Under the pieces are notes generated by a model. It made no database searches, was not told where the DNA came from, and saw nothing but the letters and a program-made list of their open reading frames with translations. This document shows, in pieces, positions 1 to 64,000 of a stretch of 64,000 bases of DNA (position 1 is the first letter of the stretch; each line of letters opens with the position of its first letter). This DNA comes from Pontibacter anaerobius. GTDB taxonomy: Bacteria; Bacteroidota; Bacteroidia; Cytophagales; Hymenobacteraceae. Position numbers and translations under genes: made by a program. Where the stretch lies: the NCBI RefSeq assembly GCF_026241195.1, contig NZ_JAPFQO010000008.1:124001-188000 (forward strand). Direction: 5' to 3'.

Positions 1-1599
1 GCATCTAAAAACGAAGGCGAAGATGCTCGTTTATACAAAGCCGTAGAAGCCTGTTCTGATTTTGCCATCGCGTTGGGCATCAACATCCCGACAGGTAAAG
101 ACTCGCTTTCCATGAAGCAGAAGTATAAAGACGAGGAAGTTATCGCACCTGGTACAGTGATCATCTCAGCAGCGGGAAACTGCTGCAACGTACGCCAGGT
201 TGTGGAGCCAGTTCTGCAACGAGATGGTGGTAATATTTACTACATCAACCTTTCAAACGATGCCTACAAGTTAGGCGGTTCTTCGTTTGCGCAGATCGTG
301 AATAAAATCGGCAATGAAACACCGGATATCACTGATGCTTCGTTGTTTAAGAGTGCATTTAATACCCTGCAGGGATTAATTAAAGAAGGTAAGATTGAAG
401 CAGGTCATGATATTGGCAGCGGTGGTTTGATCACGACCCTGCTTGAGATGTGCTTTGCAGATAATAACTTGGGTGCATCCATTGACCTGACATCTCTGGG
501 TGAAGCGGACAGCATCAAAGTGCTTTTTGCTGAGAACATTGGCGTAGTATTCCAGGCATCAGCAGACGTGGAAGAGACCTTAAAAGCGAACAACGTGCCT
601 TTCCACAAAATAGGTACAAGCACTTCTACTGCAACGTTAGAACTGAAAAACGGTGAAGACGCTTACAGCTTTGATGTTGCTCAGCTACGTGATACCTGGT
701 TTAAAACTTCATACTTACTCGACATCAAGCAAAGTGGTCCGGTAAGTGCGAAAGAGCGTTTCGACAACTATAAAAAGCACGACCTGATCTACAAATTTCC
801 GGAAGGATTTGACGGTAAGAAGCCGGTTATAGACAACTCTAAACCAAGAATAAAAGCTGCCATCATTCGTGAGAAAGGAAGTAACTCTGAGCGTGAAATG
901 GCCAATGCCATGTACCTTGCGGGCTTCGACGTGAAGGACGTGCACATGACGGATCTGATCTCCGGTAGGGAAACCCTGGAGGATATCCGTTTCATCGGTG
1001 CCGTGGGTGGCTTCTCTAACTCAGATGTTCTTGGGTCGGCCAAAGGTTGGGCCGGAGCCTTTATGTACAACGAAAAAGCAAAGACAGCGCTGGAGAACTT
1101 CTTTAACCGCGAAGACACCCTATCAGTAGGCATTTGCAACGGCTGTCAGCTATTCGTGGAGTTAGGCCTCATTACCAAGGGCCATGAAGAGCCGGCGAAA
1201 ATGCTGCATAACGTAAGCCATAAACACGAAAGCATCTTCACGTCTTTAACTATCCGGGAAAATAAATCGGTAATGCTTTCGAGCCTGGCCGGAAGTACGC
1301 TGGGAGTGTGGGTATCACACGGAGAAGGTCGTTTCTGCCTGCCACACTTAGAAGATAAATACCAGATCGTTGGCAAGTATGGCTATGAAACTTACCCAGC
1401 CTGCCCGAACGGTTCTGACTACAACACCGCCATGATCTGTGACGAAACGGGTCGCCACCTGGTGATGATGCCGCACATTGAGCGCTCGCTTCTGCAGTGG
1501 CAATGGGCACACTATCCGAAAGGCCGCCACGACGAAGTATCGCCATGGATGGAGGCTTTCGTGAATGCCAGAAAGTGGTTGGAGACTAACGGAAAATAG
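1..1599 (+). CDS. purL: Phosphoribosylformylglycinamidine synthase, C-terminal part (5' end outside window)
   Basis: The frame is open from base 1, so the gene starts upstream and only about its last 532 codons are seen. The protein makes FGAM from FGAR, ATP and glutamine in purine synthesis, in the cytoplasm. The visible part covers the end of the synthetase half and the complete C-terminal class I glutaminase domain. The nucleophile cysteine lies in GICNGCQ (Cys codon 1135-1137), followed by HGEGRF and the PHIER motif that supplies the catalytic His and Glu (codons at 1474 and 1480). This is the large single-chain form of the enzyme (about 1200-1300 residues in the family), not the split PurL/PurQ/PurS form. 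A strong terminator follows 50 bases after the stop, so the gene ends its transcription unit. Confidence 0.97.
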   Translation, partial: ASKNEGEDARLYKAVEACSDFAIALGINIPTGKDSLSMKQKYKDEEVIAPGTVIISAAGNCCNVRQVVEPVLQRDGGNIYYINLSNDAYKLGGSSFAQIVNKIGNETPDITDASLFKSAFNTLQGLIKEGKIEAGHDIGSGGLITTLLEMCFADNNLGASIDLTSLGEADSIKVLFAENIGVVFQASADVEETLKANNVPFHKIGTSTSTATLELKNGEDAYSFDVAQLRDTWFKTSYLLDIKQSGPVSAKERFDNYKKHDLIYKFPEGFDGKKPVIDNSKPRIKAAIIREKGSNSEREMANAMYLAGFDVKDVHMTDLISGRETLEDIRFIGAVGGFSNSDVLGSAKGWAGAFMYNEKAKTALENFFNREDTLSVGICNGCQLFVELGLITKGHEEPAKMLHNVSHKHESIFTSLTIRENKSVMLSSLAGSTLGVWVSHGEGRFCLPHLEDKYQIVGKYGYETYPACPNGSDYNTAMICDETGRHLVMMPHIERSLLQWQWAHYPKGRHDEVSPWMEAFVNARKWLETNGK

Positions 1600-1648
1600 T
1601 GAATATAAAGCTATTTTGTCCCAGCATTTGAGATAATTTATAATAGCT

Positions 1649-1697
1649 AAACCCTCCTGTTTTAGAGATATAATTTCTAAAGCAGGAGGGTTTTCTG
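1649..1697 (+). terminator. Rho-independent terminator of purL
   Basis: An 11-base outer stem (AAACCCTCCTG with CAGGAGGGTTT, 1649-1659 and 1683-1693) continues inward as TTTTAGA/TCTAAAG with one G-T pair and closes on a short AT loop. A T-rich tail follows. Confidence 0.88.
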
Positions 1698-1778
1698 TAT
1701 AGGTACTATTCTGATCTGCTAAACAGTAATAGCCGGAAATTAAGAATGATCTACCTGCGCGGCTAATTGCTACGCTTC

Positions 1779-2345
1779 TTATTCATGGTCATGATGACTT
1801 TCTTTGGCTTCAGCATATGTTTTATGAGTAATGCCTTTAGGATGCTCAGCTGGTGCATAGATAGTATAAAGTTTCAGGTCCGTTGTACCTGTGTTCTTGA
1901 TGTGGTGATAGTATCCGGCAGGGATCAACACAGCCCAATCATCTGATATCGTTTTGTCGTAGGTTAGCTTACCTGATTCCTTGCCCATTCGTACACGAGC
2001 CTCCCCTTGTTCGATCCGGATAAACTGGTCTGTTTTGTTATGTACTTCCAGGTCTATTTCCTCGCCTGGTTTTAGAGACATCAGCACCATCTGCATGTGT
2101 GCACTAGTCCACTTTACTGCCCGATAATCAGGGTTGTTCACTGTGGCTTCCTCAATGTTCAGTGCCCATGGCTTCATGCCCATGTCTGCATCCTGCACAT
2201 TACCTTCTACCTTCTCTGCCATTGCCCCTTCAGCATCTGTTACGCTAGTAGCCGTACTTTCTCCGCAGCCTGATAACAGGAATAGTGTACAGCTATATAT
2301 TGCAGAATTGAGAAGCATATTATTCATTATAACTCTTGTTTTCAT
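1779..2345 (-). CDS. Cupin-domain lipoprotein
   Basis: A 188-residue exported protein. A hydrophobic signal segment ends in a lipobox (LLSGC, cysteine about residue 27), so it is probably anchored in the envelope. The rest is a single small cupin barrel. The second cupin motif is clear (IPAGYYHHIKNTG). The first is degenerate: only one His (VHNKTDQF) stands where the HxH...E metal ligands are usual, with Gln replacing the Glu. Metal binding may therefore be altered. The C-terminus is His-rich (ESHHDHE). Start could also be the Met at codon 7. It stands alone, convergent with purL. Substrate unknown. Confidence 0.8.
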   Translation of the reverse strand: MKTRVIMNNMLLNSAIYSCTLFLLSGCGESTATSVTDAEGAMAEKVEGNVQDADMGMKPWALNIEEATVNNPDYRAVKWTSAHMQMVLMSLKPGEEIDLEVHNKTDQFIRIEQGEARVRMGKESGKLTYDKTISDDWAVLIPAGYYHHIKNTGTTDLKLYTIYAPAEHPKGITHKTYAEAKESHHDHE

Positions 2346-2659
2346 AGCTCTGATCTATTAATTAATATTTCTGTTTCACCTAACTACATCCAATGAACTC
2401 ATACATAGGTACATCCTTCTTTTATTTAACGACTCTCACCGATTAATTAGTTGTACTTTAGACTTGTACTTGATTAAAGTTCAAAATTTGAGCATGCTTA
2501 CTACAAGTGGTCTTTCCCGACTATAATTATAGATGGACAGAAGCATATAGTCTCTATGTTCGGGCTAGAACAAAACGCAGCAGCGAACTATTAAAGACTC
2601 TGGACTTTGGTATCGGGATTTTTTAAAGAGCAGTGATAAAGTATAACTGACAGAAGCAA
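2346..2659. other. Intergenic, nothing recognised
   Basis: An AT-rich gap upstream of the cupin lipoprotein and downstream of the RND pump, both on the minus strand. No coding potential, clear hairpin or repeat is visible apart from two copies of the window-wide AAGTATA/TATACTT-type motif near 2460-2645. Confidence 0.5.
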
Positions 2660-5600
2660 CTACGAACGCTGCAACTGCTTTGAGCCTTTCTCTTTCTTCA
2701 TCATCTTCACCACATCATCCATTATCATATAAAGGCAAGGCACGATCACAAGTATAATGGCTGTAGCGAAAACAATCCCGAAGCCTAGCGAAATAGCCAT
2801 GGGTATAAGTTGAAATGCTTGCCTGGACGTCTCAAGTATGATTGGCGTTAAGCCGCCGAAGGTGGTAAGCGTGGTAAGGATGATGGGCCTGAACCTGCGG
2901 ATGCCGGCTTCATGTATGGCATCGTAGGCAGAGACATCTCCCTTTTGCCGGTTGGCATAGTCGATCATGATCAGCGAATCGTTCACTACTACACCTGATA
3001 GCGCGATAATACCCATCAGGCTCACCAACGACAGATCATAGCCTAGTAAGATGTGACCGATTACCGCTCCCACCACGCCGAAAGGTATAGCCAGCATCAC
3101 AATAATAGGTTGAATGTAGCTGTTCAGCGCCACTGCTAATAATGAAAAGATCAACAGCATGGCAATGATAAAACCAGACCACAGGGCCTGCGTAGACTCC
3201 CGCATCTCAGCCTGACTCCCCTCAAAGGTCCAGGTGATGCCGGGGAAGTCAGCTTGCAGTTGTGGAAGTACCTCTTCGTTTAAAGATTTAAGCACACGCG
3301 TCTGGGCATTGGCCGGCTCCACATCCATACTTACATTTACTATCCTGCGTCCGTCGCGCCTGTTAATATTGGTAAAGGTTTCCCCGGATGTGACTTTTAC
3401 CACGTTGAGCAAGGGAACTGCGGTACCGTCTGGTGTGCGAATGATAAACTCCTCCAGGTTATACATGTCCTTCCGCTCTTCCTCCGGTAGCTTTACACGG
3501 ATCTCGGTTTCGTTGATGCCGCGTAGCTGGCGCATGGCCAGGGCTCCAAAGAATGCATCGCGTACCTGCTGCCCAACGGCGGAAGGTGTTAAACCAAGGC
3601 TTCTGCCTTCCGGCAACAGCTCAAAGCCCAGCTGTAGTTTGCCCATGTTGTAGTTATCGCTGATGTCGCGGGTTTCTTCAAAGGCTTCCACCCGCTCCAC
3701 AAAGGCCTGACTGGCACGCTCCAACACTTTTATATCGGTGTGACTCAAATCTATACTTATATCCTGGCGCGCACCACCTGGACCACGCTCTGCCTCAAAC
3801 GTGATCTGGTCTACGCCTTCAATGTCACCGATCTCTTCTCGCCACAATTCGATTACTTCCTTGGCGGTTATATCAATCTCATCGGGCGGTTTCATCACGA
3901 TCTCCACATCGATAAAATCTTTGCCGCGCACGTTGGTTTTGATGCCTTCGGCTACCTCATACAGGTTGTGTTCCTCGAACATGCGCTGTGTAGACTCGGT
4001 GATCTGGATGGCTACTTTGGCAGCCTGATCGGTGGTAGTTCCAACGGGTAACCTTACCGCGCACTCAATCTCATCGGCAGCTTCCTCGGGCATCAGCACC
4101 ATGCCCATATGGCCGCTGTAACCAAAGCCGCCAACAACCAGTAACAAAGCCACCGCAGAAGTAAGCGTAATATATCTGTTGCGCAGGCACAGGTTCAGGA
4201 AAGGTTGGTAGCGGCGATCTATAAACTTCCCGAAGGCCTCAGCGACGGAATTCTGCCAGCTCTCCAGCTTCTGTAGGGCTTTAGACTTGTTCTTCTTCGG
4301 CTTGTGCGCCACATGCGAAGGAAGTATAAAGAGCGCCTCGAAAAGTGACACCGCCAACACCGCGATTACTACCACCGGCAGCGGCCACCAGTATTTACCG
4401 GTTTCGCCGGGCATGAACAGGAGCGGCACAAAGGCGATGATGGTAGTAAGTATACTGAAGATGACGGGTTTGGAAACGTCTTTGGCACCAAGTATAGCAG
4501 CCTCCATGTACCCATAGCCTTTTTGCCTGTATGCATAGATGTTCTCCCCCACTACAATAGCATCATCCACCACAATCCCCATCACGATCAGGAAACCGAA
4601 CATCGAGATCATGTTTATACTTATATCCATAACGGGCAAAAGCACCATCGCTCCAATAAAGGAAATGATCATGCCCATCATCACCCAGAACGCCAAACGG
4701 TACTCCAGGAACAGCCCCAAAATCACCATTACGATGACAATAGCCAACAGACCATTCTCAGTTAAAAGCGCCAGGCGCTCCCGAAAGTCTTCTGCCCGGT
4801 TACTGTCGATCCGGATGCTTACGCCGGGAGGTAAGGCCTTCTCAAAATCAGCCATTATCTGCTTCACCAGCTCCTCTATCTCCAGCGGCGACTGCTTACC
4901 TGTCCGGAAGATTTCCAAGTCTACGGTGTTCTGCTGGTTAAACTGTCCGTGAAAACCTGTTTCCTCAAACCCATCGGTAATTTTGGCAATATCGCCGAGT
5001 TTTACCGTGGCACCCGATTCAGAAGAAATCACGTCTATTTTGGAGAGTTCTTCGGCCCACAGTTTCCGCTCCTGCATCCGGAGCAGCACCTCTCCGGCCT
5101 GTGTTTCGATAGAGCCCGCCGGTACGTCTTCGCTGGAATTGCGGATGATACTGGCCACCTGCCCCAGCGTCATATTATACTCGCGCAAGGTATGCTCGGG
5201 TATCTCCACATGCGTCACAAAGTCGGGCACGTTGCCGATCTCTACCTGCGTGATCTCATCGTTTGCCAGCAGCCGGTTACGGAGCCGTTCGGCCAATATA
5301 CGCAGCGTCCAGACATCCACATCCCCGTACAGGCCAATCTGCATCACGTCCCGCCGCTGGTCCAGCAGCCTTACCTGTGGTTGTTCAATATCATCCGGGA
5401 AAGTTTGGATGCGGCCCACGGCCTGGTCTATATCCTGAAAGGCCTTCATCCTGTCGGTGCCGGGCACCAGTTCCACCGTCACCCTTCCGGATCCCTCATA
5501 GGCCACAGAAGTGACTTCTTTTATACCTTGTACGCCCTTAATGGCTTCCTCCACGGGCAGCACAATTCCCTGCTCTGTCTCCGTTGGGGCTGCTCCCGGG

Positions 5601-5788
5601 TACACCACGCTTATCTCCACATAATCCAGCTGAAACTGCGGGTATACTTCTTTCTGCACGTTATACATCGTCCAGATGCCGCCACCGATCAGTATAAACA
5701 TCAGCAGATTCGTGATCACGCGGTTGCGGGCCATAAAGGCAATAGGCCCCTTGTGTGTGTCTTCAGCCGGTTTATCTGGTTTAGTCAT
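2660..5788 (-). CDS. RND efflux transporter permease (AcrB/MexB-like, HAE-1 type)
   Basis: A 1042-residue inner-membrane proton antiporter, the usual RND length. TM1 follows a short cytoplasmic N-terminus ([16 protein letters not shown]). The periplasmic porter head has the usual [13 protein letters not shown] segment. TM4 carries the paired acidic residues of the proton relay ([15 protein letters not shown]). The second half repeats the fold, with [24 protein letters not shown] in TM10. It forms a tripartite pump with the adaptor and outer-membrane channel encoded just upstream (4 bases from the adaptor stop). The substrate cannot be read from sequence. Resemblance is to drug/solvent pumps rather than CusA, because no Met-rich metal relay is obvious. 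Confidence 0.95.
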
Positions 5789-5792
5789 ACTA

Positions 5793-6992
5793 CTATTTCC
5801 CTTCTTTCCTTGCTGTATCTGGTCTGGCTTTGCTTCCTTCTGTACGTAGCTCAGAGCCTTCCACCACCGTTGACAGGTCTGTTGTTACGACCATTTCTCC
5901 GTCAGAAAGACCTTTGCTGATGTAAGCAAAATCAGGATCTTCGAACAACACCTCTACCTTCCGGATATTGAGCTTGCCGTCTTTCATTACCCACACCGTG
6001 TTGTCCTGCCTGAGGTAGTCGCGGCTAAGGCGGATAACATCTTTCAATTGTTTTGCCTGTATGTGCGCCTCCACGAACGTACCTATAAGCAGGGGTGGGA
6101 TTGTATCCGCGTTCGTTCTCCGCGCCAGCGGGTCCGGCACAGAGATAAGTACCCTTGCCAGCCGTGTCTGCGTATCAAGTGCTCCTACCAGTTTATATAG
6201 ATAGCCCTTTCTGTACTGCCCTTCCGGCCAGCTGTTGGCATCTATCACTTTTACGTCTGCCCCAGCCCCAGGGTCATTTTCAGCAAACGTAAGCCAGTTC
6301 ACCTTCGAGACAGGCACATCCGCTGCCACCCAGTATTCTTCCATTCCTACCAACCTTCCGATGTCAGCTCCGGGAGCCAGTTGGGTGCCTGTGTTAGCGT
6401 TTCGGGTGATAATGTGTGCATCGAAGGGTGCCCGGATGGTGGTGCGCTGCAGGTTGAGCCGGGCCTGGTCTACTGCAGCCTGTGCTGCAGCCACATTCGC
6501 CTTTGCTGCATCCAACTGTGGTTTGCGCAGCACAAGGTCTTGGTTTTTCGTGGGCAGGTCTTCTCCAATCAGCTCATAATCTTTACGGGCCACTTCCTGC
6601 CTGCCCATCTCCACACTCAGGTCTGATTTGGCCAGCTCCAGATCGCTTCTTCTGAGCTGCAGCGTGTTCCGGTAATCAGCAGGATTTATCTGTAGCAGCA
6701 CCTCTCCTTTTTTAACAAAAGAGCCTGGTGTGAAGTTATCGGAGATGCGGATCACCTCCCCGCCTACCTGCGTACTAAAGGTAATGTCTTTTGCCGCCTG
6801 CACGGTTCCGGTTGCCACTACGTTAGGAGTATAATTACCTCGTTCCACCTGCACCACATCTACCAGCATGGCAGTTTTTATACTTGCCCCTTCCCGCTGT
6901 GCTTCCGGCTCCGTCATAAACACAACAACGGTGACGATGATACTTGCCAGAAGTATAGCTGCACTAATTAAGAATGTCTTCTTTTTGGTCAT
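5793..6992 (-). CDS. RND efflux periplasmic adaptor (membrane fusion protein)
   Basis: A 399-residue protein with one N-terminal TM/signal anchor ([19 protein letters not shown]). A split lipoyl domain follows ([25 protein letters not shown] and the returning [19 protein letters not shown] half). Between the halves is a coiled-coil hairpin (about residues 110-185, rich in A, K and Q). Beta-barrel and membrane-proximal domains follow. It links the RND permease to the outer-membrane channel. It lies 30 bases after the channel gene and 4 bases before the permease in one operon transcribed from about 8.46 kb. Confidence 0.95.
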
Positions 6993-7022
6993 CCTGATGC
7001 TATTTTGATGATAGCCTCTACG

Positions 7023-8462
7023 CTATAAACCCTCGATCTCTTCCTGTAAAAGCAATTCCCTTTCCGTTTCAAAACCTCCTGCCAGGGCACGGTAAAGGCC
7101 TACTCTTATTTCCAGCAGGTCAAGCCTTGCATTAACTAAATCAAGGCGGAGCTGTTGTAATTGGTTTAACGTAACCAGCACATCCAGGTAAGGTATAAAG
7201 CCATTCAGGTACTCTATTCTGAGTTGCCCAAAGGTTTTTTCAGCCAGCTCCACCTGCTTTGCTATTACTTCAATTTGCTGGACTTGCTTTGTTTCCTGTA
7301 TCAGCGCGTTTTCTATTTCCTGGAAAGCCACGAGTACAGTTTGTCCATAATCATTTAGTTGTTGCTGCCGTATGGCCTCTGCCTGATCTACCTGCGCTTT
7401 TAACCTGCCTCCGTTAAAAATAGGTGCCAACAAGCTACTGCCCAACGAAATTGCCTGCGATTCGAATAACCCGATCAGATCATTTGACCTGAGTGCAGCA
7501 TTGAGCGAGAATGTCAGTCGCGGATAACGGTTGCTGATAGCGGCAGCTACTTCTCTGTCTGATGCCTGAAGTATACTGAACGACCGCTGCACATCGGGCC
7601 TTCGGTTTACAAGTTGCAGCGGGATTCCTGTTTGAGGCAATGGCGGCAATTCTGGCATCTTAGCAGAAGCCTCTACAACTTCGCCAGGTGGTTGCCCAAG
7701 CAGTATCGATAGCTGATTCTCCAGCAGCTCTTTTTGCAGCTCAAGCGTTATCCGTTGCTGCTTTGTACTTTCGATGAGTTGCCGCTGCCGCAGAACATCA
7801 ACGCCTCTTACCTGTCCGCTGGCAAAGCGGTTGCGGATAAGCGCCAGTACCTGCTCATTTGTCTCCAACTGATCGTCCACCAGCTGCAGTTGAATGTTGT
7901 TCGCTTTTAGCCTGAACCAGGCTAAGGCCACCTCAGCTGTTAGCGTGACGGCTGCCGTTTTGTAGTCGTAGTAGCTGGCCCTAAACCTATACTCTTCTGC
8001 AGCTATGCTATACCTGATGCGTCCCCAAAGGTCTGCTTCATAACTCGCCCCTAACCCAAGCTGCGTGTTTTCTCCCCCGGCAAAATCAGGTTCCGGACGA
8101 CTTATACCACTCCTGAGTTGCAGAAATACATCTGGCACTCTGGCCGCTGAGGTTATGGTAAGTATGGCTTTCGACTCTTCGAACTGGTACCAAAAAACCT
8201 TCAACGGCAGGTTAGATTCTAAGGCGGAGTCAACAAGTATGTTTAACGTAGGGTCTTCAAAAGCTTGCCACCACCTGTCTGGGGCCACCTCTTCGCCGGG
8301 TAATGAGAAAGTTTGTGGGGATTCGTAGGGGAGCTGCACATCAGCCATTTTACGGTTGCAGCCCGAGAAGCAAAGTAGTATAAAGCAGCACAGCACGTAC
8401 TGGCCAGGTGTAAAGTATGACCTGCCTTTAACAAATCCGCTAAGGAAACCGCCGCTTTTCAA
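7023..8462 (-). CDS. Outer-membrane efflux channel, TolC/NodT family lipoprotein
   Basis: A 479-residue first gene of the RND operon. The signal sequence ends in a lipobox (LLCFSGC, cysteine about residue 35). A NodT-type opening follows (PDRWWQAFEDPTLNILVDSAL). Two repeats of the OEP fold with long amphipathic helices and the usual RRPDVQ(R)S segment give the trimeric outer-membrane and periplasmic tunnel. The first Met is followed by about 20 polar or basic residues before the hydrophobic stretch, which is long, so a later start is possible, but no better Met exists before the lipobox. Confidence 0.93.
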   Translation of the reverse strand: MKSGGFLSGFVKGRSYFTPGQYVLCCFILLCFSGCNRKMADVQLPYESPQTFSLPGEEVAPDRWWQAFEDPTLNILVDSALESNLPLKVFWYQFEESKAILTITSAARVPDVFLQLRSGISRPEPDFAGGENTQLGLGASYEADLWGRIRYSIAAEEYRFRASYYDYKTAAVTLTAEVALAWFRLKANNIQLQLVDDQLETNEQVLALIRNRFASGQVRGVDVLRQRQLIESTKQQRITLELQKELLENQLSILLGQPPGEVVEASAKMPELPPLPQTGIPLQLVNRRPDVQRSFSILQASDREVAAAISNRYPRLTFSLNAALRSNDLIGLFESQAISLGSSLLAPIFNGGRLKAQVDQAEAIRQQQLNDYGQTVLVAFQEIENALIQETKQVQQIEVIAKQVELAEKTFGQLRIEYLNGFIPYLDVLVTLNQLQQLRLDLVNARLDLLEIRVGLYRALAGGFETERELLLQEEIEGL

Positions 8463-8921
8463 ATTGCTTATACTTTTGTATTCTTAGATTGGGCAGGTGG
8501 TACATCTTAGCCCAATTTATACTTGCATAAGTCATTTAACCAGAAGCGGCAGTTTAAGGTTATACCTGGCAGGGGCAGTTAAAGTATAAGAACAGGTTTT
8601 GAAGTATAAAATAAATCAGTTTTAGTGTTGCTGATGCGCAGTAGATTTCAGTACACTTATAATCCTGGGCAGATGTGTACGGGGCTTTGTAACACATTCT
8701 AAAAAGTAAGCGAGCAACATCTGCTATAGAAAAGCAAAATTTTAGGTGCAGCTTATACTATGCTGATCTTTTTAGTCAAGTAGCAAGAATGATTGCAAGC
8801 ATACAGAATTTAGGGAAGGGATAAACAGAAATGTTATACGCTAAGGCAGCTTCAGATAAGGGAAAATTTTACATCAAAACTTCTATGATCAAGTAATTAG
8901 TTAAAGTAACCTTCTTTTCCG
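8463..8921. other. Intergenic, no gene seen
   Basis: About 460 bases between the end of an EF-hand lipoprotein gene and the start of the RND operon. It must contain the RND operon promoter. I see no perfect TAnnTTTG box. The stretch holds at least four copies of the AAGTATA/TATACTT motif (near 8468, 8518, 8582 and 8600), a local cluster, but no hairpin terminator. Confidence 0.5.
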
Positions 8922-9836
8922 CTACTCAAAAAGAAAGTAAGTAAAGTATCTTTCTTCGTACTCGCTCCTAGCTAACAAGCCGTCTTTATTATGATCCCAA
9001 CGATCAAAAATACCACCCACAAATTCGGATGAGTCAATGATAGAATCCTTATTCACATCCCAATCAGAGTAAAAGTTTAATTTAATTATCCCTTTGATGA
9101 ATTCACTATCGGTCAATTTCCCATCACTGTCCCCATCCCATGTAGCCAAAGCCTGGTCTTTTAAATCGAAATCTGCAGCAAATTTCTTCCATTCTGCATC
9201 AGATATCTTAAAGTCATAGTCTTTATCAACCATGAGAAACAAGGCAAAACCGAATGATGCATCGGGTTCTTTAGGAACAGTATAAACCATCCAATCCATA
9301 TACTCTCCCATTTTAAGTCTACTTCCGATTTCTACAAACTCCTCCTTGCTAAGGTCCGGTGCATGTAAGTTGAAATCAAATGAGTTTTGTGATACGTTTT
9401 TACTTTTGTCCTCTGCTTCAACTATCATCCTATACCTAGCAATGCCTGCACCCTGAGGCAATGGAATCTGTTTTCTGTATAAGTACATCATTACATCAAA
9501 GCTTTTATCGCTCTCACTGGCATAGTCAGCAGTTTTAAAACTTGCAATTAGCTCCTTATTACTGGTAGAATCCTCCAGGTATACGCGTACTTCCTCGAGT
9601 CCTCCATTGTCTACTACCTTCACTCTAATCATAACATTTTCAATTATGACAAAAGAAGTGTTAGCTGCCGGTTCAGTAAATTCAATTACAGGTTTGCTAG
9701 TGTCGGGTCCTGCAGGAGGGACTGGAGTAGTTGGATTAACAGGTAGAGGGTGTGCAGTAGGGCTCACTTCATCGTCGTCACATGCCACGGTGGCTAAGGC
9801 GACAAGAAAAACTAAAAGTAAATAACTCTTTTTCAT
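8922..9836 (-). CDS. EF-hand lipoprotein with Ig-like domain (paralogue A)
   Basis: A 304-residue lipoprotein. The signal peptide ends in ATVAC followed by DDDE, then a Pro/Thr-rich linker. A beta-sandwich like the Bacteroidota DUF4625 or Ig-like fold spans about residues 45-165 (DTSKPVIEFTEPAANTSF opening). The C-terminal half carries four EF-hand loops with canonical acidic spacing at about residues 204 (DKDYDFKISDAE), 234 (DGDSDGKLTDSE), 260 (DVNKDSIIDSSE) and 281 (DHNKDGLLARSE). Calcium binding is therefore very likely. The next gene on the same strand is a paralogue, and both share a conserved upstream element about 137 bases before the start. Role unknown; calcium-dependent surface adhesion or sensing is a guess. 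Confidence 0.85.
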   Translation of the reverse strand: MKKSYLLLVFLVALATVACDDDEVSPTAHPLPVNPTTPVPPAGPDTSKPVIEFTEPAANTSFVIIENVMIRVKVVDNGGLEEVRVYLEDSTSNKELIASFKTADYASESDKSFDVMMYLYRKQIPLPQGAGIARYRMIVEAEDKSKNVSQNSFDFNLHAPDLSKEEFVEIGSRLKMGEYMDWMVYTVPKEPDASFGFALFLMVDKDYDFKISDAEWKKFAADFDLKDQALATWDGDSDGKLTDSEFIKGIIKLNFYSDWDVNKDSIIDSSEFVGGIFDRWDHNKDGLLARSEYEERYFTYFLFE

Positions 9837-9972
9837 AGCACAAGACTTAAAGCATCAGGAAAGATGTCTTTAAAAGATGCCTCTTGCTTTGGTTGCTGCT
9901 TTAGCACAGCTAAAAAGAAGGAGTTCTTAAATGAGACTCGCACCTGACGCATAGAACACTAGACGACTGTTG

Positions 9973-10006
9973 CAAATCAGGTATCCTGACGGATAAGAAT
10001 TCTGAA
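9973..10006 (-). promoter_or_regulatory. Conserved palindromic upstream element, copy A
   Basis: On the minus strand this reads GAATTC, then TATCC-GTCA-GGATA, then CCTGATTTG. The TATCC/GGATA halves form an inverted repeat with a 4-base spacer. It lies 137 bases before the start of the EF-hand lipoprotein and is nearly identical to the element before its paralogue (11387-11419), although the DNA between element and gene is not conserved. This suggests an operator or promoter rather than simple duplication. The regulator is unknown. Confidence 0.55.
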
Positions 10007-10304
10007 TAGTTCAAAATTGGTGAAGTGTATGTTCATATACGATGGCCATCAAAACACAATTAACTAACAATCATAACCTTACAGATAATTTTGTAAATGT
10101 ATCCTTATAGGGGCTGATGCTAATTGAAACCTGAGTAAAAGAAATGGTTTAATATGATAATTATACTTAGCAGGAGTTACTTATCTACTTCTAGCCTGTT
10201 ATTTTCTGTTCGTTAACGCTAGAGTAAGTCTTCAGCAAAGGCACCTAAACTTTTGGTATTAAAACAGGTTTCCTGCAGGTTTTTACAAAAGTTCACAAAT
10301 AGCA

Positions 10305-10331
10305 AAAGCACCGGCTGTACCGGTGCTTTCT
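10305..10331 (-). terminator. Hairpin terminator downstream of EF-hand paralogue B
   Basis: A perfect 10-base stem AAAGCACCGG / CCGGTGCTTT (10305-10314 and 10320-10329) with a 5-base loop, 46 bases past the stop of the gene at 10377. A T-run on the minus strand supports termination in that direction. Confidence 0.8.
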
Positions 10332-10376
10332 TTCCTCAAGTACAAGTAGCATGGAAGTATAACTGTTGGGAATTAC

Positions 10377-11249
10377 CTACTCGCGATACAGGTAAGTATA
10401 GAACTTCTCCTGGTACTCTTGCCTGCTCAACATATCATCGTTATTAAGATCCCAACGAGAGAAAATTCCGTCTGCCATTTCATCAGGACTAAATATGCTA
10501 TCCTGATCCTTATCCCAATCATCAAAAAAGTTAAGGCTGCTCAGTCCTTTTCGGAACTCTATATCATCCAGACTTGCATCACTGTTTTCATCCCACTTTG
10601 CCCAGGATTGGTTCTGCACATTGAAGTCTGCAATAAACCTGTTCCATTCAGCTTCAGAAATACTGAACTCTTCATCCGTGCTTACCATAAAATGCACAAC
10701 TGTGCTAAGCCAAAGTTCATCGTACGAATACCCGTAATCCCATGGACTATAACCGAACTCATTAAGTCCTTCAGTGAACTTTGAATAAAACAACGCATTG
10801 TGGAAAGCATTAGCAAATGCTGCATTATTTATGTCCGATGCATGCAAGACAAAAGTGACTGATTCTTTTGTCACATTCAGTTCTTTGTCTTTTGCTTCAA
10901 CTGTGAGTGTGTAATCGCCGGTAGCTGCGTTTTTGGGTATCTGATGCAGTTCAATTAGTTCGTACTGAAAACTAGTAACCGAAACGTCTGATAGCACCCG
11001 ACTGGCACCACCTGGCTCAGTCAATACAACCCGCACATTATCAAGTCGCCAGTTGTCGGTTATTTCAGCAAATATTACAAGCATATCTATCACCACAACA
11101 GAATCATCGGCTGTCGGTTCATTCATGGTTACTTCTGGTGCAACAGTATCAAGTATAACGGGAGTAGGGTCATCATCATCACCATCACCGTCGCATGATA
11201 CAAAGGTGACGGAGAGGAGAAAGAGGGAAGCCAAATAAATTATTTTCAT
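10377..11249 (-). CDS. EF-hand lipoprotein with Ig-like domain (paralogue B)
   Basis: A paralogue of the neighbouring EF-hand lipoprotein. I place the start at 11249 because the signal peptide begins there (MKIIYLASLFLLSVTFVSC). The 36 residues that an upstream start would add have no signal character. A run DGDGDDDDP follows the lipid cysteine, then an Ig-like beta-sandwich (DTVAPEVTMNEPTADDSV). Four EF-hand loops close the protein. The first is degenerate (STDEEFSISEAE). The other three keep the acidic ligands (DENSDASLDDIE, DKDQDSIFSPDE, DLNNDDMLSRQE). Calcium-binding surface protein of unknown role. Confidence 0.83.
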   Translation of the reverse strand: MKIIYLASLFLLSVTFVSCDGDGDDDDPTPVILDTVAPEVTMNEPTADDSVVVIDMLVIFAEITDNWRLDNVRVVLTEPGGASRVLSDVSVTSFQYELIELHQIPKNAATGDYTLTVEAKDKELNVTKESVTFVLHASDINNAAFANAFHNALFYSKFTEGLNEFGYSPWDYGYSYDELWLSTVVHFMVSTDEEFSISEAEWNRFIADFNVQNQSWAKWDENSDASLDDIEFRKGLSSLNFFDDWDKDQDSIFSPDEMADGIFSRWDLNNDDMLSRQEYQEKFYTYLYRE

Positions 11250-11386
11250 AGTCATATAATAATAAAACCGAGGGAGCGCATAACGCTCAGACAGCCTTTG
11301 GCATGGGGTGGCGACAACGCCGAAAAGTGGTGGAAAGTATTCTGATGCGGGATGCAAAGCCTCGTAGTACAGATAGTTGAAGCCCT

Positions 11387-11419
11387 CAAATCAGGTATCC
11401 TGTACGGATAGGAATTCCG
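11387..11419 (-). promoter_or_regulatory. Conserved palindromic upstream element, copy B
   Basis: Minus-strand GGAATTCC, then TATCC-GTACA-GGATA, then CCTGATTTG. It is the same element as copy A with a spacer one base longer, and lies 138 bases before the start at 11249. See the separate finding. Confidence 0.55.
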
Positions 11420-11929
11420 AGATGGTTTCGAAATTTAATAGAAGTATAGTTCCCGCTGATTCTGTGCCATCTATCAAGAAGAACAAAACCAAATCTAGAC
11501 AGGAACAAATAGCACTTAGATTATAATAACTTATACGATAATTGCATTATCATAAAGTGCTATAGATCAACTTGTAACCAAAATATTTAGGAAAGCATCT
11601 GAACTACAGGGTATAGGCTTACTTATAATCAGGGTAAGTATGTTGTGCTAACCTATTATGGCGCAATTATCTGCTTGTGCTGTAAGCGTTACAAGTAAAA
11701 TCCTATGCATCTATAAATCCCACAACCCTGATCCAAACGAATTATCCGGGAACGATTCGGGCTGGTTGTGGCTTATTTCCTCCCGATTGGTAAGTATAGT
11801 TTTAGACTTTATACTTATCTGATAAAAAAGAATCAGAGATTATACCTGAAAGAGTGTGCAGTAGACTCAAACGTATAAAATGATCATGCAGAGACTTAAG
11901 ATGAATTTTAAAAGCTCTCAAAAGGTGAT
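11420..11929. other. Intergenic with one weak stem-loop
   Basis: About 510 bases with no coding signal. An inverted repeat CCACAACC / GGTTGTGG (11720-11727 and 11764-11771) encloses a second small inverted repeat (CGAAT/ATTCG). It could be a REP-like unit or a terminator. Two AAGTATA/TATACTT copies lie at about 11791-11813. Confidence 0.35.
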
Positions 11930-12097
11930 TCAGTCAAGCAGATATGTACCCACCGTGGATGCAGCGGCAACGGCACAGTAGAGTAACAGGAACAACCTGA
12001 AGAGCTTCTTTCTGCCAATTGCGTGCTTCAGCCATGGATAAAAGAGAAAGTACAGGAAACCCAGTACAATAAACACAATCACCAACGCCCTTAGCAT
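11930..12097 (-). CDS. Small two-TM membrane protein (55 residues)
   Basis: An open frame ATG to TGA encoding 55 residues. The N-terminal half is a clear membrane segment (LRALVIVFIVLGFLYFLFY). A basic loop follows (WLKHAIGRKKLFR), then a second membrane segment (LFLLLYCAVAAASTVGTYLL). The positive-inside pattern places the loop in the cytoplasm. The frame was chosen over an overlapping 65-codon frame in another phase, whose translation has no membrane pattern and is Cys-rich. Family not recognised. It stands alone between the EF-hand gene and the antiporter. Confidence 0.6.
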   Translation of the reverse strand: MLRALVIVFIVLGFLYFLFYPWLKHAIGRKKLFRLFLLLYCAVAAASTVGTYLLD

Positions 12098-12284
12098 GAA
12101 CTTTTAACATTAAATATAGCAGCAGCGACAAGTCCCTTGAAAGTTACCTAAACTGCTTACATTCTCCTCCTGAATTGAATAGTGTTGGATGAACCTGGAA
12201 AGCGAAAAGCCTTCAACCAAGTTACCCGACATCCTGGCAAGTAAGTTATAGTATCCCTAAAATCCTAAGAGAAAGGCACACGGG

Positions 12285-12314
12285 TTGGAGAATCCTGTTT
12301 TAAGGATAACTTTG
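12285..12314 (+). promoter_or_regulatory. Bacteroidota-type promoter of the Ca/Na antiporter
   Basis: TTG at 12285-12287, 19 bases, then TAACTTTG at 12307-12314. This fits the Bacteroidota sigma consensus TTG-N19-21-TAnnTTTG. It shows that the longest open frame, whose first codon is this same TTG, begins in the promoter, so translation starts at the ATG at 12339. Confidence 0.7.
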
Positions 12315-12338
12315 CATTCTTTTCAAGGTTACTGTAGC

Positions 12339-13292
12339 ATGTTAGATATCCTTCTTCTTATAGCTGGTTTTGTTGCCCTCATTTTCGGTGCCGATAAGCT
12401 GGTGGACGGCGCCTCCAGCCTTGCCTCCAGGTTTGGTGTACCAAACATTGTTATCGGTCTTACTATCGTGGCTTTTGGCACATCGGCCCCGGAACTGGTA
12501 GTTAACCTGTTTGCCTCTCTTAGCGGCAGCACAGAAATGGTGCTGGGAAATGTACTGGGAAGCAATATCTTTAATGTACTCGGGATATTGGGCATATCGG
12601 CACTCATCTATCCGCTCTCCGTCAAGTCAAACACCACATGGCTTGAGATTCCCCTGAGCCTGCTGGCGGCCGTTGTTGTACTTGTTGTTGCCAATGATAC
12701 ATTCCTGGACAAGTCAGCCTTCAACATTATCTCCAGAACAGACGGCATAGTGTTGCTGCTCTTCTTTTCCATTTTCCTGGTTTATAACATTACATTGGCG
12801 GTTGGCGGCACAAGCGAAGAAGAGACACCCACCAATCAATACACCTTGCTAAAGGCAGGACTATACTTGTTCCTCGGCCTGGCAGGCCTGATCATTGGCG
12901 GAAGGCTCATCGTCACGAGCGCTGTGAATATTGCACAGCTTCTCGGTTTGTCGGAGCGCGTTATCGGGCTAACGGTGGTATCCATTGGCACCTCACTTCC
13001 AGAGCTTGCCACGTCAGTGGTGGCAGTCCGAAAACGGAACGTTGACATTGCTATTGGAAATGTGGTTGGGTCCAACCTCTTCAATATCTTCTTTATACTT
13101 GGTATCTCAACAGTAGCTAATCCCCTCACAGTTAACCCCGGTTCGCTTTTAGACATTTTGGTAAACATTATGGCTGGCCTTTTACTTTTCATCTTCATCT
13201 TCACAGGCAAAGGAAGACAACTGGCCCGGTGGGAAGGCGCTGTATTCCTGGGGTTGTACGTAGTTTATCTGGCTATACTTATAACACAGTAG
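12339..13292 (+). CDS. Calcium/sodium antiporter, YrbG/CaxA family
   Basis: A 317-residue inner-membrane exchanger built from two inverted repeats of five TM helices. Each repeat carries the Na_Ca_ex signature: GLTIVAFGTSAPELVVN with GNVLGSNIFN in the first half, and GLTVVSIGTSLPELATS with GNVVGSNLFN in the second. The acidic residues of the PEL motifs are the cation ligands. Length matches the family (about 320). The start at 12339 follows from the promoter at 12285-12314. Likely role: Ca2+ efflux using a Na+ or H+ gradient. Confidence 0.94.
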   Translation: MLDILLLIAGFVALIFGADKLVDGASSLASRFGVPNIVIGLTIVAFGTSAPELVVNLFASLSGSTEMVLGNVLGSNIFNVLGILGISALIYPLSVKSNTTWLEIPLSLLAAVVVLVVANDTFLDKSAFNIISRTDGIVLLLFFSIFLVYNITLAVGGTSEEETPTNQYTLLKAGLYLFLGLAGLIIGGRLIVTSAVNIAQLLGLSERVIGLTVVSIGTSLPELATSVVAVRKRNVDIAIGNVVGSNLFNIFFILGISTVANPLTVNPGSLLDILVNIMAGLLLFIFIFTGKGRQLARWEGAVFLGLYVVYLAILITQ

Positions 13293-13970
13293 TTGAGCAA
13301 ATCGATAGCCATTAATCGGTTCTTTTAAAGAGTTACAATACAGTACCTGGAAGTTATCTCGCTCACATTAGTAAGACTCAATCCTGGTTACTAAAAGTTC
13401 GCGTGAAATAGTTTTCGTAAGTAACTTTCCTGTCCATGTATACCCAATTACAGTGCAGCAGTTTAACAGGATAATTTCGCTCTTCATGGCAAATGACTCA
13501 GGGAAGAAAAACAATTTCCCTGGATGAAGAAAATTGCACCCTTTTTAGCTGATTAAAGTATAAACCCTTATCACCGGAAGTACCTATGCCCAGTTAAAAG
13601 CGGCATACTAAGCCGTTTGTAAAGCTTACCCGTTTTATTCAGAATATCTTAGAAAGCCAGCTTTTCGGTACAACTTTCTGCCTGCTACTGCTCATAAAAC
13701 TGTTGTAAATGGCATGTCGTGTTGTTACCGCTCCCGCTATAGCACAGGGGTTCCGGCCACCCTTTATACTTTAACGCATGAGCAACTTTAGAAATAAGAC
13801 ATACTATACGCCTGCGGAAACAGAATCAGTAGAAGACTTTCTTCTCAAGGCTATTTTTAACTCCCCGATAAAATAAGTGACACTGAATATCCTTGCATGG
13901 GTGCCAAAGCTGCCCTTAAACTCAAAGCAATTTCGGCGATAGTAAATTTTTTAAGACTAAGTTAATCTGA
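13293..13970. other. Long intergenic stretch, possibly decayed
   Basis: About 680 bases without a convincing gene between two plus-strand genes. A 32-codon frame (13778-13876, MSNFRNKTYYTPAETES...) is open but too short to support. The stretch ends at a strong hairpin with no gene just before it, which hints that a gene once lay here. Confidence 0.35.
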
Positions 13971-14012
13971 TAATGGTGTTAGCCTGTTCAGTAGAGCAGG
14001 TTAACACCATTA
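13971..14012 (+). terminator. Strong orphan hairpin terminator
   Basis: An 11-base perfect stem TAATGGTGTTA / TAACACCATTA encloses a second stem (CCTGTTC / GAGCAGG, one G-T pair) and a 4-base loop. GTTTTAAA follows. No gene ends within 670 bases upstream, so it may terminate a small RNA or be left from a lost gene. Confidence 0.65.
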
Positions 14013-14210
14013 GTTTTAAACCCATTCAGCATGAAATAACCCCGGCGGAGAGGTAGTATAGATAAAACAACATATACATTTGCAAAGGAGCAGGCAAAAT
14101 CACGTTATTTACCAGACAATAAACTCCTGTTCCGTTTCAAAATGAATATCACCGGATCAGATTTATGTGCAGATCACTCAATTGTTACCTTTTAAAATGA
14201 AACATAACTA

Positions 14211-15140
14211 ATGGCTACTGGACTTCTCGCTCTTCTGGATGATATTTCAGCGCTGGTGAAAGTGAGCGCTGCAAGCTTGGACGATGTGCCGACCCAAGTG
14301 GCGAAAACGACAAGTAAGGTATCCGGTATTGTAATTGATGATACCGCCGTTACGCCCAAGTATGTAGTGGGCCTGGATCCGTCCCGCGAACTTTCGATTA
14401 TTTACCAGATCGCTAAAAAGTCATTAATAAACAAATTAATCCTGCTTAGCCCGGCAGCGCTGATCCTCGGATTCTTTGCGCCTTGGGCCATTCCCCCAAT
14501 CCTGATGCTGGGTGGGGCATACCTTTGCTTTGAAGGTTATGAGAAGGTGCACTCCATGTTTAGCAAATCACATGCAGACGCCGGCGACGATTCAGGGGAT
14601 AATCTGGAGGTAATCACACCCCAGGAACTGGAAAAGGAAAGAATAAAAGGGGCAATCCGCACCGACTTAATCCTTTCTGCCGAAATTGTGGCTATCACGT
14701 ATGCCACTGTGGCCGAAAAGCCGCTACTAACCCAGATTGCCGTAATGCTGGCCGTGGCAGTTTTCATCACCATTGCCGTTTACGGTTTTGTTGGCTTAAT
14801 CGTGAAGGCAGACGATATTGGGGTGCACATGGCAAAAGACGAGCATCACCCGCAGGTAAGGAAAATCGGACATGGTATTGTAAAGTTTATGCCGGTATTT
14901 CTAAAAATCCTGAGCTATGTCGGAACTGCGGCCATGCTTTGGGTGGGTGCAGAGATCATTGCGCATGGTATACCTTTCACGAGTCATGCTTTGGATAACC
15001 TGGAACATTCGCTGGCTGATGTGCCTGCCCTTGCCTGGCTTGCAAAGGTAGTCGTGAGCGCCATAGGAGGTTTGATCTTAGGTGCATTGATTGAAAAGAT
15101 CGTGTTACTGTTTCGCAAGGTTTTTGCAAACAAAAAATAA
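14211..15140 (+). CDS. DUF808 family inner-membrane protein (YedI-like)
   Basis: A 309-residue protein with the family's opening (MATGLLALLDDISALVKVSAASLDDV) and the conserved KTTSKVSGIVIDDTAVTPKYVVG stretch, followed by about six membrane helices. E. coli YedI is the reference member; its function is not established. A TACATTTG box at 14075-14082 could be the promoter -7 region, though no matching TTG lies at the right distance. A terminator follows about 50 bases after the stop, so it is monocistronic. Confidence 0.9.
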   Translation: MATGLLALLDDISALVKVSAASLDDVPTQVAKTTSKVSGIVIDDTAVTPKYVVGLDPSRELSIIYQIAKKSLINKLILLSPAALILGFFAPWAIPPILMLGGAYLCFEGYEKVHSMFSKSHADAGDDSGDNLEVITPQELEKERIKGAIRTDLILSAEIVAITYATVAEKPLLTQIAVMLAVAVFITIAVYGFVGLIVKADDIGVHMAKDEHHPQVRKIGHGIVKFMPVFLKILSYVGTAAMLWVGAEIIAHGIPFTSHALDNLEHSLADVPALAWLAKVVVSAIGGLILGALIEKIVLLFRKVFANKK

Positions 15141-15188
15141 AGAAGCGTTTAAAGTAAAAGGAGGTCAGGCTTCCCTACTTGGAAACTG

Positions 15189-15224
15189 AAAAGCCGCTGC
15201 AGCTAAACTGCAGCGGCTTTTTTA
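15189..15224 (+). terminator. Hairpin terminator (AAAAGCCGCT family)
   Basis: A perfect 14-base stem AAAAGCCGCTGCAG / CTGCAGCGGCTTTT (15189-15202, 15208-15221) with a 5-base loop and a T-tail, downstream of the DUF808 gene. Similar stems recur at 52775 and 59702. Confidence 0.9.
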
Positions 15225-15365
15225 TAAAGTCGATTACTCTCTCGAAACTGGAGCCCCCTACTGCCCAACTATCCTTGACGAGGACTTCTTTGTTGTCTTT
15301 CTAAGATTAGTTACTGAAGTTATACTTACACGAGATCCTACACAAAAGGCTGCAGCCATATTGGG

Positions 15366-16598
15366 TTACAAACGGGCATTTAAAGGTTTGCCTCCTTCAC
15401 TTTTAGCTTCACTTGCCTGTAACGGGTACAGGAACTCCCTCAAATCCTTTAAATACCTAAGGCTACCGTTGGGCACATTACTTAACACAATAATGGCGCT
15501 GTGGTCTTTGGGGTTTCGGAGCAGGTAGGAAGTATAGCCGTGCCACAATCCGGCATGATACACTACGGTATCGCCGCTTGCAACTGGGCGGATGCGCCAG
15601 CCAAAACCATAGTCTTCTTCTATTCTCTTTTTCTGCCGCGAACCGGTAAACGCCTCCTCCAACGTTTCTCTTTTTACCAGTTTTTCGGTGTACAGGGCCT
15701 GGTCCCACTTATAAAGATCTTCCACGGTCGAATACATTCCTTTATCACCCAAAACTGTGTCCAGGTAATCAGGCGATCTTTTTCGTCTGCCACCGGTGTG
15801 GCCTGTGGCTATACTTCCTGTCTGCGTAATCACATCCTTACTAAACATAAAGGTGTGTTTCATCTCCAGCGGCTCAAAAATGTGCTTGTACATGAACAAG
15901 GCAAAGGGCATTCCGGAAGCTTTTTCAGCAATAGAAGCCAGTAACATGTAGCCCGTGTTGCTGTAGTCGAAGTGTGTGTCTGGTTGGTAGTAAACAGCAG
16001 GCCTATGCGCTGCCATCAGGTTCAGTACATCGTCGTTGGTGATGGGTTTGTTACGGTCCGACCAAAGCTCATCACTAAAATAAGTATAATTTGATAAACC
16101 TGACCGGTGTGTGAGTAACTGGCGAATCGTGATGCCCTCGTAAGGAAAATCCGGAATATACTGCTGCACGCTGTCTTCATAACGAAGCTTGCCCTGCTCT
16201 TTAAGCATCATAATCGCCATGGCCGTAAATTGTTTAGATACGGAGGCCAGTTGAAAAGCTGTTTCGGTGCTCAAGGTATCTTTGCTGCGAAAATCGGTAT
16301 ACCCAAAAGCACCTTTGTAGACTACCTGATCATACTTGGTAACCAACACAGTACCGTTAAATCCCTTTCGTTTATGTAAAAACGTGAAAATAGAGTCTAA
16401 GTGGCTCCCTAATTGTCGGGCACTGTCCGGGGTAAAGTATGGAGGTACAGACACCCGCTGCCGGCTGTCCTCTTTCTCAGGCAAAACTTTTTTAACTGGC
16501 TTATCTTGTTTTGTTTCCTGACAACTAAGCAGGGACAAACTTATTAAAGATGCAACGATGCAAGCAGACAATGGGAATTGTATTCTAGAAAAAGCCAT
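15366..16598 (-). CDS. Serine hydrolase, class-C beta-lactamase fold, lipoprotein
   Basis: A 410-residue beta-lactamase/D-alanyl-D-alanine-carboxypeptidase-fold enzyme. I place the start at the ATG at 16598 rather than an upstream TTG. The signal sequence ends in a lipobox (SLLSC). Catalytic motifs are SVSK (SxxK, nucleophile Ser), YSNTGY (YxN) and HAGLWHG (HxG). The family includes esterases, D-aminopeptidases and penicillin-binding proteins, so real beta-lactamase activity should not be assumed. It is an isolated gene with no operon partner. Confidence 0.88.
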   Translation of the reverse strand: MAFSRIQFPLSACIVASLISLSLLSCQETKQDKPVKKVLPEKEDSRQRVSVPPYFTPDSARQLGSHLDSIFTFLHKRKGFNGTVLVTKYDQVVYKGAFGYTDFRSKDTLSTETAFQLASVSKQFTAMAIMMLKEQGKLRYEDSVQQYIPDFPYEGITIRQLLTHRSGLSNYTYFSDELWSDRNKPITNDDVLNLMAAHRPAVYYQPDTHFDYSNTGYMLLASIAEKASGMPFALFMYKHIFEPLEMKHTFMFSKDVITQTGSIATGHTGGRRKRSPDYLDTVLGDKGMYSTVEDLYKWDQALYTEKLVKRETLEEAFTGSRQKKRIEEDYGFGWRIRPVASGDTVVYHAGLWHGYTSYLLRNPKDHSAIIVLSNVPNGSLRYLKDLREFLYPLQASEAKSEGGKPLNARL

Positions 16599-16964
16599 AC
16601 TACAAACTACCAACTCAAAAAACCAATTGCAAAATTACCTGATCATCCTTAGGATAAAAATGCGCATTATAAAAGACGCCGCTTCAGGTAAAACAGCACT
16701 TGCCACCCCTAAAATGTATAAAAGTGGCTGATGTGTCTCTTTAACGGTTATAGCGCACAGGTATTACATCCAGCAAAGTCAACTATCAAAAAGACTAAGA
16801 CTTATACGTCTTTGCCTAAAACTTAAGAAGCTGAATGTCAATAACTTTAATAACAACGGGTTATTATCCAGCAAAGACATAACATAACGAATTAATAATC
16901 AATCTTATACATATCGCGTACAAATAAATATTAAATAGAATCTCAAACACTTAAACCATTAGCT
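16599..16964. other. Divergent intergenic region
   Basis: About 365 bases between the divergent hydrolase and Met-rich lipoprotein genes. It should hold both promoters. I see no perfect TAnnTTTG box and no hairpin. The part near 16900-16950 is very AT-rich. Confidence 0.4.
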
Positions 16965-17456
16965 ATGAAAAACTTTATTTTACCCCTACTCTTTATTTTG
17001 TTGGTAGTTGCTTCAGGCTGCCAGCGCGAAGCAACCGTTCAGGAGGTGATGGATACAGAGGAGCAGCGCAAGGAAGTTTACGCCACAATAATGGATAACC
17101 CAGAAATGCGACAGGAAATGATGCAGACCATGCGCGAACATCCTGAGGGAGGCATGATGATGGGTGGTGGTATGATGCGTAGAGGCAACATGATGGGAGA
17201 CACCACGATGATGATGAGCGACACCACCATGATGGGCGGTATGGGCCACATGAACCAGGCACAAATGCGTAATATGATGCAGCAGATGATGGACGCCTGC
17301 GCTCAGGACTCGGCCAATTGCGACATGATGTCGCAGATGATGATGGGCAACCGCCAGATGATGCAGCACATGATGCGGCAGATGCAGCAGCAAAACATGA
17401 TGAACAAGGAGTGCTATCAGCAGATGATGCAGAACATGAGTAGCATGAAGAAGTAA
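16965..17456 (+). CDS. Methionine-rich lipoprotein, probable Cu(I)/Ag(I)-binding
   Basis: A 163-residue protein. The signal peptide ends in the lipobox VVASGC. After a short acidic helix (residues 20-60) the chain is dominated by Met: 42 of 163 residues by my count, in MM and MMM clusters (GGMMMGGGMM, DTTMMMSDTTMMGGMGHM, NMMQQMMDAC), with Gln, Asn, His and three Cys after the lipid cysteine. Clustered thioether ligands are typical of periplasmic copper or silver binders; this is inference. The nearby oxidase with a Met/His-rich insert supports a copper role. The low-complexity DNA leaves long open frames on the other strand, which are not genes. Confidence 0.78.
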   Translation: MKNFILPLLFILLVVASGCQREATVQEVMDTEEQRKEVYATIMDNPEMRQEMMQTMREHPEGGMMMGGGMMRRGNMMGDTTMMMSDTTMMGGMGHMNQAQMRNMMQQMMDACAQDSANCDMMSQMMMGNRQMMQHMMRQMQQQNMMNKECYQQMMQNMSSMKK

Positions 17457-17600
17457 CTGAAAATCCTCGGAACCTGTAAACCTGTATATAGTTTGCAAGC
17501 ACTTCACGCAGTTAATAGCCTTTTCTATCGGGGAAATGTCGCACCAGCTGAGATGCTTTTATGACATTTTTAAACCTTAACTGGAGCTACGGACTGAGGA

Positions 17601-17747
17601 ATGGTGGGGGCCTGGTTCCTGAGCGATAACATCGTTACCAAAGCGGAATATTTACATCAGCAGCATGAAGGCGCAGGTTGGGCCGGAACAAAGTATGCCG
17701 GGGCCAAGTTTAAAGTTGTTGTATTGGAAGCCGCTATCAGCATCTGA
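17601..17747 (+). pseudogene. 3' remnant of an outer-membrane porin gene
   Basis: The last 48 codons of a beta-barrel gene remain: WFLSDNIVTKAEYLHQQ, then YAGAKFKVVVLEAAISI and a stop. This pattern, including a final amphipathic strand ending in a hydrophobic residue, is typical of the C-terminus of phosphate-selective-porin-like proteins. Upstream, another frame (LNWSYGLRN at 17571-17600) seems to continue the protein through a frameshift, then similarity is lost. The remnant is followed 3 bases later by a perfect palindromic terminator, as expected for the end of a once-functional gene. Family assignment is from the pattern only. Confidence 0.45.
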
Positions 17748-17750
17748 TAT

Positions 17751-17798
17751 GATAAGCAAAAGCCAGGGGAACTGCAGTTCCCCTGGCTTTTGCTTATC
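17751..17798. terminator. 48-base perfect palindrome, bidirectional terminator
   Basis: 24 bases (GATAAGCAAAAGCCAGGGGA then ACTG) are followed directly by their exact reverse complement. It sits between the porin remnant (plus) and the end of the DUF2911 gene (minus) and can terminate both. AAAAG/CTTTT flanks give T-rich tails in both directions. Confidence 0.8.
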
Positions 17799-17821
17799 AC
17801 TCTCTGTATTTTACGTCGAAC

Positions 17822-18430
17822 CTACTTAACCTGGACAGGTACTGTCACGCCCTTTTTCTCCCACGATATTTTGATGGCACCTTCATTGCCTGACTGTTCC
17901 ATGACTTCATACTTTAGTCTTTCCTGGTGCTGCTGCAGTTCCTCTGGTTTAACCTGAACCCGCAACACATCCTCTTTCTCGTTATACTTATCGGCCAGGT
18001 GCTGCTCCCAGTTTTTGTTGATGATCACTGTCCACTCATTTTCTCCCGGAATTGTAAACAGGGCATACTTACCGGCAGGTACTTCTTTGCCACCAACAAC
18101 CAGCGCTTTATCCGTTTCAAAAGAGGTGGCCATGTGCGCACCTGTAACCCACACCTGATTGTAAGGCACTAGCCCACCCCAGACAATTCGCCCTTTCACG
18201 CCTGGTGCATGGTACTTTATCTTTAGCTTGGCATCTCCTATACTTCCTGTCGCTTCGGAAGGTATGCTGCCTTTAATCGTGTCTTGCTGTGCAACTTCGA
18301 CTTCAGGTGTTTCTTCCACTTCAGCAGCAACGGTTTCCTGCGGCTGCTCTTCCTGAGTTGTGCTGGTGCAGCTAGAAAAATATGCTAAACAGGCTGCCAT
18401 ACCAGCGCATAAGATAAATGATTTTTTCAT
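17822..18430 (-). CDS. DUF2911 lipoprotein
   Basis: A 202-residue lipoprotein. The signal ends in YFSSC, and an acidic Glu/Val/Gln-rich linker spans about residues 22-50. The DUF2911 domain follows with its usual markers: KIKYHAPGVKGR, WGGLVPYNQVWVTGAHMATSFETDKALVVGGKEVPAGKYALFTIPGENEWTVIINK given here only as landmarks (VWVTGAH near residue 93, PAGKYALF near 117). DUF2911 proteins are common in Bacteroidota; function unknown. It lies 40 bases downstream of the PepSY gene on the same strand and may be cotranscribed with it and the oxidase. Confidence 0.87.
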   Translation of the reverse strand: MKKSFILCAGMAACLAYFSSCTSTTQEEQPQETVAAEVEETPEVEVAQQDTIKGSIPSEATGSIGDAKLKIKYHAPGVKGRIVWGGLVPYNQVWVTGAHMATSFETDKALVVGGKEVPAGKYALFTIPGENEWTVIINKNWEQHLADKYNEKEDVLRVQVKPEELQQHQERLKYEVMEQSGNEGAIKISWEKKGVTVPVQVK

Positions 18431-18470
18431 CTTGTTTATGTAATGTTCTTTTGGTGAGTTGTGGGAATAC

Positions 18471-19277
18471 TTAAGCTCTCTGCATTCGTTTTTTACCTTT
18501 CCTTACCGACGGTGACGACATATAGTAGAGAACGAAGCCGGAAAGTATGGTAAGCAAGCCAAAGATAGAGAATGCTTTAAGCAGCACATTACCAAAGTTA
18601 TCTCTGCCGGCATAGTCCATGGTGTGTAGCATCCAAAGGAAATCGAATACGCGCCATTGGTCGTGGCGGATAGCCTGGAAGGTACCTAACTCTGCCGAAA
18701 CGTACACAGTACATTTGTCCGGCTGGCTAAACGAAACAGCCCATGCCGGCAGCGGCTTTTCGCGGTACTCATGGTGCGAGCCTACTTCTGTCAGGTACTC
18801 CACCTTCTCTACTTTTACAGGGTCTGCCATTTGGCGTTTGGCAACCACTACCGCCTCATCCTCAGAAAGCGGTGAGACAAACTCGCCGGTGCCGGCATTT
18901 GCCAGTTGCACTTTTACGTTGGAAGTATGGCTTGGCATATGCCCTCCAGCTTCATGCTCAGAGTGGTCCATGGCACCAGAAAAATAGCGCACCTGGTAAG
19001 TAGGCTCGCCGGCAATTTCGATTAGCTGCACCGACAGCACAGAATCTACCGCGCTGTTAGCCTCTAACTTCTCCAGTACCACCTGCGGCGACACCATTTG
19101 CATAGTAGACGAAAAATATTGCTTTTCGCTTCTGAGATGGTCTCCGTGTACTTCGTCTATATCATTCCAACTAAAGTATAGTCCGCCAAGAGTCCAGAAA
19201 AGGAATTGTACGCCAAGTATAAGCCCCAGGTAACGGTGAGACTTACGGATATAATACTGATTACTTTTTAGCTTCAT
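18471..19277 (-). CDS. PepSY-domain membrane protein
   Basis: A 268-residue protein with an N-terminal TM (YLGLILGVQFLFWTLGGLYFSW), a periplasmic segment with two PepSY-like units, and a C-terminal TM (VLLKAFSIFGLLTILSGFVLYYM). The His-rich stretch MDHSEHEAGGHMPSH at about residue 105 suggests metal contact. PepSY-TM proteins are often linked to iron reduction or metal uptake. Here the neighbour upstream is a multicopper oxidase (91-base gap, same strand), so a redox-metal role is plausible but inferred. Confidence 0.83.
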   Translation of the reverse strand: MKLKSNQYYIRKSHRYLGLILGVQFLFWTLGGLYFSWNDIDEVHGDHLRSEKQYFSSTMQMVSPQVVLEKLEANSAVDSVLSVQLIEIAGEPTYQVRYFSGAMDHSEHEAGGHMPSHTSNVKVQLANAGTGEFVSPLSEDEAVVVAKRQMADPVKVEKVEYLTEVGSHHEYREKPLPAWAVSFSQPDKCTVYVSAELGTFQAIRHDQWRVFDFLWMLHTMDYAGRDNFGNVLLKAFSIFGLLTILSGFVLYYMSSPSVRKGKKRMQRA

Positions 19278-19368
19278 GTGGCTAATATAAGACTAAATCC
19301 ACAATTGGCTCAAAAATATTAAGTGCTAATCCCCGAGCATTACTAACCTACTATCGCGCAGGGCAACA

Positions 19369-21852
19369 TCAGAACCTCACCGTCAAACCTCCACCTGCCC
19401 CAAAGCGGTTGTCGTAGCTGCCCATCAACGAAAAGGTTTTGGACACCAGGTATTCCAGTCCCACGTTCCAAGTTGTCTCGCTTCTGTAGTTGTCAACTTT
19501 GCCCGTGCCTTCCTCCGGCTCAAAATCGTTTACCCAACCAAAGTCTGCCTGGTACTCATACTCGCCAAACAAAAAGGTGCGCGGGAAAATAAGCACTTCC
19601 CGCCCAAGGCTGATCTGAGGGCGCAACTTGTTATCCATGCGCAGGTCCAGGTTGAACATATAGGGCGTGAGGTATCTGATTCCAGCAATGGCAGTCGTTT
19701 CGATCTCATCCATACTGTCCTCTTCCTCATTCTCCACGTTCACCCCGACGAAAACATTCAGGTAGTCATACAGGAACCTGCCGTAGGTAAACTCTGCCTC
19801 TAGGTTCTTGTTCCAGCCATACTCTGCCGACAAGGTAAACTGGTTGCGCAGGTTCGACAGCAACATCCTCGTCTCACCCATATGCGAAGCGGCATCCGCG
19901 GCTCCCCAGAAGAAGAAATGGTTGCTTTTGTTTGTAAGGATCCGGAGCGGGTACATTTTCAAACGTGGGTCACGGGGCGTATCGTAACTGAAAACACGGG
20001 CCATACCGGCATCCAGGTGGTATAAAATGTGGCAATGGAAAAACCAGTCGCCGTACTCGTTGGCATCAAACTCGATCACCACTTTCTGCATCGGGGCCAC
20101 ATTTACCGTGTGCTTCAGCGGCGAGTATTCTCCGTGCTCGTTTATCACCCGGAAAAAGTGTCCGTGCAGGTGCATGGGGTGGTGCATCATGGTCAGGTTG
20201 TTGAGCGTAATTCGGGCCACCTCCCCTTGTCTGATCTTGATCTTATCTGCTTCTTTAAGCGGAACACCATTCATGCTCCAGATGTAGCGCACCATGTTCC
20301 CAGTAAGGTTCAGGAGAATTTCCTGAACAGGTTTATCTTCTGCAAAGTCAGTTGGCTCGGGGGCTTTCAGGTAGTCATAGTTATACTCTGCAAACATATC
20401 CATACCGGGCATTCCCTCATGCTGCATCCCAATCCCTTTTCTGGCCTCTTTCTGGTTCATCTGCGTTTTACCGTGCATGCTGTGTTCCATTTTAGCATGA
20501 TCCATATCCATTGCAACGGTAGTGTCTTTTTGTGTTTTATGGTGCTCTGTTTTGGCGTGATCCATCTTAGAGTGGTCCATTTTAGAATGATCCATCATTT
20601 TAGCACCCGCCGTATCCTGCTTCATCTCCATCTCATGCTGATGCATTGGTTTCTGTGGCTCTTCAGGTTTGGGCTTTCTTTTCATACTATTTCCGTGGTC
20701 CATGTGCATGTCCTCTTCCATGTCCATTCCCCACTCCTTCATCATCTCATAAGGCTCTTCTTCGCTGGGGTTGAACTTGGTAGCCGGTGCACCCATCTTC
20801 ATATCCATAGCGGCCATCTGCTGCATCATGGCGATCTTGTCAGGTCGGGGCACGTCGGGGGCAGGTATAACAGCTCCCTGGCCAAGCAAGGTAGAAGTAT
20901 GGCCGGAGCCGTCCTGCACGGTGGCTTTCATCTCCAGCTTCCCGTTCTGCGGAATGGTCACTATAAAATCATACGTCTCGGCTACCGCGATAAAGGTTTT
21001 GCCTCGCTTTACAGGTACAACATCCGGACCATCGGCGGCTACCAGCAAGGGCGTGTCACCGCCAAAGGTTAGCCAGAACTGGCTGGAAGCCGCCGAGTTG
21101 ATGACACGCAGCCTGACCTTTTGCCCCGGTTTATACTCCGGGTACTCCCGCACAGGCTGCCCATTACTCAGAAAAGCCGGGTAGTAAATATCGGCGATGT
21201 CGGCACCTTCCATGCGCTGCTTCCAGAAGTTGAGCTGTGCACTCAAGGCTCCCCTGGCTATCACCCTGTTCAGCGGTACAGAAGTACCCTTTTGGATGTC
21301 GTAAATCTCCAGCCCCCGTTTCAGGGTCTTCAGCACGTTTGTAGGTTTTTCGTAGGTCCAGTCAGACAGCACGACCACCAGGTCTGAGTCATAGTCGAGC
21401 TTCTGCTCCCGGTCCTCGATCACAATAGATCCGTACACCCCCATCTGCTCCTGCAAACCAGTGTGAGAGTGGTACCAGTAGGTGCCGGTGTGTTTTAGCT
21501 CAAACTCATACGTAAAGGTAGTACCCGGCTCCACGGGTGGCGTGGTCAGGTAAGGAACGCCGTCAAAAAAGTTAGGCAGCAAGATGCCGTGCCAATGAAT
21601 AGAGGTCTCTTTATCCATTTTATTCGTCACATTGATCACCGCATAATCACCTAACTTAAACCGCAGGGTCGGACCCGGAATGGTACCGTTAATGGTCATG
21701 CCCATACTTTTCTTCCCGGCTATCTTCACCTGCTCCTTATCTATGGTCAGGTTGTAAACAACGGTATCGGGTTGTGCTGCAGCAACTTTGGGGGAGTATG
21801 AAAAAAGTGCGGAAAGAAATAGTATTAGTATGTAAGCGTATGGACTTTTCAC
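19369..21852 (-). CDS. Multicopper oxidase fused to a CopB-like outer-membrane barrel
   Basis: An 827-residue protein. After the signal peptide (cleaved near AAAQ, residue 27) come cupredoxin domains with all copper-binding motifs: HWHG (86-89), WYHSHTG (126-132), HHPMHLHGH (557-565) and HCHILYHLDAGM (606-617). These supply the type 1 and the trinuclear type 2/3 sites of a CopA/CueO-type oxidase. Residues about 340-490 are a Met/His-rich insert with repeated MDHSKMDH/MDHAKMEH units, likely a copper-loading region. From about residue 655 the chain changes to alternating beta-strands ending in LTVRF, resembling the CopB outer-membrane domain. The combination would hold a periplasmic copper oxidase at the outer membrane. 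CopA and CopB are usually separate proteins. Confidence 0.88.
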   Translation of the reverse strand: MKSPYAYILILFLSALFSYSPKVAAAQPDTVVYNLTIDKEQVKIAGKKSMGMTINGTIPGPTLRFKLGDYAVINVTNKMDKETSIHWHGILLPNFFDGVPYLTTPPVEPGTTFTYEFELKHTGTYWYHSHTGLQEQMGVYGSIVIEDREQKLDYDSDLVVVLSDWTYEKPTNVLKTLKRGLEIYDIQKGTSVPLNRVIARGALSAQLNFWKQRMEGADIADIYYPAFLSNGQPVREYPEYKPGQKVRLRVINSAASSQFWLTFGGDTPLLVAADGPDVVPVKRGKTFIAVAETYDFIVTIPQNGKLEMKATVQDGSGHTSTLLGQGAVIPAPDVPRPDKIAMMQQMAAMDMKMGAPATKFNPSEEEPYEMMKEWGMDMEEDMHMDHGNSMKRKPKPEEPQKPMHQHEMEMKQDTAGAKMMDHSKMDHSKMDHAKTEHHKTQKDTTVAMDMDHAKMEHSMHGKTQMNQKEARKGIGMQHEGMPGMDMFAEYNYDYLKAPEPTDFAEDKPVQEILLNLTGNMVRYIWSMNGVPLKEADKIKIRQGEVARITLNNLTMMHHPMHLHGHFFRVINEHGEYSPLKHTVNVAPMQKVVIEFDANEYGDWFFHCHILYHLDAGMARVFSYDTPRDPRLKMYPLRILTNKSNHFFFWGAADAASHMGETRMLLSNLRNQFTLSAEYGWNKNLEAEFTYGRFLYDYLNVFVGVNVENEEEDSMDEIETTAIAGIRYLTPYMFNLDLRMDNKLRPQISLGREVLIFPRTFLFGEYEYQADFGWVNDFEPEEGTGKVDNYRSETTWNVGLEYLVSKTFSLMGSYDNRFGAGGGLTVRF

Positions 21853-21976
21853 AGTGTTTATCTCCTATGATGTAATTGTATCAATCTCTTATAATGTAAG
21901 CATTTAGGCAACCTCATGAAGCGGCAGGATCAGCTTGTACTGTTATACTTGTTACGTTAAGACCATGTTATAATTC

Positions 21977-22136
21977 AGGGCCGTTTCATTCCATGTTTTG
22001 TTGCTCTCGCTGGCGTGGGTTTGTAACCCGTGTCCTACTCATGGGGTCAGTTTGTAATCCTACTGGGCCAGAGGCCCACACCATAGTTAGTCACGAGCGA
22101 GGACGTTCGCACCTTTTGCTATAATGAAACGGCCCT
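21977..22136. repeat. 160-base element with 14-base terminal inverted repeats, REP/MITE-like
   Basis: Bounded by AGGGCCGTTTCATT (21977-21990) and its exact reverse complement (22123-22136). Inside are shorter palindromes built around a TTTGTAA core (GGGTTTGTAACCC and a related copy). There is no open frame. This looks like a non-autonomous repeat of the type mobilised by REP-associated tyrosine transposases, but no transposase is in the window. Confidence 0.65.
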
Positions 22137-22308
22137 ATCCTTGAAGAGACTGCAGAGGTGTTAGACTTCAGAGTAAATAGTCATTGTTAATCAAGAAACT
22201 TGAGATTCGCACCAGAAGTTTTTGACGTCTGCAGCAAAGCACCCAGGTTGGTTCTCTCAACTCCTACACCCTTCCTCCCGTTTAGCTGACAGAAACAATG
22301 TTGAAATT

Positions 22309-23316
22309 ATGAACTACCTATACTTAGTTTTGGGAATACTGCTTTTTGTACTGACGGTGATGGACCTGATCAAGACCACCTTCTCCTCCAACGGTGGCGG
22401 TAAAATAACCAATGCGGTCTCCAAGGGTGTCTGGAAGTTGTTCTTCGCTGCTTCAGGAAAGAACGGAAAGTCGGGACTGCTCAGTTATGCAGGGCCAGCC
22501 GTGTTGATTTCCGTACTTCTGGTCTGGATCATCGGGCTTTGGAGCGGCCTGTTTCTGATGTTGCTCTCTGATAAAAACTCCATTGTGAACAGCAGCACCC
22601 TTGCCGTTACCACTCCATTGGAGAAATTATACTACGCCGGCTTCACGCTCTCTACATTGGGCGTTGGGGATTACAAAGCCACTACCGATGCCTGGCGCAT
22701 CATTACCAGTCTGGCGGCTTTTTCCGGGCTGGCCTTTATTACCGCGTCTATCACCTACTTTGTGCCTGTGCTCTCCGCGGTAGGCCTGCAAAGCAAGCTC
22801 AGCTTATACATCAGTGGCATGGGCAAAACACCACAGCAGCTATTGCTTAACAGCTGGAACGGGAAAGATTTTTCAAACTTTTTTGACAATGTTTCGGACC
22901 TGTGCCAGATGCTGATGCAACACACTATGAATCACCACTCCTACCCTGTTATTCACTACTTCCACAACAACCAGGTGAAGCTGGCCATTGCTCCTGCCAT
23001 CGTGCTGCTCGACGAAGCGTACCACCTGCTTAAACATACTACTGCAAAGGATGAGCTGAAGATGGAAATGTTGCAGACTTCGCTGGATACCTACCTTGAA
23101 ACAATGCAGGAGAGCTTTCTCAAAAACGCTACAGCCCATTCAAACGCCCCAACGCCAGACCTGGCGCAACTACAAAAGCAGGGGTTGCTCACAGAAAGTA
23201 CGGAACAGGTAAAGCGGGTTTTTCAGCAGGAGCAGAAAGACCGTCGGCAACTTCTAACGGCACTGCTGGAGAAAGACGGATGGTCGTGGGAACAGGTGTA
23301 TAGTTCTGGGGGTTAG
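22309..23316 (+). CDS. Two-TM ion channel (potassium-channel-like)
   Basis: A 335-residue protein, start placed at the ATG at 22309 because the first membrane helix begins there (MNYLYLVLGILLFVLTVMDLI). Another TM (VLISVLLVWIIGLWSGLFLML) is followed by a pore helix and the filter-like sequence STLGVGDYK, in place of the usual TVGYGD, then a further TM. The cytoplasmic C-terminus of about 180 residues is helical and has no RCK domain that I recognise. The filter GVGD, lacking Tyr, makes K+ selectivity uncertain. Isolated gene between two repeat elements. Confidence 0.78.
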   Translation: MNYLYLVLGILLFVLTVMDLIKTTFSSNGGGKITNAVSKGVWKLFFAASGKNGKSGLLSYAGPAVLISVLLVWIIGLWSGLFLMLLSDKNSIVNSSTLAVTTPLEKLYYAGFTLSTLGVGDYKATTDAWRIITSLAAFSGLAFITASITYFVPVLSAVGLQSKLSLYISGMGKTPQQLLLNSWNGKDFSNFFDNVSDLCQMLMQHTMNHHSYPVIHYFHNNQVKLAIAPAIVLLDEAYHLLKHTTAKDELKMEMLQTSLDTYLETMQESFLKNATAHSNAPTPDLAQLQKQGLLTESTEQVKRVFQQEQKDRRQLLTALLEKDGWSWEQVYSSGG

Positions 23317-23369
23317 GTTATACTTGGTAAGATTTTCTGTAGCTAATATCGTTGCTATTGCTTCATTTT

Positions 23370-23631
23370 GCTGATTCGGATTGCAAATCCGAATCAGCGG
23401 TGATGGCCAGCGGTAATTATACACTTCTGTGCTTAACCTGTCAATTTGCATCAAACAGTAATCTGGTTGACGCGGGTTTGCAATGCAGATGCCGCAAGTT
23501 TAGCGTCAGCGCAACTTGTGGCTTCACATAGCGCTAGATTTTAACTGGCTTTCGTCATACTTATATGATCGCCAGTTACAAACTGGCAATCATACCCAAC
23601 CACAAGTTCCCGCTGCGCTTAAACTGGCGGT
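23370..23631. repeat. REP/BIME-like palindrome cluster
   Basis: Begins with a hairpin of 11-base arms GCTGATTCGGA / TCCGAATCAGC around TTGCAAA (23370-23398). Then come imperfect 30-base arms (23491-23521 and 23600-23630; both contain AACTTGTGG or its complement and a GTTTA-GCG core). The arms enclose GCCAGTTACAAACTGGC. There is no coding potential in the 415-base gap between the channel and SHOCT genes. Confidence 0.65.
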
Positions 23632-23732
23632 ATTTACTTGAAAAAGTCATTAATTGTTCATTGGCTCAACTATTTCACCCACATCCTTGCTCTAAAACCG
23701 TAAAAACAACTATAAAACAATACAAATGAGTC

Positions 23733-23972
23733 ATGTGGCACATGGATGGTGACTGGCATTATTGGGGAATGCATATGTTTTGGTGGATATTCTGGGTTAT
23801 AGCCGCTTTGTTTTTTTTCGGTTATTTAATTAGCGTAGGCAAAAACCAAAGAACGTTTCAACAAGGAGGCAGGGAAACACCCCTTGACATACTTAAAAGA
23901 AGATATGCCTCCGGTGAAATAGACACAGCAGAGTATGAGCTAAGGAAAAGGGAACTGGAAAAAGGCAGTTAA
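23733..23972 (+). CDS. Small SHOCT-domain membrane protein
   Basis: A 79-residue protein. The N-terminus is rich in Trp, His and Met (MWHMDGDWHYWGMHMFWWIFW) and leads into one TM (VIAALFFFGYLISV). The C-terminus is a SHOCT domain (TPLDILKRRYASGEIDTAEYELRKREL), an oligomerisation motif common in short membrane proteins. The His/Met/Trp N-terminus suggests metal contact. Its 3' end overlaps the convergent FNT gene by four bases. Confidence 0.82.
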   Translation: MWHMDGDWHYWGMHMFWWIFWVIAALFFFGYLISVGKNQRTFQQGGRETPLDILKRRYASGEIDTAEYELRKRELEKGS

Positions 23973-24802
23973 GCCTGCGTGTGCGACTTTTCTTTATCAC
24001 CGGACTGTATCTGCGCGTGGTTGATGGCTGCTACCAGTACCACACCGCCAAGTATATTCCCGATCAGGGCAGGTAAAGTATAATTTAGCAGCACGTTCCC
24101 CCATGTTGTTTCACCCATAGCAGCAATCGTAAAGGTTTCCATGGAGCCGGCGATGACGTGGCTGAAGTGCCCGATGGCTACCACGTAGGTAATAAGTATG
24201 ATGATCCATACCCGAGCCGTACCGGCATAAGGCAACAGCCAGACCATCAGCGCAATAAGCCAGCCGGCAAACACGCCCCGCAGCAGCACCGTTCCGAAGT
24301 CTGGTTGCATCGCCTCATGGCCTAGCTTGGCAAAGGTTTCCAGTACATGCGGGTCAAAGGCCGACGTATGCGCTACAACTAAGGCGACAAATAAAGTACC
24401 CAACAGGTTGGCAAACAGCGCCACTCCCCAAAGGCGCATCACGTTCCGGAATTTCTCCAGCGTTTTATGGTGCAGGAGCGGTAAAATGGGTGTGAGTGTA
24501 TTCTCCGTGAACAGTTGCTGCTTGCCAAGTATAACGATAACAAAGCCGATGGTATAACCAAAGCTCGACACTAACACCGTCCATTCCGCATCTGGCAGGT
24601 AAGCCCCCAGCACACCTTCTACGATCAGGGACAAACTCATAGATAAGCCAGCCGCCAAGCCAGACCAGAAAAGGTTTGACGAGGGACGTTCCAGTTCCGA
24701 TTCCGCCTCTTTGTAGATGGCGTCGTGAATGGCCTTGGCAGAAGGAGAATTGCCGATCTCTTTTACCTGCTCATAGGCAGTATAGTCTTTTTCTTCCGCC
24801 AT
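23969..24802 (-). CDS. Formate/nitrite transporter family channel (YfdC-like)
   Basis: A 277-residue FNT-fold protein with six TM helices and a 45-residue cytoplasmic N-terminus (EKDYTAYEQVKEIGNSPSAKAIHD...). FNT-type segments visible include GLAAGLSMSLSLIVEGVLGAYL, GKQQLFTENTLTPILPLL (the loop equivalent to the omega loop) and IGHFSHVIAGSMETF with the pore-proximal His. Such pentameric channels pass small monovalent anions; the substrate is not predictable. It is the last gene of a five-gene operon running from 28332, 2 bases after the preceding stop. Confidence 0.88.
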   Translation of the reverse strand: MAEEKDYTAYEQVKEIGNSPSAKAIHDAIYKEAESELERPSSNLFWSGLAAGLSMSLSLIVEGVLGAYLPDAEWTVLVSSFGYTIGFVIVILGKQQLFTENTLTPILPLLHHKTLEKFRNVMRLWGVALFANLLGTLFVALVVAHTSAFDPHVLETFAKLGHEAMQPDFGTVLLRGVFAGWLIALMVWLLPYAGTARVWIIILITYVVAIGHFSHVIAGSMETFTIAAMGETTWGNVLLNYTLPALIGNILGGVVLVAAINHAQIQSGDKEKSHTQA

Positions 24803-24804
24803 AC

Positions 24805-25122
24805 TTACATGTCCCGGCTCTTGTGCTTCATCTTACCCATGCCTATCAGGGCGCCGATCAGCCCTCCTAATGCTATACCTGTAACGGCTCCCACAAAAAA
24901 ACTCACGGCAGTACCCGAAGTAGCATACTGCCCCAGGTCGCGTATGGGCCAGGCACCGGAAGAAACCATGTAGCCCACATAGCCAAGTATAACTCCTAAA
25001 ACGATAGCCCAAATGATGGCCATTTTCATGATGGCAGGATGGTACACCGCCTGCCCCTCCGGGTCATAGTTGGTGTAGCCTACAATTAAGTCTGCGTCTT
25101 TTTTATCGGTATGGTTGTTCAT
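24805..25122 (-). CDS. Glycine-rich two-TM protein of the FNT/DUF4396 operon
   Basis: A 105-residue protein with TM1 (MAIIWAIVLGVILGYVGYMV) and a glycine-zipper-like TM2 (FFVGAVTGIALGGLIGALIGM), with charged ends (N-terminal DKKDAD, C-terminal KMKHKSRDM). Family not recognised. Its ATG overlaps the stop of the preceding lipoprotein gene (ATGA), which implies translational coupling. Confidence 0.75.
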   Translation of the reverse strand: MNNHTDKKDADLIVGYTNYDPEGQAVYHPAIMKMAIIWAIVLGVILGYVGYMVSSGAWPIRDLGQYATSGTAVSFFVGAVTGIALGGLIGALIGMGKMKHKSRDM

Positions 25123-26357
25123 TTTTTCTGTAGTGTGTCTGCTTCTGAAAGCGGTTTAGCTGCCTTTGGATTCTTGAACGGCGACAACAGGAAATCCACT
25201 TCCCGCTGCGTAGCCTCTGATACGGTGCCTGTGTCGCCGATGATCCAGGCGTAGTTCAGAATGGTTTCCTGCGGCCCTGTCGGGAAAGGCTTCACCATGG
25301 TCAGGTATTTATTTACGGCCTGCGGCACGCTGTCCTGCGCCACCAGCAGTATAGGACCATGTTTGCCCATGTGCCCCAGCACAGCCGCCGGAATCATGCC
25401 CAGCATGTTATCGGCGTTGCCGATGATGAAGTTGTGGCCTGCCTGCGCAATGCCCCAGCCCAGGGCTCGCTGCTCCCAGTTCCACCACCAGCCATAGTTG
25501 CGGCCATAGTCTTTGTAGCCAGCATTCACGGTGTTCGAAGCGTACACGTTTTCGCCAAAGATTCTCCTTACCAAACCGTAGCGCCCCAGCTCCTTGGCAA
25601 CCTTATTCGATATCACGTCCGGGCCGCCGGTCAGGTAAATGTAAGAACCGTGGTCGCCGGAGCGCCTTTCCAGTATGCGTTTGGTTGCCTCCGGTATAGA
25701 GTCTTTGTACACCCAGGCGAAGCCCTTGCCCATGTGCGCGTTCCAGCCCATGGCCCCGATGCCATGCTTCAGCCCATCCGGGTGGTCAAGTACGGAGATG
25801 ATCACTTCATCGGGGTGGTCAGACTTCAGGGCAGCTTGCCAGCGGTCCAGTACCTCGGCTAACTGCACCGGGTTGTCGGCATAAAAAGACCTAACCTTGT
25901 AGCCCAGGATTTCCTTTACCTTGTTCACTTCTGCCTCCGGCACGTTCACGGCGTATACATCTATCCGTTTGTCGTTCAGCACACCGTCCGGTTTCAGTCG
26001 CTTCATCTCGCGCAAGGTGGCTTCGGATACATGGCCATCTTTGGTCAGGTACATCATGGGCGCGTTCACGGGCATGTGCGTAATGCGGTGCATAGCCGTA
26101 AAGGCAATGATCTCGTCCTGCGGAACAAGTATAATAGCCCCCACCGCGTTGTCTTCGCGGGTAGCCGGGTAAACTGTCTGGGTTAAAAGTATGGCCTGCT
26201 CTTCAGGCGATTTGCCAGGCAACCTTACCGTGTAGGCTGTAAAGCTGGCCTCGTTCTGCAAAGGCAGGCTACCGGCACCAGCCGGACCTTCGGTTTTGCC
26301 ACATGAACTGAACACAGTAAGTATAGCAAGCGTGTATATATAGCGTAATCCAATCAT
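25119..26357 (-). CDS. Lipoprotein with cell-wall-binding-repeat-2-like domains
   Basis: A 412-residue lipoprotein. The ATG at 26357 overlaps the upstream stop (ATGA) and begins a signal sequence with lipobox VFSSC. An in-frame upstream extension of 50 codons lies inside the preceding gene and is rejected. The mature part resembles cell wall binding repeat 2: alternating segments of the pattern hhhh-NADNMLGMIPAAVLG-GPILLV-DSVP-hhIIGDTGTVSEAT, with a second set near IYLTGGPDVISNKVAKELG. In Gram-positives and archaea these repeats bind wall polymers. In a Gram-negative lipoprotein the ligand is unknown. The similarity is judged by eye. Confidence 0.68.
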   Translation of the reverse strand: MIGLRYIYTLAILTVFSSCGKTEGPAGAGSLPLQNEASFTAYTVRLPGKSPEEQAILLTQTVYPATREDNAVGAIILVPQDEIIAFTAMHRITHMPVNAPMMYLTKDGHVSEATLREMKRLKPDGVLNDKRIDVYAVNVPEAEVNKVKEILGYKVRSFYADNPVQLAEVLDRWQAALKSDHPDEVIISVLDHPDGLKHGIGAMGWNAHMGKGFAWVYKDSIPEATKRILERRSGDHGSYIYLTGGPDVISNKVAKELGRYGLVRRIFGENVYASNTVNAGYKDYGRNYGWWWNWEQRALGWGIAQAGHNFIIGNADNMLGMIPAAVLGHMGKHGPILLVAQDSVPQAVNKYLTMVKPFPTGPQETILNYAWIIGDTGTVSEATQREVDFLLSPFKNPKAAKPLSEADTLQKK

Positions 26358-27979
26358 ACGTTTCCGGGTTTTAAGTGAGAACGGATCATGAGCCAGTTCA
26401 GCGGCCATGCCACCAGAAAACCGGCAAAAGAAGCCAGCCACATTACCCCGAACCAAAGTATGTCGTCTTCCTTCGGCATCATCGGGATGTGGTACATCAT
26501 CGTCCACCAGGCGGTTGTCATCATGCCTAAACTCACGGCGGCCATACTTAATGCGGTAGTTTTCAAAGCCATCATTGCCAGCTTTTTCTTTGGCATGTCC
26601 ATCATCATTTCTTTCATCGGGTACTGCACCATCGGCACTACGATCAGCACCGTCAGCACGTACATGGCAATCATCATGATCGGCATACCGGCCCCGAGCC
26701 AGAAGAAAGGCCCTTCAATCCACTCCGGGAAGAAGATCGGGAAACCGAACCATACGAACAGGAAGCCGACCGCGATCATGGTAGGCGCTCCGTAGCCAAA
26801 GCCCATGGCCGTAGCGGCGGCGCTTTGTATGTTCTGCGGACGAAGCCAATGCCACATGCCCTTTTCATCTTTGTAAGCCGGGCGGCGGTAAGCGTTCAGG
26901 TAAAGTATAGGACCAAGTACAGGAAGCACCAGCGAGGTCATGGACCAGGCAATTTTGATAGGCATGTGCACCATGTGCAAGGTATAGGTGCTGTGTATCA
27001 TCACGAAAATAGCTGAAGCGATACCCAGCACAATGAGCATGATGGCCAAGGCCTCCATATAGCCCATCGCAACCGGACCCATACTTGCATACTCAGCTTT
27101 CTCAATGGAGAAATCCAGGCGGCTCTGGGCAGCATAACTCACATCATTGCTCACCAGCCAGAAATGTTTAAAAGGTCCTTCGGAAGGCGATACCATCCAG
27201 TCGGTGCGCTGGCTCCAGACGTAGCGGTCCAACGCAGCTGGCAATCCGCCTTCGTCTCCGGCATACAGCAGCGTGGCGTTGTTGCTCACGGCATACGGCA
27301 AAGCGGCCAGTCCTTCCAGAGTGTGTTTGGGTGTGGTAACTACATAATGAAAGTAACCGGTGCGGCGGTTACGTACGCGGCCCCAGCCAAACTCGTGCTC
27401 CTCATCGCGCAACTCTGCAATTTTTATGGCATGGTCCGTAAGATCTTTGCCCACTATCCGTTCGGCTCCCTCAAAATTATCTTCTATGTCAGAAGGTATA
27501 AACTCATCCGGGCCGATGATAAAAGCTTTCAGGTTACGGTACTGCGCTGCGTTCTGCCCGGTCAATTGTCCGTTCTCAGCAAACAGCACCGGGGAGCCAT
27601 AGTAAAAGGCATAGTAGATAGCGGGCAGGGCCCATTGTAAGGCCTCTTTGCCACCGCCTGGCAGCACCAGCACGTGGCGCGGGTTATCGGCTACTTTTAT
27701 ACTTTGCGTTACAAACTCCTGCCAGTTCTTTTCGGATGGCGCCATGTCGGCCACTTTTGCCTCCTCGTAGGGGATGGCTGTTTTCAGGTATTCGTGCAGG
27801 TCAGTGGCATTCTGGGCCACTACACGGGTCACGTTTTTGGTGTGGGCGATCATGCGCCCTTCCATGGCCCCTTTCTCAGCCCAGGGAGCAACTTCCAGGT
27901 CCTCCTTCAGCACATTCAGAAGGCCAAACCCAAGTATGAGCACCACCAAAAAAGTCAGGACCGGATATGTCCACTTCAT
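26354..27979 (-). CDS. Membrane protein: periplasmic wall-binding-like domain plus DUF4396
   Basis: A 541-residue protein. An N-terminal TM anchor (YPVLTFLVVLILGFGLLNVL) is followed by about 270 periplasmic residues. Their repeating pattern (HVLVLPGGGKEALQWALPAIYYAFYYGSPVLFA, AFIIGPDEFIP) resembles the wall-binding-like domains of the next gene. From about residue 300, six TM helices follow, ending in MALKTTALSMAAVSLGMMTTAWW and the terminal FAGFLVAWPLNWLMIRSHLKPG typical of DUF4396. DUF4396 has no established function. The membrane part is rich in Met (MKEMMMDMPKKKLAMM). Second gene of the five-gene operon, 11 bases after the first. Confidence 0.72.
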   Translation of the reverse strand: MKWTYPVLTFLVVLILGFGLLNVLKEDLEVAPWAEKGAMEGRMIAHTKNVTRVVAQNATDLHEYLKTAIPYEEAKVADMAPSEKNWQEFVTQSIKVADNPRHVLVLPGGGKEALQWALPAIYYAFYYGSPVLFAENGQLTGQNAAQYRNLKAFIIGPDEFIPSDIEDNFEGAERIVGKDLTDHAIKIAELRDEEHEFGWGRVRNRRTGYFHYVVTTPKHTLEGLAALPYAVSNNATLLYAGDEGGLPAALDRYVWSQRTDWMVSPSEGPFKHFWLVSNDVSYAAQSRLDFSIEKAEYASMGPVAMGYMEALAIMLIVLGIASAIFVMIHSTYTLHMVHMPIKIAWSMTSLVLPVLGPILYLNAYRRPAYKDEKGMWHWLRPQNIQSAAATAMGFGYGAPTMIAVGFLFVWFGFPIFFPEWIEGPFFWLGAGMPIMMIAMYVLTVLIVVPMVQYPMKEMMMDMPKKKLAMMALKTTALSMAAVSLGMMTTAWWTMMYHIPMMPKEDDILWFGVMWLASFAGFLVAWPLNWLMIRSHLKPGNV

Positions 27980-27990
27980 AGTTTATCTTT

Positions 27991-28332
27991 TTAGTTCAAC
28001 ACAAAAATGAGCAGCCAGATCAGGCCGCCCATACCTATTGCCTGGTACACAATGGCCAGCCACTTCTGCATATGCTGGTGCTTTTTCTTCTGCGAAAAGA
28101 GCATAAAACCAACCAGGGCAGCCACCGCAAAAATCACGATGGTGGCAATCTGCTTTTCAGGTTTATCGGTGATGATGGCAAACAGGATCAGGAGCAACAG
28201 CCCCAGAGCAAAGCTCCCGGCATGCAGCATCAGCAGCTTTTTCGGAGCCATCTTCCCCTGCAGCACATGCGACAACAGCAAGGCCCCCACCAGCATGGCA
28301 ACAAAGAAGAATATTGTAGCGGCAACAGCCAT
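27991..28332 (-). CDS. Small four-TM membrane protein, first gene of the operon
   Basis: A 113-residue protein that is almost entirely membrane: four hydrophobic segments (FFFVAMLVGALLLSHVL, LHAGSFALGLLLLILFAII, IATIVIFAVAALVGFMLF, WLAIVYQAIGMGGLIWLLIF) separated by short basic loops (QKKKHQHMQK). Family not recognised. The gene opens the operon leading to the DUF4396 protein, lipoprotein, Gly-rich protein and FNT channel. REP-like repeats lie just upstream. Confidence 0.75.
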   Translation of the reverse strand: MAVAATIFFFVAMLVGALLLSHVLQGKMAPKKLLMLHAGSFALGLLLLILFAIITDKPEKQIATIVIFAVAALVGFMLFSQKKKHQHMQKWLAIVYQAIGMGGLIWLLIFVLN

Positions 28333-28386
28333 AGTTTATAGGTTAGGTTTATACTTGTTTAATAATTTGTCAGTCTATCTACTGCT

Positions 28387-28640
28387 CTTCCGGACATCCT
28401 TGTCCGGAAGCTGTCTGAAGGGGACTTCCTTGTCCCCGTTTCATGCAAAGCTTAATCCGCAATGCTTGTCATCCCCCTTCCACCTTCAAAGGGGGACTTT
28501 TCTCTACTACCTAAGCTTTTAACTTTTATGCTTCGTCGGAGCATTGAGCTACAGGTATAAAGTTCAGTTGCTACAGGTATAAAGTTCAGTTCAAGAATAC
28601 TCGTGCTGACTTTCCCCCTTTGAAGGGGGTAGGGGGATGA
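28387..28640. repeat. REP-like hairpins and a 22-base tandem duplication
   Basis: Two successive hairpins share a TCCTTGTC-type core (CTTCCGGACA/TGTCCGGAAG, 28387-28410, and GGGGAC/GTCCCC, 28420-28437). C-rich and G-rich hairpins CCCCCTT..AAGGGGG lie at about 28473-28495 and 28613-28627. Between them a 22-base unit starting CTACAGGTATAAAGTTCAGT occurs twice in tandem (28549-28570, 28571-28592). There is no coding potential in the 325-base gap. Confidence 0.65.
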
Positions 28641-28657
28641 TTTACAGCTACGAGCTA

Positions 28658-30280
28658 TTACTTCCCCTTACTCACCTTCCAGAGCACACCAGTAAAAGGC
28701 ATGGCGTTCATGCCTGTGTCATCAAACTCTACCACACCAAAATCAACAATGTATAATGAGCCATCTTTGCCCCACTCCATTTGCAGGGGGCGTTCCAGGC
28801 CGCCGGTGTTTTTTACTGAAGACGGAAGGCTGTTCTTGTTATAGATAAAATCTTTTGCCTCGCCGGTTTTCAGGTTTACCTGCTGCACCTTAAAGCCGGG
28901 CCAGTTATACTTTACGCCGGGTGGTGCGTTTTCTTCCTCAGGCATTCCTTTGGGTAGTTTCGGGTGATATTCTTTGCCTTTGAACTCCGGCACGATGGTA
29001 CCGAACTCCGCCACCAGTATGTCCTGCTCCGGCACGCCGAAAGCGCTGTTACCGAACACCATGCCCTGGGCCGCGCTATGCACCGGCAGTAACGCGATGG
29101 GCTGGCGCGGTTTGTCTTTTCCCTTCAGCAGCTTGCGGTGCGTTTCCTCAGTCAGTACAAAATCCCATATCTTATCTTTGCCACTAAAGCGTTCGTCTGT
29201 AATAGGTATGCCGCTGAAGAAATCTGGCCAGCCGTACCATTCGCCCTGCACCACTTCATACACCGGCTCGTAGTCGAAGTATAAACCGCGCGGCGGCATG
29301 GGGTTGGCGCTGTTCATGGTAGTGATGAGTTTGCCATCCGGTGAAAAACGGTAGCCGAAGCTGGAGCGTAATCCCCAGGCAATGCGCTTGATATTTTTGC
29401 CATCCAGGTCGCAGCTGAAGAAGGCGCCGTTGCAGATCTCCTGCCCTTTTATCACCTGCCCTGCGGTTGTCTTTTCACCGAGCTTTACGTACACGCCCGT
29501 CTCCAAAGAGTCCGCGTCCACAATGGTCATTTTATCGGTGGGCACCCAGAAGTTCTTGCCTGTCAGGATAATGTCTTCCCCGGGAATTTCCTTAGCCTCA
29601 GGTTTATTAAAATCGTTGATCACCTCTACCCAATGTTTCTCCTGTACGCCTGTATTGCCTTGTGTGGACAGGAAGAAGTACATTTTGTTGTCTTTGAAAA
29701 TCGGCTTGGCATTCAGGAATTCGCCCCAGGATGGCAGGCCGTTGATGATGGTCTCAAACTCCCCCGACTCGAGGTCGTAGGTGGAATAGCGGCTGCGGTG
29801 GGAGATGTACAGTTTACCGTTGTAGTAGGTTACGCCGGTCAGCGGCGGTATCAGGCCCTCTTCCATGTCTTCGGAAGAATCCTTGCTTTTGATGATGTTC
29901 ATGGGCACTACCTTGTCGTAGAGCACTTTGGTAGTACCGTCGGGCAACAGCTGAAGTATACGTGCCTCCGGTGCCCGATCCGGTTTGGTACCGTACGTAT
30001 GGCCGCCTGCCTCGGCTATGTATGTGTTGCCCTTGTCGTCGAAGGTTACGTCCACGGGGTAGCTCAGGCCTTCGGCAACGGCTTCTATCTTCATACCTGC
30101 CGGCAAGGCAATGGCCGACGGGTCTATTTTTCTCCGGCTTTCCTGGTGTACCTCCTGCACCGCCTCCGCTTCCTCATCACCGCGTGTCTCTTCTTTTCCC
30201 GAACAAGAGAACAGCAGCACAGCAGGCAGCGCCAAAACGTAAGTCAGATACTTTAAACCGGAAACCTCATTTTTTTTCAT
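28658..30280 (-). CDS. Beta-propeller lipoprotein, PQQ-type dehydrogenase-like
   Basis: A 540-residue lipoprotein (lipobox LLFSC, about residue 26) with an NHL/six-bladed beta-propeller pattern: LSYPVDVTFDDKGNTYIAEAGG opening, LTGVTYYNGKLYISHRSR, GLRSSFGYRFSPDGKLI, and a closing LERPLQMEWGKDGSLYIVDFG blade. It resembles sorbosone- or glucose-dehydrogenase-like propellers. Whether it binds PQQ or is catalytic is not clear, since I do not see the DNHNAG-type catalytic His of the neighbouring protein. It is transcribed in the same direction as that second propeller gene, 153 bases downstream. Confidence 0.78.
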   Translation of the reverse strand: MKKNEVSGLKYLTYVLALPAVLLFSCSGKEETRGDEEAEAVQEVHQESRRKIDPSAIALPAGMKIEAVAEGLSYPVDVTFDDKGNTYIAEAGGHTYGTKPDRAPEARILQLLPDGTTKVLYDKVVPMNIIKSKDSSEDMEEGLIPPLTGVTYYNGKLYISHRSRYSTYDLESGEFETIINGLPSWGEFLNAKPIFKDNKMYFFLSTQGNTGVQEKHWVEVINDFNKPEAKEIPGEDIILTGKNFWVPTDKMTIVDADSLETGVYVKLGEKTTAGQVIKGQEICNGAFFSCDLDGKNIKRIAWGLRSSFGYRFSPDGKLITTMNSANPMPPRGLYFDYEPVYEVVQGEWYGWPDFFSGIPITDERFSGKDKIWDFVLTEETHRKLLKGKDKPRQPIALLPVHSAAQGMVFGNSAFGVPEQDILVAEFGTIVPEFKGKEYHPKLPKGMPEEENAPPGVKYNWPGFKVQQVNLKTGEAKDFIYNKNSLPSSVKNTGGLERPLQMEWGKDGSLYIVDFGVVEFDDTGMNAMPFTGVLWKVSKGK

Positions 30281-30433
30281 CTGATAAAATTTGTGTTTTC
30301 AACTCACCAATCACCTTTGCGCCTGGGTACATATATTTTTTGCACCATTATCACGATGTTCAAAGGTATACTTAGCACATATGGTTAATGTTACATATGT
30401 CTATATCATAGGTACACCCAACACCAGGCATGG

Positions 30434-31789
30434 TTACTCAATACGGTATACTTTACCCGTTTTTCCGGTTGGCCCTTCTTTCTCATTTCCAAGCAGATAC
30501 ACCTCTCCGCTATTGTCCTGACCGAAGCTTAACAGGTAGTGCCCGAAAGCATTATCTGGCCTGTTCCTGAAGTGCAGCTTGCGGTGCTGCCACGGCCCGT
30601 TTTCACCGGATACTTGTGCCGCGAAAATGGCACCGTCCGGTTTGCCATGGTGCTGTGTCCAGACGCCGAACAGGTAGTTTCCATCAAGCCCTTCATACTT
30701 CTGCCCCCTGTACACGTAACCGCCCACTCCCACGATGCCCAGGCCTTCCTGCGGGAAACTCATGCTGTTCTTAAACTCTATCACGGGGTCTGTGAACTTC
30801 GTGCCCAGACTATCCTCGTCAGGGCAGTCCGGTAAGGGGTTCTTGTTGTCGGCGGCGTTGAAGCAGCTGGTTCCTTCCTTTACATTCCAGCCATAGTTGG
30901 CGCCTTTCTTGATCACGTTCATCTCTTCATACAGTACCTGCCCCGCATCACCGGCTATGATCATTCCTGTTTCCTGATCAATGGAAAAACGGTATGGATT
31001 ACGAAGGCCGTAAGCGTAAATTTCTTTCATGCCGTTGTTGCCATCGGCAAACGGATTATCGGAAGGAATGCCGTACGAAGCACCGCTGTTCACGTCGATG
31101 CGCAGGATACTGCCCAGCAGGTTCTGCTTCACGTCCTGCCCGTTGCCACCGTCGTTCTCCTTATACCAGTCACTCACATGGCCGGTGCCGATATCGTTTT
31201 TGTTGCCGCCGTCCCCCAGGCTGATGTACAGGTAACCATCAGGACCAAACATTAATGTACCAGCATTATGGTTATCCTGCGGCTGGTCCACGTACATGAT
31301 CACCTTTTCGGAGTTCGGATCTGCCTTTTCGCGGTTGCTACCTGAAGCTGTATACTGGGCGATCACGCTGGTGTGGTTGAAGTCGTTAGGAGCTCCTTTT
31401 CGCAGCGGTGCGCTATAGTAGACAAAGAACCTGCCGTTGCTTTTAAACTCCGGGTGGAAAGCCAACCCCAGCAGTCCGCGCTCCTCATGTTCAGGCTTTA
31501 ACTTTACGATCTTACTTTTCAGATCAAGAAAAGGCTCTGGCTGTAGTTTACCGTCCTTCACCACACGCACCTCCCCTACCTGGTCAAGTATAAACAGCCT
31601 GTCGTCATTGGACGGCTGGGTCAGGAAAACAGGTGAGACAAGGTCGGAGGCGATCAGTTGCAGCCCGACAGAATCCACAGAAGCCTGTTCAGTGGTAGCT
31701 GTTTCGGTTGTTTCTTCGGTGGTAGGCGTTGATGTGCAGGAATAGAAAAGCAGCACACCTGCCATGGCATAGAGTAAGTTCTTTTTCAT
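30434..31789 (-). CDS. PQQ-dependent sugar dehydrogenase-like lipoprotein (GSDH family)
   Basis: A 451-residue lipoprotein (lipobox LFYSC, then a Thr/Glu-rich linker). The six-bladed propeller has GSDH motifs: LVSPVFLTQPSNDDRLFILDQVGEV, ERGLLGLAFHPEF, QPQDNHNAGTLMFGPDGYLYISLGDGG with the likely catalytic His, LLGSILRIDV, EIYAYGLRNPYRFSID and ANYGWNVKEG. The family oxidises aldoses with PQQ and Ca2+ in the periplasm. Electron acceptor and substrate are unknown. It is a paralogue in architecture, but not a close copy, of the propeller encoded downstream. Confidence 0.87.
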   Translation of the reverse strand: MKKNLLYAMAGVLLFYSCTSTPTTEETTETATTEQASVDSVGLQLIASDLVSPVFLTQPSNDDRLFILDQVGEVRVVKDGKLQPEPFLDLKSKIVKLKPEHEERGLLGLAFHPEFKSNGRFFVYYSAPLRKGAPNDFNHTSVIAQYTASGSNREKADPNSEKVIMYVDQPQDNHNAGTLMFGPDGYLYISLGDGGNKNDIGTGHVSDWYKENDGGNGQDVKQNLLGSILRIDVNSGASYGIPSDNPFADGNNGMKEIYAYGLRNPYRFSIDQETGMIIAGDAGQVLYEEMNVIKKGANYGWNVKEGTSCFNAADNKNPLPDCPDEDSLGTKFTDPVIEFKNSMSFPQEGLGIVGVGGYVYRGQKYEGLDGNYLFGVWTQHHGKPDGAIFAAQVSGENGPWQHRKLHFRNRPDNAFGHYLLSFGQDNSGEVYLLGNEKEGPTGKTGKVYRIE

Positions 31790-31857
31790 AGTTTATACTT
31801 TATGTATTCGTGTTAACCCATCCCCTGAACCCAGTGCTCTCAACTTTAGCTAAAACT

Positions 31858-31958
31858 GTCATCTCGACGACAGGAGAGATCTTTCTAGAATACTTTCTGC
31901 ATTAGTTCTGGATAGATTTCTCACTAGATGAGGGTCCCTACCCCCAGTTCGAAATGAC
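31858..31958. repeat. Bacteroidota-type imperfect palindromic repeat
   Basis: Starts GTCATCTCGACGACAGGAGA and ends with AGATTTCTC...TTCGAAATGAC, the two arms of a palindrome of the kind often scattered between Bacteroidota genes. The right arm contains an interrupting GAGGGTCCCTACCCCC segment. No coding frame. Confidence 0.6.
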
Positions 31959-32028
31959 ACCACAGATAGTTTTTTAATTATGTCAACGGCATTGGTTCTC
32001 TACCTTTGCCTACTAAGGTATAAACCCA

Positions 32029-32279
32029 CCCCTAACCCCTCCGAGGAGGGGAAATTGCCCTTTGCGAGACGGACTTTGCACCTTCTGAAGAGGGAATTTG
32101 CCTCTATTCCAGGATATTTAAGCAACGGCAACCTGAACTCTTTACTTTAAGCCCCAACCTAACAGCCGGCAGGGTGTAAAGACTGCAAATCCTGGTATTA
32201 ACTTGCTTTCGGAATGCAAATTCGAAAGCAAGTTAATACTTCTCAAATTGCACTGATAGCTATACTTACAGCTATCAGT
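32029..32279. repeat. Further REP-like palindromes
   Basis: Three hairpins: CCCCTCC/GGAGGGG around 32036-32052; a 16-base-arm palindrome TATTAACTTGCTTTCG / CGAAAGCAAGTTAATA (32196-32211, 32223-32238) with a TGCAAA loop; and ACTGATAGCT / AGCTATCAGT (32252-32261, 32270-32279). The TGCAAA loop matches the hairpin at 23370. The gap from 31790 to 32355 contains only such repeats. Confidence 0.62.
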
Positions 32280-32355
32280 ACGTTATAGTTACCATACCAT
32301 GTTTTAAGTATAGCCTGAGGCAATAACATTCCTGGAGCCGGCGGTTTAAACTTGC

Positions 32356-32661
32356 TTAATCAAAATTGATAACCAGCGTAAATTTACTCTCAGGCTTTTC
32401 GGCTTCGAAACGAACGGCCAAATGGTCATAGAAGACAAAGCGTTTGTCAACCGTAATGGCTCCATCATCCTTCGCTTTCCCCTGCTTCATAACCTGGTTG
32501 TAAATGGGAATGTCCTTTTCGTCAAACACGGTTAATTTGATACCGCCACCTGAGGATGGCCATTCTTTGACCTCTACGTTTCTGATGTCCATACTTCTGG
32601 TGGCTTCGTCTCCTTCCAGGCGTAATGTGGCGTTTGCTTCGGTAAGTTGTATAGATTTCAT
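32356..32661 (-). CDS. Small beta-rich protein of the Mn-catalase operon
   Basis: A 101-residue soluble protein without signal peptide. Its alternating pattern (ATLRLEGDEATRSMDIRNVEVKEW, GIKLTVFDEKDIPIY, FVFYDHLAVRFEAE, KFTLVINFD) suggests a compact beta-sandwich. Family not recognised. It lies 11 bases after the DsbA-fold gene and ends the operon with the Mn-catalase, so a role in oxidative stress is possible but unproven. Confidence 0.65.
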   Translation of the reverse strand: MKSIQLTEANATLRLEGDEATRSMDIRNVEVKEWPSSGGGIKLTVFDEKDIPIYNQVMKQGKAKDDGAITVDKRFVFYDHLAVRFEAEKPESKFTLVINFD

Positions 32662-32672
32662 ACTTCTAATAT

Positions 32673-33485
32673 TTAATCGGACATGGGGTGCTCTTTCGTT
32701 TCTTGCTTTAATGCTTCCTTTAGTTCGCGCTCTGTAATGCTGCCCCAGTACCTTCTGTACTCCACCTCGTCGGTTGTATGCTGAATAGGTTCTAGTTCAG
32801 GAGCCACCTCTAACAGGGCGGCTTCCAGCGCTTCGTAAGGTCTGTAGCCCACAATCAATACGCCCTTGCCTTCTCCTTCACGCTTCATCGTCAGGGCCGG
32901 GAACCTGCTTATGTTGTGCAGCCGCACCTGCAACAGGTCTTCCTCAAAAGCTTTGCGTGCTTCCTGGCTTCCCATGCCCTGTTGCAGCCTTTCAAAATCT
33001 AGTAGATCACTGTTTTCCTGGCTCAGCTCCTCTCCTATTTGCTGCAGCACCTCCCAGTCTGACACGTCTTTACCGTGCAGCATTACCGCCTCCCGCACCC
33101 TCCTTAGGTAAGCCTCTGCCGCCACTGGTGATTGCAGTGCTGCTGCCTTTACCGCAATACAGCCCGGGTAAGATGATTTTGGAGGATTTTCATACCACAC
33201 CCTGTCTTGTATGGGCATGCCGGATTTATACTTTGCCTCCAACCACAAAGGCCCCATCTGCAGCGGGCGGCTTATACTATTGATCGGGTCCTGAAAGCTG
33301 TTCCAGTTAGGAATGAGGCCACCCATGCGGTAGCGCCATTTTATTTTGCCTCGGTACATAAAGCGCAGCTTGCGCCACTGCGGCTCCAGCGCCCAGCTCC
33401 AGCAACAAAGAGGGTCGGTATAGAACTCAATCTCTACCGACCCTGCTTCATTTTTCGTTTTTAGTTTGCTCTCTTTGTTAGTCAT
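32673..33485 (-). CDS. DsbA-family thioredoxin-fold protein (SpxH/FrnE-like)
   Basis: A 270-residue cytoplasmic-looking protein with the DsbA-like opening EIEFYTDPLCCWSWALEPQW. The expected CxxC is replaced by CCWS, so disulfide exchange in the usual way is doubtful. An all-helical insert follows (about residues 105-190), then the cis-Pro region SRFPALTMKR, where cis-Pro precedes the second beta half. The family includes SpxH/YjbH adaptors of ClpXP and FrnE-type stress proteins. It is 20 bases after the Mn-catalase gene in the same operon. Confidence 0.78.
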   Translation of the reverse strand: MTNKESKLKTKNEAGSVEIEFYTDPLCCWSWALEPQWRKLRFMYRGKIKWRYRMGGLIPNWNSFQDPINSISRPLQMGPLWLEAKYKSGMPIQDRVWYENPPKSSYPGCIAVKAAALQSPVAAEAYLRRVREAVMLHGKDVSDWEVLQQIGEELSQENSDLLDFERLQQGMGSQEARKAFEEDLLQVRLHNISRFPALTMKREGEGKGVLIVGYRPYEALEAALLEVAPELEPIQHTTDEVEYRRYWGSITERELKEALKQETKEHPMSD

Positions 33486-33505
33486 AAGCCTTTTTTACCC
33501 CCAGC

Positions 33506-34450
33506 TTACATGCTGTTCTGAGGATATTCGCACCATTGGTTTTCTCCACTTGGTACGGCAGCTTTTACTTTTTTGCTACGTTCCTGGCTTAATTCTTTGT
33601 CTTTTCGTGCCACACTTTCTTTTGTTCGGTCTGTGCCTCTAGAACCATGGTTTAGCATACCGTTGGTTTCCACCACATGTTCAAATGGCTCATGGATGTA
33701 CTGCCAGGTTTCCCCAAGCCCTGGGCTCTTGCCTTCGTTCCAGGGGCCTTTGGCATCGGCACCGTTACTCATGTTAAAGTAACTGTTGCTGTAGCGCGGG
33801 TCGCTTTGCAGGATGCCTGGCGGGAAGTTTGGCTGTATGGTTTCCAGAGCCGCTTCAAACATCTGGAAGTGCGCCACCTCGCGCGTCATCAGGAAGTTCA
33901 GCGTCTCTTTTACATAAGGATCGTCAGTGAACTTCATCAGGTACTCGTACACGATCTTGGCCCTTGACTCCGCCGCAATGTTGGAGCGCAGGTCTACGGT
34001 TGGGTCTCCGTTGGCTGTAACGTACGAGCCTGACCACGGCACTCCCTGGCTGTTGGTAACAGTAGGGCCTCCGCCGCTTACTACCAGGAACTGCGGATTG
34101 AGCATGGCGTTATGGATGAAGTCTTCTTTCGTTGCCTTACCATCCAACAGCTGCATAATTTCGGCCTGATCGGCTGCGTTTTTCAGTTCTCCGTTTATGC
34201 CTCCGAGCAGCATCTGAATAGTAGCACCCACAATTTCCAGGTGGCTGAACTCCTCTGTGGCAATATCCATCAGCAAATCATACTTGTCGGGATGGGGCTG
34301 CCGCATGGCAAAGGCTTGTGTAAAGTACTGCATCGCTGCCTTAAGCTCCCCGTTTGGCCCACCAAACTGCTCCAGCAGCAGGCTGGCAAAAGCTGGGTCA
34401 GGTCCGGACACGCGTGCGTTGAACTGTAGCTCCTTTACGTGATAGAACAT
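33506..34450 (-). CDS. Manganese-containing catalase
   Basis: A 314-residue non-haem catalase of the ferritin-like fold, converting H2O2 to water and O2 at a di-manganese site. Visible features: FGGPNGELKAAMQYFTQAF with the first Glu ligand, DIATEEFSHLEIVG (ExxH ligands) and LMTREVAHFQMFEAAL (second ExxH). The start is set to the ATG at 34450, because AAGGAGG lies 4 bases upstream, so the nine extra residues of a longer frame would be translated from the Shine-Dalgarno region. The C-terminus is charged. First gene of a three-gene operon. Confidence 0.92.
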   Translation of the reverse strand: MFYHVKELQFNARVSGPDPAFASLLLEQFGGPNGELKAAMQYFTQAFAMRQPHPDKYDLLMDIATEEFSHLEIVGATIQMLLGGINGELKNAADQAEIMQLLDGKATKEDFIHNAMLNPQFLVVSGGGPTVTNSQGVPWSGSYVTANGDPTVDLRSNIAAESRAKIVYEYLMKFTDDPYVKETLNFLMTREVAHFQMFEAALETIQPNFPPGILQSDPRYSNSYFNMSNGADAKGPWNEGKSPGLGETWQYIHEPFEHVVETNGMLNHGSRGTDRTKESVARKDKELSQERSKKVKAAVPSGENQWCEYPQNSM

Positions 34451-34454
34451 TTGT

Positions 34455-34461
34455 CCTCCTT
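34455..34461 (-). promoter_or_regulatory. Strong Shine-Dalgarno of the Mn-catalase gene
   Basis: AAGGAGG followed by ACAA and the ATG. Most other starts in this window lack such a site, as expected for Bacteroidota, so this one decides the start and is unusual. Confidence 0.7.
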
Positions 34462-34606
34462 TCTTTAGTTTAAACATTTATTCAAGAACTCTTTAAAACG
34501 GAGTGCCTAAATAGCAGTTTCCTATATAGGGCAAACAATGATAAAATCTGCGGCCAGGCCTTTTATTTGAAGTGCAACAAGCGCTGCCACTGTAGTATCC
34601 TATGCC

Positions 34607-35533
34607 TTAAGCATTTGGCTCCTTCGATGTGATGGACCTTGCCTCAATAAAAATGCGCTTCACCTCCGGGTGCTGCTCCAGTAATCTCTTTTCCAGGCGC
34701 ACTATGGCGGCCTCAACCTCCCCAGAGGCAAGTTGGCTTTTAAACTTTATGTCCATAGCCAAGAGAATTTCGAATGGCCCCAAGTGCATGGTTAGCGGTG
34801 GTGCGATCCTTTCCACGGCTGGGTCTGCGTTGGCGATGTTACTTATACTTTCTACAGTCAGTTTATTTGCTCCTTCCCCTATTAAAAGACCTTTGCTTTC
34901 TACCACCAGGAACACAGCCACACTAGCCAGTATTAATCCGATCGCAATGGAAGCGATACCATCAAAATATGGGTTGTTGAACTGATGACTCAGAAACACA
35001 CCAAGGAATGCGACGGCCAAACCCATGATGGCAGCTGAATCCTCGAACAACACGGTGAAAGTGGCGGGATCTTTACTGGCTCGTAAGGCACGAACGAAAT
35101 TCTTATCTACCCTTGTTTTGGAGAAGCTTTTATAGGCTACGGCCCAGGCTATACCTTCAAAAACCATCGCCGCTCCAAGTATGATGTAACTCAGCGTCGG
35201 GTCCTGCAACGGGCTCGGGTGGTTTAAATGAGCGATGCCTTCGTAAATAGACATGCCCCCACCAACGGCAAAGATCAGGATAGCTACAATCAGTGACCAG
35301 AAGTATAACTCTTTGCCATGCCCGAAGGGATGCGAGGCATCGGCAGGTTTCTGACTTTTCTTTAACCCTAATAGTAGTAACAGTGCATTTCCGGTATCAA
35401 CTAAAGAGTGGATTCCTTCGGAGAGCATTGCGGAGCTTCCGCTGAAGCCAGCTGCGATAAACTTCATGATGGCGATAGCCAGGTTGGCAGCCAGCGCACC
35501 ATAAAGCGGAAGCTTTGACGGTTTAACATTCAT
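34607..35533 (-). CDS. Cation diffusion facilitator (SLC30A9-like)
   Basis: A 308-residue CDF transporter: six TM helices, then a C-terminal cytoplasmic domain (VERIAPPLTMHLGPFEILLAMDIKF). TM2 holds HSLVDTGN, and TM5 holds FEDSAAIMG with an acidic pair where zinc CDFs carry HxxxD. This variant ligand set is like the SLC30A9 branch. Between TM2 and TM3 lies HPFGHGKELYFW. It probably exports Zn2+ or a related divalent metal by proton antiport. Isolated gene, next to the copper ATPase. Confidence 0.9.
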   Translation of the reverse strand: MNVKPSKLPLYGALAANLAIAIMKFIAAGFSGSSAMLSEGIHSLVDTGNALLLLLGLKKSQKPADASHPFGHGKELYFWSLIVAILIFAVGGGMSIYEGIAHLNHPSPLQDPTLSYIILGAAMVFEGIAWAVAYKSFSKTRVDKNFVRALRASKDPATFTVLFEDSAAIMGLAVAFLGVFLSHQFNNPYFDGIASIAIGLILASVAVFLVVESKGLLIGEGANKLTVESISNIANADPAVERIAPPLTMHLGPFEILLAMDIKFKSQLASGEVEAAIVRLEKRLLEQHPEVKRIFIEARSITSKEPNA

Positions 35534-35766
35534 ATAGCTTTATACTTTTGATCAAACATAATTTCTCCCTAGCCTACGGTTATAAGGCAGGAAGATTTAC
35601 AGCAGCTGCTCCTGCATGGCTAAAAATGAAAGATTATAGCACCCTGTTTAACGTTGCAAGGCGCTGTAAAGGACTACCTGCCATGCCCAATCAGGCTGTG
35701 GTATAGCTTACGTGGTTTGAGAACTTCTTACTTAAATACCTTGCTGGCCGGGCGGGTTTGCTTCTG

Positions 35767-35895
35767 CTATACTTCATACATCGCCCAACTAACAAAACGC
35801 TGCTTCCCTGACTCTTGGAGAAACACCCAGGCCGTACCCTCGGCTGTTATGGTCTTTTGCTGTAGTTCATATAATTTGTTTAGCTGTAAGTGCAT
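35767..35895 (-). CDS. Possible small protein (42 residues)
   Basis: An ATG-to-TAG frame giving MHLQLNKLYELQQKTITAEG followed by TAWVFLQESGKQRFVSWAMYEV. The composition is protein-like (an amphipathic helix, then a beta-type segment) and no longer frame on either strand explains the 513-base gap. Family not recognised; evidence is composition only. The rest of the gap, including the region upstream of the copper ATPase, shows nothing recognisable. Confidence 0.35.
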   Translation of the reverse strand: MHLQLNKLYELQQKTITAEGTAWVFLQESGKQRFVSWAMYEV

Positions 35896-36046
35896 AACAA
35901 AGGCTGAGTATTTATTTCAGACATTGATGCCCTACCTTGTTTTGCATAATTCGGGGCGGTAATCCTTATTTACCCAATTATCGTTTAGGGTTTTAGGATT
36001 AAGGAAGTTATAGAAACGGCAGTAACAGAAGGTATTTCTCTAAAAC

Positions 36047-38164
36047 ATGAAGGAACACGACCATAAGCATAATCTGCACCAGCAACATAGCCCCAAAGCA
36101 AATGCAGATGCAAAAATTGACCGCACGGAGGAAAAGTTGCAGGAAAAAACACTGCACGGCCACGAGCACGCCATGCACAAGGATACTACCTGGCACCCAC
36201 CGCACGGAGAACACGGGCACGACCATCACCGCATGATGATCGAAGATTTTAAGAAGCGTTTTTGGGTGTCGCTGGTGCTGGCCGTGCCTGTGATCATACT
36301 TAGCCCGATGGTGCAGCATATCCTGGGCTTCTCGCTGGACATACCCTACAGCATGTATATTGCCTTTGCACTCTCCTCGATCATTTACTTTTATGGTGGC
36401 TGGCCTTTCTTAACGGGTTTGGCAGATGAGGTAAAGAAAGGGGCTCCCGGCATGATGACCCTGATCGGGGTGGCTATAACAGTGGCCTATGTTTACAGCA
36501 CCGCAACCGTGTTTGGCCTGGAGGGCATGGATTTTTTCTGGGAACTGGCCACCCTGATCGTGATCATGCTGCTGGGCCATTGGATTGAAATGCGCTCGGT
36601 ACTCGGTGCCTCAAAAGCTTTGGAGTTGCTGGTAAGTATGATGCCCGCAGAAGCCATGCTGATAAGGGATGGGGAAACAGTAAGAGTCCGCATTGAGGAT
36701 CTTAAAAGAAACGACCTTATACTGGTGAAGCCAGGCGAGAAAGTACCCGCCGACGGAGTGGTTGAAGACGGAGAAAGTCACCTGAACGAAAGTATGCTAA
36801 CCGGTGAGAGCAAGCCGGTAAAGAAAATGCAAGGCAACAATGTGATAGGCGGATCCATTAACGGTAACGGCTCGCTGCGGGTACGGGTAGAGCATACCGG
36901 AAAAGAGAGTTACCTAAACAAGGTGATTAATCTGGTGCAGGAGGCGCAGAAAACAAAGTCAGAGACACAGCGCCTGGCCGACCGTGCTGCCAAATGGCTT
37001 ACCTACATTGCCCTTACTGCAGGCTTCGGAACGTTAACCGTATGGTTAATTTTAGGCCAGGAGTTCTCCTTTGCCCTGGAGCGCATGGTTACCGTGATGG
37101 TTATTTCCTGCCCCCACGCCTTAGGCTTGGCCGTGCCGCTGGTGGTGGCAATTTCAACGGCTGTCTCAGCAAACAACGGGTTGCTCATCCGTAACCGCAC
37201 CGCCTTCGAGAACTCACGAAAAATCACCACCGTTATTTTCGATAAAACAGGCACGCTTACCCGCGGTTCCCACGAAATCGCGTCAGTTGAAACTTTTAAT
37301 GGTGTTATGGAGAAACGGGAGATGTTGCGCCTGGCCTCCGGTATAGAGCAGAACTCTGAGCATTTTATCTCACAGGCGATACTTAGGAAAGCGAAAGAAG
37401 AAGGTGTAATCGTACCCCCTTCCCAAACCTTTAACTACCTGCCCGGGAAAGGACTGGAAGGTACGGTAGAAGGCAAAGACGTTAAGGTGGTGGGGCCAAA
37501 CTACATCAAAGAATTTGAGATTGAGGTGCCGGCCAGTACTGCAGAGGAAGGCGTGGAAACTGTGGTTTATGTGCTTCTTAACAAAGAGCCTGTGGGCTAC
37601 ATCACCATGCGCGACCAGATACGGGAAGAATCTGCCGAAGCGATAAGGGTGCTGAAGGAGAACGGCATCAAAAACCTGCTGCTTACCGGCGATAATGAAC
37701 GTGTTGCCAAAAGCGTGAGCGACAAGCTGGGGATGGACGGCTACCTGGCCAATGTGCTGCCGCACCAAAAGCAGGAGAAGGTAAAGGAACTCCAGGAGAA
37801 AGGGGAATTCATAGCCATGACCGGCGATGGTGTGAACGATGCCCCTGCCCTTGCACAGGCCGATGTAGGCATTGCCGTTGGTTCAGGCACAGACGTAGCC
37901 GCCGAGACAGCCGATATTATACTTGTGAATAGCAATCCGCAGGACATTGCATCGCTAATATTGTTTGGGAAAGCCACTTACCGAAAGATGATACAGAACC
38001 TGATCTGGGCCACAGGCTATAACGTGATCGCGTTGCCACTTGCCGCCGGTGTGCTCTATAGCCAAGGGATTATGGTTTCGCCAGCCGTGGGAGCCGCTTT
38101 GATGAGTTTAAGTACGGTGATCGTGGCCATAAACGCACAGCTGCTGCGGAAAGAAATTAAGTAG
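36047..38164 (+). CDS. copB: Copper-exporting P1B-type ATPase, CopB type
   Basis: A 705-residue ATPase. The N-terminal 65 residues are His-rich (HDHKHNLHQQH, HGHEHAMH, HGEHGHDHH) instead of carrying CxxC metal-binding domains, as usual for CopB. Eight TM helices follow. The membrane metal motif is CPH (C355-H357) rather than CPC, the P1B-3 signature. Actuator LTGES, phosphorylation site DKTGTLT (Asp399) and hinge GDGVNDAPALAQADVGIAVG are intact. The nucleotide-binding HP dipeptide is HF (SEHFISQAI, His439-Phe440). Probable export of Cu or Ag to the periplasm, where the oxidase and Met-rich lipoprotein would act. Confidence 0.93.
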   Translation: MKEHDHKHNLHQQHSPKANADAKIDRTEEKLQEKTLHGHEHAMHKDTTWHPPHGEHGHDHHRMMIEDFKKRFWVSLVLAVPVIILSPMVQHILGFSLDIPYSMYIAFALSSIIYFYGGWPFLTGLADEVKKGAPGMMTLIGVAITVAYVYSTATVFGLEGMDFFWELATLIVIMLLGHWIEMRSVLGASKALELLVSMMPAEAMLIRDGETVRVRIEDLKRNDLILVKPGEKVPADGVVEDGESHLNESMLTGESKPVKKMQGNNVIGGSINGNGSLRVRVEHTGKESYLNKVINLVQEAQKTKSETQRLADRAAKWLTYIALTAGFGTLTVWLILGQEFSFALERMVTVMVISCPHALGLAVPLVVAISTAVSANNGLLIRNRTAFENSRKITTVIFDKTGTLTRGSHEIASVETFNGVMEKREMLRLASGIEQNSEHFISQAILRKAKEEGVIVPPSQTFNYLPGKGLEGTVEGKDVKVVGPNYIKEFEIEVPASTAEEGVETVVYVLLNKEPVGYITMRDQIREESAEAIRVLKENGIKNLLLTGDNERVAKSVSDKLGMDGYLANVLPHQKQEKVKELQEKGEFIAMTGDGVNDAPALAQADVGIAVGSGTDVAAETADIILVNSNPQDIASLILFGKATYRKMIQNLIWATGYNVIALPLAAGVLYSQGIMVSPAVGAALMSLSTVIVAINAQLLRKEIK

Positions 38165-38328
38165 CGCACTGCAAGTATGCTCCTATCAGGAATCAGGCAA
38201 AATGTAATCTCCTTATTTTAACGTTTATATAACTGCGCACCATAAAGCGATAGCTTAGTTCTTTAAAGTATGAGTTCTTACACCGGGTATACGAAATTTG
38301 CCTGACAATTAAAGGCCACCGCTTTCGC

Positions 38329-39225
38329 TTAAAGGTGCAGTTGGTCGTAGGTAGGGATGGTGTACTTCTCGCCGCCTGAGAGCAGGTGCACGCGCAGGCC
38401 GCGCACAGAGAAAGGCTCACCAGTACCTATCTTGTATATATCTGTGCAGGTCATATCCATGCCATCCACTATGGTCATCAGTCCGCTGCCAACTACCTCT
38501 ACTTCCTTTCCCTCGGTTATGTAAGCTGCCGTGTCTTCTTCCAAACCCATGCCGATGCAACCCGGGTTAGTTACGATGCATTGACTCATGCGCACAATGC
38601 GCCCCCGTTCTATAAAGTGGGTATCAACAGCCACATTTTTCAGAAACTCCAGACCCGTGGTAATGCGCACATCCCCTTTCAGAAAACCACCATGCGTCAT
38701 CACTTCATAGATCATGGGCGTAGATAAAGCAGTGGCTCCGGCACTGGTACCGGCTATCAGGATATCGTCGTACGTGAAGCGTTCTTTCATCAGTTGCAGC
38801 AACGGGGTACCACCTAAAATGGATGTCAGTCGCAGTTGGTCGCCACCTGTAAAAAAGATCGCCGCAGCTCGCTTAATCACATCATAATGGCTGGGGTCAT
38901 TGGCATCGTCGCGGGAGCGAATATCCAATACCTCCACACGTTTTATTCCCAGGTTTTTAAATACCTTTATATACTCCCTGCCCATTTCTTCAGGAATAGA
39001 AGAGGCAGTGGGGATAACAGCCACTAGCGGGTTATCGCCTTTTATCTCTGATATAAAAAACTTCAGGATTTCCTCACTCTCAAAGTCTATGTTCCGGGAT
39101 TGCTCATCTTTTAGCGCTTCGCCATTCCCTTTGTTTTCGTGGCCGCCAATGGCTAGTAGGCGCCCCTTTGGCATTGGTGCCCCTTTGCGCTGTTTATACT
39201 TGCCCGATACTTTTTGTTTTGCCAT
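38329..39225 (-). CDS. Cyanophycinase (peptidase S51)
   Basis: A 298-residue exo-type serine peptidase that releases beta-Asp-Arg from cyanophycin. Motifs: LLAIGGHENKGNG at the N-terminus, FFTGGDQLRLTSIL, the nucleophile GTSAGAT (Ser in AGTSAGA), and DTHFIERGR. The first 17 residues are basic and precede MPKGRLLAIGG; that Met is an alternative start. No cyanophycin synthetase is in the window, so another iso-peptide substrate is possible. Last gene of an operon with TIGR02587 and TIGR02588 genes (33-base gap). Confidence 0.9.
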   Translation of the reverse strand: MAKQKVSGKYKQRKGAPMPKGRLLAIGGHENKGNGEALKDEQSRNIDFESEEILKFFISEIKGDNPLVAVIPTASSIPEEMGREYIKVFKNLGIKRVEVLDIRSRDDANDPSHYDVIKRAAAIFFTGGDQLRLTSILGGTPLLQLMKERFTYDDILIAGTSAGATALSTPMIYEVMTHGGFLKGDVRITTGLEFLKNVAVDTHFIERGRIVRMSQCIVTNPGCIGMGLEEDTAAYITEGKEVEVVGSGLMTIVDGMDMTCTDIYKIGTGEPFSVRGLRVHLLSGGEKYTIPTYDQLHL

Positions 39226-39258
39226 TTCCAGCTTCTGATAATCACTTAAACATGTAAG

Positions 39259-39708
39259 TCAGGGTTTCTTATAACTCACTACCCTGGATACTATTGTATC
39301 TGCCTTGATGGGGTTATTTGTAAAGTTCACCCACCCTTCCCGCTTCGACTCCTGGGGAGCAAAAGGAATCTGCAACTGGGCTTTCTCCACTTCTTTCCCG
39401 CCCTGCACCAGCACCAACTCAATAGTTACTTCTTCAGCCGTTGCCCCACCTTTATTCTCCAGCAGGATATGATAACGGTTAGGCGCGTTGGCCGATGGAT
39501 CAGACCAAACCTGTACATACAAATCAGGTGTTGATGCTTTATGCGTAAAAGCCTGATAAGCCAGGTAAACCAATATTCCAAGTACAAGCACAATGCTTAA
39601 AGCAAAAACAGACCACTCCAGCCAGTTCTTTTTCTCCTCATGCCGGTTTTCTACAGCCAGTTTCTGGTTATTTCCTGACTGTTCCTGCATTTCATTGTTC
39701 TTTTCCAT
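39259..39708 (-). CDS. TIGR02588 family protein
   Basis: A 149-residue single-TM protein (WSVFALSIVLVLGILVYLAYQAF) with a polar Gln/Asn-rich N-terminus inside and a beta-rich outer domain (RYHILLENKGGATAEEVTIELVL, GWVNFTNNP). These match the TIGR02588 pattern. This family is usually encoded beside TIGR02587, as here (12-base gap). Function unknown; the outer domain resembles CARDB-type beta-sandwiches. Confidence 0.82.
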   Translation of the reverse strand: MEKNNEMQEQSGNNQKLAVENRHEEKKNWLEWSVFALSIVLVLGILVYLAYQAFTHKASTPDLYVQVWSDPSANAPNRYHILLENKGGATAEEVTIELVLVQGGKEVEKAQLQIPFAPQESKREGWVNFTNNPIKADTIVSRVVSYKKP

Positions 39709-39720
39709 TTCAAAGCATAT

Positions 39721-40590
39721 TTACTTGATCAAGAGGCGGCCTGCAGAGGCACCGAGGGACGAAAGTACGCCCAGCACGATTACCTGCGAAAAAGCTACCC
39801 AGAAACTTACGCCATCAAAGCGCCCGAAAAACCACAGTACAAAAGCAGAAGCGCCTAGGGCCGTAAGATAGCTCATGCATGTATCGAAGGTAATATCGTA
39901 GAGAAGGTTATTGGAAGATGGCCCTGCGGTTCCCTTAAAATTACTGAAGAACACCACCACCACACTAAGTAAAAGCGAAAGTATAGCCATGGCTAATATA
40001 TGGGATGGCTTAGCCTCCACAGCTATCAGGATAACCTCTTCGGTAGGCGCTACGTTGCCCCCGATGATGATGGCCCCGCAAAGGCCCAGCACGAAAAGGC
40101 CCAGCTTAGAGCCGCGCCCCCTGGATTCCCGCTCCTGTTTCTCTTTTTCCTCCTTTTCCTCCTGCTCCTCGGCCCCTAGCTGAGCTGTACCGATAGACAC
40201 CCCGATAGAAACGGCCATAGCCTCAATAATAACTTTTCCCATCAGTTCATCGGTACTCATGCCGGTTAGCTGTATCCTATTCAGGGTCAGGAGCACGGCG
40301 AATGAGAGCAACAAGCCGATGCCCATCTCTTCCACAGAATCTATAAAAACACTTTCCCAGGAAGCGTCCGGGTGCATGCCGGCAAAACGGTTATAGCCAA
40401 GCAAGAGCAGGTAGGTAACGATTACCAGCACGATCAGGTCCACGGGTTTTGCAATAAAGCCGGCCCACCATACCTCCATGGTGTACAGCAGCGGAAAGCT
40501 GAACAGCAGCCCTCCTGCAATACCGCGGGCATACTCCTTCAGAGATTTCCGGACAGGCCTTTCGTTTTTATCCTGCTCACTATCAGTCAC
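39721..40590 (-). CDS. TIGR02587 family integral membrane protein
   Basis: A 289-residue protein with about eight TM helices and a cytoplasmic Glu/Lys-rich loop (EEQEEKEEKEKQERESRGRG). The family opening SLKEYARGIAGGLLFSFPLLYTMEVWW and the VIIEAMAVSIGVSIGTAQLG segment are clear. First gene of the operon TIGR02587, TIGR02588, cyanophycinase. Function unknown. Confidence 0.84.
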   Translation of the reverse strand: MTDSEQDKNERPVRKSLKEYARGIAGGLLFSFPLLYTMEVWWAGFIAKPVDLIVLVIVTYLLLLGYNRFAGMHPDASWESVFIDSVEEMGIGLLLSFAVLLTLNRIQLTGMSTDELMGKVIIEAMAVSIGVSIGTAQLGAEEQEEKEEKEKQERESRGRGSKLGLFVLGLCGAIIIGGNVAPTEEVILIAVEAKPSHILAMAILSLLLSVVVVFFSNFKGTAGPSSNNLLYDITFDTCMSYLTALGASAFVLWFFGRFDGVSFWVAFSQVIVLGVLSSLGASAGRLLIK

Positions 40591-40977
40591 GTGTTGCTTT
40601 TTTAATTTTAATTAAGGATTCCTCCAGCCTTTTTGCTTTGTATCTGAGCTGTGCCTTTGAAGTTGCTACCGTCTACGCCAAAAAATAATTGATAGACTAA
40701 TAATATTTGTAAGGTTCAGCGCTCTAAATACGAATTGAAAAAGGAAAGGCTACATGCTGGCTGTTTTTTAGGAGATAGGCAACACTTATAAGTATAAATC
40801 GCATACACTGATATTTTACACGTAAGAAGTTAGCTCCCCAGCGTGCCTGTTTTATACTTAGATGCAGTGGTGGCTTAGCAATAAAAGTGTAGGGGGAGAA
40901 GTATAAAACAACTCCGCAGTATTGAATCACTGGCTTTAGCACTTAAAGGGAAAGGGGCGTCTGGGCTAATGGTCTGG
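40591..40977. other. Intergenic, no gene seen
   Basis: 387 bases upstream of the TIGR02587 operon. Weakly open frames here have no protein character. Three AAGTATA/TATACTT copies lie between 40790 and 40910. No hairpin terminator is seen for the DUF389-like gene's neighbour. Confidence 0.4.
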
Positions 40978-41904
40978 TTAAAGCCTGGCCTTGCTAACGC
41001 CCTTGATAAACCTACGAATGCCATCTCCCCGCATGCCTATCACGGCGAAGGTTATTGCTGCGGCTACAGTGAGGGATGTAATGTTTGCGCCGAATGTTAC
41101 CAGGTGTTCCCATACTTTGTCAGAGGCAGCAAAACCAAATACGGCTTTCAGGCCGAACCAGACTGGGAAAATGGAAATGTGTGCGGTTGCTGCAAGCCCG
41201 ATCAGCTCCCTTCGCCCTGCATCAACCATAGCACCTAAGGCCGCTGCCACCCCGATAACCATTGCAAGTATAAACCCGGAAAGCGGTGTGCCCAACTCCT
41301 GGAAACCGATAGGAGGTTCGGTGAAAAACGCCACACAGGCACCAGCTAGAAAAATCAGGAGCGTAGAAACACACAGCGCAAGTATGCCTTGCCTAAAAAA
41401 GCGCCACTCTTTAAGACAAGCGCCCAGCCCAACCGCCAGCATGTGATGATGATAGGGCAGAAACAACAAGCCGGCTATGATCAGGGGCAGCATGTTTTCC
41501 ACCATGCCATACGCCAGCAATACAGAAGACAGGAAAACGCGGCCCGCCAGGCTGACCGTTACTTTCACAAACTGCCAAAGCTCTTCATACACATCGGTGC
41601 TGGGCCTTGCTATCGGATGTGTTTCTTTGCCGGGCGACTCAGACGCGAATTGAGATTCTGACTTTAGAATGGAGAAGGAAAATGTCTGAGGATCAAAGTA
41701 AGGCGCAGCCATCAGGTCTTCTATAAACTTTTTAGTTTTAGGCGTGGCTGCTTCAATCTCTACCACATCCAGCATCCTTGCAGCACGGTCAGGGCTTTGC
41801 TGCCTGGCCTGTTGAACGGACACCTGGCTTACACCCGAACGAAACGCAACCGCTGCAATATTCTCGCCTTGCCCTTCAGGGGCTTTTACAGTTATTACAT
41901 GCAT
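40978..41904 (-). CDS. DUF389-like (TIGR00341-like) membrane protein
   Basis: A 308-residue protein with a cytoplasmic N-terminal alpha/beta domain of about 90 residues (MHVITVKAPEGQGENIAAVAF..., VVEIEAATPKTKKFIEDLM) and then six or more TM helices (LSSVLLAYGMVENMLPLIIAGLLFLPYHHHML, LCVSTLLIFLAGACVAFF, LSGFILAMVIGVAAALGAMVDA). Architecture resembles DUF389; the classical SPLMGP motif is not present, so the assignment is tentative. A run of three His sits in the membrane entrance. Function unknown. Confidence 0.6.
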   Translation of the reverse strand: MHVITVKAPEGQGENIAAVAFRSGVSQVSVQQARQQSPDRAARMLDVVEIEAATPKTKKFIEDLMAAPYFDPQTFSFSILKSESQFASESPGKETHPIARPSTDVYEELWQFVKVTVSLAGRVFLSSVLLAYGMVENMLPLIIAGLLFLPYHHHMLAVGLGACLKEWRFFRQGILALCVSTLLIFLAGACVAFFTEPPIGFQELGTPLSGFILAMVIGVAAALGAMVDAGRRELIGLAATAHISIFPVWFGLKAVFGFAASDKVWEHLVTFGANITSLTVAAAITFAVIGMRGDGIRRFIKGVSKARL

Positions 41905-42124
41905 ACAATCTGTTTTTCCAGGAGCCGCTGCAACTGCATACTTCCTCTAGCGGACCCCATACTTTTACAAATCATACACAAGCTTACTGTAAAATGTTTG
42001 CCCGGGGAGTTCGTGTTATACTTAAGCGTATTGCCTTGATTGATAGAGTACATGCCACGATGAGGTTGCTAAACCATCCTTCAGATTACTTAAAGAGCCT
42101 CATCGGGAGTACTGCTCAGCTTTG

Positions 42125-43408
42125 TTAGCTAAGCATTTTTATACTTGCCTGATTAAACACTGCTTTCGTTCTATCTTTCTCCGAACATTGGTTTGCGCTG
42201 CGTGTGCCATAGCACCTCATCCTGTAAAAGATGATTCCTGCTGATAAAAACGTAAGTGCAGCAATGAACAGAATAGAGGCATTTATACTTAGCAGGTCTG
42301 CGATGACGCCTGTCAGTATGGCCCCGATGGCATAGCCCAGGTCGCGCCACAGCCTGAAGATACCGATGCTTTGTGCCCTGTCCTGCGGGTTTGTGTTTTC
42401 TGCCACAGTAGCCAAAAAAGTAGGGTAAACCATGGCTGTGCCCCAGCCAAGTATAGTAGACAAAGCCACAAAGTGCAGCATAGAGCTTGCCCAGACAAGG
42501 GCGAGAAGTGCCACCGCCTGCAGCAGCATACCAATAAACAGCATGTTCTTCTTACAGAACGTGTCAGCCATTTTTCCGGTGAAAAGCTGCCCGATGCCCC
42601 AAACCGCAGGGTAAACAGCGGTTACGATGCCGATCTGCTCCAGCGTAAAGCCTTTGCCGGCCAGCATGATCGGGAAGATACCCCAGGCCATGCCGTCGTT
42701 CAGGTTGTTAATAAGGCCTGCCTGCGTAACGGAGCCCAGGTTGCGGTTTTTCCAGGTGGTGTCCCAGAAGACACTTTGCAGCCTTGGAATAATGCTTGAG
42801 GTCGTTTCTTTGGCAACATGGTGGCGTGTGTCCTTCACCCAGAACCAACTCCCGATCAGTCCGAAAAAGACCAGGCCGATACCCAGGTAAAAAGGATAAG
42901 GGCGGATGCCGTACTCCCCCGCAATCCAGCCTGTGAGGAAAGCGACGACGGCCACCGCCAGGTAGCCGGCAAACTCATTCAGGCCCATGGCAAAACCGCG
43001 CTGCTTCTCCCCCACCAGGTCAATCTTCATCACCACCGTACTCGACCACGTAAGGCCCTGGTTGATGCCGAGCAGCACATTTGCCGCAATAATCCAGCTC
43101 CAGTCGGGGGCAAACATCAGTATAAAGGGAATGGGAATACCAATCACCCAACCGGCCACCAGCAGGTTTTTCCGGCCGTAGCGGTTAGCCAGTGCACCCG
43201 CGTAGTAATTGGTAAGGGCCTTTACAATACCGAAAACAATGATGAAGGAAAGGATAGCCGTTTTGGCCGCGATGGCGAACTCCTGCTCCGCGATCTGCGG
43301 AAGTATGGACCGCTCCAGGCCTACCATGCCTCCCACAAAGCCGTTGATGAGAACCAGCAGCGCGAACTGCCGCCAGTTTTCCTTTAACCCAAGTTTAATG
43401 TGCTCCAT
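42125..43408 (-). CDS. Major facilitator superfamily transporter
   Basis: A 427-residue, 12-TM transporter. Motif A (GALANRYGRKNLLVAG) follows TM2, and the second-half equivalent GKMADTFCKKNML is present. Two Met codons lie upstream in frame (43426, 43447). A minus-strand TATCTTTG box at 43432-43439 would start transcription near 43426, so MEHIKLGLKENW at 43408 is the best start. Substrate unknown. The Crp/Fnr regulator gene lies just upstream on the same strand and may control it. Confidence 0.9.
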   Translation of the reverse strand: MEHIKLGLKENWRQFALLVLINGFVGGMVGLERSILPQIAEQEFAIAAKTAILSFIIVFGIVKALTNYYAGALANRYGRKNLLVAGWVIGIPIPFILMFAPDWSWIIAANVLLGINQGLTWSSTVVMKIDLVGEKQRGFAMGLNEFAGYLAVAVVAFLTGWIAGEYGIRPYPFYLGIGLVFFGLIGSWFWVKDTRHHVAKETTSSIIPRLQSVFWDTTWKNRNLGSVTQAGLINNLNDGMAWGIFPIMLAGKGFTLEQIGIVTAVYPAVWGIGQLFTGKMADTFCKKNMLFIGMLLQAVALLALVWASSMLHFVALSTILGWGTAMVYPTFLATVAENTNPQDRAQSIGIFRLWRDLGYAIGAILTGVIADLLSINASILFIAALTFLSAGIIFYRMRCYGTRSANQCSEKDRTKAVFNQASIKMLS

Positions 43409-43479
43409 ATCGCTGCTATTTATACTCATAGCAAAGATAACCAGCACATTACCCGATTCTTTTTACATATGTTAAATAA

Positions 43480-44043
43480 TCACCGCTTCGCCCTGATCCT
43501 GCTCAGGCTCACCTGTGTAATGCCCAAATAAGAGGCAATGTGCTTGAGGGGGACACGCTGTAGGATCTCGGGCGACTCCTTGATGAGGTCGTTGTAGCGC
43601 TCCTCGGCAGTATGGAACTGCAGGCTTTCCAGGCGGTTCACCAGGTTAACGTGTGCCGCCTCAAAGATCTTCCGGAACAGCCGCTCAATCTCCGGAAATG
43701 CATCGTAAAGTTTGAAAAGCTTGTTAGCGTCTATAGCGATCAGCTCGGCATCTTCTACAATCTGAATGCCTTTGCGAGAGGGCCTGCCGCTAAATAGGCT
43801 CTCCACCCGAGCTACAATGGAATGTTCAAACTCAAAGCTCTCCGTGACGTCAATGCCATCTTTGTAGTAGTAGATACGGGCGATGCCCTTTTTCAGGAAG
43901 TAGATTGTTTTGCAGGAGTGGCCGATCGGTTGGAGGTCCTTGTTGCGGGCCATGGAGATTTCGGTGGAAATGGCGGTAATGGCTTCCTGCGCCGCCGGAG
44001 AGATGGGGTAAAAGGCCTTGAAAAACTGAAATAACTCGTCCAT
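43480..44043 (-). CDS. Crp/Fnr-family transcriptional regulator
   Basis: A 187-residue protein (start MDELFQFF; eight further codons upstream are possible). It has the cyclic-nucleotide-binding beta-roll (TIYFLKKGIARIYYYKDG, ESLFSGRPSRKGIQIVEDAELIAID), a long dimer helix and a short winged-helix DNA-binding domain with recognition helix ITQVSLSRIR. The beta-roll lacks a clear PBC phosphate-binding Arg-Ser pair and no Fe-S cysteine set is present, so the effector is unknown, as for most Bacteroidota members of this type. It follows a small gene and precedes the MFS transporter. Confidence 0.88.
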   Translation of the reverse strand: MDELFQFFKAFYPISPAAQEAITAISTEISMARNKDLQPIGHSCKTIYFLKKGIARIYYYKDGIDVTESFEFEHSIVARVESLFSGRPSRKGIQIVEDAELIAIDANKLFKLYDAFPEIERLFRKIFEAAHVNLVNRLESLQFHTAEERYNDLIKESPEILQRVPLKHIASYLGITQVSLSRIRAKR

Positions 44044-44070
44044 ACGTTGAGGGCAACGATGCCCCATGTT

Positions 44071-44253
44071 TTAATCTTTTTTGCTACGGAGGGCGCCGTA
44101 CAGCACCGGGCTGAAAAAACTCAGGTTCTCCAGCACACAAACCATACTGTAAAACTTACCTGGGTCTATCTCCTGTTCCTCGGCCATAGCTGCGATCACG
44201 GCATCCAGCGCCTCCTTATACTTCGCCTTAAACTCCTCTTCCGTCATTTCCAT
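44071..44253 (-). CDS. Small acidic protein (60 residues)
   Basis: MEMTEEEFKAKYKEALDAVI opens an amphipathic helix, followed by EEQEIDPGKFYSMVCVLENLSFFSP. It is protein-like and starts well. It ends 27 bases before the Crp/Fnr start and may be cotranscribed. Family not recognised. Confidence 0.62.
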   Translation of the reverse strand: MEMTEEEFKAKYKEALDAVIAAMAEEQEIDPGKFYSMVCVLENLSFFSPVLYGALRSKKD

Positions 44254-44425
44254 ACCTCTTTAAGTATAAACTCAGCCTGATAACCTTAGCAGTAGCTTTT
44301 TAATTTCATACCGGGTCAATGCGCTACCGGTAGGGCCGGTTGTACTTTGAAATATTTTTTCCGAGCTGCGTCTTTATGGCCCGCGCTCCGTCATCGGTTT
44401 GTAATCAAATTTAAGCAAACTAACC

Positions 44426-45382
44426 ATGATGAAAAAATTACTTTTACTGCCCCTGCTGTTCGCCTGGATTGCCGTTGAGGCGCAACATAAACAAGAACCC
44501 GCAGCGGAACACTACAAAACCCTGCAAGCGCACAGCACAAGTATAAACCCGGCGCGGAGCTGGATGGATACGGTACAGTACCCGGGAGCGGATTACGGCA
44601 GCTCCATTACTTTTCTGCTGGCAAAGCCGCATTACCTTACCGATCAGCAGTTCCGGCAGATAAGCCAAAGCGTTAAGGCCCCGGCCAACAGCTCCGACCA
44701 GACACGTTCTGAACTGAATTACCTGCTGGAACTGCAACAGAGACGCACACCCGAACAGGAGAAGCGTGTTGCCATGCTGGGAGAAATCGGGTATTGGCCA
44801 CAAGTTAACCTCCTGCCGAACCACCCTTTTTACCAGGAGAACCTGAAACACCTGTTCTTCGTGAGCCGGGAGGTGCATGGCGACGGGGTTACAGCGGCCA
44901 ATTTCCCGGCCATCTCTAAATTACTGCAGGGTGCCATGCAGGACATGCGTCTGATGGAGTTTACCGTGAAGTACCAGCAGTTGCGCCCGCGCCCCTACCA
45001 CCTGGAGCCACAGCTGAACGCGATGGCTAAGATGAGCTCACCGGCCTTTGCAAGCGGCCATACGCTGTGGGCTTACCTACAGGCGTACATCTGGAGCGAG
45101 ATAAACCCTGAAAAGCGCGGGGCGTTCCTGGCAGTAGCTGACGAGATCCGCAAATCGCGCGAGATAATGGGCATACACTACCCAAGCGATAACGAGACTG
45201 CGCGCCTGCTGGCCCACCGCATGCTCATCGCCTACTTCAACAACAAACAGTTTAAGGCCGACCTGAAAGCTGCTGTTGCAGAATGGGAAGCCAACGCCAC
45301 TGCACTTCGTACTTGTAAATATAATAGCAGCCGTTTTATACTTTACAAAACCCTACACTTGCAGTCTAATTTGACCTGCTGA
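44426..45382 (+). CDS. PAP2-family acid phosphatase (class A)
   Basis: A 318-residue secreted enzyme with signal peptide (KLLLLPLLFAWIAVEAQ). The three PAP2 phosphatase motifs are present: KYQQLRPRPY (Kx5-6RP), AFASGHT (motif 2, Ser-Gly-His) and SREIMGIHYPSDN (SRx5HxxxD). The preference for non-membrane class A type is based on the signal peptide, lack of further TM helices and length. Probably a periplasmic non-specific acid phosphatase. The last 25 residues (CKYNSSRF...) extend beyond the usual fold. A terminator follows. Confidence 0.88.
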   Translation: MMKKLLLLPLLFAWIAVEAQHKQEPAAEHYKTLQAHSTSINPARSWMDTVQYPGADYGSSITFLLAKPHYLTDQQFRQISQSVKAPANSSDQTRSELNYLLELQQRRTPEQEKRVAMLGEIGYWPQVNLLPNHPFYQENLKHLFFVSREVHGDGVTAANFPAISKLLQGAMQDMRLMEFTVKYQQLRPRPYHLEPQLNAMAKMSSPAFASGHTLWAYLQAYIWSEINPEKRGAFLAVADEIRKSREIMGIHYPSDNETARLLAHRMLIAYFNNKQFKADLKAAVAEWEANATALRTCKYNSSRFILYKTLHLQSNLTC

Positions 45383-45393
45383 CCGCCTGCCTT

Positions 45394-45425
45394 AAAAGCT
45401 CTCCTGCAAAACAGGGGAGCTTTTT
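45394..45425 (+). terminator. Hairpin terminator of the acid phosphatase gene
   Basis: 13-base stem AAAAGCTCTCCTG / CAGGGGAGCTTTT (45394-45406, 45412-45424) with one G-T pair, 5-base loop and T-tail. Confidence 0.88.
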
Positions 45426-45525
45426 GACTTTATACTTCGCTTAAAGCCTTGACGCTACGTAGAAACGGCAACAGCAGCAACCTGCATGGAAATTGGGACA
45501 TGAAAAAACCCGATTTTTAGCGTAA

Positions 45526-47802
<2,277 letters not shown>

Positions 47803-47825
47803 CCTGGGATGATTCTGAAGTATAG

Positions 47826-47860
47826 AAAAGCGCGGTGCAGCAATGCATCGCGCTTTTTTG
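47826..47860 (+). terminator. Hairpin terminator of the GH97 gene
   Basis: 13-base stem AAAAGCGCGGTGC / GCATCGCGCTTTT with one G-T pair, loop AGCAAT, then T-run. Confidence 0.88.
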
Positions 47861-47990
47861 TTTGAGGTAGTTGCCACCACTTATACATTGCGTTGCCGTA
47901 TCTACAGCTAAGAATGCCTCGCCTTAGTAATGCATAACACGGAGGCAACTACCAAAGCCTAAGCAGGCTTCCTCTCATACTTCAACCAAT

Positions 47991-48035
47991 AAAAAAGGCC
48001 GGCTTCTCTGTTGTTCAGAGAAGCCGGCCTTTTTT
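47991..48035. terminator. 20-base perfect-stem terminator
   Basis: AAAAAAGGCCGGCTTCTCTG pairs perfectly with 48016-48035 around loop TTGTT. It lies 17 bases beyond the stop of the minus-strand gene at 48052 and is symmetric, so it can act in both directions. Confidence 0.9.
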
Positions 48036-48051
48036 ATTTTATACTTTATAC

Positions 48052-48651
48052 TTAGTCGCGGGGCGGGTTGATCATGATGTGGGCGCCGTGCGTACCGGGG
48101 TACATGATCCAGGGCATGGCCGGGCCGCTTGGTTTCAGGGGTAGCCCGGTGCTTTCGGAGGTAGCATATGGGATGTAAACCACATAGCGCAGGTAGCCAT
48201 CCTTTACCTCGCCGGAGGCGGCATTAAAATTATTGGCATCGGCAGTATACACGAAAAGTGTGGTCGGCTGTTTCGGCATTTTCAGCTTCCCACTTTTAGC
48301 CTCCTGCTCTCTCATTTCAAAAATCTCCTTCGACTCTTTTCCGGCCTTTCTCAGTTCCCGCCCACGCGCCATAAACGGCTCCAGGTCTTTGTGGTAACAG
48401 GACACCGAAAGTCCCTCCTGGGCAGGGTCATCCGCCAGACAGATCATCTCATTCGTACCCTTCCGCAGCATAACAAACTTACCGTTGCGGTCATAGCCAT
48501 ACACGGCGGCACCGTCGCGCATATCAGTGGGTGCGGCCAGTACAGCGGCCTTTATCTGGGCATCGGCAGACGGAGCTGCCTGTGAGCTCGTCTGGGCCTG
48601 GGCGCTGAAACCAAATAGTGCAAGTAGTGCAATCGAGAGAGTTACATTCAT
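48052..48651 (-). CDS. Secreted protein of unknown function
   Basis: A 199-residue protein with a signal peptide (VTLSIALLALFGFSAQAQ). The mature part contains GAAVYGYDRNGKFVMLRKGTNEMICLADD with two Cys (CLADD and SVSCYHKD) that could form a disulfide. A basic helix (MARGRELRKAGKESKEIFEMREQE) follows, then a beta-rich tail ending IMYPGTHGAHIMINP. Family not recognised. Isolated gene. Confidence 0.75.
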   Translation of the reverse strand: MNVTLSIALLALFGFSAQAQTSSQAAPSADAQIKAAVLAAPTDMRDGAAVYGYDRNGKFVMLRKGTNEMICLADDPAQEGLSVSCYHKDLEPFMARGRELRKAGKESKEIFEMREQEAKSGKLKMPKQPTTLFVYTADANNFNAASGEVKDGYLRYVVYIPYATSESTGLPLKPSGPAMPWIMYPGTHGAHIMINPPRD

Positions 48652-48826
48652 ATCAGTAAGTGGTTTAAGTGAAGATTAAACATGCGGCCTGCAGTAGGCT
48701 AACCCTACCAGGCCATACGTTACCTAACGTACTTCCTGATTTAAAGATAGTATTTTTGAAGTATAAATACCTGCAGTAGCTACTTGCGTTATTAAGCAAC
48801 TATACGATAAACCTATCGGAAGAGGA

Positions 48827-49657
48827 TTATTCAACGACAGCATCAAACAGGCTGATCTGCCGGCCTATACTTCTTTTTGGGGCAACTGGTAAATTACTGA
48901 TAGTATAAACCGGTGTCTCCTCAAAGCGGGATGCCACCACTACCTCTGCTCCGTCTGCGTGCAGCCTGAAAAGCGCCTCGACCAGTTTCGGACAGTTATT
49001 GTCTTTAGACAGGTGGGATAACAGCACGTGGCTCATGAAGGGGGGCTTGTATGCCGTATACAGGCTCAGGGCCTGCCTGTTGGAAAGATGCCCATGACCG
49101 CCGCGAATGCGGTTCTTCAGATAGTATGGGTAACGGCCTTTCTCCAGCATCCCTTCGTCATAGTTGGCTTCCAGAAAAACAGCATGGCACAGCTGGAAAT
49201 GCGCGATCACTTGATCGCAGGGAGCGCCGATGTCCGTAAAAACACCAATTCTCACCTCCTGGCAGGACACCACGAAACTATGCGGGTCACGGGCATCGTG
49301 CAGCTTCGGGAAGGCAAGCACGGAAATACGCCCTACCTGCACCGCCTCGTGTGCCTGGAAGTGCAGCACCTGCACGCCACTTAAATCCAGCCGCGAGTTG
49401 TGCAGCGTGCCCGGGGTTATGTATACCGGCAGGTTATACTTCCTGGCCAGCACCGGGAGGCCACGAATATGGTCAGCGTGCTCATGCGACACAAAAATAG
49501 CCTTGACTTTGCCCATGGAGAGCCCCAGGCGTTTCATACGCTTCTCTGTTTCGCGGCACGAAATGCCTGCATCCACCAGCACCGCCTCACGGTCGTTGCC
49601 GATGTAATAACAGTTGCCGTTGCTTCCCGAATTTAATGATGTGATGGACAATTGCAT
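48827..49657 (-). CDS. MBL-fold metallohydrolase, YycJ/WalJ-like
   Basis: A 276-residue cytoplasmic metallo-beta-lactamase-fold protein. The metal-binding motif is HEHADHIRG (HxHxDH) with further His/Asp ligands in KLHDA, GVFTDIG and LSHLSKDN. The start at 49657 gives MQLSITSLNSGSNGNCYYIG, the conserved family opening. A promoter -7 box at 49665-49672 overlaps the seven upstream codons and excludes the earlier start. WalJ/YycJ members are linked to DNA or wall homeostasis; exact substrate unknown. Confidence 0.88.
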   Translation of the reverse strand: MQLSITSLNSGSNGNCYYIGNDREAVLVDAGISCRETEKRMKRLGLSMGKVKAIFVSHEHADHIRGLPVLARKYNLPVYITPGTLHNSRLDLSGVQVLHFQAHEAVQVGRISVLAFPKLHDARDPHSFVVSCQEVRIGVFTDIGAPCDQVIAHFQLCHAVFLEANYDEGMLEKGRYPYYLKNRIRGGHGHLSNRQALSLYTAYKPPFMSHVLLSHLSKDNNCPKLVEALFRLHADGAEVVVASRFEETPVYTISNLPVAPKRSIGRQISLFDAVVE

Positions 49658-49664
49658 AGGGCTG

Positions 49665-49695
49665 CAAAGTAACCACAAATCAAGCAGTTATTCAA
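49665..49695 (-). promoter_or_regulatory. Putative promoter of the WalJ-like gene
   Basis: On the minus strand TTG (49693-49695), 20 bases, then TTACTTTG (49672-49665), one mismatch from TAnnTTTG. The predicted mRNA start is almost at the ATG, giving a leader of only a few bases. Confidence 0.45.
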
Positions 49696-49802
49696 CCTAT
49701 GTTATCCAAATAGAATACAAAAACCTGCGGGCACTCCCCTGCTGCTGCGCTGTGTACTTTTATACTTTGTCGTGTGATAACGGGCCTTAACAAAGGCTGT
49801 TT

Positions 49803-49834
49803 TTGCGGAACTCGCCCTGGCTTGTGTATCTTTG
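49803..49834 (+). promoter_or_regulatory. Bacteroidota-type promoter of the zinc-ribbon-like gene
   Basis: TTG (49803-49805), 21 bases, TATCTTTG (49827-49834): full match to the consensus. It overlaps the first possible start codon region at 49832, so translation must begin at the ATG at 49856. Confidence 0.7.
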
Positions 49835-49855
49835 TGCATCAGAACCGAAGAGCTT

Positions 49856-50854
49856 ATGATTGACCTGACACTATATGACCCGTTCGAGAAGATGCAGTTT
49901 ACTGACACTAACTGCTTCCTGTGCGGCACTATCATCACAAAAGAACACCGTGCACCTGTTTTTGGCGAATGGCTGCAACAAAAGTATAACCTGAAGCACA
50001 AGGAACTGCTGCTGCTCGACAAGAGCGTGACCACCTTCGGCCAGCTCAGCATTCCCTGCTGCGACCGCTGCCACACCCATTACCTGCTGCCCCTGGAGCA
50101 CGAAGTAGAGCAGGCCGCCGCCAGCGGCAAAGCGGGACTACAGGCCCTGCCGCCCCAACGCCTTTTCCAGTGGATTGGCAAAATGTATTATGGCTCACTT
50201 GTTACTGAACTGATAAAGGAGACCAACCCGCTCGTGATGCCGGAGTATGCCGTGAGCGAGGACCCGAAAATGCTGGGTAAATTTCGCTCCTTTTTTCAGG
50301 TGCTGCAGTCGCTGCGGGTGCCGATGGTGTTTGATAACTTCCTGCCCTGCTCGCTTTTCCTGCTGGAGGTGAGCCCAACTGAGGATGAGCTTCCTTTCGA
50401 GTACCAGGATGAACTGACAACCATGGTGTTTAGTATAAAACTTGGATCCGTGGCTATTGTGTGCACCTTATTAGATAACGGCATCATTAAAAAAGCACTC
50501 GGCAGGTTAAGCCAGCTTACCGAGGGCAAGCAGTTACACCCTATGCAATTGGCCGAGTTTAAAGCACGTGTATTCTACGCCGCTTATATCTTCAATGTGG
50601 TTCCAGAGTACTTTATCCGCCCCGTAAAACCAGAGGACGACCACCTGGTGCTGGACACGCTGATTGATGATGTAACGAATGAGATATTTAACCCCTGGGA
50701 GATGCCGGCTTACGCCCACATGCTGGAGGAGATGCTGAAGCCATGGAGTATACGAGAGCAGCAAATACTTCAGAACCCGCAACAGCCTCTTAGTTTCTTA
50801 CTGGATGAGCAGAACCAGTATAAACAGATGGATCGGTACGTGAAGCAAGTATAA
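49856..50854 (+). CDS. Zinc-ribbon-like protein of unknown function
   Basis: A 332-residue cytoplasmic protein. Start at 49856 (MIDLTLYDPF) follows from the promoter. Near the N-terminus two Cys pairs (CFLCG and CCDRCH, about 45 residues apart) probably bind zinc, in an HNH-like or ribbon arrangement. The rest is mostly helical (RLFQWIGKMYYGSLVTELI, FFQVLQSLRVPMVF) without recognisable catalytic motifs. Convergent with the SIMPL gene across a shared terminator. Family not recognised. Confidence 0.75.
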   Translation: MIDLTLYDPFEKMQFTDTNCFLCGTIITKEHRAPVFGEWLQQKYNLKHKELLLLDKSVTTFGQLSIPCCDRCHTHYLLPLEHEVEQAAASGKAGLQALPPQRLFQWIGKMYYGSLVTELIKETNPLVMPEYAVSEDPKMLGKFRSFFQVLQSLRVPMVFDNFLPCSLFLLEVSPTEDELPFEYQDELTTMVFSIKLGSVAIVCTLLDNGIIKKALGRLSQLTEGKQLHPMQLAEFKARVFYAAYIFNVVPEYFIRPVKPEDDHLVLDTLIDDVTNEIFNPWEMPAYAHMLEEMLKPWSIREQQILQNPQQPLSFLLDEQNQYKQMDRYVKQV

Positions 50855-50875
50855 AAACAGAGCAATGTATAAATA

Positions 50876-50916
50876 GACAGCGGCGGCACCCTACAAGTAT
50901 GAGTGCCGCCGCTGTC
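50876..50916. terminator. Bidirectional terminator between convergent genes
   Basis: 14-base GC-rich stem GACAGCGGCGGCAC / GTGCCGCCGCTGTC (50876-50889, 50903-50916), loop of 13 bases that contains AAGTATG. Confidence 0.82.
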
Positions 50917-50938
50917 GGTTTAGTTTATACTAGTAAGC

Positions 50939-51661
50939 TTATTCTATCACGAAGCTAACATCTACGTTTGAGGTAATCACCACTTCGCCGCCGGCGATTG
51001 TTGGCCCACCCGCACTGTCGTAACCTGCTGACTCCATTACCGCCATTTTATACATTGGCCGTGGCCCGCCGTTGCTTCCGCTCTCGCTGATAGCGTACAC
51101 GCGGCCCAGCTTAGCGCCCAACTCCGATGTAAGCTGTGTTGCCTTTTCCTTGGCATTGGCCACCGCTTTCTTACGTGCCTCCGCTTTATACTTTTCAATT
51201 TCAGAGTTTGAAACCTGGAACTGCACACCGTCTACGTGGTTTGCCCCCACTTCATACAGTCCGGATAGCAGTTCATCAAACTTATTCAGTTTTTTAATAA
51301 TCACCGTCATACTTTTCTGAGCCAGGTAAAAATCCGGTGAGGTACGACCATACTCGCCACTGCTGTAAACGGGTCGGAGGGTTACATAAGAAGTCTGAAT
51401 ATGCTTGGCATCCACACCCTGCTTTTTAAGGTAACTGATTATGGCCGCGGCCTTCTTATCGGTTTCTTTACGCGCCTCGTCCAGGGATTTGCCGCGTGTT
51501 TCAACTCCAAGGTTCACGACAACCTCATTAGGCTGCACCCGCACCTCGCCGGTCCCGTTTACGCTTACCAAAGGCGGTAGTACCTGCCCCTGCTGTGCCT
51601 GCACCGGTAGCGCGGCTACAAAGAACAGGCACAGAAGCAACATCAGACTCATCTTTTTCAT
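50939..51661 (-). CDS. SIMPL-domain (DUF541) secreted protein
   Basis: A 240-residue periplasmic protein with a cleavable signal peptide (LLLCLFFVAALPVQAQ). The DUF541/SIMPL domain is clear: VSVNGTGEVRVQPNEVVVNLGVET, then EARKETDKKAAAIISYLKKQGV, YLAQKSMTVIIKKLNKFDELL, and the RKKAVANAKEKATQLTSELGAKLGRV segment. SIMPL proteins form oligomeric assemblies in the envelope; function poorly known. Probably monocistronic. Confidence 0.92.
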   Translation of the reverse strand: MKKMSLMLLLCLFFVAALPVQAQQGQVLPPLVSVNGTGEVRVQPNEVVVNLGVETRGKSLDEARKETDKKAAAIISYLKKQGVDAKHIQTSYVTLRPVYSSGEYGRTSPDFYLAQKSMTVIIKKLNKFDELLSGLYEVGANHVDGVQFQVSNSEIEKYKAEARKKAVANAKEKATQLTSELGAKLGRVYAISESGSNGGPRPMYKMAVMESAGYDSAGGPTIAGGEVVITSNVDVSFVIE

Positions 51662-51761
51662 AGTTGTTAAGTTTATGGTTTATACTTTTTGTTCTAATAT
51701 AGCCATTAGCTATATAGCGCATCATATCAAACCCTATGCCACAAGTATAATAGGCAACAAA

Positions 51762-51789
51762 AAACCCTTAGCCATGAGACCAAGGGTTT
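51762..51789 (-). terminator. Hairpin terminator of the gene at 51810
   Basis: Stem AAACCCTT / AAGGGTTT with a 12-base loop, 20 bases beyond the stop. The minus strand carries a T-run (TTTTTTGTTG). Confidence 0.75.
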
Positions 51790-51809
51790 CCCATATTTTT
51801 CAGATAAGC

Positions 51810-52154
51810 TTATTCCGCTTCATAGGCATACTCGTCACCACCGCTGTATCGTGAAACAAGTATAGCGCCAATGGTAAGGGCACCGGCAGCCACAATCAGC
51901 TGAGTGGTTGTAAAACGCTTCGTTGCCTTTACAATGATGTGGCCCAGGTCCTGCATCAGGTCAGGCAGCTTTTCATGGCGCCCCTGAAACACATGCATAG
52001 CTGACTCCACAGTTCTAGACATATCATGCGGCTGTAGTACCGACATTACAGTGTTGTCTTGCTTCTTCTGCCCGGTATTCTGTTGGTTACCGGAGTTTTT
52101 ATTGTTGTTATCGTTATTACTAATGCCTTGGTTTTGAGATGTATTATTTTCCAT
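51810..52154 (-). CDS. Small membrane protein with Asn/Gln-rich N-terminus
   Basis: A 114-residue protein. Residues 1-35 are nearly all Asn, Gln, Ser, Lys and Thr (NDNNNKNSGNQQNTGQKKQDN), a disordered tail. A helix follows (RTVESAMHVFQGRHEKLPDLMQDLGHIIVKATKRF), then one TM (LIVAAGALTIGAILVSRYSGG) and an acidic end. It resembles small stress-related DUF883-type membrane-anchored helices, but no family is confidently recognised. Confidence 0.7.
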   Translation of the reverse strand: MENNTSQNQGISNNDNNNKNSGNQQNTGQKKQDNTVMSVLQPHDMSRTVESAMHVFQGRHEKLPDLMQDLGHIIVKATKRFTTTQLIVAAGALTIGAILVSRYSGGDEYAYEAE

Positions 52155-52223
52155 AGTCTTTTAAGAGTTTTTGTAGTGATATAAAAGTATACGAGGCGCA
52201 GGCAAAAAGTATATTAATAGGTA

Positions 52224-52499
52224 TTAATGCTGTGGCCTTCCGCCATGCTGTACCATCAGTTCATCCATGCGTGCCTGCAGCGAGTCCTCGTTTACCATCA
52301 TACTTGCCGGAAAGCCCACCGTCAGTTCATCAAGTTTTAAGGTTTCTGCATCCGGGTTATAGTCATACCTTCCAGATACTCCTTTTTCGCTGAAGCTACC
52401 GTTGTTGGCTTCCAGCTTTATTCCATACGTTTGCAGCTTATTTTTAAGTTGGTCGAAAGCTTCTGGTTTAATGCCTTCGTAATACAGGTTTTTAGCCAT
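52224..52499 (-). CDS. Small soluble protein of unknown function (91 residues)
   Basis: MAKNLYYEGIKPEAFDQLKN leads an alpha/beta domain: KLQTYGIKLEANNGSFSEKGVSGRYDYNPDAETLKL, then EDSLQARMDELMVQHGG. It is protein-like throughout and the start is clean. Similar short proteins occur in Bacteroidota; no function known to me. It lies 69 bases after the preceding membrane-protein gene on the same strand. Confidence 0.72.
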   Translation of the reverse strand: MAKNLYYEGIKPEAFDQLKNKLQTYGIKLEANNGSFSEKGVSGRYDYNPDAETLKLDELTVGFPASMMVNEDSLQARMDELMVQHGGRPQH

Positions 52500-52651
52500 T
52501 ACTGATGCGGTTTGGGTTAAAATTACAGGTTTATACTAACGCAAGAAGGCACTATTGGTTAACATTTGCCAACACCGGCAGCATACTCAAATTTTTCGCA
52601 TTGATAATCAACCACATCCTTTTTTCCAGCAAAAAAGATTCTGATGAGCTA

Positions 52652-52681
52652 TTGCGGATAAAAAAACACCCGCTATATTTG
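52652..52681 (+). promoter_or_regulatory. Promoter of tRNA-Glu
   Basis: TTG (52652-52654), 19 bases, TATATTTG (52674-52681), a full consensus match about 20 bases before the tRNA. Confidence 0.75.
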
Positions 52682-52700
52682 CACCACAATCAGACAGAAC

Positions 52701-52772
52701 GGCCCGTTCGTCTAGGGGTTAGGACGCCAGATTTTCATTCTGGTAACAGGGGTTCGATTCCCCTACGGGCTA
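52701..52772 (+). tRNA. tRNA-Glu (anticodon TTC)
   Basis: Cloverleaf by eye. Acceptor GGCCCGT / ACGGGCT. D arm around TCTAGGGGTTAGGA. Anticodon stem CCAGA / TCTGG with loop TTTTCAT and anticodon TTC at 52734-52736. T arm AGGGGTTCGATTCCCCT. Discriminator A at 52772; CCA is not encoded. The first pair is G-T. Confidence 0.95.
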
Positions 52773-52774
52773 CT

Positions 52775-52812
52775 AAAAGCCGCTTCAGGTAAAACTGGAG
52801 CGGCTTTTTTTG
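52775..52812 (+). terminator. Terminator of tRNA-Glu (AAAAGCCGCT family)
   Basis: Stem AAAAGCCGCT / AGCGGCTTTT (52775-52784, 52799-52808), extended inward by TTCAG/CTGGA with a G-T pair, then a T-run. Confidence 0.88.
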
Positions 52813-52967
52813 CCTCTAAACCTATCGCTATATCCTGCGCCATTTCTATAAACGTCTCTGCTCCACATCAGAAGTATAAATTACTTGCCGGTGTAGTGCT
52901 TTACCAACACCATATAAACCAGTGTATCACCCTTTGGCACTGGCAGCTTCAAACAAAGTATAATCTT

Positions 52968-55900
52968 TTACAAGTCAACGAATTTAGAGACTATCCGCTG
53001 CACCAGCTTCGTCATAAGGCTGGAGGTTACACCGTCTAGCACGGACTGGCTCATATGGTAAGATACCGAGCGCTTCGGGTCCCGCTCCTCTTCCACTTCT
53101 CCTTCCCGGAATCTGCCCCAGGATGACGGGTTATTGGTTTTTATGATAAGCAAGTTCACCAGCCGTGAACCTGCCTTCAACAGAAAGCCGGGGTTTTCCA
53201 GATCCTTCTTGTTAAGGAGCTGCACCTTCAGGTTTTTGTAGGGAAAGTGCACCTGGCCATTGGCCTCTTCTCCGGTGGCCTCTACCGAGAACGAGGCATT
53301 ATTTATCCAGCCGCTCTTTACCCGGATGAAGATCATATTCTCTAATAATGGGTTTAAAGCCGCAAAATCCATAGATTCCAGTGTACCTTCATAAGTATAC
53401 CGGTCCTCCGGATGGTCCATCTCAAACAAGAAGTGGACCTGCAGCGTGCTGACGCCCATGAACAGAGCGGAAGCGTTTACAGTCATTACATTATTCAGGC
53501 GGATAAGGGCCGCGTCGTTTGTGACGTTATAGGCTTGCATCTGTATGCTGTCCAGCACAAACACGGCCGGCTTTATGCCGTTTTTGGCAATAACTGGGTG
53601 CAGGAAGTTGTTCTTTTCCACTAATATGGTGTCCAGCCTGACGTAAATCCCCGCCCCCCGCAGCGCACTTTGCAAGGTTGGAGGCCTCAGCTCCGGATCA
53701 AAGCCAAGCCTGTTATCACGGTAGATCTCTACAACCGGGTTCTCTATAATCATTTTATGAGCTATAATAGCCTGGTTGTTGAAAAGCGCCCGCAGGCTGA
53801 TGCCCTGCATAGCAATTTTTGGCACTGTCATGTCTACACGGTCACGGGCATAGGTAAACAAGCTGCTATACGCTTCTTTGCTATATAGCGGCCTCAGGCG
53901 TAGGCTGTCTGCCGTGAGTGACCTATTCTGCATCGACGCCTTTATTTCCTTCACCTCCAGCGCATACAGGCTATCGCGCGTGAAGAAGGTGTAGCCCTTC
54001 ACCCGTATGTCTATATCATCCACATCAAAAATATCAAGCGGATCAGTTTCCTCCAGCGATACCAGCCGGAGCTGATCGATCGCCAGCGTGACATGCTCCA
54101 GGGTCTGGCTTATGCGGATGGTATCCTCCAGTATGTGAAAATCAAAGGTCCCATCTATTACTTCCAGGCGTCCTACCCGCATCGTTGTAACCATATCGTT
54201 GAGCTGTTGCACCGCGCTGCCTGCTGCTGTCGTATCCTGGACGGCAGGTGTTTTGCCATTTGCCTGTAAAACATTTTGGTCCTGTAGTATAGTTACCTTG
54301 GGGCCTGCGAGCAGTAAGTGGCGCATTTCGTACTGCCCTGTTGCATAGGAATGGATCAGGTTAAACCCGCTAATAAAGGACCTTTCAGCTGCTATGTCGA
54401 TCAAATTTCGGCTGGCGAGTTCCGGATGTACTACTTTCAGACGTTCATTCACCTTCCTGTTGGCTTTTACCGTGAAAGCATGGGCAACGACCTCCTGCGA
54501 GCTGCTGGAATAATGCACGCTGTCCAGCCGGATAGTGTAGAGACTATCTGTCGACTGGTAAGTATAATCTGCTGCCAGCAGGGTCATCTCCTGCATCGGG
54601 AGGGCATTGTCTAGGTTAGCAAAACTGGCAGGCGTCAGCTCGAAGGCTGATACCGTGGCCGTAGCATGCTCCAGGTAGTGCGTACGCATTACCGGTTCCA
54701 GTTTTTCGTAAAGCATAAAGGAGCCATCTTCCAGCCGGATGGTGTTTACAGAAATTTTATCCAGTAGCCCGAACAGCCCCCTCCCTGCTGTCTGATCCCC
54801 TTTTTCAGACGCTGCCACCGTACGGTCCAGCAGGATAGCCGCGTCCGGTTGCCGGAGCAGCAGAATGTCAGCCGACAAATGTCCCGTATTCAGAGCCCTG
54901 ATCATATCCACCCCTGTTATCCTCAAAGTACCGGCAGAAAGATTATAGAGGTTGCGGCTGGCGTTGCCTAAGCTTTTCTGTCGTTTGTTGGCTTTCAGGC
55001 TGGAAATCACATCAACTGTGCTGGCTGAGAATTCCTGTTGGCGGGTGGAGTAACGCAGTCCTGCCAGGATAAAGACATAGGTATTGTCAGGCATCTGGTA
55101 GCGGTAATTCTGGGCTGTTACAACTGCATCCTGCAAAGGCAGCGTTACGTCCGGATTAAAAATAAAGGCAGAATCTACCAACAGGCCAGTGGCTGTCATG
55201 GAGGCGTGTTCCAGTTGCTGCAGCAGCTGAATATCCCGCGTATTGTTATGCTGTGTAATGGAGGCATCCGCTATACTTATTTCCCCTACTTCCAGGCTGG
55301 TAACCAAACCAGAAAGCTGCTGGTACAGCTCCCGTAAACCGGGCCCCTCCTCCGTCTTTGGCACTAGCAGGTCGGTACGCACATCTATCACAGGTTGGGC
55401 TGTACTTATACTTCCTATTGTCAGCCGTGATGTCCGCAGTACCTGGAGCAGGTCTAGACCTAGGAAGCTCAGATGCGGAAGTTTGATATCGTATAAGTTG
55501 CGCCTGGCTTTGCCACTGTTTTTCAGGTAATCGTTTTTGTCCCAGTCGCCGGTCAGGTGCAGTTCCTCTACCTGCATAGTTTTGGCTTGAGAAGAAAGGC
55601 TTATGCCACCTGCCTTCAGAGTATAGGGGCTGTTACGTGGGTTGTAAGTATAACTCCCAGTGGCCAGTTCTATTGCTTGGGCAAAGGCTTTGTCTTTCGG
55701 TGTAAAAAGAGTGGCTGAGTCGAGCCGCAAGGCCTGCAGGGTGATGTTCGCATTCTTCAGGCTGTGGGCATTGTGGATGGTGCCGTCTTTGTGGCGGTAG
55801 CTGAAGCTGCCGTCGGTCAGGCGCAGTTCCCTCACGTTGATCTCCCGCAGGTAAGGCGACAGGTCAGTGTAAATTTCAGAAAGCCCGGGCAAGGCGGCAG

Positions 55901-56870
55901 AATCGGGCAGGGTGAGGTCTTCCAGTATATGCAGGTCGCTGTGTTCCAGCATCAACCGGTCGAGCTGCAGTTGCTTTGTGCCGCAAGCCGCTGCCACATC
56001 CAGGCCCTGCAGGCTTAGCAGGGGCGTCCTGAAGTGGTATAGCATGCGGTGTCGCTGGCTTTTGGGGAGCTCCGTGTTTGCATGGAGATCAGGCTGCACG
56101 GCCACGTCCCTTACTTTCAACACCTGCTGCCCGGAGGAGTAGGAAAGCCGTCTGACCTGGACGGTATACACGCTATCAGAAGAATGATAGGTATAATCCT
56201 GAAGGCTCAGATCAAGCGCAGCAGCATGGAGCATTTTGGTGAGGCCCTCCTGCTCCTGTACCTCCAGCCGTAGGTCCTGCACCCGTAGCGAAAACTGGGG
56301 TACTTCATGACGAAGCCTGTTCTGCTGTCCCAGCACGAGGTACTGGTATTTTGCATTCTTTACAACGAGCTTTTGAATGTTTATGGCTTTCAGGTTACCG
56401 CTACCTTTACCGTTACGATTTCTTTTATTCTCTACCGATTCATCCAGCAGCTGCGTGATCACTGGGAGTTCAGCCACGACGGAATTCATACTTAAGCTGT
56501 TCCTAAAAAGCAGGTCTGCCAGGTTAATGTGAGAGATCTTTACTCGAGGGCTTTGTATATCGAGAAGAGTACGGCTAGCCTGCCCTTTCTCCTTTAGCCG
56601 GCGGTGGGCTGCGGTATCCGGGTAGAAGCGCAGCCCCTGCAACGTGATGCTACGAGTACGCAGGTGCATCTGTAAATCGTCAAAACTTATATGATAAAGC
56701 CCTTCCGTCTGCCTGACCACCTGTCTTTTAAGATAACGCTCCACCAATGGTTCTGCCAAGAAATACAGTGCCACTATCGGCACCAAAAACAAAGCAGCCA
56801 TACTTGCAAGTACAATACCTGCCGTTCTCAAAGCTTTCCGACTTAAGCCGGATATTGCTGGCTCTGACAT
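52968..56870 (-). CDS. Giant AsmA/DUF748-like envelope protein with six 182-residue repeats
   Basis: A 1300-residue protein anchored by one N-terminal TM (LRTAGIVLASMAALFLVPIVALYFL), the rest periplasmic and almost wholly beta, as in AsmA-like/DUF748 proteins thought to form lipid-conducting bridges. A repeating unit starts at about residues 98, 270, 453, 635, 818 and 1000, a near-constant period of 182. Each unit opens with a variant of SRNLYDI.LP.LS..GLDL, reaches a P.I.I..D strand, and ends with YTY...DS.YT and SS..Q. The C-terminus (FREGEVEEERDPKRSVSYHMSQS) is helical. Isolated gene. Lipid transport is an inference from the fold family. Confidence 0.78.
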   Translation of the reverse strand: MSEPAISGLSRKALRTAGIVLASMAALFLVPIVALYFLAEPLVERYLKRQVVRQTEGLYHISFDDLQMHLRTRSITLQGLRFYPDTAAHRRLKEKGQASRTLLDIQSPRVKISHINLADLLFRNSLSMNSVVAELPVITQLLDESVENKRNRNGKGSGNLKAINIQKLVVKNAKYQYLVLGQQNRLRHEVPQFSLRVQDLRLEVQEQEGLTKMLHAAALDLSLQDYTYHSSDSVYTVQVRRLSYSSGQQVLKVRDVAVQPDLHANTELPKSQRHRMLYHFRTPLLSLQGLDVAAACGTKQLQLDRLMLEHSDLHILEDLTLPDSAALPGLSEIYTDLSPYLREINVRELRLTDGSFSYRHKDGTIHNAHSLKNANITLQALRLDSATLFTPKDKAFAQAIELATGSYTYNPRNSPYTLKAGGISLSSQAKTMQVEELHLTGDWDKNDYLKNSGKARRNLYDIKLPHLSFLGLDLLQVLRTSRLTIGSISTAQPVIDVRTDLLVPKTEEGPGLRELYQQLSGLVTSLEVGEISIADASITQHNNTRDIQLLQQLEHASMTATGLLVDSAFIFNPDVTLPLQDAVVTAQNYRYQMPDNTYVFILAGLRYSTRQQEFSASTVDVISSLKANKRQKSLGNASRNLYNLSAGTLRITGVDMIRALNTGHLSADILLLRQPDAAILLDRTVAASEKGDQTAGRGLFGLLDKISVNTIRLEDGSFMLYEKLEPVMRTHYLEHATATVSAFELTPASFANLDNALPMQEMTLLAADYTYQSTDSLYTIRLDSVHYSSSSQEVVAHAFTVKANRKVNERLKVVHPELASRNLIDIAAERSFISGFNLIHSYATGQYEMRHLLLAGPKVTILQDQNVLQANGKTPAVQDTTAAGSAVQQLNDMVTTMRVGRLEVIDGTFDFHILEDTIRISQTLEHVTLAIDQLRLVSLEETDPLDIFDVDDIDIRVKGYTFFTRDSLYALEVKEIKASMQNRSLTADSLRLRPLYSKEAYSSLFTYARDRVDMTVPKIAMQGISLRALFNNQAIIAHKMIIENPVVEIYRDNRLGFDPELRPPTLQSALRGAGIYVRLDTILVEKNNFLHPVIAKNGIKPAVFVLDSIQMQAYNVTNDAALIRLNNVMTVNASALFMGVSTLQVHFLFEMDHPEDRYTYEGTLESMDFAALNPLLENMIFIRVKSGWINNASFSVEATGEEANGQVHFPYKNLKVQLLNKKDLENPGFLLKAGSRLVNLLIIKTNNPSSWGRFREGEVEEERDPKRSVSYHMSQSVLDGVTSSLMTKLVQRIVSKFVDL

Positions 56871-57080
56871 AGTACGCTAAATATCCAGGAAGGCAATTAG
56901 TAATGCCTTGTTGTGTTTTACGGGCTGTAGCAATTTGGGGTATTTTGCTATTGGGCTTCTATCGGCAGAAGCTTACAGCTTTATTACTGGAATATTAATG
57001 TGCAAAAGTACAGGTTTAAAACCCTACTCCTTTTTATACATCATGCTTAAGATGAGATAATTATTTCTAGGAATGTGTAA

Positions 57081-57341
57081 TTGGTTATTGATAGCATCCG
57101 GGAAGGCAGCGTATACAATGCATGCAAAGAGCTGAAAGACATGGTAGAGGACAGACTAAATGAACTCGAGCGGAACGCATTGGCGGCCGCTCAGGAATAT
57201 AGGAAAGAATATGTTTCCCAGAACAGAGCACAAGACAACATGCTTACCTGGCTCAGAAACGACGTCACCGGGGAAATGGTATGCCTGACTAAGGGAGGCT
57301 ATTCCAAACAGCTTTCAAAATTCATCGCAAAACTCAACTAA
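57081..57341 (+). CDS. Small helical protein (86 residues or fewer)
   Basis: The frame begins after a stop and has no ATG before codon 22, so it starts either at TTG 57081 (VIDSIREGSVYNACKELKDM...) or at ATG 57144. The chain is strongly helical and charged (VEDRLNELERNALAAAQEYRKEYVSQNRAQDN), then a small beta tail (GEMVCLTKGGYSKQ). Family not recognised. It is convergent with the next gene. Confidence 0.5.
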   Translation: MVIDSIREGSVYNACKELKDMVEDRLNELERNALAAAQEYRKEYVSQNRAQDNMLTWLRNDVTGEMVCLTKGGYSKQLSKFIAKLN

Positions 57342-57377
57342 GCCTAAAACATACTGCTTGCTCACATGAGCCTCTCC

Positions 57378-57731
57378 TTAAGCACATTTTTCGATATCTA
57401 TATTCTTGGGCTCCACCACCACGTATAGAGGCGGTTTCCCTGGTTGAGAGGCCATTATCTTTGAGCCATAAAAAGAAACGGGTACAAAAACCCTGATCTT
57501 CGCCTCCTGCGCCGCCAGCTCTTTGATCAGAGCGTGGGCCTCCGCAGTATTCCGGTCAGCGTTCTCTTTGTTCTCGGCATAGCGCCTCAGCGAATCGAAG
57601 TCCACCTGCTGCCCTTCATACATAGTCGACTCTGTTACCTGAGCTCTTCTACGCACGTTGCATGTCTCATTGATCTTATCCCTAAGCTCCAGAATCCTGT
57701 TCAGGCAATAGTAAAACTGCTCCTGTGTCAT
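57378..57731 (-). CDS. Hypothetical protein (117 residues)
   Basis: Helical N-terminal half (QEQFYYCLNRILELRDKINETCNVRRRAQ), then ENKENADRNTAEAHALIKELAAQEAKIRVFVP and a beta end (PPLYVVVEPKNIDIEKC). Three Cys. No signal peptide. It lies 9 bases after the preceding gene, so the two are likely an operon. Family not recognised. Confidence 0.7.
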   Translation of the reverse strand: MTQEQFYYCLNRILELRDKINETCNVRRRAQVTESTMYEGQQVDFDSLRRYAENKENADRNTAEAHALIKELAAQEAKIRVFVPVSFYGSKIMASQPGKPPLYVVVEPKNIDIEKCA

Positions 57732-57740
57732 TATTGATAG

Positions 57741-58178
57741 TTAAGTAAGGTTGTACATAACTGGGTTGTACTGCAGCACCAGGTCCTCGATGGTAATCAG
57801 TCGCACGCTCTGCACCAGCATAATTCTCACTGCGTTTACCACCACTGATTCTACGGTGGCGTCCAACATCAGGTAATGCTCCTCCACCGTTCCCTGCTCC
57901 TCAAACATGACCGAGTAGAAACGGTGCCCCGCTTCCTGGCTGTGCAGCTGTATGGCCCCGCCAAGGATGACCCCGTCAGCCACAAGCTGCACAGCCGTGC
58001 CGTTAGTGAAGTTGATGTGGTAGGCATTGTTCTTCGGAGATCGCCTGTTAATCAATATCAGATTCTGATTGCCCTCAAAGCAAGCTATTTCTGCCGGGCT
58101 GGGCTCCCTTCCAAATAAATGTGTAAGGTAGGCTGTATAGGTGCTGTAGTTAGTGTAGGTATTTTTCATGATTGACAT
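57741..58178 (-). CDS. Hypothetical protein (145 residues)
   Basis: Soluble alpha/beta protein: NYSTYTAYLTHLFGREPSPAEIACFEGN, then beta-rich LILINRRSPKNNAYHINFTNGTAVQLVADGVILGGAIQLHS and VVVNAVRIMLVQSVRLITIEDLVLQY. No recognisable motif. First gene of a two-gene operon with the 117-residue protein. Confidence 0.7.
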   Translation of the reverse strand: MSIMKNTYTNYSTYTAYLTHLFGREPSPAEIACFEGNQNLILINRRSPKNNAYHINFTNGTAVQLVADGVILGGAIQLHSQEAGHRFYSVMFEEQGTVEEHYLMLDATVESVVVNAVRIMLVQSVRLITIEDLVLQYNPVMYNLT

Positions 58179-58496
58179 GTTAACAGCAGGACGAATAAAA
58201 GCGGGGGCAGCCGATCGGCTGGTCGGTTTAGGCCATTGGGCCGAGTGGGTGTTACGCCTCTATAACAAGCGCCGGGTCAGTAATAGTTTAGAAATGAGTC
58301 GGTTTATTCCATTAGTAAGAGAGTGCTTTACTTTACCTGTTTCGAAAAAGCTAAATTCTTTGCTATAAAAGCACCCTGGTATGGTTTGGCAAGACTTACT
58401 TGAATATAAATCACTTATTATCAAGATTTTCCGGTTTACAAATTTAATTACTCGTATAACTAAGCAGGATAATAGAATAAACCTTTTCCTACCAAT
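58179..58496. other. Intergenic, no supported gene
   Basis: AT-rich after 58380 and probably contains the divergent promoters. A 66-codon plus-strand frame overlapping the start of the preceding gene has no protein character and is not annotated. Confidence 0.4.
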
Positions 58497-58862
58497 ATGA
58501 AAAACAAGACCCTGTTACTTATGCTGTTCACCGGAATGCTGTCATTAGCCTCCACTTATACTTTTGCCCAGACTACGCAAGCCGGGCAAGAGAGTAAAAC
58601 CGAACAGCAGGAAGCCAAAGCGAAAGCGGACAAGGAGCGCCTTGACGATGCCTCTGATCTAAGAAAAGACACAAAAGCTGACGCACGAGTAGCTAAGGCG
58701 AACGCAAAAGAAGCCAAGCGCATCGATAAGGAGGCTGCCTATGCAGCCAAGCATGCCAAACGCGCCGCCCGAATGGAGGCAAAGGCGCAGCGTAACCGTG
58801 CTGAGGCCGACAAGCAGGCTAAGAAAGCAGACAAAGCAGCAGAGAAGTCAGGTAATAACTAA
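58497..58862 (+). CDS. Secreted Lys/Ala/Glu-rich coiled-coil protein
   Basis: A 121-residue protein with a signal peptide (TLLLMLFTGMLSLASTYTFAQ). The mature chain is almost only Ala, Lys, Glu, Asp, Arg and Gln in heptad-like order (KAKADKERLDDASDLRKDTKADARVAKANAKEAKRIDKEAAYAAKHAKRAARMEA...), a long basic-acidic helix. Function unknown; such proteins are common in Bacteroidota as putative stress or envelope-bridging proteins. Likely cotranscribed with the 52-residue gene 15 bases downstream. Confidence 0.75.
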   Translation: MKNKTLLLMLFTGMLSLASTYTFAQTTQAGQESKTEQQEAKAKADKERLDDASDLRKDTKADARVAKANAKEAKRIDKEAAYAAKHAKRAARMEAKAQRNRAEADKQAKKADKAAEKSGNN

Positions 58863-58877
58863 TTCACCTATTCAGCC

Positions 58878-59036
58878 ATGGAAAACAAATATCCCGAGGG
58901 ATCCATCGTGTATGCCAAAATTAACCCCAGCCTTAAGCTGGCGGTAAGGCGCTACATAAAACGCATCTACTACTGCACTAACCTGGAGCATCCACAAGAA
59001 AAAGAACTTGTATACTTTGAGCATGAACTTGTGTAA
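58878..59036 (+). CDS. Short conserved-looking protein (52 residues)
   Basis: ATG to TAA frame: MENKYPEGSIVYAKINPSLK, then LAVRRYIKRIYYCTNLEHPQ, EKELVYFEHELV. The pattern V.AK.NP.LKL..RRY..RIYYC recurs in short Bacteroidota hypothetical proteins as I remember them. It begins 15 bases after the preceding gene. Function unknown. Confidence 0.68.
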   Translation: MENKYPEGSIVYAKINPSLKLAVRRYIKRIYYCTNLEHPQEKELVYFEHELV

Positions 59037-59257
59037 AATATAGCGCTGGTACAGCGTTAAGCCGTAACATAGCTGGATACATGTCATTCAAAGTGCCGGT
59101 AGCTGTCGCTCTACCATTACCTCTTCTTATGATATGCCAATTCGAAAATGGCCTGAGAGGTAGCAATGCCGCCCAACATCGGGTCTGGCCTCAAGCAAGC
59201 TTACTTTACAAACTAATCAACTGAAAATAACCCATTTACCATTTAAACACAACCACC

Positions 59258-59497
59258 ATGGCTACACTAAACCGAGCCATCGTCTTGAACGCCTTAATCA
59301 AGCATGAGACACTCACCATTGACGATCTCGCCAAAGAGTATAACCTCGGCGCATCGCCAGGCGGCAACCACTTGTAGCTTTTGGTAGATGAACTGGTCCA
59401 AAGCGGTCACATTCAGATTCTGGATGGGGTCTCTCCCTGCACCTGTACAATCACAGATAAAGGCATACTAGAGGGAGCAAGGCAGGCACAAGAATAG
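59258..59497 (+). pseudogene. Winged-helix-like small gene split by an in-frame amber codon
   Basis: The frame MATLNRAIVLNALIKHETLT...LGASPGGNHL (39 residues) ends in TAG at 59375-59377. The same frame then continues for 39 residues (LLVDELVQSGHIQILDG..., CTCTITDKGILEGARQ) to a second TAG at 59495-59497. Together the halves make a 78-residue protein resembling a small helix-turn-helix/winged-helix fold (ELVQSGHI..LDGV...TITDKGI). Either a recent nonsense mutation or readthrough. Confidence 0.6.
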
Positions 59498-59928
59498 TAA
59501 AAGATCCTGTTTACACCGATTTATCTGTCTGAAGAGCAATATTGCAACTATTTTGTTCAGCATTCTACAGTTTAAGCAGGAACCATATTCGCCTAATAAG
59601 AAGGTTACAGCCTATTTACCTATTCTTTGTAGCCACTCAACAACTAGACGAAAGTCCCTGTGGAAAAGGTTCGATAATTCCATCCTTCGGTCTACCACAG
59701 TAAAAAAGCCGCTCCACGTCAAATGGAGCGGCTTTTTTTGTTCGATAAATTTCCCCTTTAGTGGCATGGGCAGCTTCAGTAAATAAAGTTGACCACAGAA
59801 TAAAGATTACAAAAGTAACTATTAGCCAGGCCTGACCACTAAGCGCCTTTGCAAGTCACCCTTTTCCTCCATAAGCATTAACAATAGGCGGCGCCAGCAC
59901 TTCTTCATGCCAGCGCTACTTGGGTAGC
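59498..59928. other. Intergenic with one terminator
   Basis: About 430 bases. The only clear feature is the hairpin at 59702-59738. No open frame with protein character. The stretch probably also contains the 3' region of the downstream minus-strand ABC gene. Confidence 0.4.
59702..59740. terminator. Hairpin terminator (AAAAGCCGCT family)
   Basis: 15-base perfect stem AAAAAAGCCGCTCCA / TGGAGCGGCTTTTTT with a 7-base loop. It lies well away from any intact gene end (205 bases after the split gene). Confidence 0.85.
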
Positions 59929-62900
59929 CTACAACTTCACATCCTCCAAATTATCCTTTATCTCCCAATCGATGAGCAGGATGTTCGGATCAATGCCAGC
60001 TAGTGCAGGCTTGCCAGGAACTGTCACAGTTATCGTCTGCTTAGCGGAGTTTATTCGATGTTTCTGCCGGTAAAGCAACTTTCCTATCTCCTGTCCTTTT
60101 TCCGCAGGGGCGAATATCCCTATTTCCACCCAATCATTAACTGGTAATTTAGTCTCTACTCCTATACTGTCAACTACAAACTTCCTTGTCTGTATGTTAA
60201 GGGTCACCTGCCATTTACCGGGTTTCACCTGCTTGGCCGTGGCCTGCTCGGTACTAAGCTCCCAGAAGGTATTTTTCTCAAAGAGATCATGAAGCAGCGG
60301 TTGGAGCGAGTCAGGAGTGACTGCCTGCAGTTCGTGGTACAAATCAAGAGAAGTAGGTAGTGGAAAATTTCCAGAGCCATGCTTCTCCAGCAAATTCCGT
60401 AGCGCACTGTTTACCTTGTTTCTGCCGATATACTGACTCAGTGCATACAGCGCAAAAGGGCCTTTACGATAATTTTGGTACCAGTCATTAGCCTGCAGCA
60501 GCGGCACGGCAGCACGTGTTTTTGGGTTTTCATACTCTTCCCGCAAAAAGCCTAACAGTCGCTGAACGTTCTCAGGCCCATACTTATCCTCCAGCACACC
60601 CATAGCGGAATACCACGCCAGGCTTTCGGAAAGCAAACCTGCTCCTTCTGCATGGGCCGGGTCAACCTGGTTGCCCCACCACTGGTGCGCTACCTCGTGT
60701 GCCGCCACCGCCGTTATCAGGTCAAACTTTCGTTCGTCTTTGTCCGGGTTCATGAGAAAGAATCCTTCTCCGGCTGTGATGTTTATGGGGGCAGCATGGT
60801 TTCCAAACGCGTACCCCGGATAGGCTACAAACCGGATGGTACGGTGTGGGTATGCACCGAATTCTTTACTGTAGTGGTCTAAAGAAGCTTGCACACTCTT
60901 CACCATACGCTCCAGGTTAAGTGTTTGCCCCGGATCATAGTAGATTTGTATGCTGATCTCCTTTCCTGAACCTTCGGAAGGATTCTCCCATGTTCCTTCA
61001 TGCACTGCATAGTTGGCTGAGAAGAAGTTATACTCATTCCGGATAGGAGCATCTGTGGCATAATGGAAATAGCGCCGGTTACCTTCCATCCAAGTCCGTT
61101 GCAGCACGCCGGGTGCCACAACTACTTGGTCCTTGTCTGTGCCCACTACTGCTTCAAATAAAATCCGCTCCGCAAAAGGTGATTCTAGCCGTGCCTTTTC
61201 ATCGTAAAGTGAAGGAGTTGCGGGACGTGGAGCAAGCCCGTATTTTTTTCGGGAACCAGCATCATCCAACTCCCGATAGGACTGGTAGCCGATGGCAGGC
61301 AACCATTCATAGTTTCGGAAATTTGTACTGTTAGGTGTTACCGAGACATCAATCCCGTTGTTAGTGAAGCCACGTGTGCCCACAAGTACTTCAAAGCTGA
61401 GTTGTATGGAGTCTCTAGGCTGGAGTGGCTTTCGCAAAGTATAAATCTGGTAGCCCAGCTTTTTATCTTCAAGCACCTTGGCAGCAGGTTGGTTAAAAGT
61501 TATGGCCTTTGTTTCAACTCCCGGCACAGTGGCTACATGTACAGCATCTATCGGCACCTTATGCTGGTTCACGAGCAGGTAAGTACCTTTAACTGTTGCT
61601 TCCCGTTTTTCCGGGTAAATCTCTACCTGCAAGGTTGCATTTGTCTGCCGGGGCTGCGGAATACCGGAGTACTTTGCGTACAGCTTTTCGTACTGCGCTT
61701 GTTGCTCTGCAATCTCAGATGAAGACAGGTAATTGTTCAGGACATTTGTGTTGTAAAAAATATAACCACCAAATATCAAAATGCCCGTTACTCCTACTGA
61801 AGCAACAACCATCGTGGAATGGGTGATGCGATAGACAGCTAAGTTTAACCGTGACATAAGAGTTTCTTCCCTGCCCCGCACCCAGAATAATTTTGCTACT
61901 ACAGCCAGCAATAGCGCCCACGATAACCAGTATAGTTTAAACCAAAGCCATGGTTCCAGTGATAAGTTAAAGCCGGCCATGTTAGTATATGACCAACCCG
62001 GGCTGGCACTATAGATGAGTAGTTTATGGCTGATGTCAAGATTAGGAGCAAACGAGATAAATCCATAAGCAAGCAGGGCAAAAAAGTGGCCCAGGTATTT
62101 TTGATTGACCAGCACATGAACCACAAGCGCGAGCAGGGCGAAGAGCAAACATTCGATTAGCTGAAGCCCAAAAAGCGCCTTTACGAACAGCCCGAATTCA
62201 ACAGGAGCGCCGCCTATACTTACCTGAGCAACTATACCTGCTATCATCAGGAACGTTAACCAAACTATAAGCATAAAACTTAACGCCAGGAACCTGCTCA
62301 GGAACAGCACCCATTCCGGCACCGGGGCCGCGTTGGCGATCTCATTCATACCTGCTTCTCTTTCCTTCCAGACCAATTCCCCAGCATAAAAGACAGTAAG
62401 CAGGGTAATCAATATCCAAAAGGACTTAATTTCTACCAAAGGTGCCGTCAGAAAGTTTAGCATCTGATCCGCTCTGGGCAACAAAGGCACATCTTTGGCT
62501 TCCATATTCCCGGGTATGGCAAAACCTACAAGCAATGCAAGGGCAACTAGTAAAAGTAAACCGATACGGCCTTTAGCAAGCTGCAGAAACGTTCTCCATG
62601 TAATGACACGTAGCTGTAGTAAGTAAGTTCTAAAACCAAACATGCCGTTTATCTGCGTTAAAGTATTCTCTGGCCTCCATTTCAGCCACTCCTCTACTGG
62701 CAGGTTGGTTAAGGTTTGATTTAACTGCTTCTTCCCTACTCCTATTTCGGGCTGAACAAAACTGAAACGCCTGTGAGTGAAAGCCAGCAGGCCAACCGAG
62801 ATACTAAGCCAAAGTATACGGTTCATGAGCAACGGCCCCTCCAACGTGAGCATGCGGGTATTCTTTTCCAGCGGACTCCATTCACCTGACAGTTGATTTA

Positions 62901-63543
62901 AAATGGAGCTGAAATGGATGGGGTCTATTAGTTTATTCCACTCTGCAGCGTCTTGTGTAACCAATTCCAAAACAAATGCAGCCACAAAAAGAAGCACCCC
63001 ACCCAGGTAGCTTGCCATGGCCCGACGGGTAAGTGCCGCCAAGGAGAACTGGATAGCTGTAACTATGAAAATGTTTGGCAACAGAAGGTAGAAAAAGGTA
63101 GTCAGATAGGCTGCCGAACTGAACGGGCCAATAACTTCAGGCTCTACACCAGTATAATATAGGGAAAACAGTATACTCAGCGGAATGGAGAGCAGAACAA
63201 TTAAATTAAGAAGACAAGCGGCAAGGAACCGCCCTCCCAGATAAGTGGCTTTGCTGGTTGGCGTGGTGTATGTGAGCGAATACATGCGTGTCTGTACGTC
63301 TCGGGCAGCGGCATCGCCAGCTACGGATCCGCCTAATGGAAGCCAGAACAAAATGCATAGAGCGGTGACAGCCGCTATCACAATAGGCGCATTCAATAAG
63401 AAATAGCCTTCCCGGGCATCACTTAGGTAATTGCCTATTACCCATAAAAAAGCAAGCACTGCCACTACCAAAAAGTAAAGCCAGGTAGCAGCGCTGCTTA
63501 TCTGGTAGGCAAACTCCAGCTGAAAAGTCTTCCGGAACTTCAT
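59929..63543 (-). CDS. ABC transporter permease fused to M1-family aminopeptidase
   Basis: A 1204-residue inner-membrane protein. The N-terminal half has about 12 TM helices in two ABC-2-type groups (YFLVVAVLAFLWVIGNYL start; LLLLVALALLVGFAIPG second group). A TM at about residue 580 leads into a periplasmic M1 gluzincin domain with zinc motif HEVAHQWWGNQ (His949, Glu950, His953) and downstream Glu in ESLAWYSA. The expected GxMEN exopeptidase motif is not visible; the corresponding segment reads FGNHAAPINITAGEG. The protein is a known Bacteroidota architecture. Its ATG overlaps the stop of the ATPase gene upstream (ATGA). Substrate unknown. Confidence 0.9.
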   Translation of the reverse strand: MKFRKTFQLEFAYQISSAATWLYFLVVAVLAFLWVIGNYLSDAREGYFLLNAPIVIAAVTALCILFWLPLGGSVAGDAAARDVQTRMYSLTYTTPTSKATYLGGRFLAACLLNLIVLLSIPLSILFSLYYTGVEPEVIGPFSSAAYLTTFFYLLLPNIFIVTAIQFSLAALTRRAMASYLGGVLLFVAAFVLELVTQDAAEWNKLIDPIHFSSILNQLSGEWSPLEKNTRMLTLEGPLLMNRILWLSISVGLLAFTHRRFSFVQPEIGVGKKQLNQTLTNLPVEEWLKWRPENTLTQINGMFGFRTYLLQLRVITWRTFLQLAKGRIGLLLLVALALLVGFAIPGNMEAKDVPLLPRADQMLNFLTAPLVEIKSFWILITLLTVFYAGELVWKEREAGMNEIANAAPVPEWVLFLSRFLALSFMLIVWLTFLMIAGIVAQVSIGGAPVEFGLFVKALFGLQLIECLLFALLALVVHVLVNQKYLGHFFALLAYGFISFAPNLDISHKLLIYSASPGWSYTNMAGFNLSLEPWLWFKLYWLSWALLLAVVAKLFWVRGREETLMSRLNLAVYRITHSTMVVASVGVTGILIFGGYIFYNTNVLNNYLSSSEIAEQQAQYEKLYAKYSGIPQPRQTNATLQVEIYPEKREATVKGTYLLVNQHKVPIDAVHVATVPGVETKAITFNQPAAKVLEDKKLGYQIYTLRKPLQPRDSIQLSFEVLVGTRGFTNNGIDVSVTPNSTNFRNYEWLPAIGYQSYRELDDAGSRKKYGLAPRPATPSLYDEKARLESPFAERILFEAVVGTDKDQVVVAPGVLQRTWMEGNRRYFHYATDAPIRNEYNFFSANYAVHEGTWENPSEGSGKEISIQIYYDPGQTLNLERMVKSVQASLDHYSKEFGAYPHRTIRFVAYPGYAFGNHAAPINITAGEGFFLMNPDKDERKFDLITAVAAHEVAHQWWGNQVDPAHAEGAGLLSESLAWYSAMGVLEDKYGPENVQRLLGFLREEYENPKTRAAVPLLQANDWYQNYRKGPFALYALSQYIGRNKVNSALRNLLEKHGSGNFPLPTSLDLYHELQAVTPDSLQPLLHDLFEKNTFWELSTEQATAKQVKPGKWQVTLNIQTRKFVVDSIGVETKLPVNDWVEIGIFAPAEKGQEIGKLLYRQKHRINSAKQTITVTVPGKPALAGIDPNILLIDWEIKDNLEDVKL

Positions 63544-64000
63544 ATGCTTACCTCCTCCACTTGCTGGCAGGACTTGTTAAAGCCTGCCATGGTGCTAAAG
63601 TATACATCTTCCAGGTCCGGCTCCACCAACTCAAAACCGTTTCCGGGATTCTCCTCACTATACACATGCACGATGGTGCGCCCGCTAAACAGTTTGGCAG
63701 AAATAACCTGCTGATCCTGTTCCAGCGTATTCTTGGGCATCAATTTGCGCCAGATACGGCCTTTCAGCGCGTCTACAGCCTGCATCGGCTCAGCCTCCAA
63801 AAGTATTTTTCCCTTATTGATGATTGCCATGTTGGTGCACAGTTCTGACACATCTTCGACAATGTGGGTGGAAAGTATAACCACGCTGTTCTCGCCCAAC
63901 TCACTGAGCAGGTTCAGGAAACGCACGCGCTCGGCCGGGTCCAGTCCCGCCGTAGGTTCGTCAACTATAAGCAGTTTCGGATTGCCCAGCAGTGCCACTG
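63540..64000 (-). CDS. ABC transporter ATP-binding protein, C-terminal part (5' end outside window)
   Basis: The frame is open to the window edge. The visible 153 codons contain Walker B (LLIVDEPTAGLDP), the D-loop, the switch His region (VVILSTHIVEDVSELC) and the C-terminal regulatory tail (LEDVYFSTMAG). It drives the permease-peptidase encoded immediately downstream, with a 4-base overlap. ABC-2 type ATPase. Confidence 0.93.
   Translation of the reverse strand, partial: VALLGNPKLLIVDEPTAGLDPAERVRFLNLLSELGENSVVILSTHIVEDVSELCTNMAIINKGKILLEAEPMQAVDALKGRIWRKLMPKNTLEQDQQVISAKLFSGRTIVHVYSEENPGNGFELVEPDLEDVYFSTMAGFNKSCQQVEEVSI

Follow-up and report, generated by a model that had tools for sequence, protein, structure and literature searches.

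The gene set presented here lies between several groups of described proteins, of which the closest are the cell wall-binding repeat 2 (CWB2) proteins of C. difficile, the DUF4396 membrane domains and the known copper-resistance systems. According to the available text of one account, PSII is the polymer to which the C. difficile CWB2 proteins attach, and the second helices of their repeats form a core bundle on a pseudo-threefold axis (PMC8881574). DUF4396 is named, in the portion of another report that was available, as flanking a metal-resistance cluster (PMC7760498), and the available literature gives the function of the F510_1955 beta-propeller as unknown. For the terms searched, the accessible text of a haloarchaeal copper study has no mention of cell wall proteins (PMC9240420). 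Literature searches returned no published description of the P4-P3-GZ set introduced below, in keeping with an earlier note on this DNA that called it an unusual and apparently undescribed envelope gene set. Among the matches listed, no title linked CWB2 or a cell wall-binding repeat to a copper system of this kind, and nothing was found on 'SPW repeat' with copper or on a cell wall-binding protein with Bacillus copper stress.

The window is a 64,000-nucleotide stretch of a Pontibacter anaerobius contig, in which an ORF check confirmed five minus-strand genes at 23969-28332. Reading along that strand, they encode TM4, a small four-TM protein of 113 aa (27991..28332); P4, a 541-aa protein with an N-terminal TM helix, a CWB2-like domain and a DUF4396 domain (26354..27979); P3, an exported lipoprotein-like protein of 412 aa with three CWB2 repeats (25119..26357); GZ, a two-TM glycine-zipper hairpin protein of 105 aa (24805..25122); and a 277-aa FNT-family channel (23969..24802). 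An 11-base gap separates TM4 from P4, the P4-P3 and P3-GZ junctions are 4-base overlaps, and 2 bases lie between GZ and FNT; the five-gene run claimed in the earlier note was thus recovered with the same coordinates and junctions. The 4-base overlap of P4 with P3 recurs in 21/21 loci (10 Bacteroidota and 11 haloarchaeal), and since these span two domains of life the arrangement is not due to chance. In all 20 loci without truncation the order P4-P3-GZ is kept. GZ follows on the 3' side of P3 in 9/9 uncut Bacteroidota and 11/11 haloarchaeal loci, overlapping it in 4/9 and 11/11, respectively. The conserved core consists of three genes, P4, P3 and GZ. GZ itself matches the Pfam glycine zipper weakly (15.2 bits, cut-off 28.9), and its Bacteroidota and haloarchaeal families are related by hhalign (96.4%, P 1.1e-9, versus 0.1-0.4% for two unrelated-family controls). 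The distribution of the set is patchy and includes plasmids, with full-length P4 relatives in 5/200 genomes of the family (its own included) and 8/292 haloarchaeal genomes.

In Bacteroidota the unit also takes in TM4, present in 10/10 loci but in 0/11 haloarchaeal loci, and an upstream gene (28658..30280, minus strand) encoding a lipoprotein-like, probably beta-propeller protein with weak likeness to ScyD/ScyE (NCBIfam ScyE_fam 37.1 bits, cut-off 80; Pfam DUF7133 23.8 bits, cut-off 27). Its counterpart stands upstream of TM4 in 10/10 Bacteroidota loci. The distance is 1-20 bases in seven of these and 325-555 bases in the others, namely the window (325), L015 and L026/L022. In haloarchaea an SPW protein is encoded upstream of P4; hhalign rejects the idea that TM4 is its equivalent (0.2%). 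The FNT protein is a clear family member (PF01226 177.2 bits, cut-off 34.6) and does not reach the threshold of either the FocA or the fnt equivalog. Its gene adjoins GZ at 2 bases in both the window and L015, which might suggest an anion-transport complex built with the channel, close to the transport complex once proposed for the full run. FNT occurs in 3/10 Bacteroidota and 0/11 haloarchaeal loci, however, and its absence from the remaining seven and all eleven makes such a complex highly improbable; it was rejected as a core member and is better seen as an optional operon passenger. The operon limits first drawn hold for the P4-P3-GZ order, while FNT is optional and the cluster extends past 28332. 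Frequent neighbours are a glucose/sorbosone-dehydrogenase-like gene (30434..31789, minus strand; PF07995 129 bits), found in 8/10 Bacteroidota loci, and, in both domains, a gene for a two-TM ion-channel-like protein (22222..23316, plus strand; PF07885 35 bits), found in 6/10 Bacteroidota and 6/11 haloarchaeal loci.

By Pfam alone the wall-binding assignment is marginal, since P3 (23.4 bits) and P4 (22.1 bits) both score just under the CW_binding_2 (PF04122) cut-off of 24.9; the haloarchaeal P4 at L016 reaches 36.7 bits, and 71/77 P3 relatives match PF04122 at E 0.01. Structure-model comparison places P3 more firmly. The top 11 Foldseek matches of the P3 model (pLDDT 84.9, pTM 0.83) are all CWB2 proteins (E 1.7e-14 to 1.3e-10), and Z is 31-34.5 against those of C. 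difficile (Cwp6 34.5) at 16-18% identity, compared with 6.9 for the next non-CWB2 entry. The three tandem repeats that build the pseudo-threefold tile are present in the model by Foldseek and VIA-align, and a P3 profile reaches 8 C. difficile CWB2 sequences (E 2.9e-12 to 1.5e-10). As modelled, then, P3 has the CWB2 fold. The corresponding P4 profile reaches Cwp8 (E 1.7e-6) and Cwp6 (E 0.0014) with one or two repeats matched, and the P4 model is too poor for a fold search (pLDDT 59.9). The P3 fold and the two sets of profile matches bear out the earlier view of two related CWB2-like proteins, one a lipoprotein and the other fused to DUF4396. With the fold confirmed for P3 and the P4-P3-GZ order retained, neither outcome that the earlier note named as refuting it came about. 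Bacterial P3 proteins are exported as lipoproteins, and those of haloarchaea carry a twin-arginine export signal.

Relatives of P3 were scanned as the best 80 of 116. The alignment used 76 of these, leaving out L032 (contig end) and L034, L038 and L078 (antisense ORF picked); in the Bacilli set L066 was removed as a copy of L019, and L016 and L033 are nearly identical. In the P3 tree Bacteroidota, haloarchaea and Bacilli form one group each, with the first two joined (100/100). Histidines 94, 208, 329 and 333 are kept in 77/77 aligned P3 sequences. His 94 and H/M95 were part of the pattern by which the 76 scanned relatives were found, so that at these two positions their conservation follows from the search itself. 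Among 13 P3 loci found independently of the pattern, 12 have the four histidines; the P3 relative at L021, a truncated protein, is without the whole set. In every repeat a conserved histidine (H94, H208 and H329/H333) stands at the end of the second helix, and the alignments with SlpH and Cwp6 have no histidine at equivalent positions. Since second helices make up the core bundle of CWB2 proteins, the helix-end histidines probably come together there as a metal site, which we predict in P3 with reasonable though moderate confidence. Bacilli P3 tails have a His/Met density of 0.086 and 0.108 versus 0.046 in the core, about twofold. The complete three-repeat tile (Z 34.5) and the anchoring role of its C. 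difficile relatives would also suit proteins that bind an envelope polymer, as in surface-polymer or S-layer attachment, with a place in a copper island reflecting general envelope hardening. That reading is rather unlikely: the aligned solved anchors do not have the conserved histidines, P3 is already lipid- or membrane-anchored, its partner is fused to a Met-rich DUF4396 membrane domain, and copper neighbours recur in three lineages. As a function, wall binding, close to the envelope binding that the earlier note put forward as one possibility, finds no support in the copper surroundings or in the new set of histidines.

Turning to P4, the CWB2-like domain spans roughly aa 50-280 and the methionine-rich DUF4396 domain (PF14342) aa 409-537, the latter scoring 47.9 bits against a cut-off of 27, and 72.3 bits in a haloarchaeal P4. 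Methionines 401, 432, 455, 479, 486, 487, 495, 500 and 501 are invariant in 20/20 P4 sequences. The copper-context group of DUF4396 proteins is marked by a Met-rich segment at the penultimate helix and by an HCxAGD motif. In P4 the 51-residue segment holds 11 Met, as in four plasmid DUF4396 proteins fused to multicopper oxidase domains (Pseudomonadota plasmids), and the HCxAGD motif is absent. An HCxSGC motif, at first taken to be universal in DUF4396 and lost from P4, proved to be confined to a part of the DUF4396 proteins, and that idea was given up. With regard to topology, the loop charges of P4 are odd in that a CWB2 part outside the cell would put K/R-rich loops and the C-terminus outside as well. 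The outer part of haloarchaeal P4 has many N-glycosylation sequons, 47 in 3200 aa versus 5 in 2183 aa of cytosolic enzymes, a signal at odds with the loop charges. The domain was further sampled on plasmids in 22 neighbourhoods of 94 records, with near copies among them (L151/L161 and three Hymenobacter). When copper context was judged by eye from annotations, and with L146 (plastocyanin only) outside the comparison, the Met-rich segment was present in 10/13 copper-context proteins versus 1/8 others. Three Met-poor proteins are also near copper genes. The first 10 neighbourhoods lean to copper because they were partly chosen by annotation or match position; among the 12 taken later, copper genes lie within 5 kb in 6.

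The window also carries a copper-translocating P-type ATPase gene (36047..38164, plus strand; TIGR01511 600.6 bits, cut-off 397) with the motif CPHALGLAVP; from its CPH motif we take the enzyme to be of the CopB type. A multicopper oxidase gene with a Met/His-rich insert (19369..21852, minus strand; PF07732 151 bits) has copper_res_A as its best NCBIfam match, at 388 bits below the cut-off of 479, and its relatives are found at 4/10 Bacteroidota loci and at L027. Among 20 window proteins scanned with Pfam and NCBIfam there was no CopC or CopD. A multicopper oxidase, a Csp-like protein or a copper ATPase occurs at 6/10 Bacteroidota loci, and in the DNA examined around L015, L026, L031 and L032 these three markers are absent. 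At the haloarchaeal loci, ATPase matches number 8/11, six of them at 48-52% identity, and Csp-like proteins 6/11, compared with 2/10 in Bacteroidota.

In Bacilli the loci hold P3 only, and no P4 was found beside the P3 relatives. A heavy-metal ATPase lies within about 6 kb of P3 in 26/72 Bacilli loci versus about 0.8 expected, a figure derived from the 88 such ATPases counted across 24 genomes of this kind (122.8 Mb). Clusters of F510_1955 beta-propellers and histidine kinases accompany 21/72 and 52/72 of these loci; the F510_1955 and ATPase labels were checked, whereas those for CsoR, DUF302, CcdA-like, CtaC-like and histidine kinase proteins come from one sequence each, by eye. By their motif classes, 24/26 Bacilli ATPases are of the copper type, as are the ATPase motifs read in haloarchaeal loci. 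Silver, zinc or cadmium as the substrate is consequently most unlikely, even with the ATPases of Bacilli loci L020 and L021, which have non-copper motifs, and the CDF transporter present in the window and in L026. Genetic linkage of the gene set, or in Bacilli of P3 alone, to copper genes is found in three lineages, so that its copper association is well supported and the involvement of P4-P3-GZ in copper biology is very probable. The earlier reading had missed the surrounding copper island as well as the upstream gene, the relatives in archaea and Bacilli, and the richness of this DUF4396 in methionine.

Within this setting, P3 and P4 are likely to form a complex, and we consider it fairly probable that P4-P3-GZ is an extracytoplasmic copper-handling, or tolerance, complex on a repurposed CWB2 fold. 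We infer copper to be the metal of P3. The P3 histidines on the pseudo-threefold axis would catch copper that is released at the membrane or kept from crossing it, with P4 tethering P3 there through its own CWB2-like domain. P4 could then hand the copper along the Met-rich DUF4396 helix or retain it there, while GZ may assist the assembly of P3 and P4. The copper ATPase and the oxidase would carry out the remaining detoxification, joined at other loci by Csp-like proteins. The complex could instead feed extracytoplasmic cuproenzymes, like CopC/CopD-type importers and metallochaperones, given that multicopper oxidases lie near 11/72 Bacilli P3 loci and a CtaC-like gene (oxidase subunit II, by sequence look) near five, that the Salinimicrobium operon at L029 runs on into a TonB-dependent receptor gene, and that standalone DUF4396 genes adjoin those of cytochrome c oxidase in Martelella and lie close to them in Rhizobium. 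Such a supply role is unlikely, as the co-located export ATPases and Csp-like storage proteins belong to detoxification, and the distribution is patchy with plasmid occurrence. Export or sequestration of copper, rather than its supply to cuproenzymes, seems the reasonably probable task of the complex. More tentatively, and with some doubt, the whole may represent an archaeal-bacterial copper system in which a CWB2 tile acts as a histidine-site metalloprotein docked on a CWB2-DUF4396 Met-rich conduit. If true, this would be a first function for DUF4396, a non-anchoring role for the CWB2 fold and a copper-tolerance module that crossed between haloarchaea and Bacteroidota, and the four histidines and Met ladder of one small protein pair would offer precise targets for mutation.

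Compared with known systems, the gene set shares parts with each. Several members of the copper-resistance sets (CopA/CopB ATPases, CopC/CopD, the PcoA/CopA oxidase and Csp) occur in the same neighbourhood, but P4, P3 and GZ belong to none of their protein types. The P3-only loci of Bacilli carry a P3 orthologue with the same histidine set together with copper ATPases, as here; unlike the window, they are without P4 and often have the F510_1955 beta-propeller and a histidine kinase. P4 resembles the Met-rich DUF4396-multicopper oxidase fusions in its domain, its 11 Met per 51 residues and its copper neighbourhood, and differs from them in joining DUF4396 to a CWB2-like domain and in having no HCxAGD. 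Finally, P3 shares with the CWB2 proteins of C. difficile (the SlpA high-mass subunit, Cwp6 and Cwp8) a fold of three (beta-alpha)4 repeats; unlike them, it is a lipoprotein or Tat-exported protein with helix-end histidines, copper neighbours and a membrane partner of the same fold.

On the minus strand of the window lie five ORFs whose positions, overlaps and gaps agree with the operon claimed in the earlier note. They encode TM4, a small four-transmembrane protein (27991-28332); P4, a transmembrane helix joined to a CWB2-like domain and DUF4396 (26354-27979); P3, an exported protein of three CWB2 repeats (25119-26357); GZ, a glycine-zipper hairpin (24805-25122); and an FNT-family channel (23969-24802). 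TM4 is separated from P4 by 11 bases, P4 and P3 as well as P3 and GZ overlap by 4 bases, and 2 bases lie between GZ and FNT. DUF4396 in P4 (47.9 bits) and FNT (177 bits) score above their Pfam cut-offs, and CW_binding_2 (PF04122, here CWB2) falls slightly short of the required score in P3 as well as in P4. A 325-base gap (28333-28657) separates the cassette from the upstream gene (28658-30280, lipoprotein-like and probably a beta-propeller), and short repeats, both direct and inverted, are visible in it by eye; this gap is only 1-20 bases in seven of ten Bacteroidota loci.

P4 is rare. Among 395 Bacteroidota genomes, a convincing match was found in its own genome only, the second being 29% identical over 92 residues (E 1e-3). 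The 200 genomes of the family hold six full-length copies in five genomes, its own included, and four further genomes have a weak DUF4396 match only; the 292 haloarchaeal genomes hold nine full-length copies in eight genomes, with weak matches only in ten more. When 84,980 species genomes were searched using the P3 alignment, 116 relatives were found, and the best 80 of these comprise seven from Bacteroidota (Botryobacter, Pontibacter, Salinimicrobium and Persicitalea), two from haloarchaea and the remainder from Bacillota.

Ten Bacteroidota P4 loci (two on one plasmid) and 11 haloarchaeal ones (two nearly identical) were compared. P4 and P3 share a four-base overlap, (A/G)TGA, in all 21, and P4 is followed by P3 and GZ in the 20 loci uncut by a contig end, L032 being left out of this count as its contig ends within P3. 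The same overlap joins P3 to GZ in 11/11 haloarchaeal and 4/9 Bacteroidota loci; in the remaining five a few bases separate the two genes. The GZ families of the two groups are related (hhalign 96.4%, P 1.1e-9, versus 0.1-0.4% for two controls). TM4 and the gene at 28658-30280 occur in 10/10 Bacteroidota and 0/11 haloarchaeal loci, and FNT in 3/10 and 0/11. A tree of 43 P3 proteins places those of Bacteroidota, of haloarchaea and of Bacilli in one group each, with the Bacteroidota and haloarchaeal groups joined (100/100). This fits a transfer of the cassette between these two lineages, in either direction. Several cassette copies are plasmid-borne; the 204-kb plasmid of Pontibacter actiniarum (NZ_CP021236.1, G462:C2) carries two diverged copies, L015 and L023, with differing flanks.

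The AlphaFold2 model of P3, built from a 77-row alignment, has three beta-alpha repeats (pLDDT 84.9, pTM 0.83). All 11 PDB structures matching it at E <=0.001 are C. difficile CWB2 proteins (SlpA high-mass subunit, Cwp6 and Cwp8; E 1.7e-14 to 1.3e-10, next match 3e-3), and VIA-align gave Z 31-34.5 for eight CWB2 entries versus 6.9 for the next entry. Against PDB sequences, the P3 profile found eight CWB2 matches (E 2.9e-12 to 1.5e-10) and the P4 profile found Cwp8 (E 1.7e-6); the P4 model itself is poor (pLDDT 59.9). The wall-binding-2 domains proposed from the sequence were thus called correctly.

In the P3 alignment (window P3 numbering), H94, H208, H329, H333, W205 and W301 are present in 77/77 rows and H308 in 75/77; the conservation of H94 is not independent because the scan pattern itself demanded H94 plus H/M95, and only the remaining positions are. 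Among 13 loci found without the pattern (nine haloarchaeal, four on Bacilli plasmids), all four histidines are present in 12; the thirteenth, L021, is a truncated protein with none of them. In the alignments to SlpH and Cwp6, histidine is absent from these positions. In the model, the second helices of the three repeats (82-92, 195-209 and 318-329) have H94, H208 and H329, respectively, at their ends. A paper on SlpA describes one helix per CWB2 (alpha3, alpha7 and alpha11) as forming the core bundle of a pseudo-threefold tile (PMC8881574). With the count starting at alpha1 in the HID, these too are second helices, and by this analogy the P3 histidines should lie near the pseudo-threefold axis.

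Window P3 begins with a lipobox-like signal, a similar motif occurs in 58/72 Bacilli P3, and, judged by eye, all ten haloarchaeal P3 listed start with a twin-arginine signal. In haloarchaeal P4, the CWB2 part contains 47 N-glycosylation sequons in 3200 residues, compared with 12 in 3759 for P3; cytosolic enzymes have 5 in 2183 and ATPases 13 in 4776. This density suggests an outside location, an argument weakened by the low count of P3, which is itself exported. By the positive-inside rule, the DUF4396 loop charges would place the CWB2 part of P4 inside or require another crossing.

Copper genes surround the cassette. The window encodes a copper-translocating P-type ATPase (36047-38164; 600.6 bits versus a cut-off of 397) with a CPH motif, which we take to be of the CopB type, and a multicopper oxidase (19369-21852; best match copper_res_A, 388 bits, below the cut-off of 479). 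Such an oxidase, a Csp-like (copper storage) protein or a copper ATPase is near the cassette in six of ten Bacteroidota loci (the window, L023, L024/L027, L028, L029 and L030); none was found in the examined stretches of L015, L026, L031 and the short L032. The window ATPase is matched in 8/11 haloarchaeal loci, and all ten haloarchaeal ATPases read, in full or in part, have copper-type motifs. A Csp-like protein, named four-helix bundle copper-binding protein in RefSeq, occurs in 6/11 (Csp family 34.7 bits, below the cut-off of 100). Among Bacilli loci with P3 only, 26/72 have a heavy-metal ATPase within ~6 kb of P3, 24 of the 26 with motifs that we presume to be copper-type. In 24 hand-picked genomes of such Bacilli (122.8 Mb), 88 heavy-metal ATPases give a background of ~0.012 per 16-kb span, and about 0.8 would be expected around 72 loci. 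The 26 observed far exceed this, but the loci are related and do not count as 26 independent events.

Other genes recur nearby. A two-TM ion-channel-like protein appears in copper islands of both domains (window 22222-23316; L016 20987-21988; L034 5211-6212) and adjoins a CPH-type ATPase in L016, L033 and L034. L029 has a 175-aa ORF (3623-4150), apparently a fragment, 80% identical to part of the window ATPase. In the Bacilli loci (L018-L105), a histidine-kinase cluster is found in 52/72, and an F510_1955 beta-propeller protein, named glycosylhydrolase yet among copper genes, adjoins P3 in 21/72. The window's island also has an extremely methionine-rich, small lipoprotein-like ORF (16965-17456), for which no Pfam match was found at E 0.001.

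P4 has nine methionines that are invariant in 20/20 sequences, and its segment 460-510 has 11. In a plasmid sample of DUF4396 proteins (22 of 94 records), the matching segment has 3,3,4,7,8,8,8,11,11,11,11,11,11 methionines with copper genes within 5 kb and 2,2,2,2,3,3,4,7 without (Mann-Whitney P 0.0007, the rows not being independent); one protein with plastocyanin alone nearby was left out. A later batch of 12, chosen regardless of copper annotation, gave six in copper context (3,3,7,8,8,11) and six not (2,2,2,3,3,4). Four plasmid proteins of Pseudomonadota are single-chain fusions of DUF4396 (138-143 bits) with multicopper oxidase domains (L142 4201-6093, Roseateles; L143 4878-6845, Variovorax; L144 4878-6836, Mesorhizobium; L145 4878-6749, Afipia), with CueR, CopC-CopD or CusA genes as neighbours. 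An Arthrobacter plasmid has consecutive genes for a copper ATPase, an F510_1955 protein and a DUF4396 protein.

Gene linkage and residue patterns were observed directly; each physical step of the most likely mechanism is inferred. Copper would be caught at the outer membrane face by a predicted histidine site of P3; P4 would hold P3 and take or keep copper on its methionine-rich helix; GZ would assemble the complex; and detoxification would be completed by the island's ATPase, oxidase and storage proteins. The chief rival is copper supply to cuproenzymes, favoured by Salinimicrobium xinjiangense L029, where the operon continues into a TMEM220 protein and a TonB-dependent receptor. In Salinimicrobium this pair follows the cassette at L029 11633-14391 and L028 13766-16526, with a 482-aa protein and a cytochrome c in between in L028.

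A description of this gene set was not found in the portions of the open-licence literature searched. Copper handling is a known kind of function, and the set would be a variant of it that those papers do not describe; a bolder reading is that a CWB2 tile has been turned into a metalloprotein.
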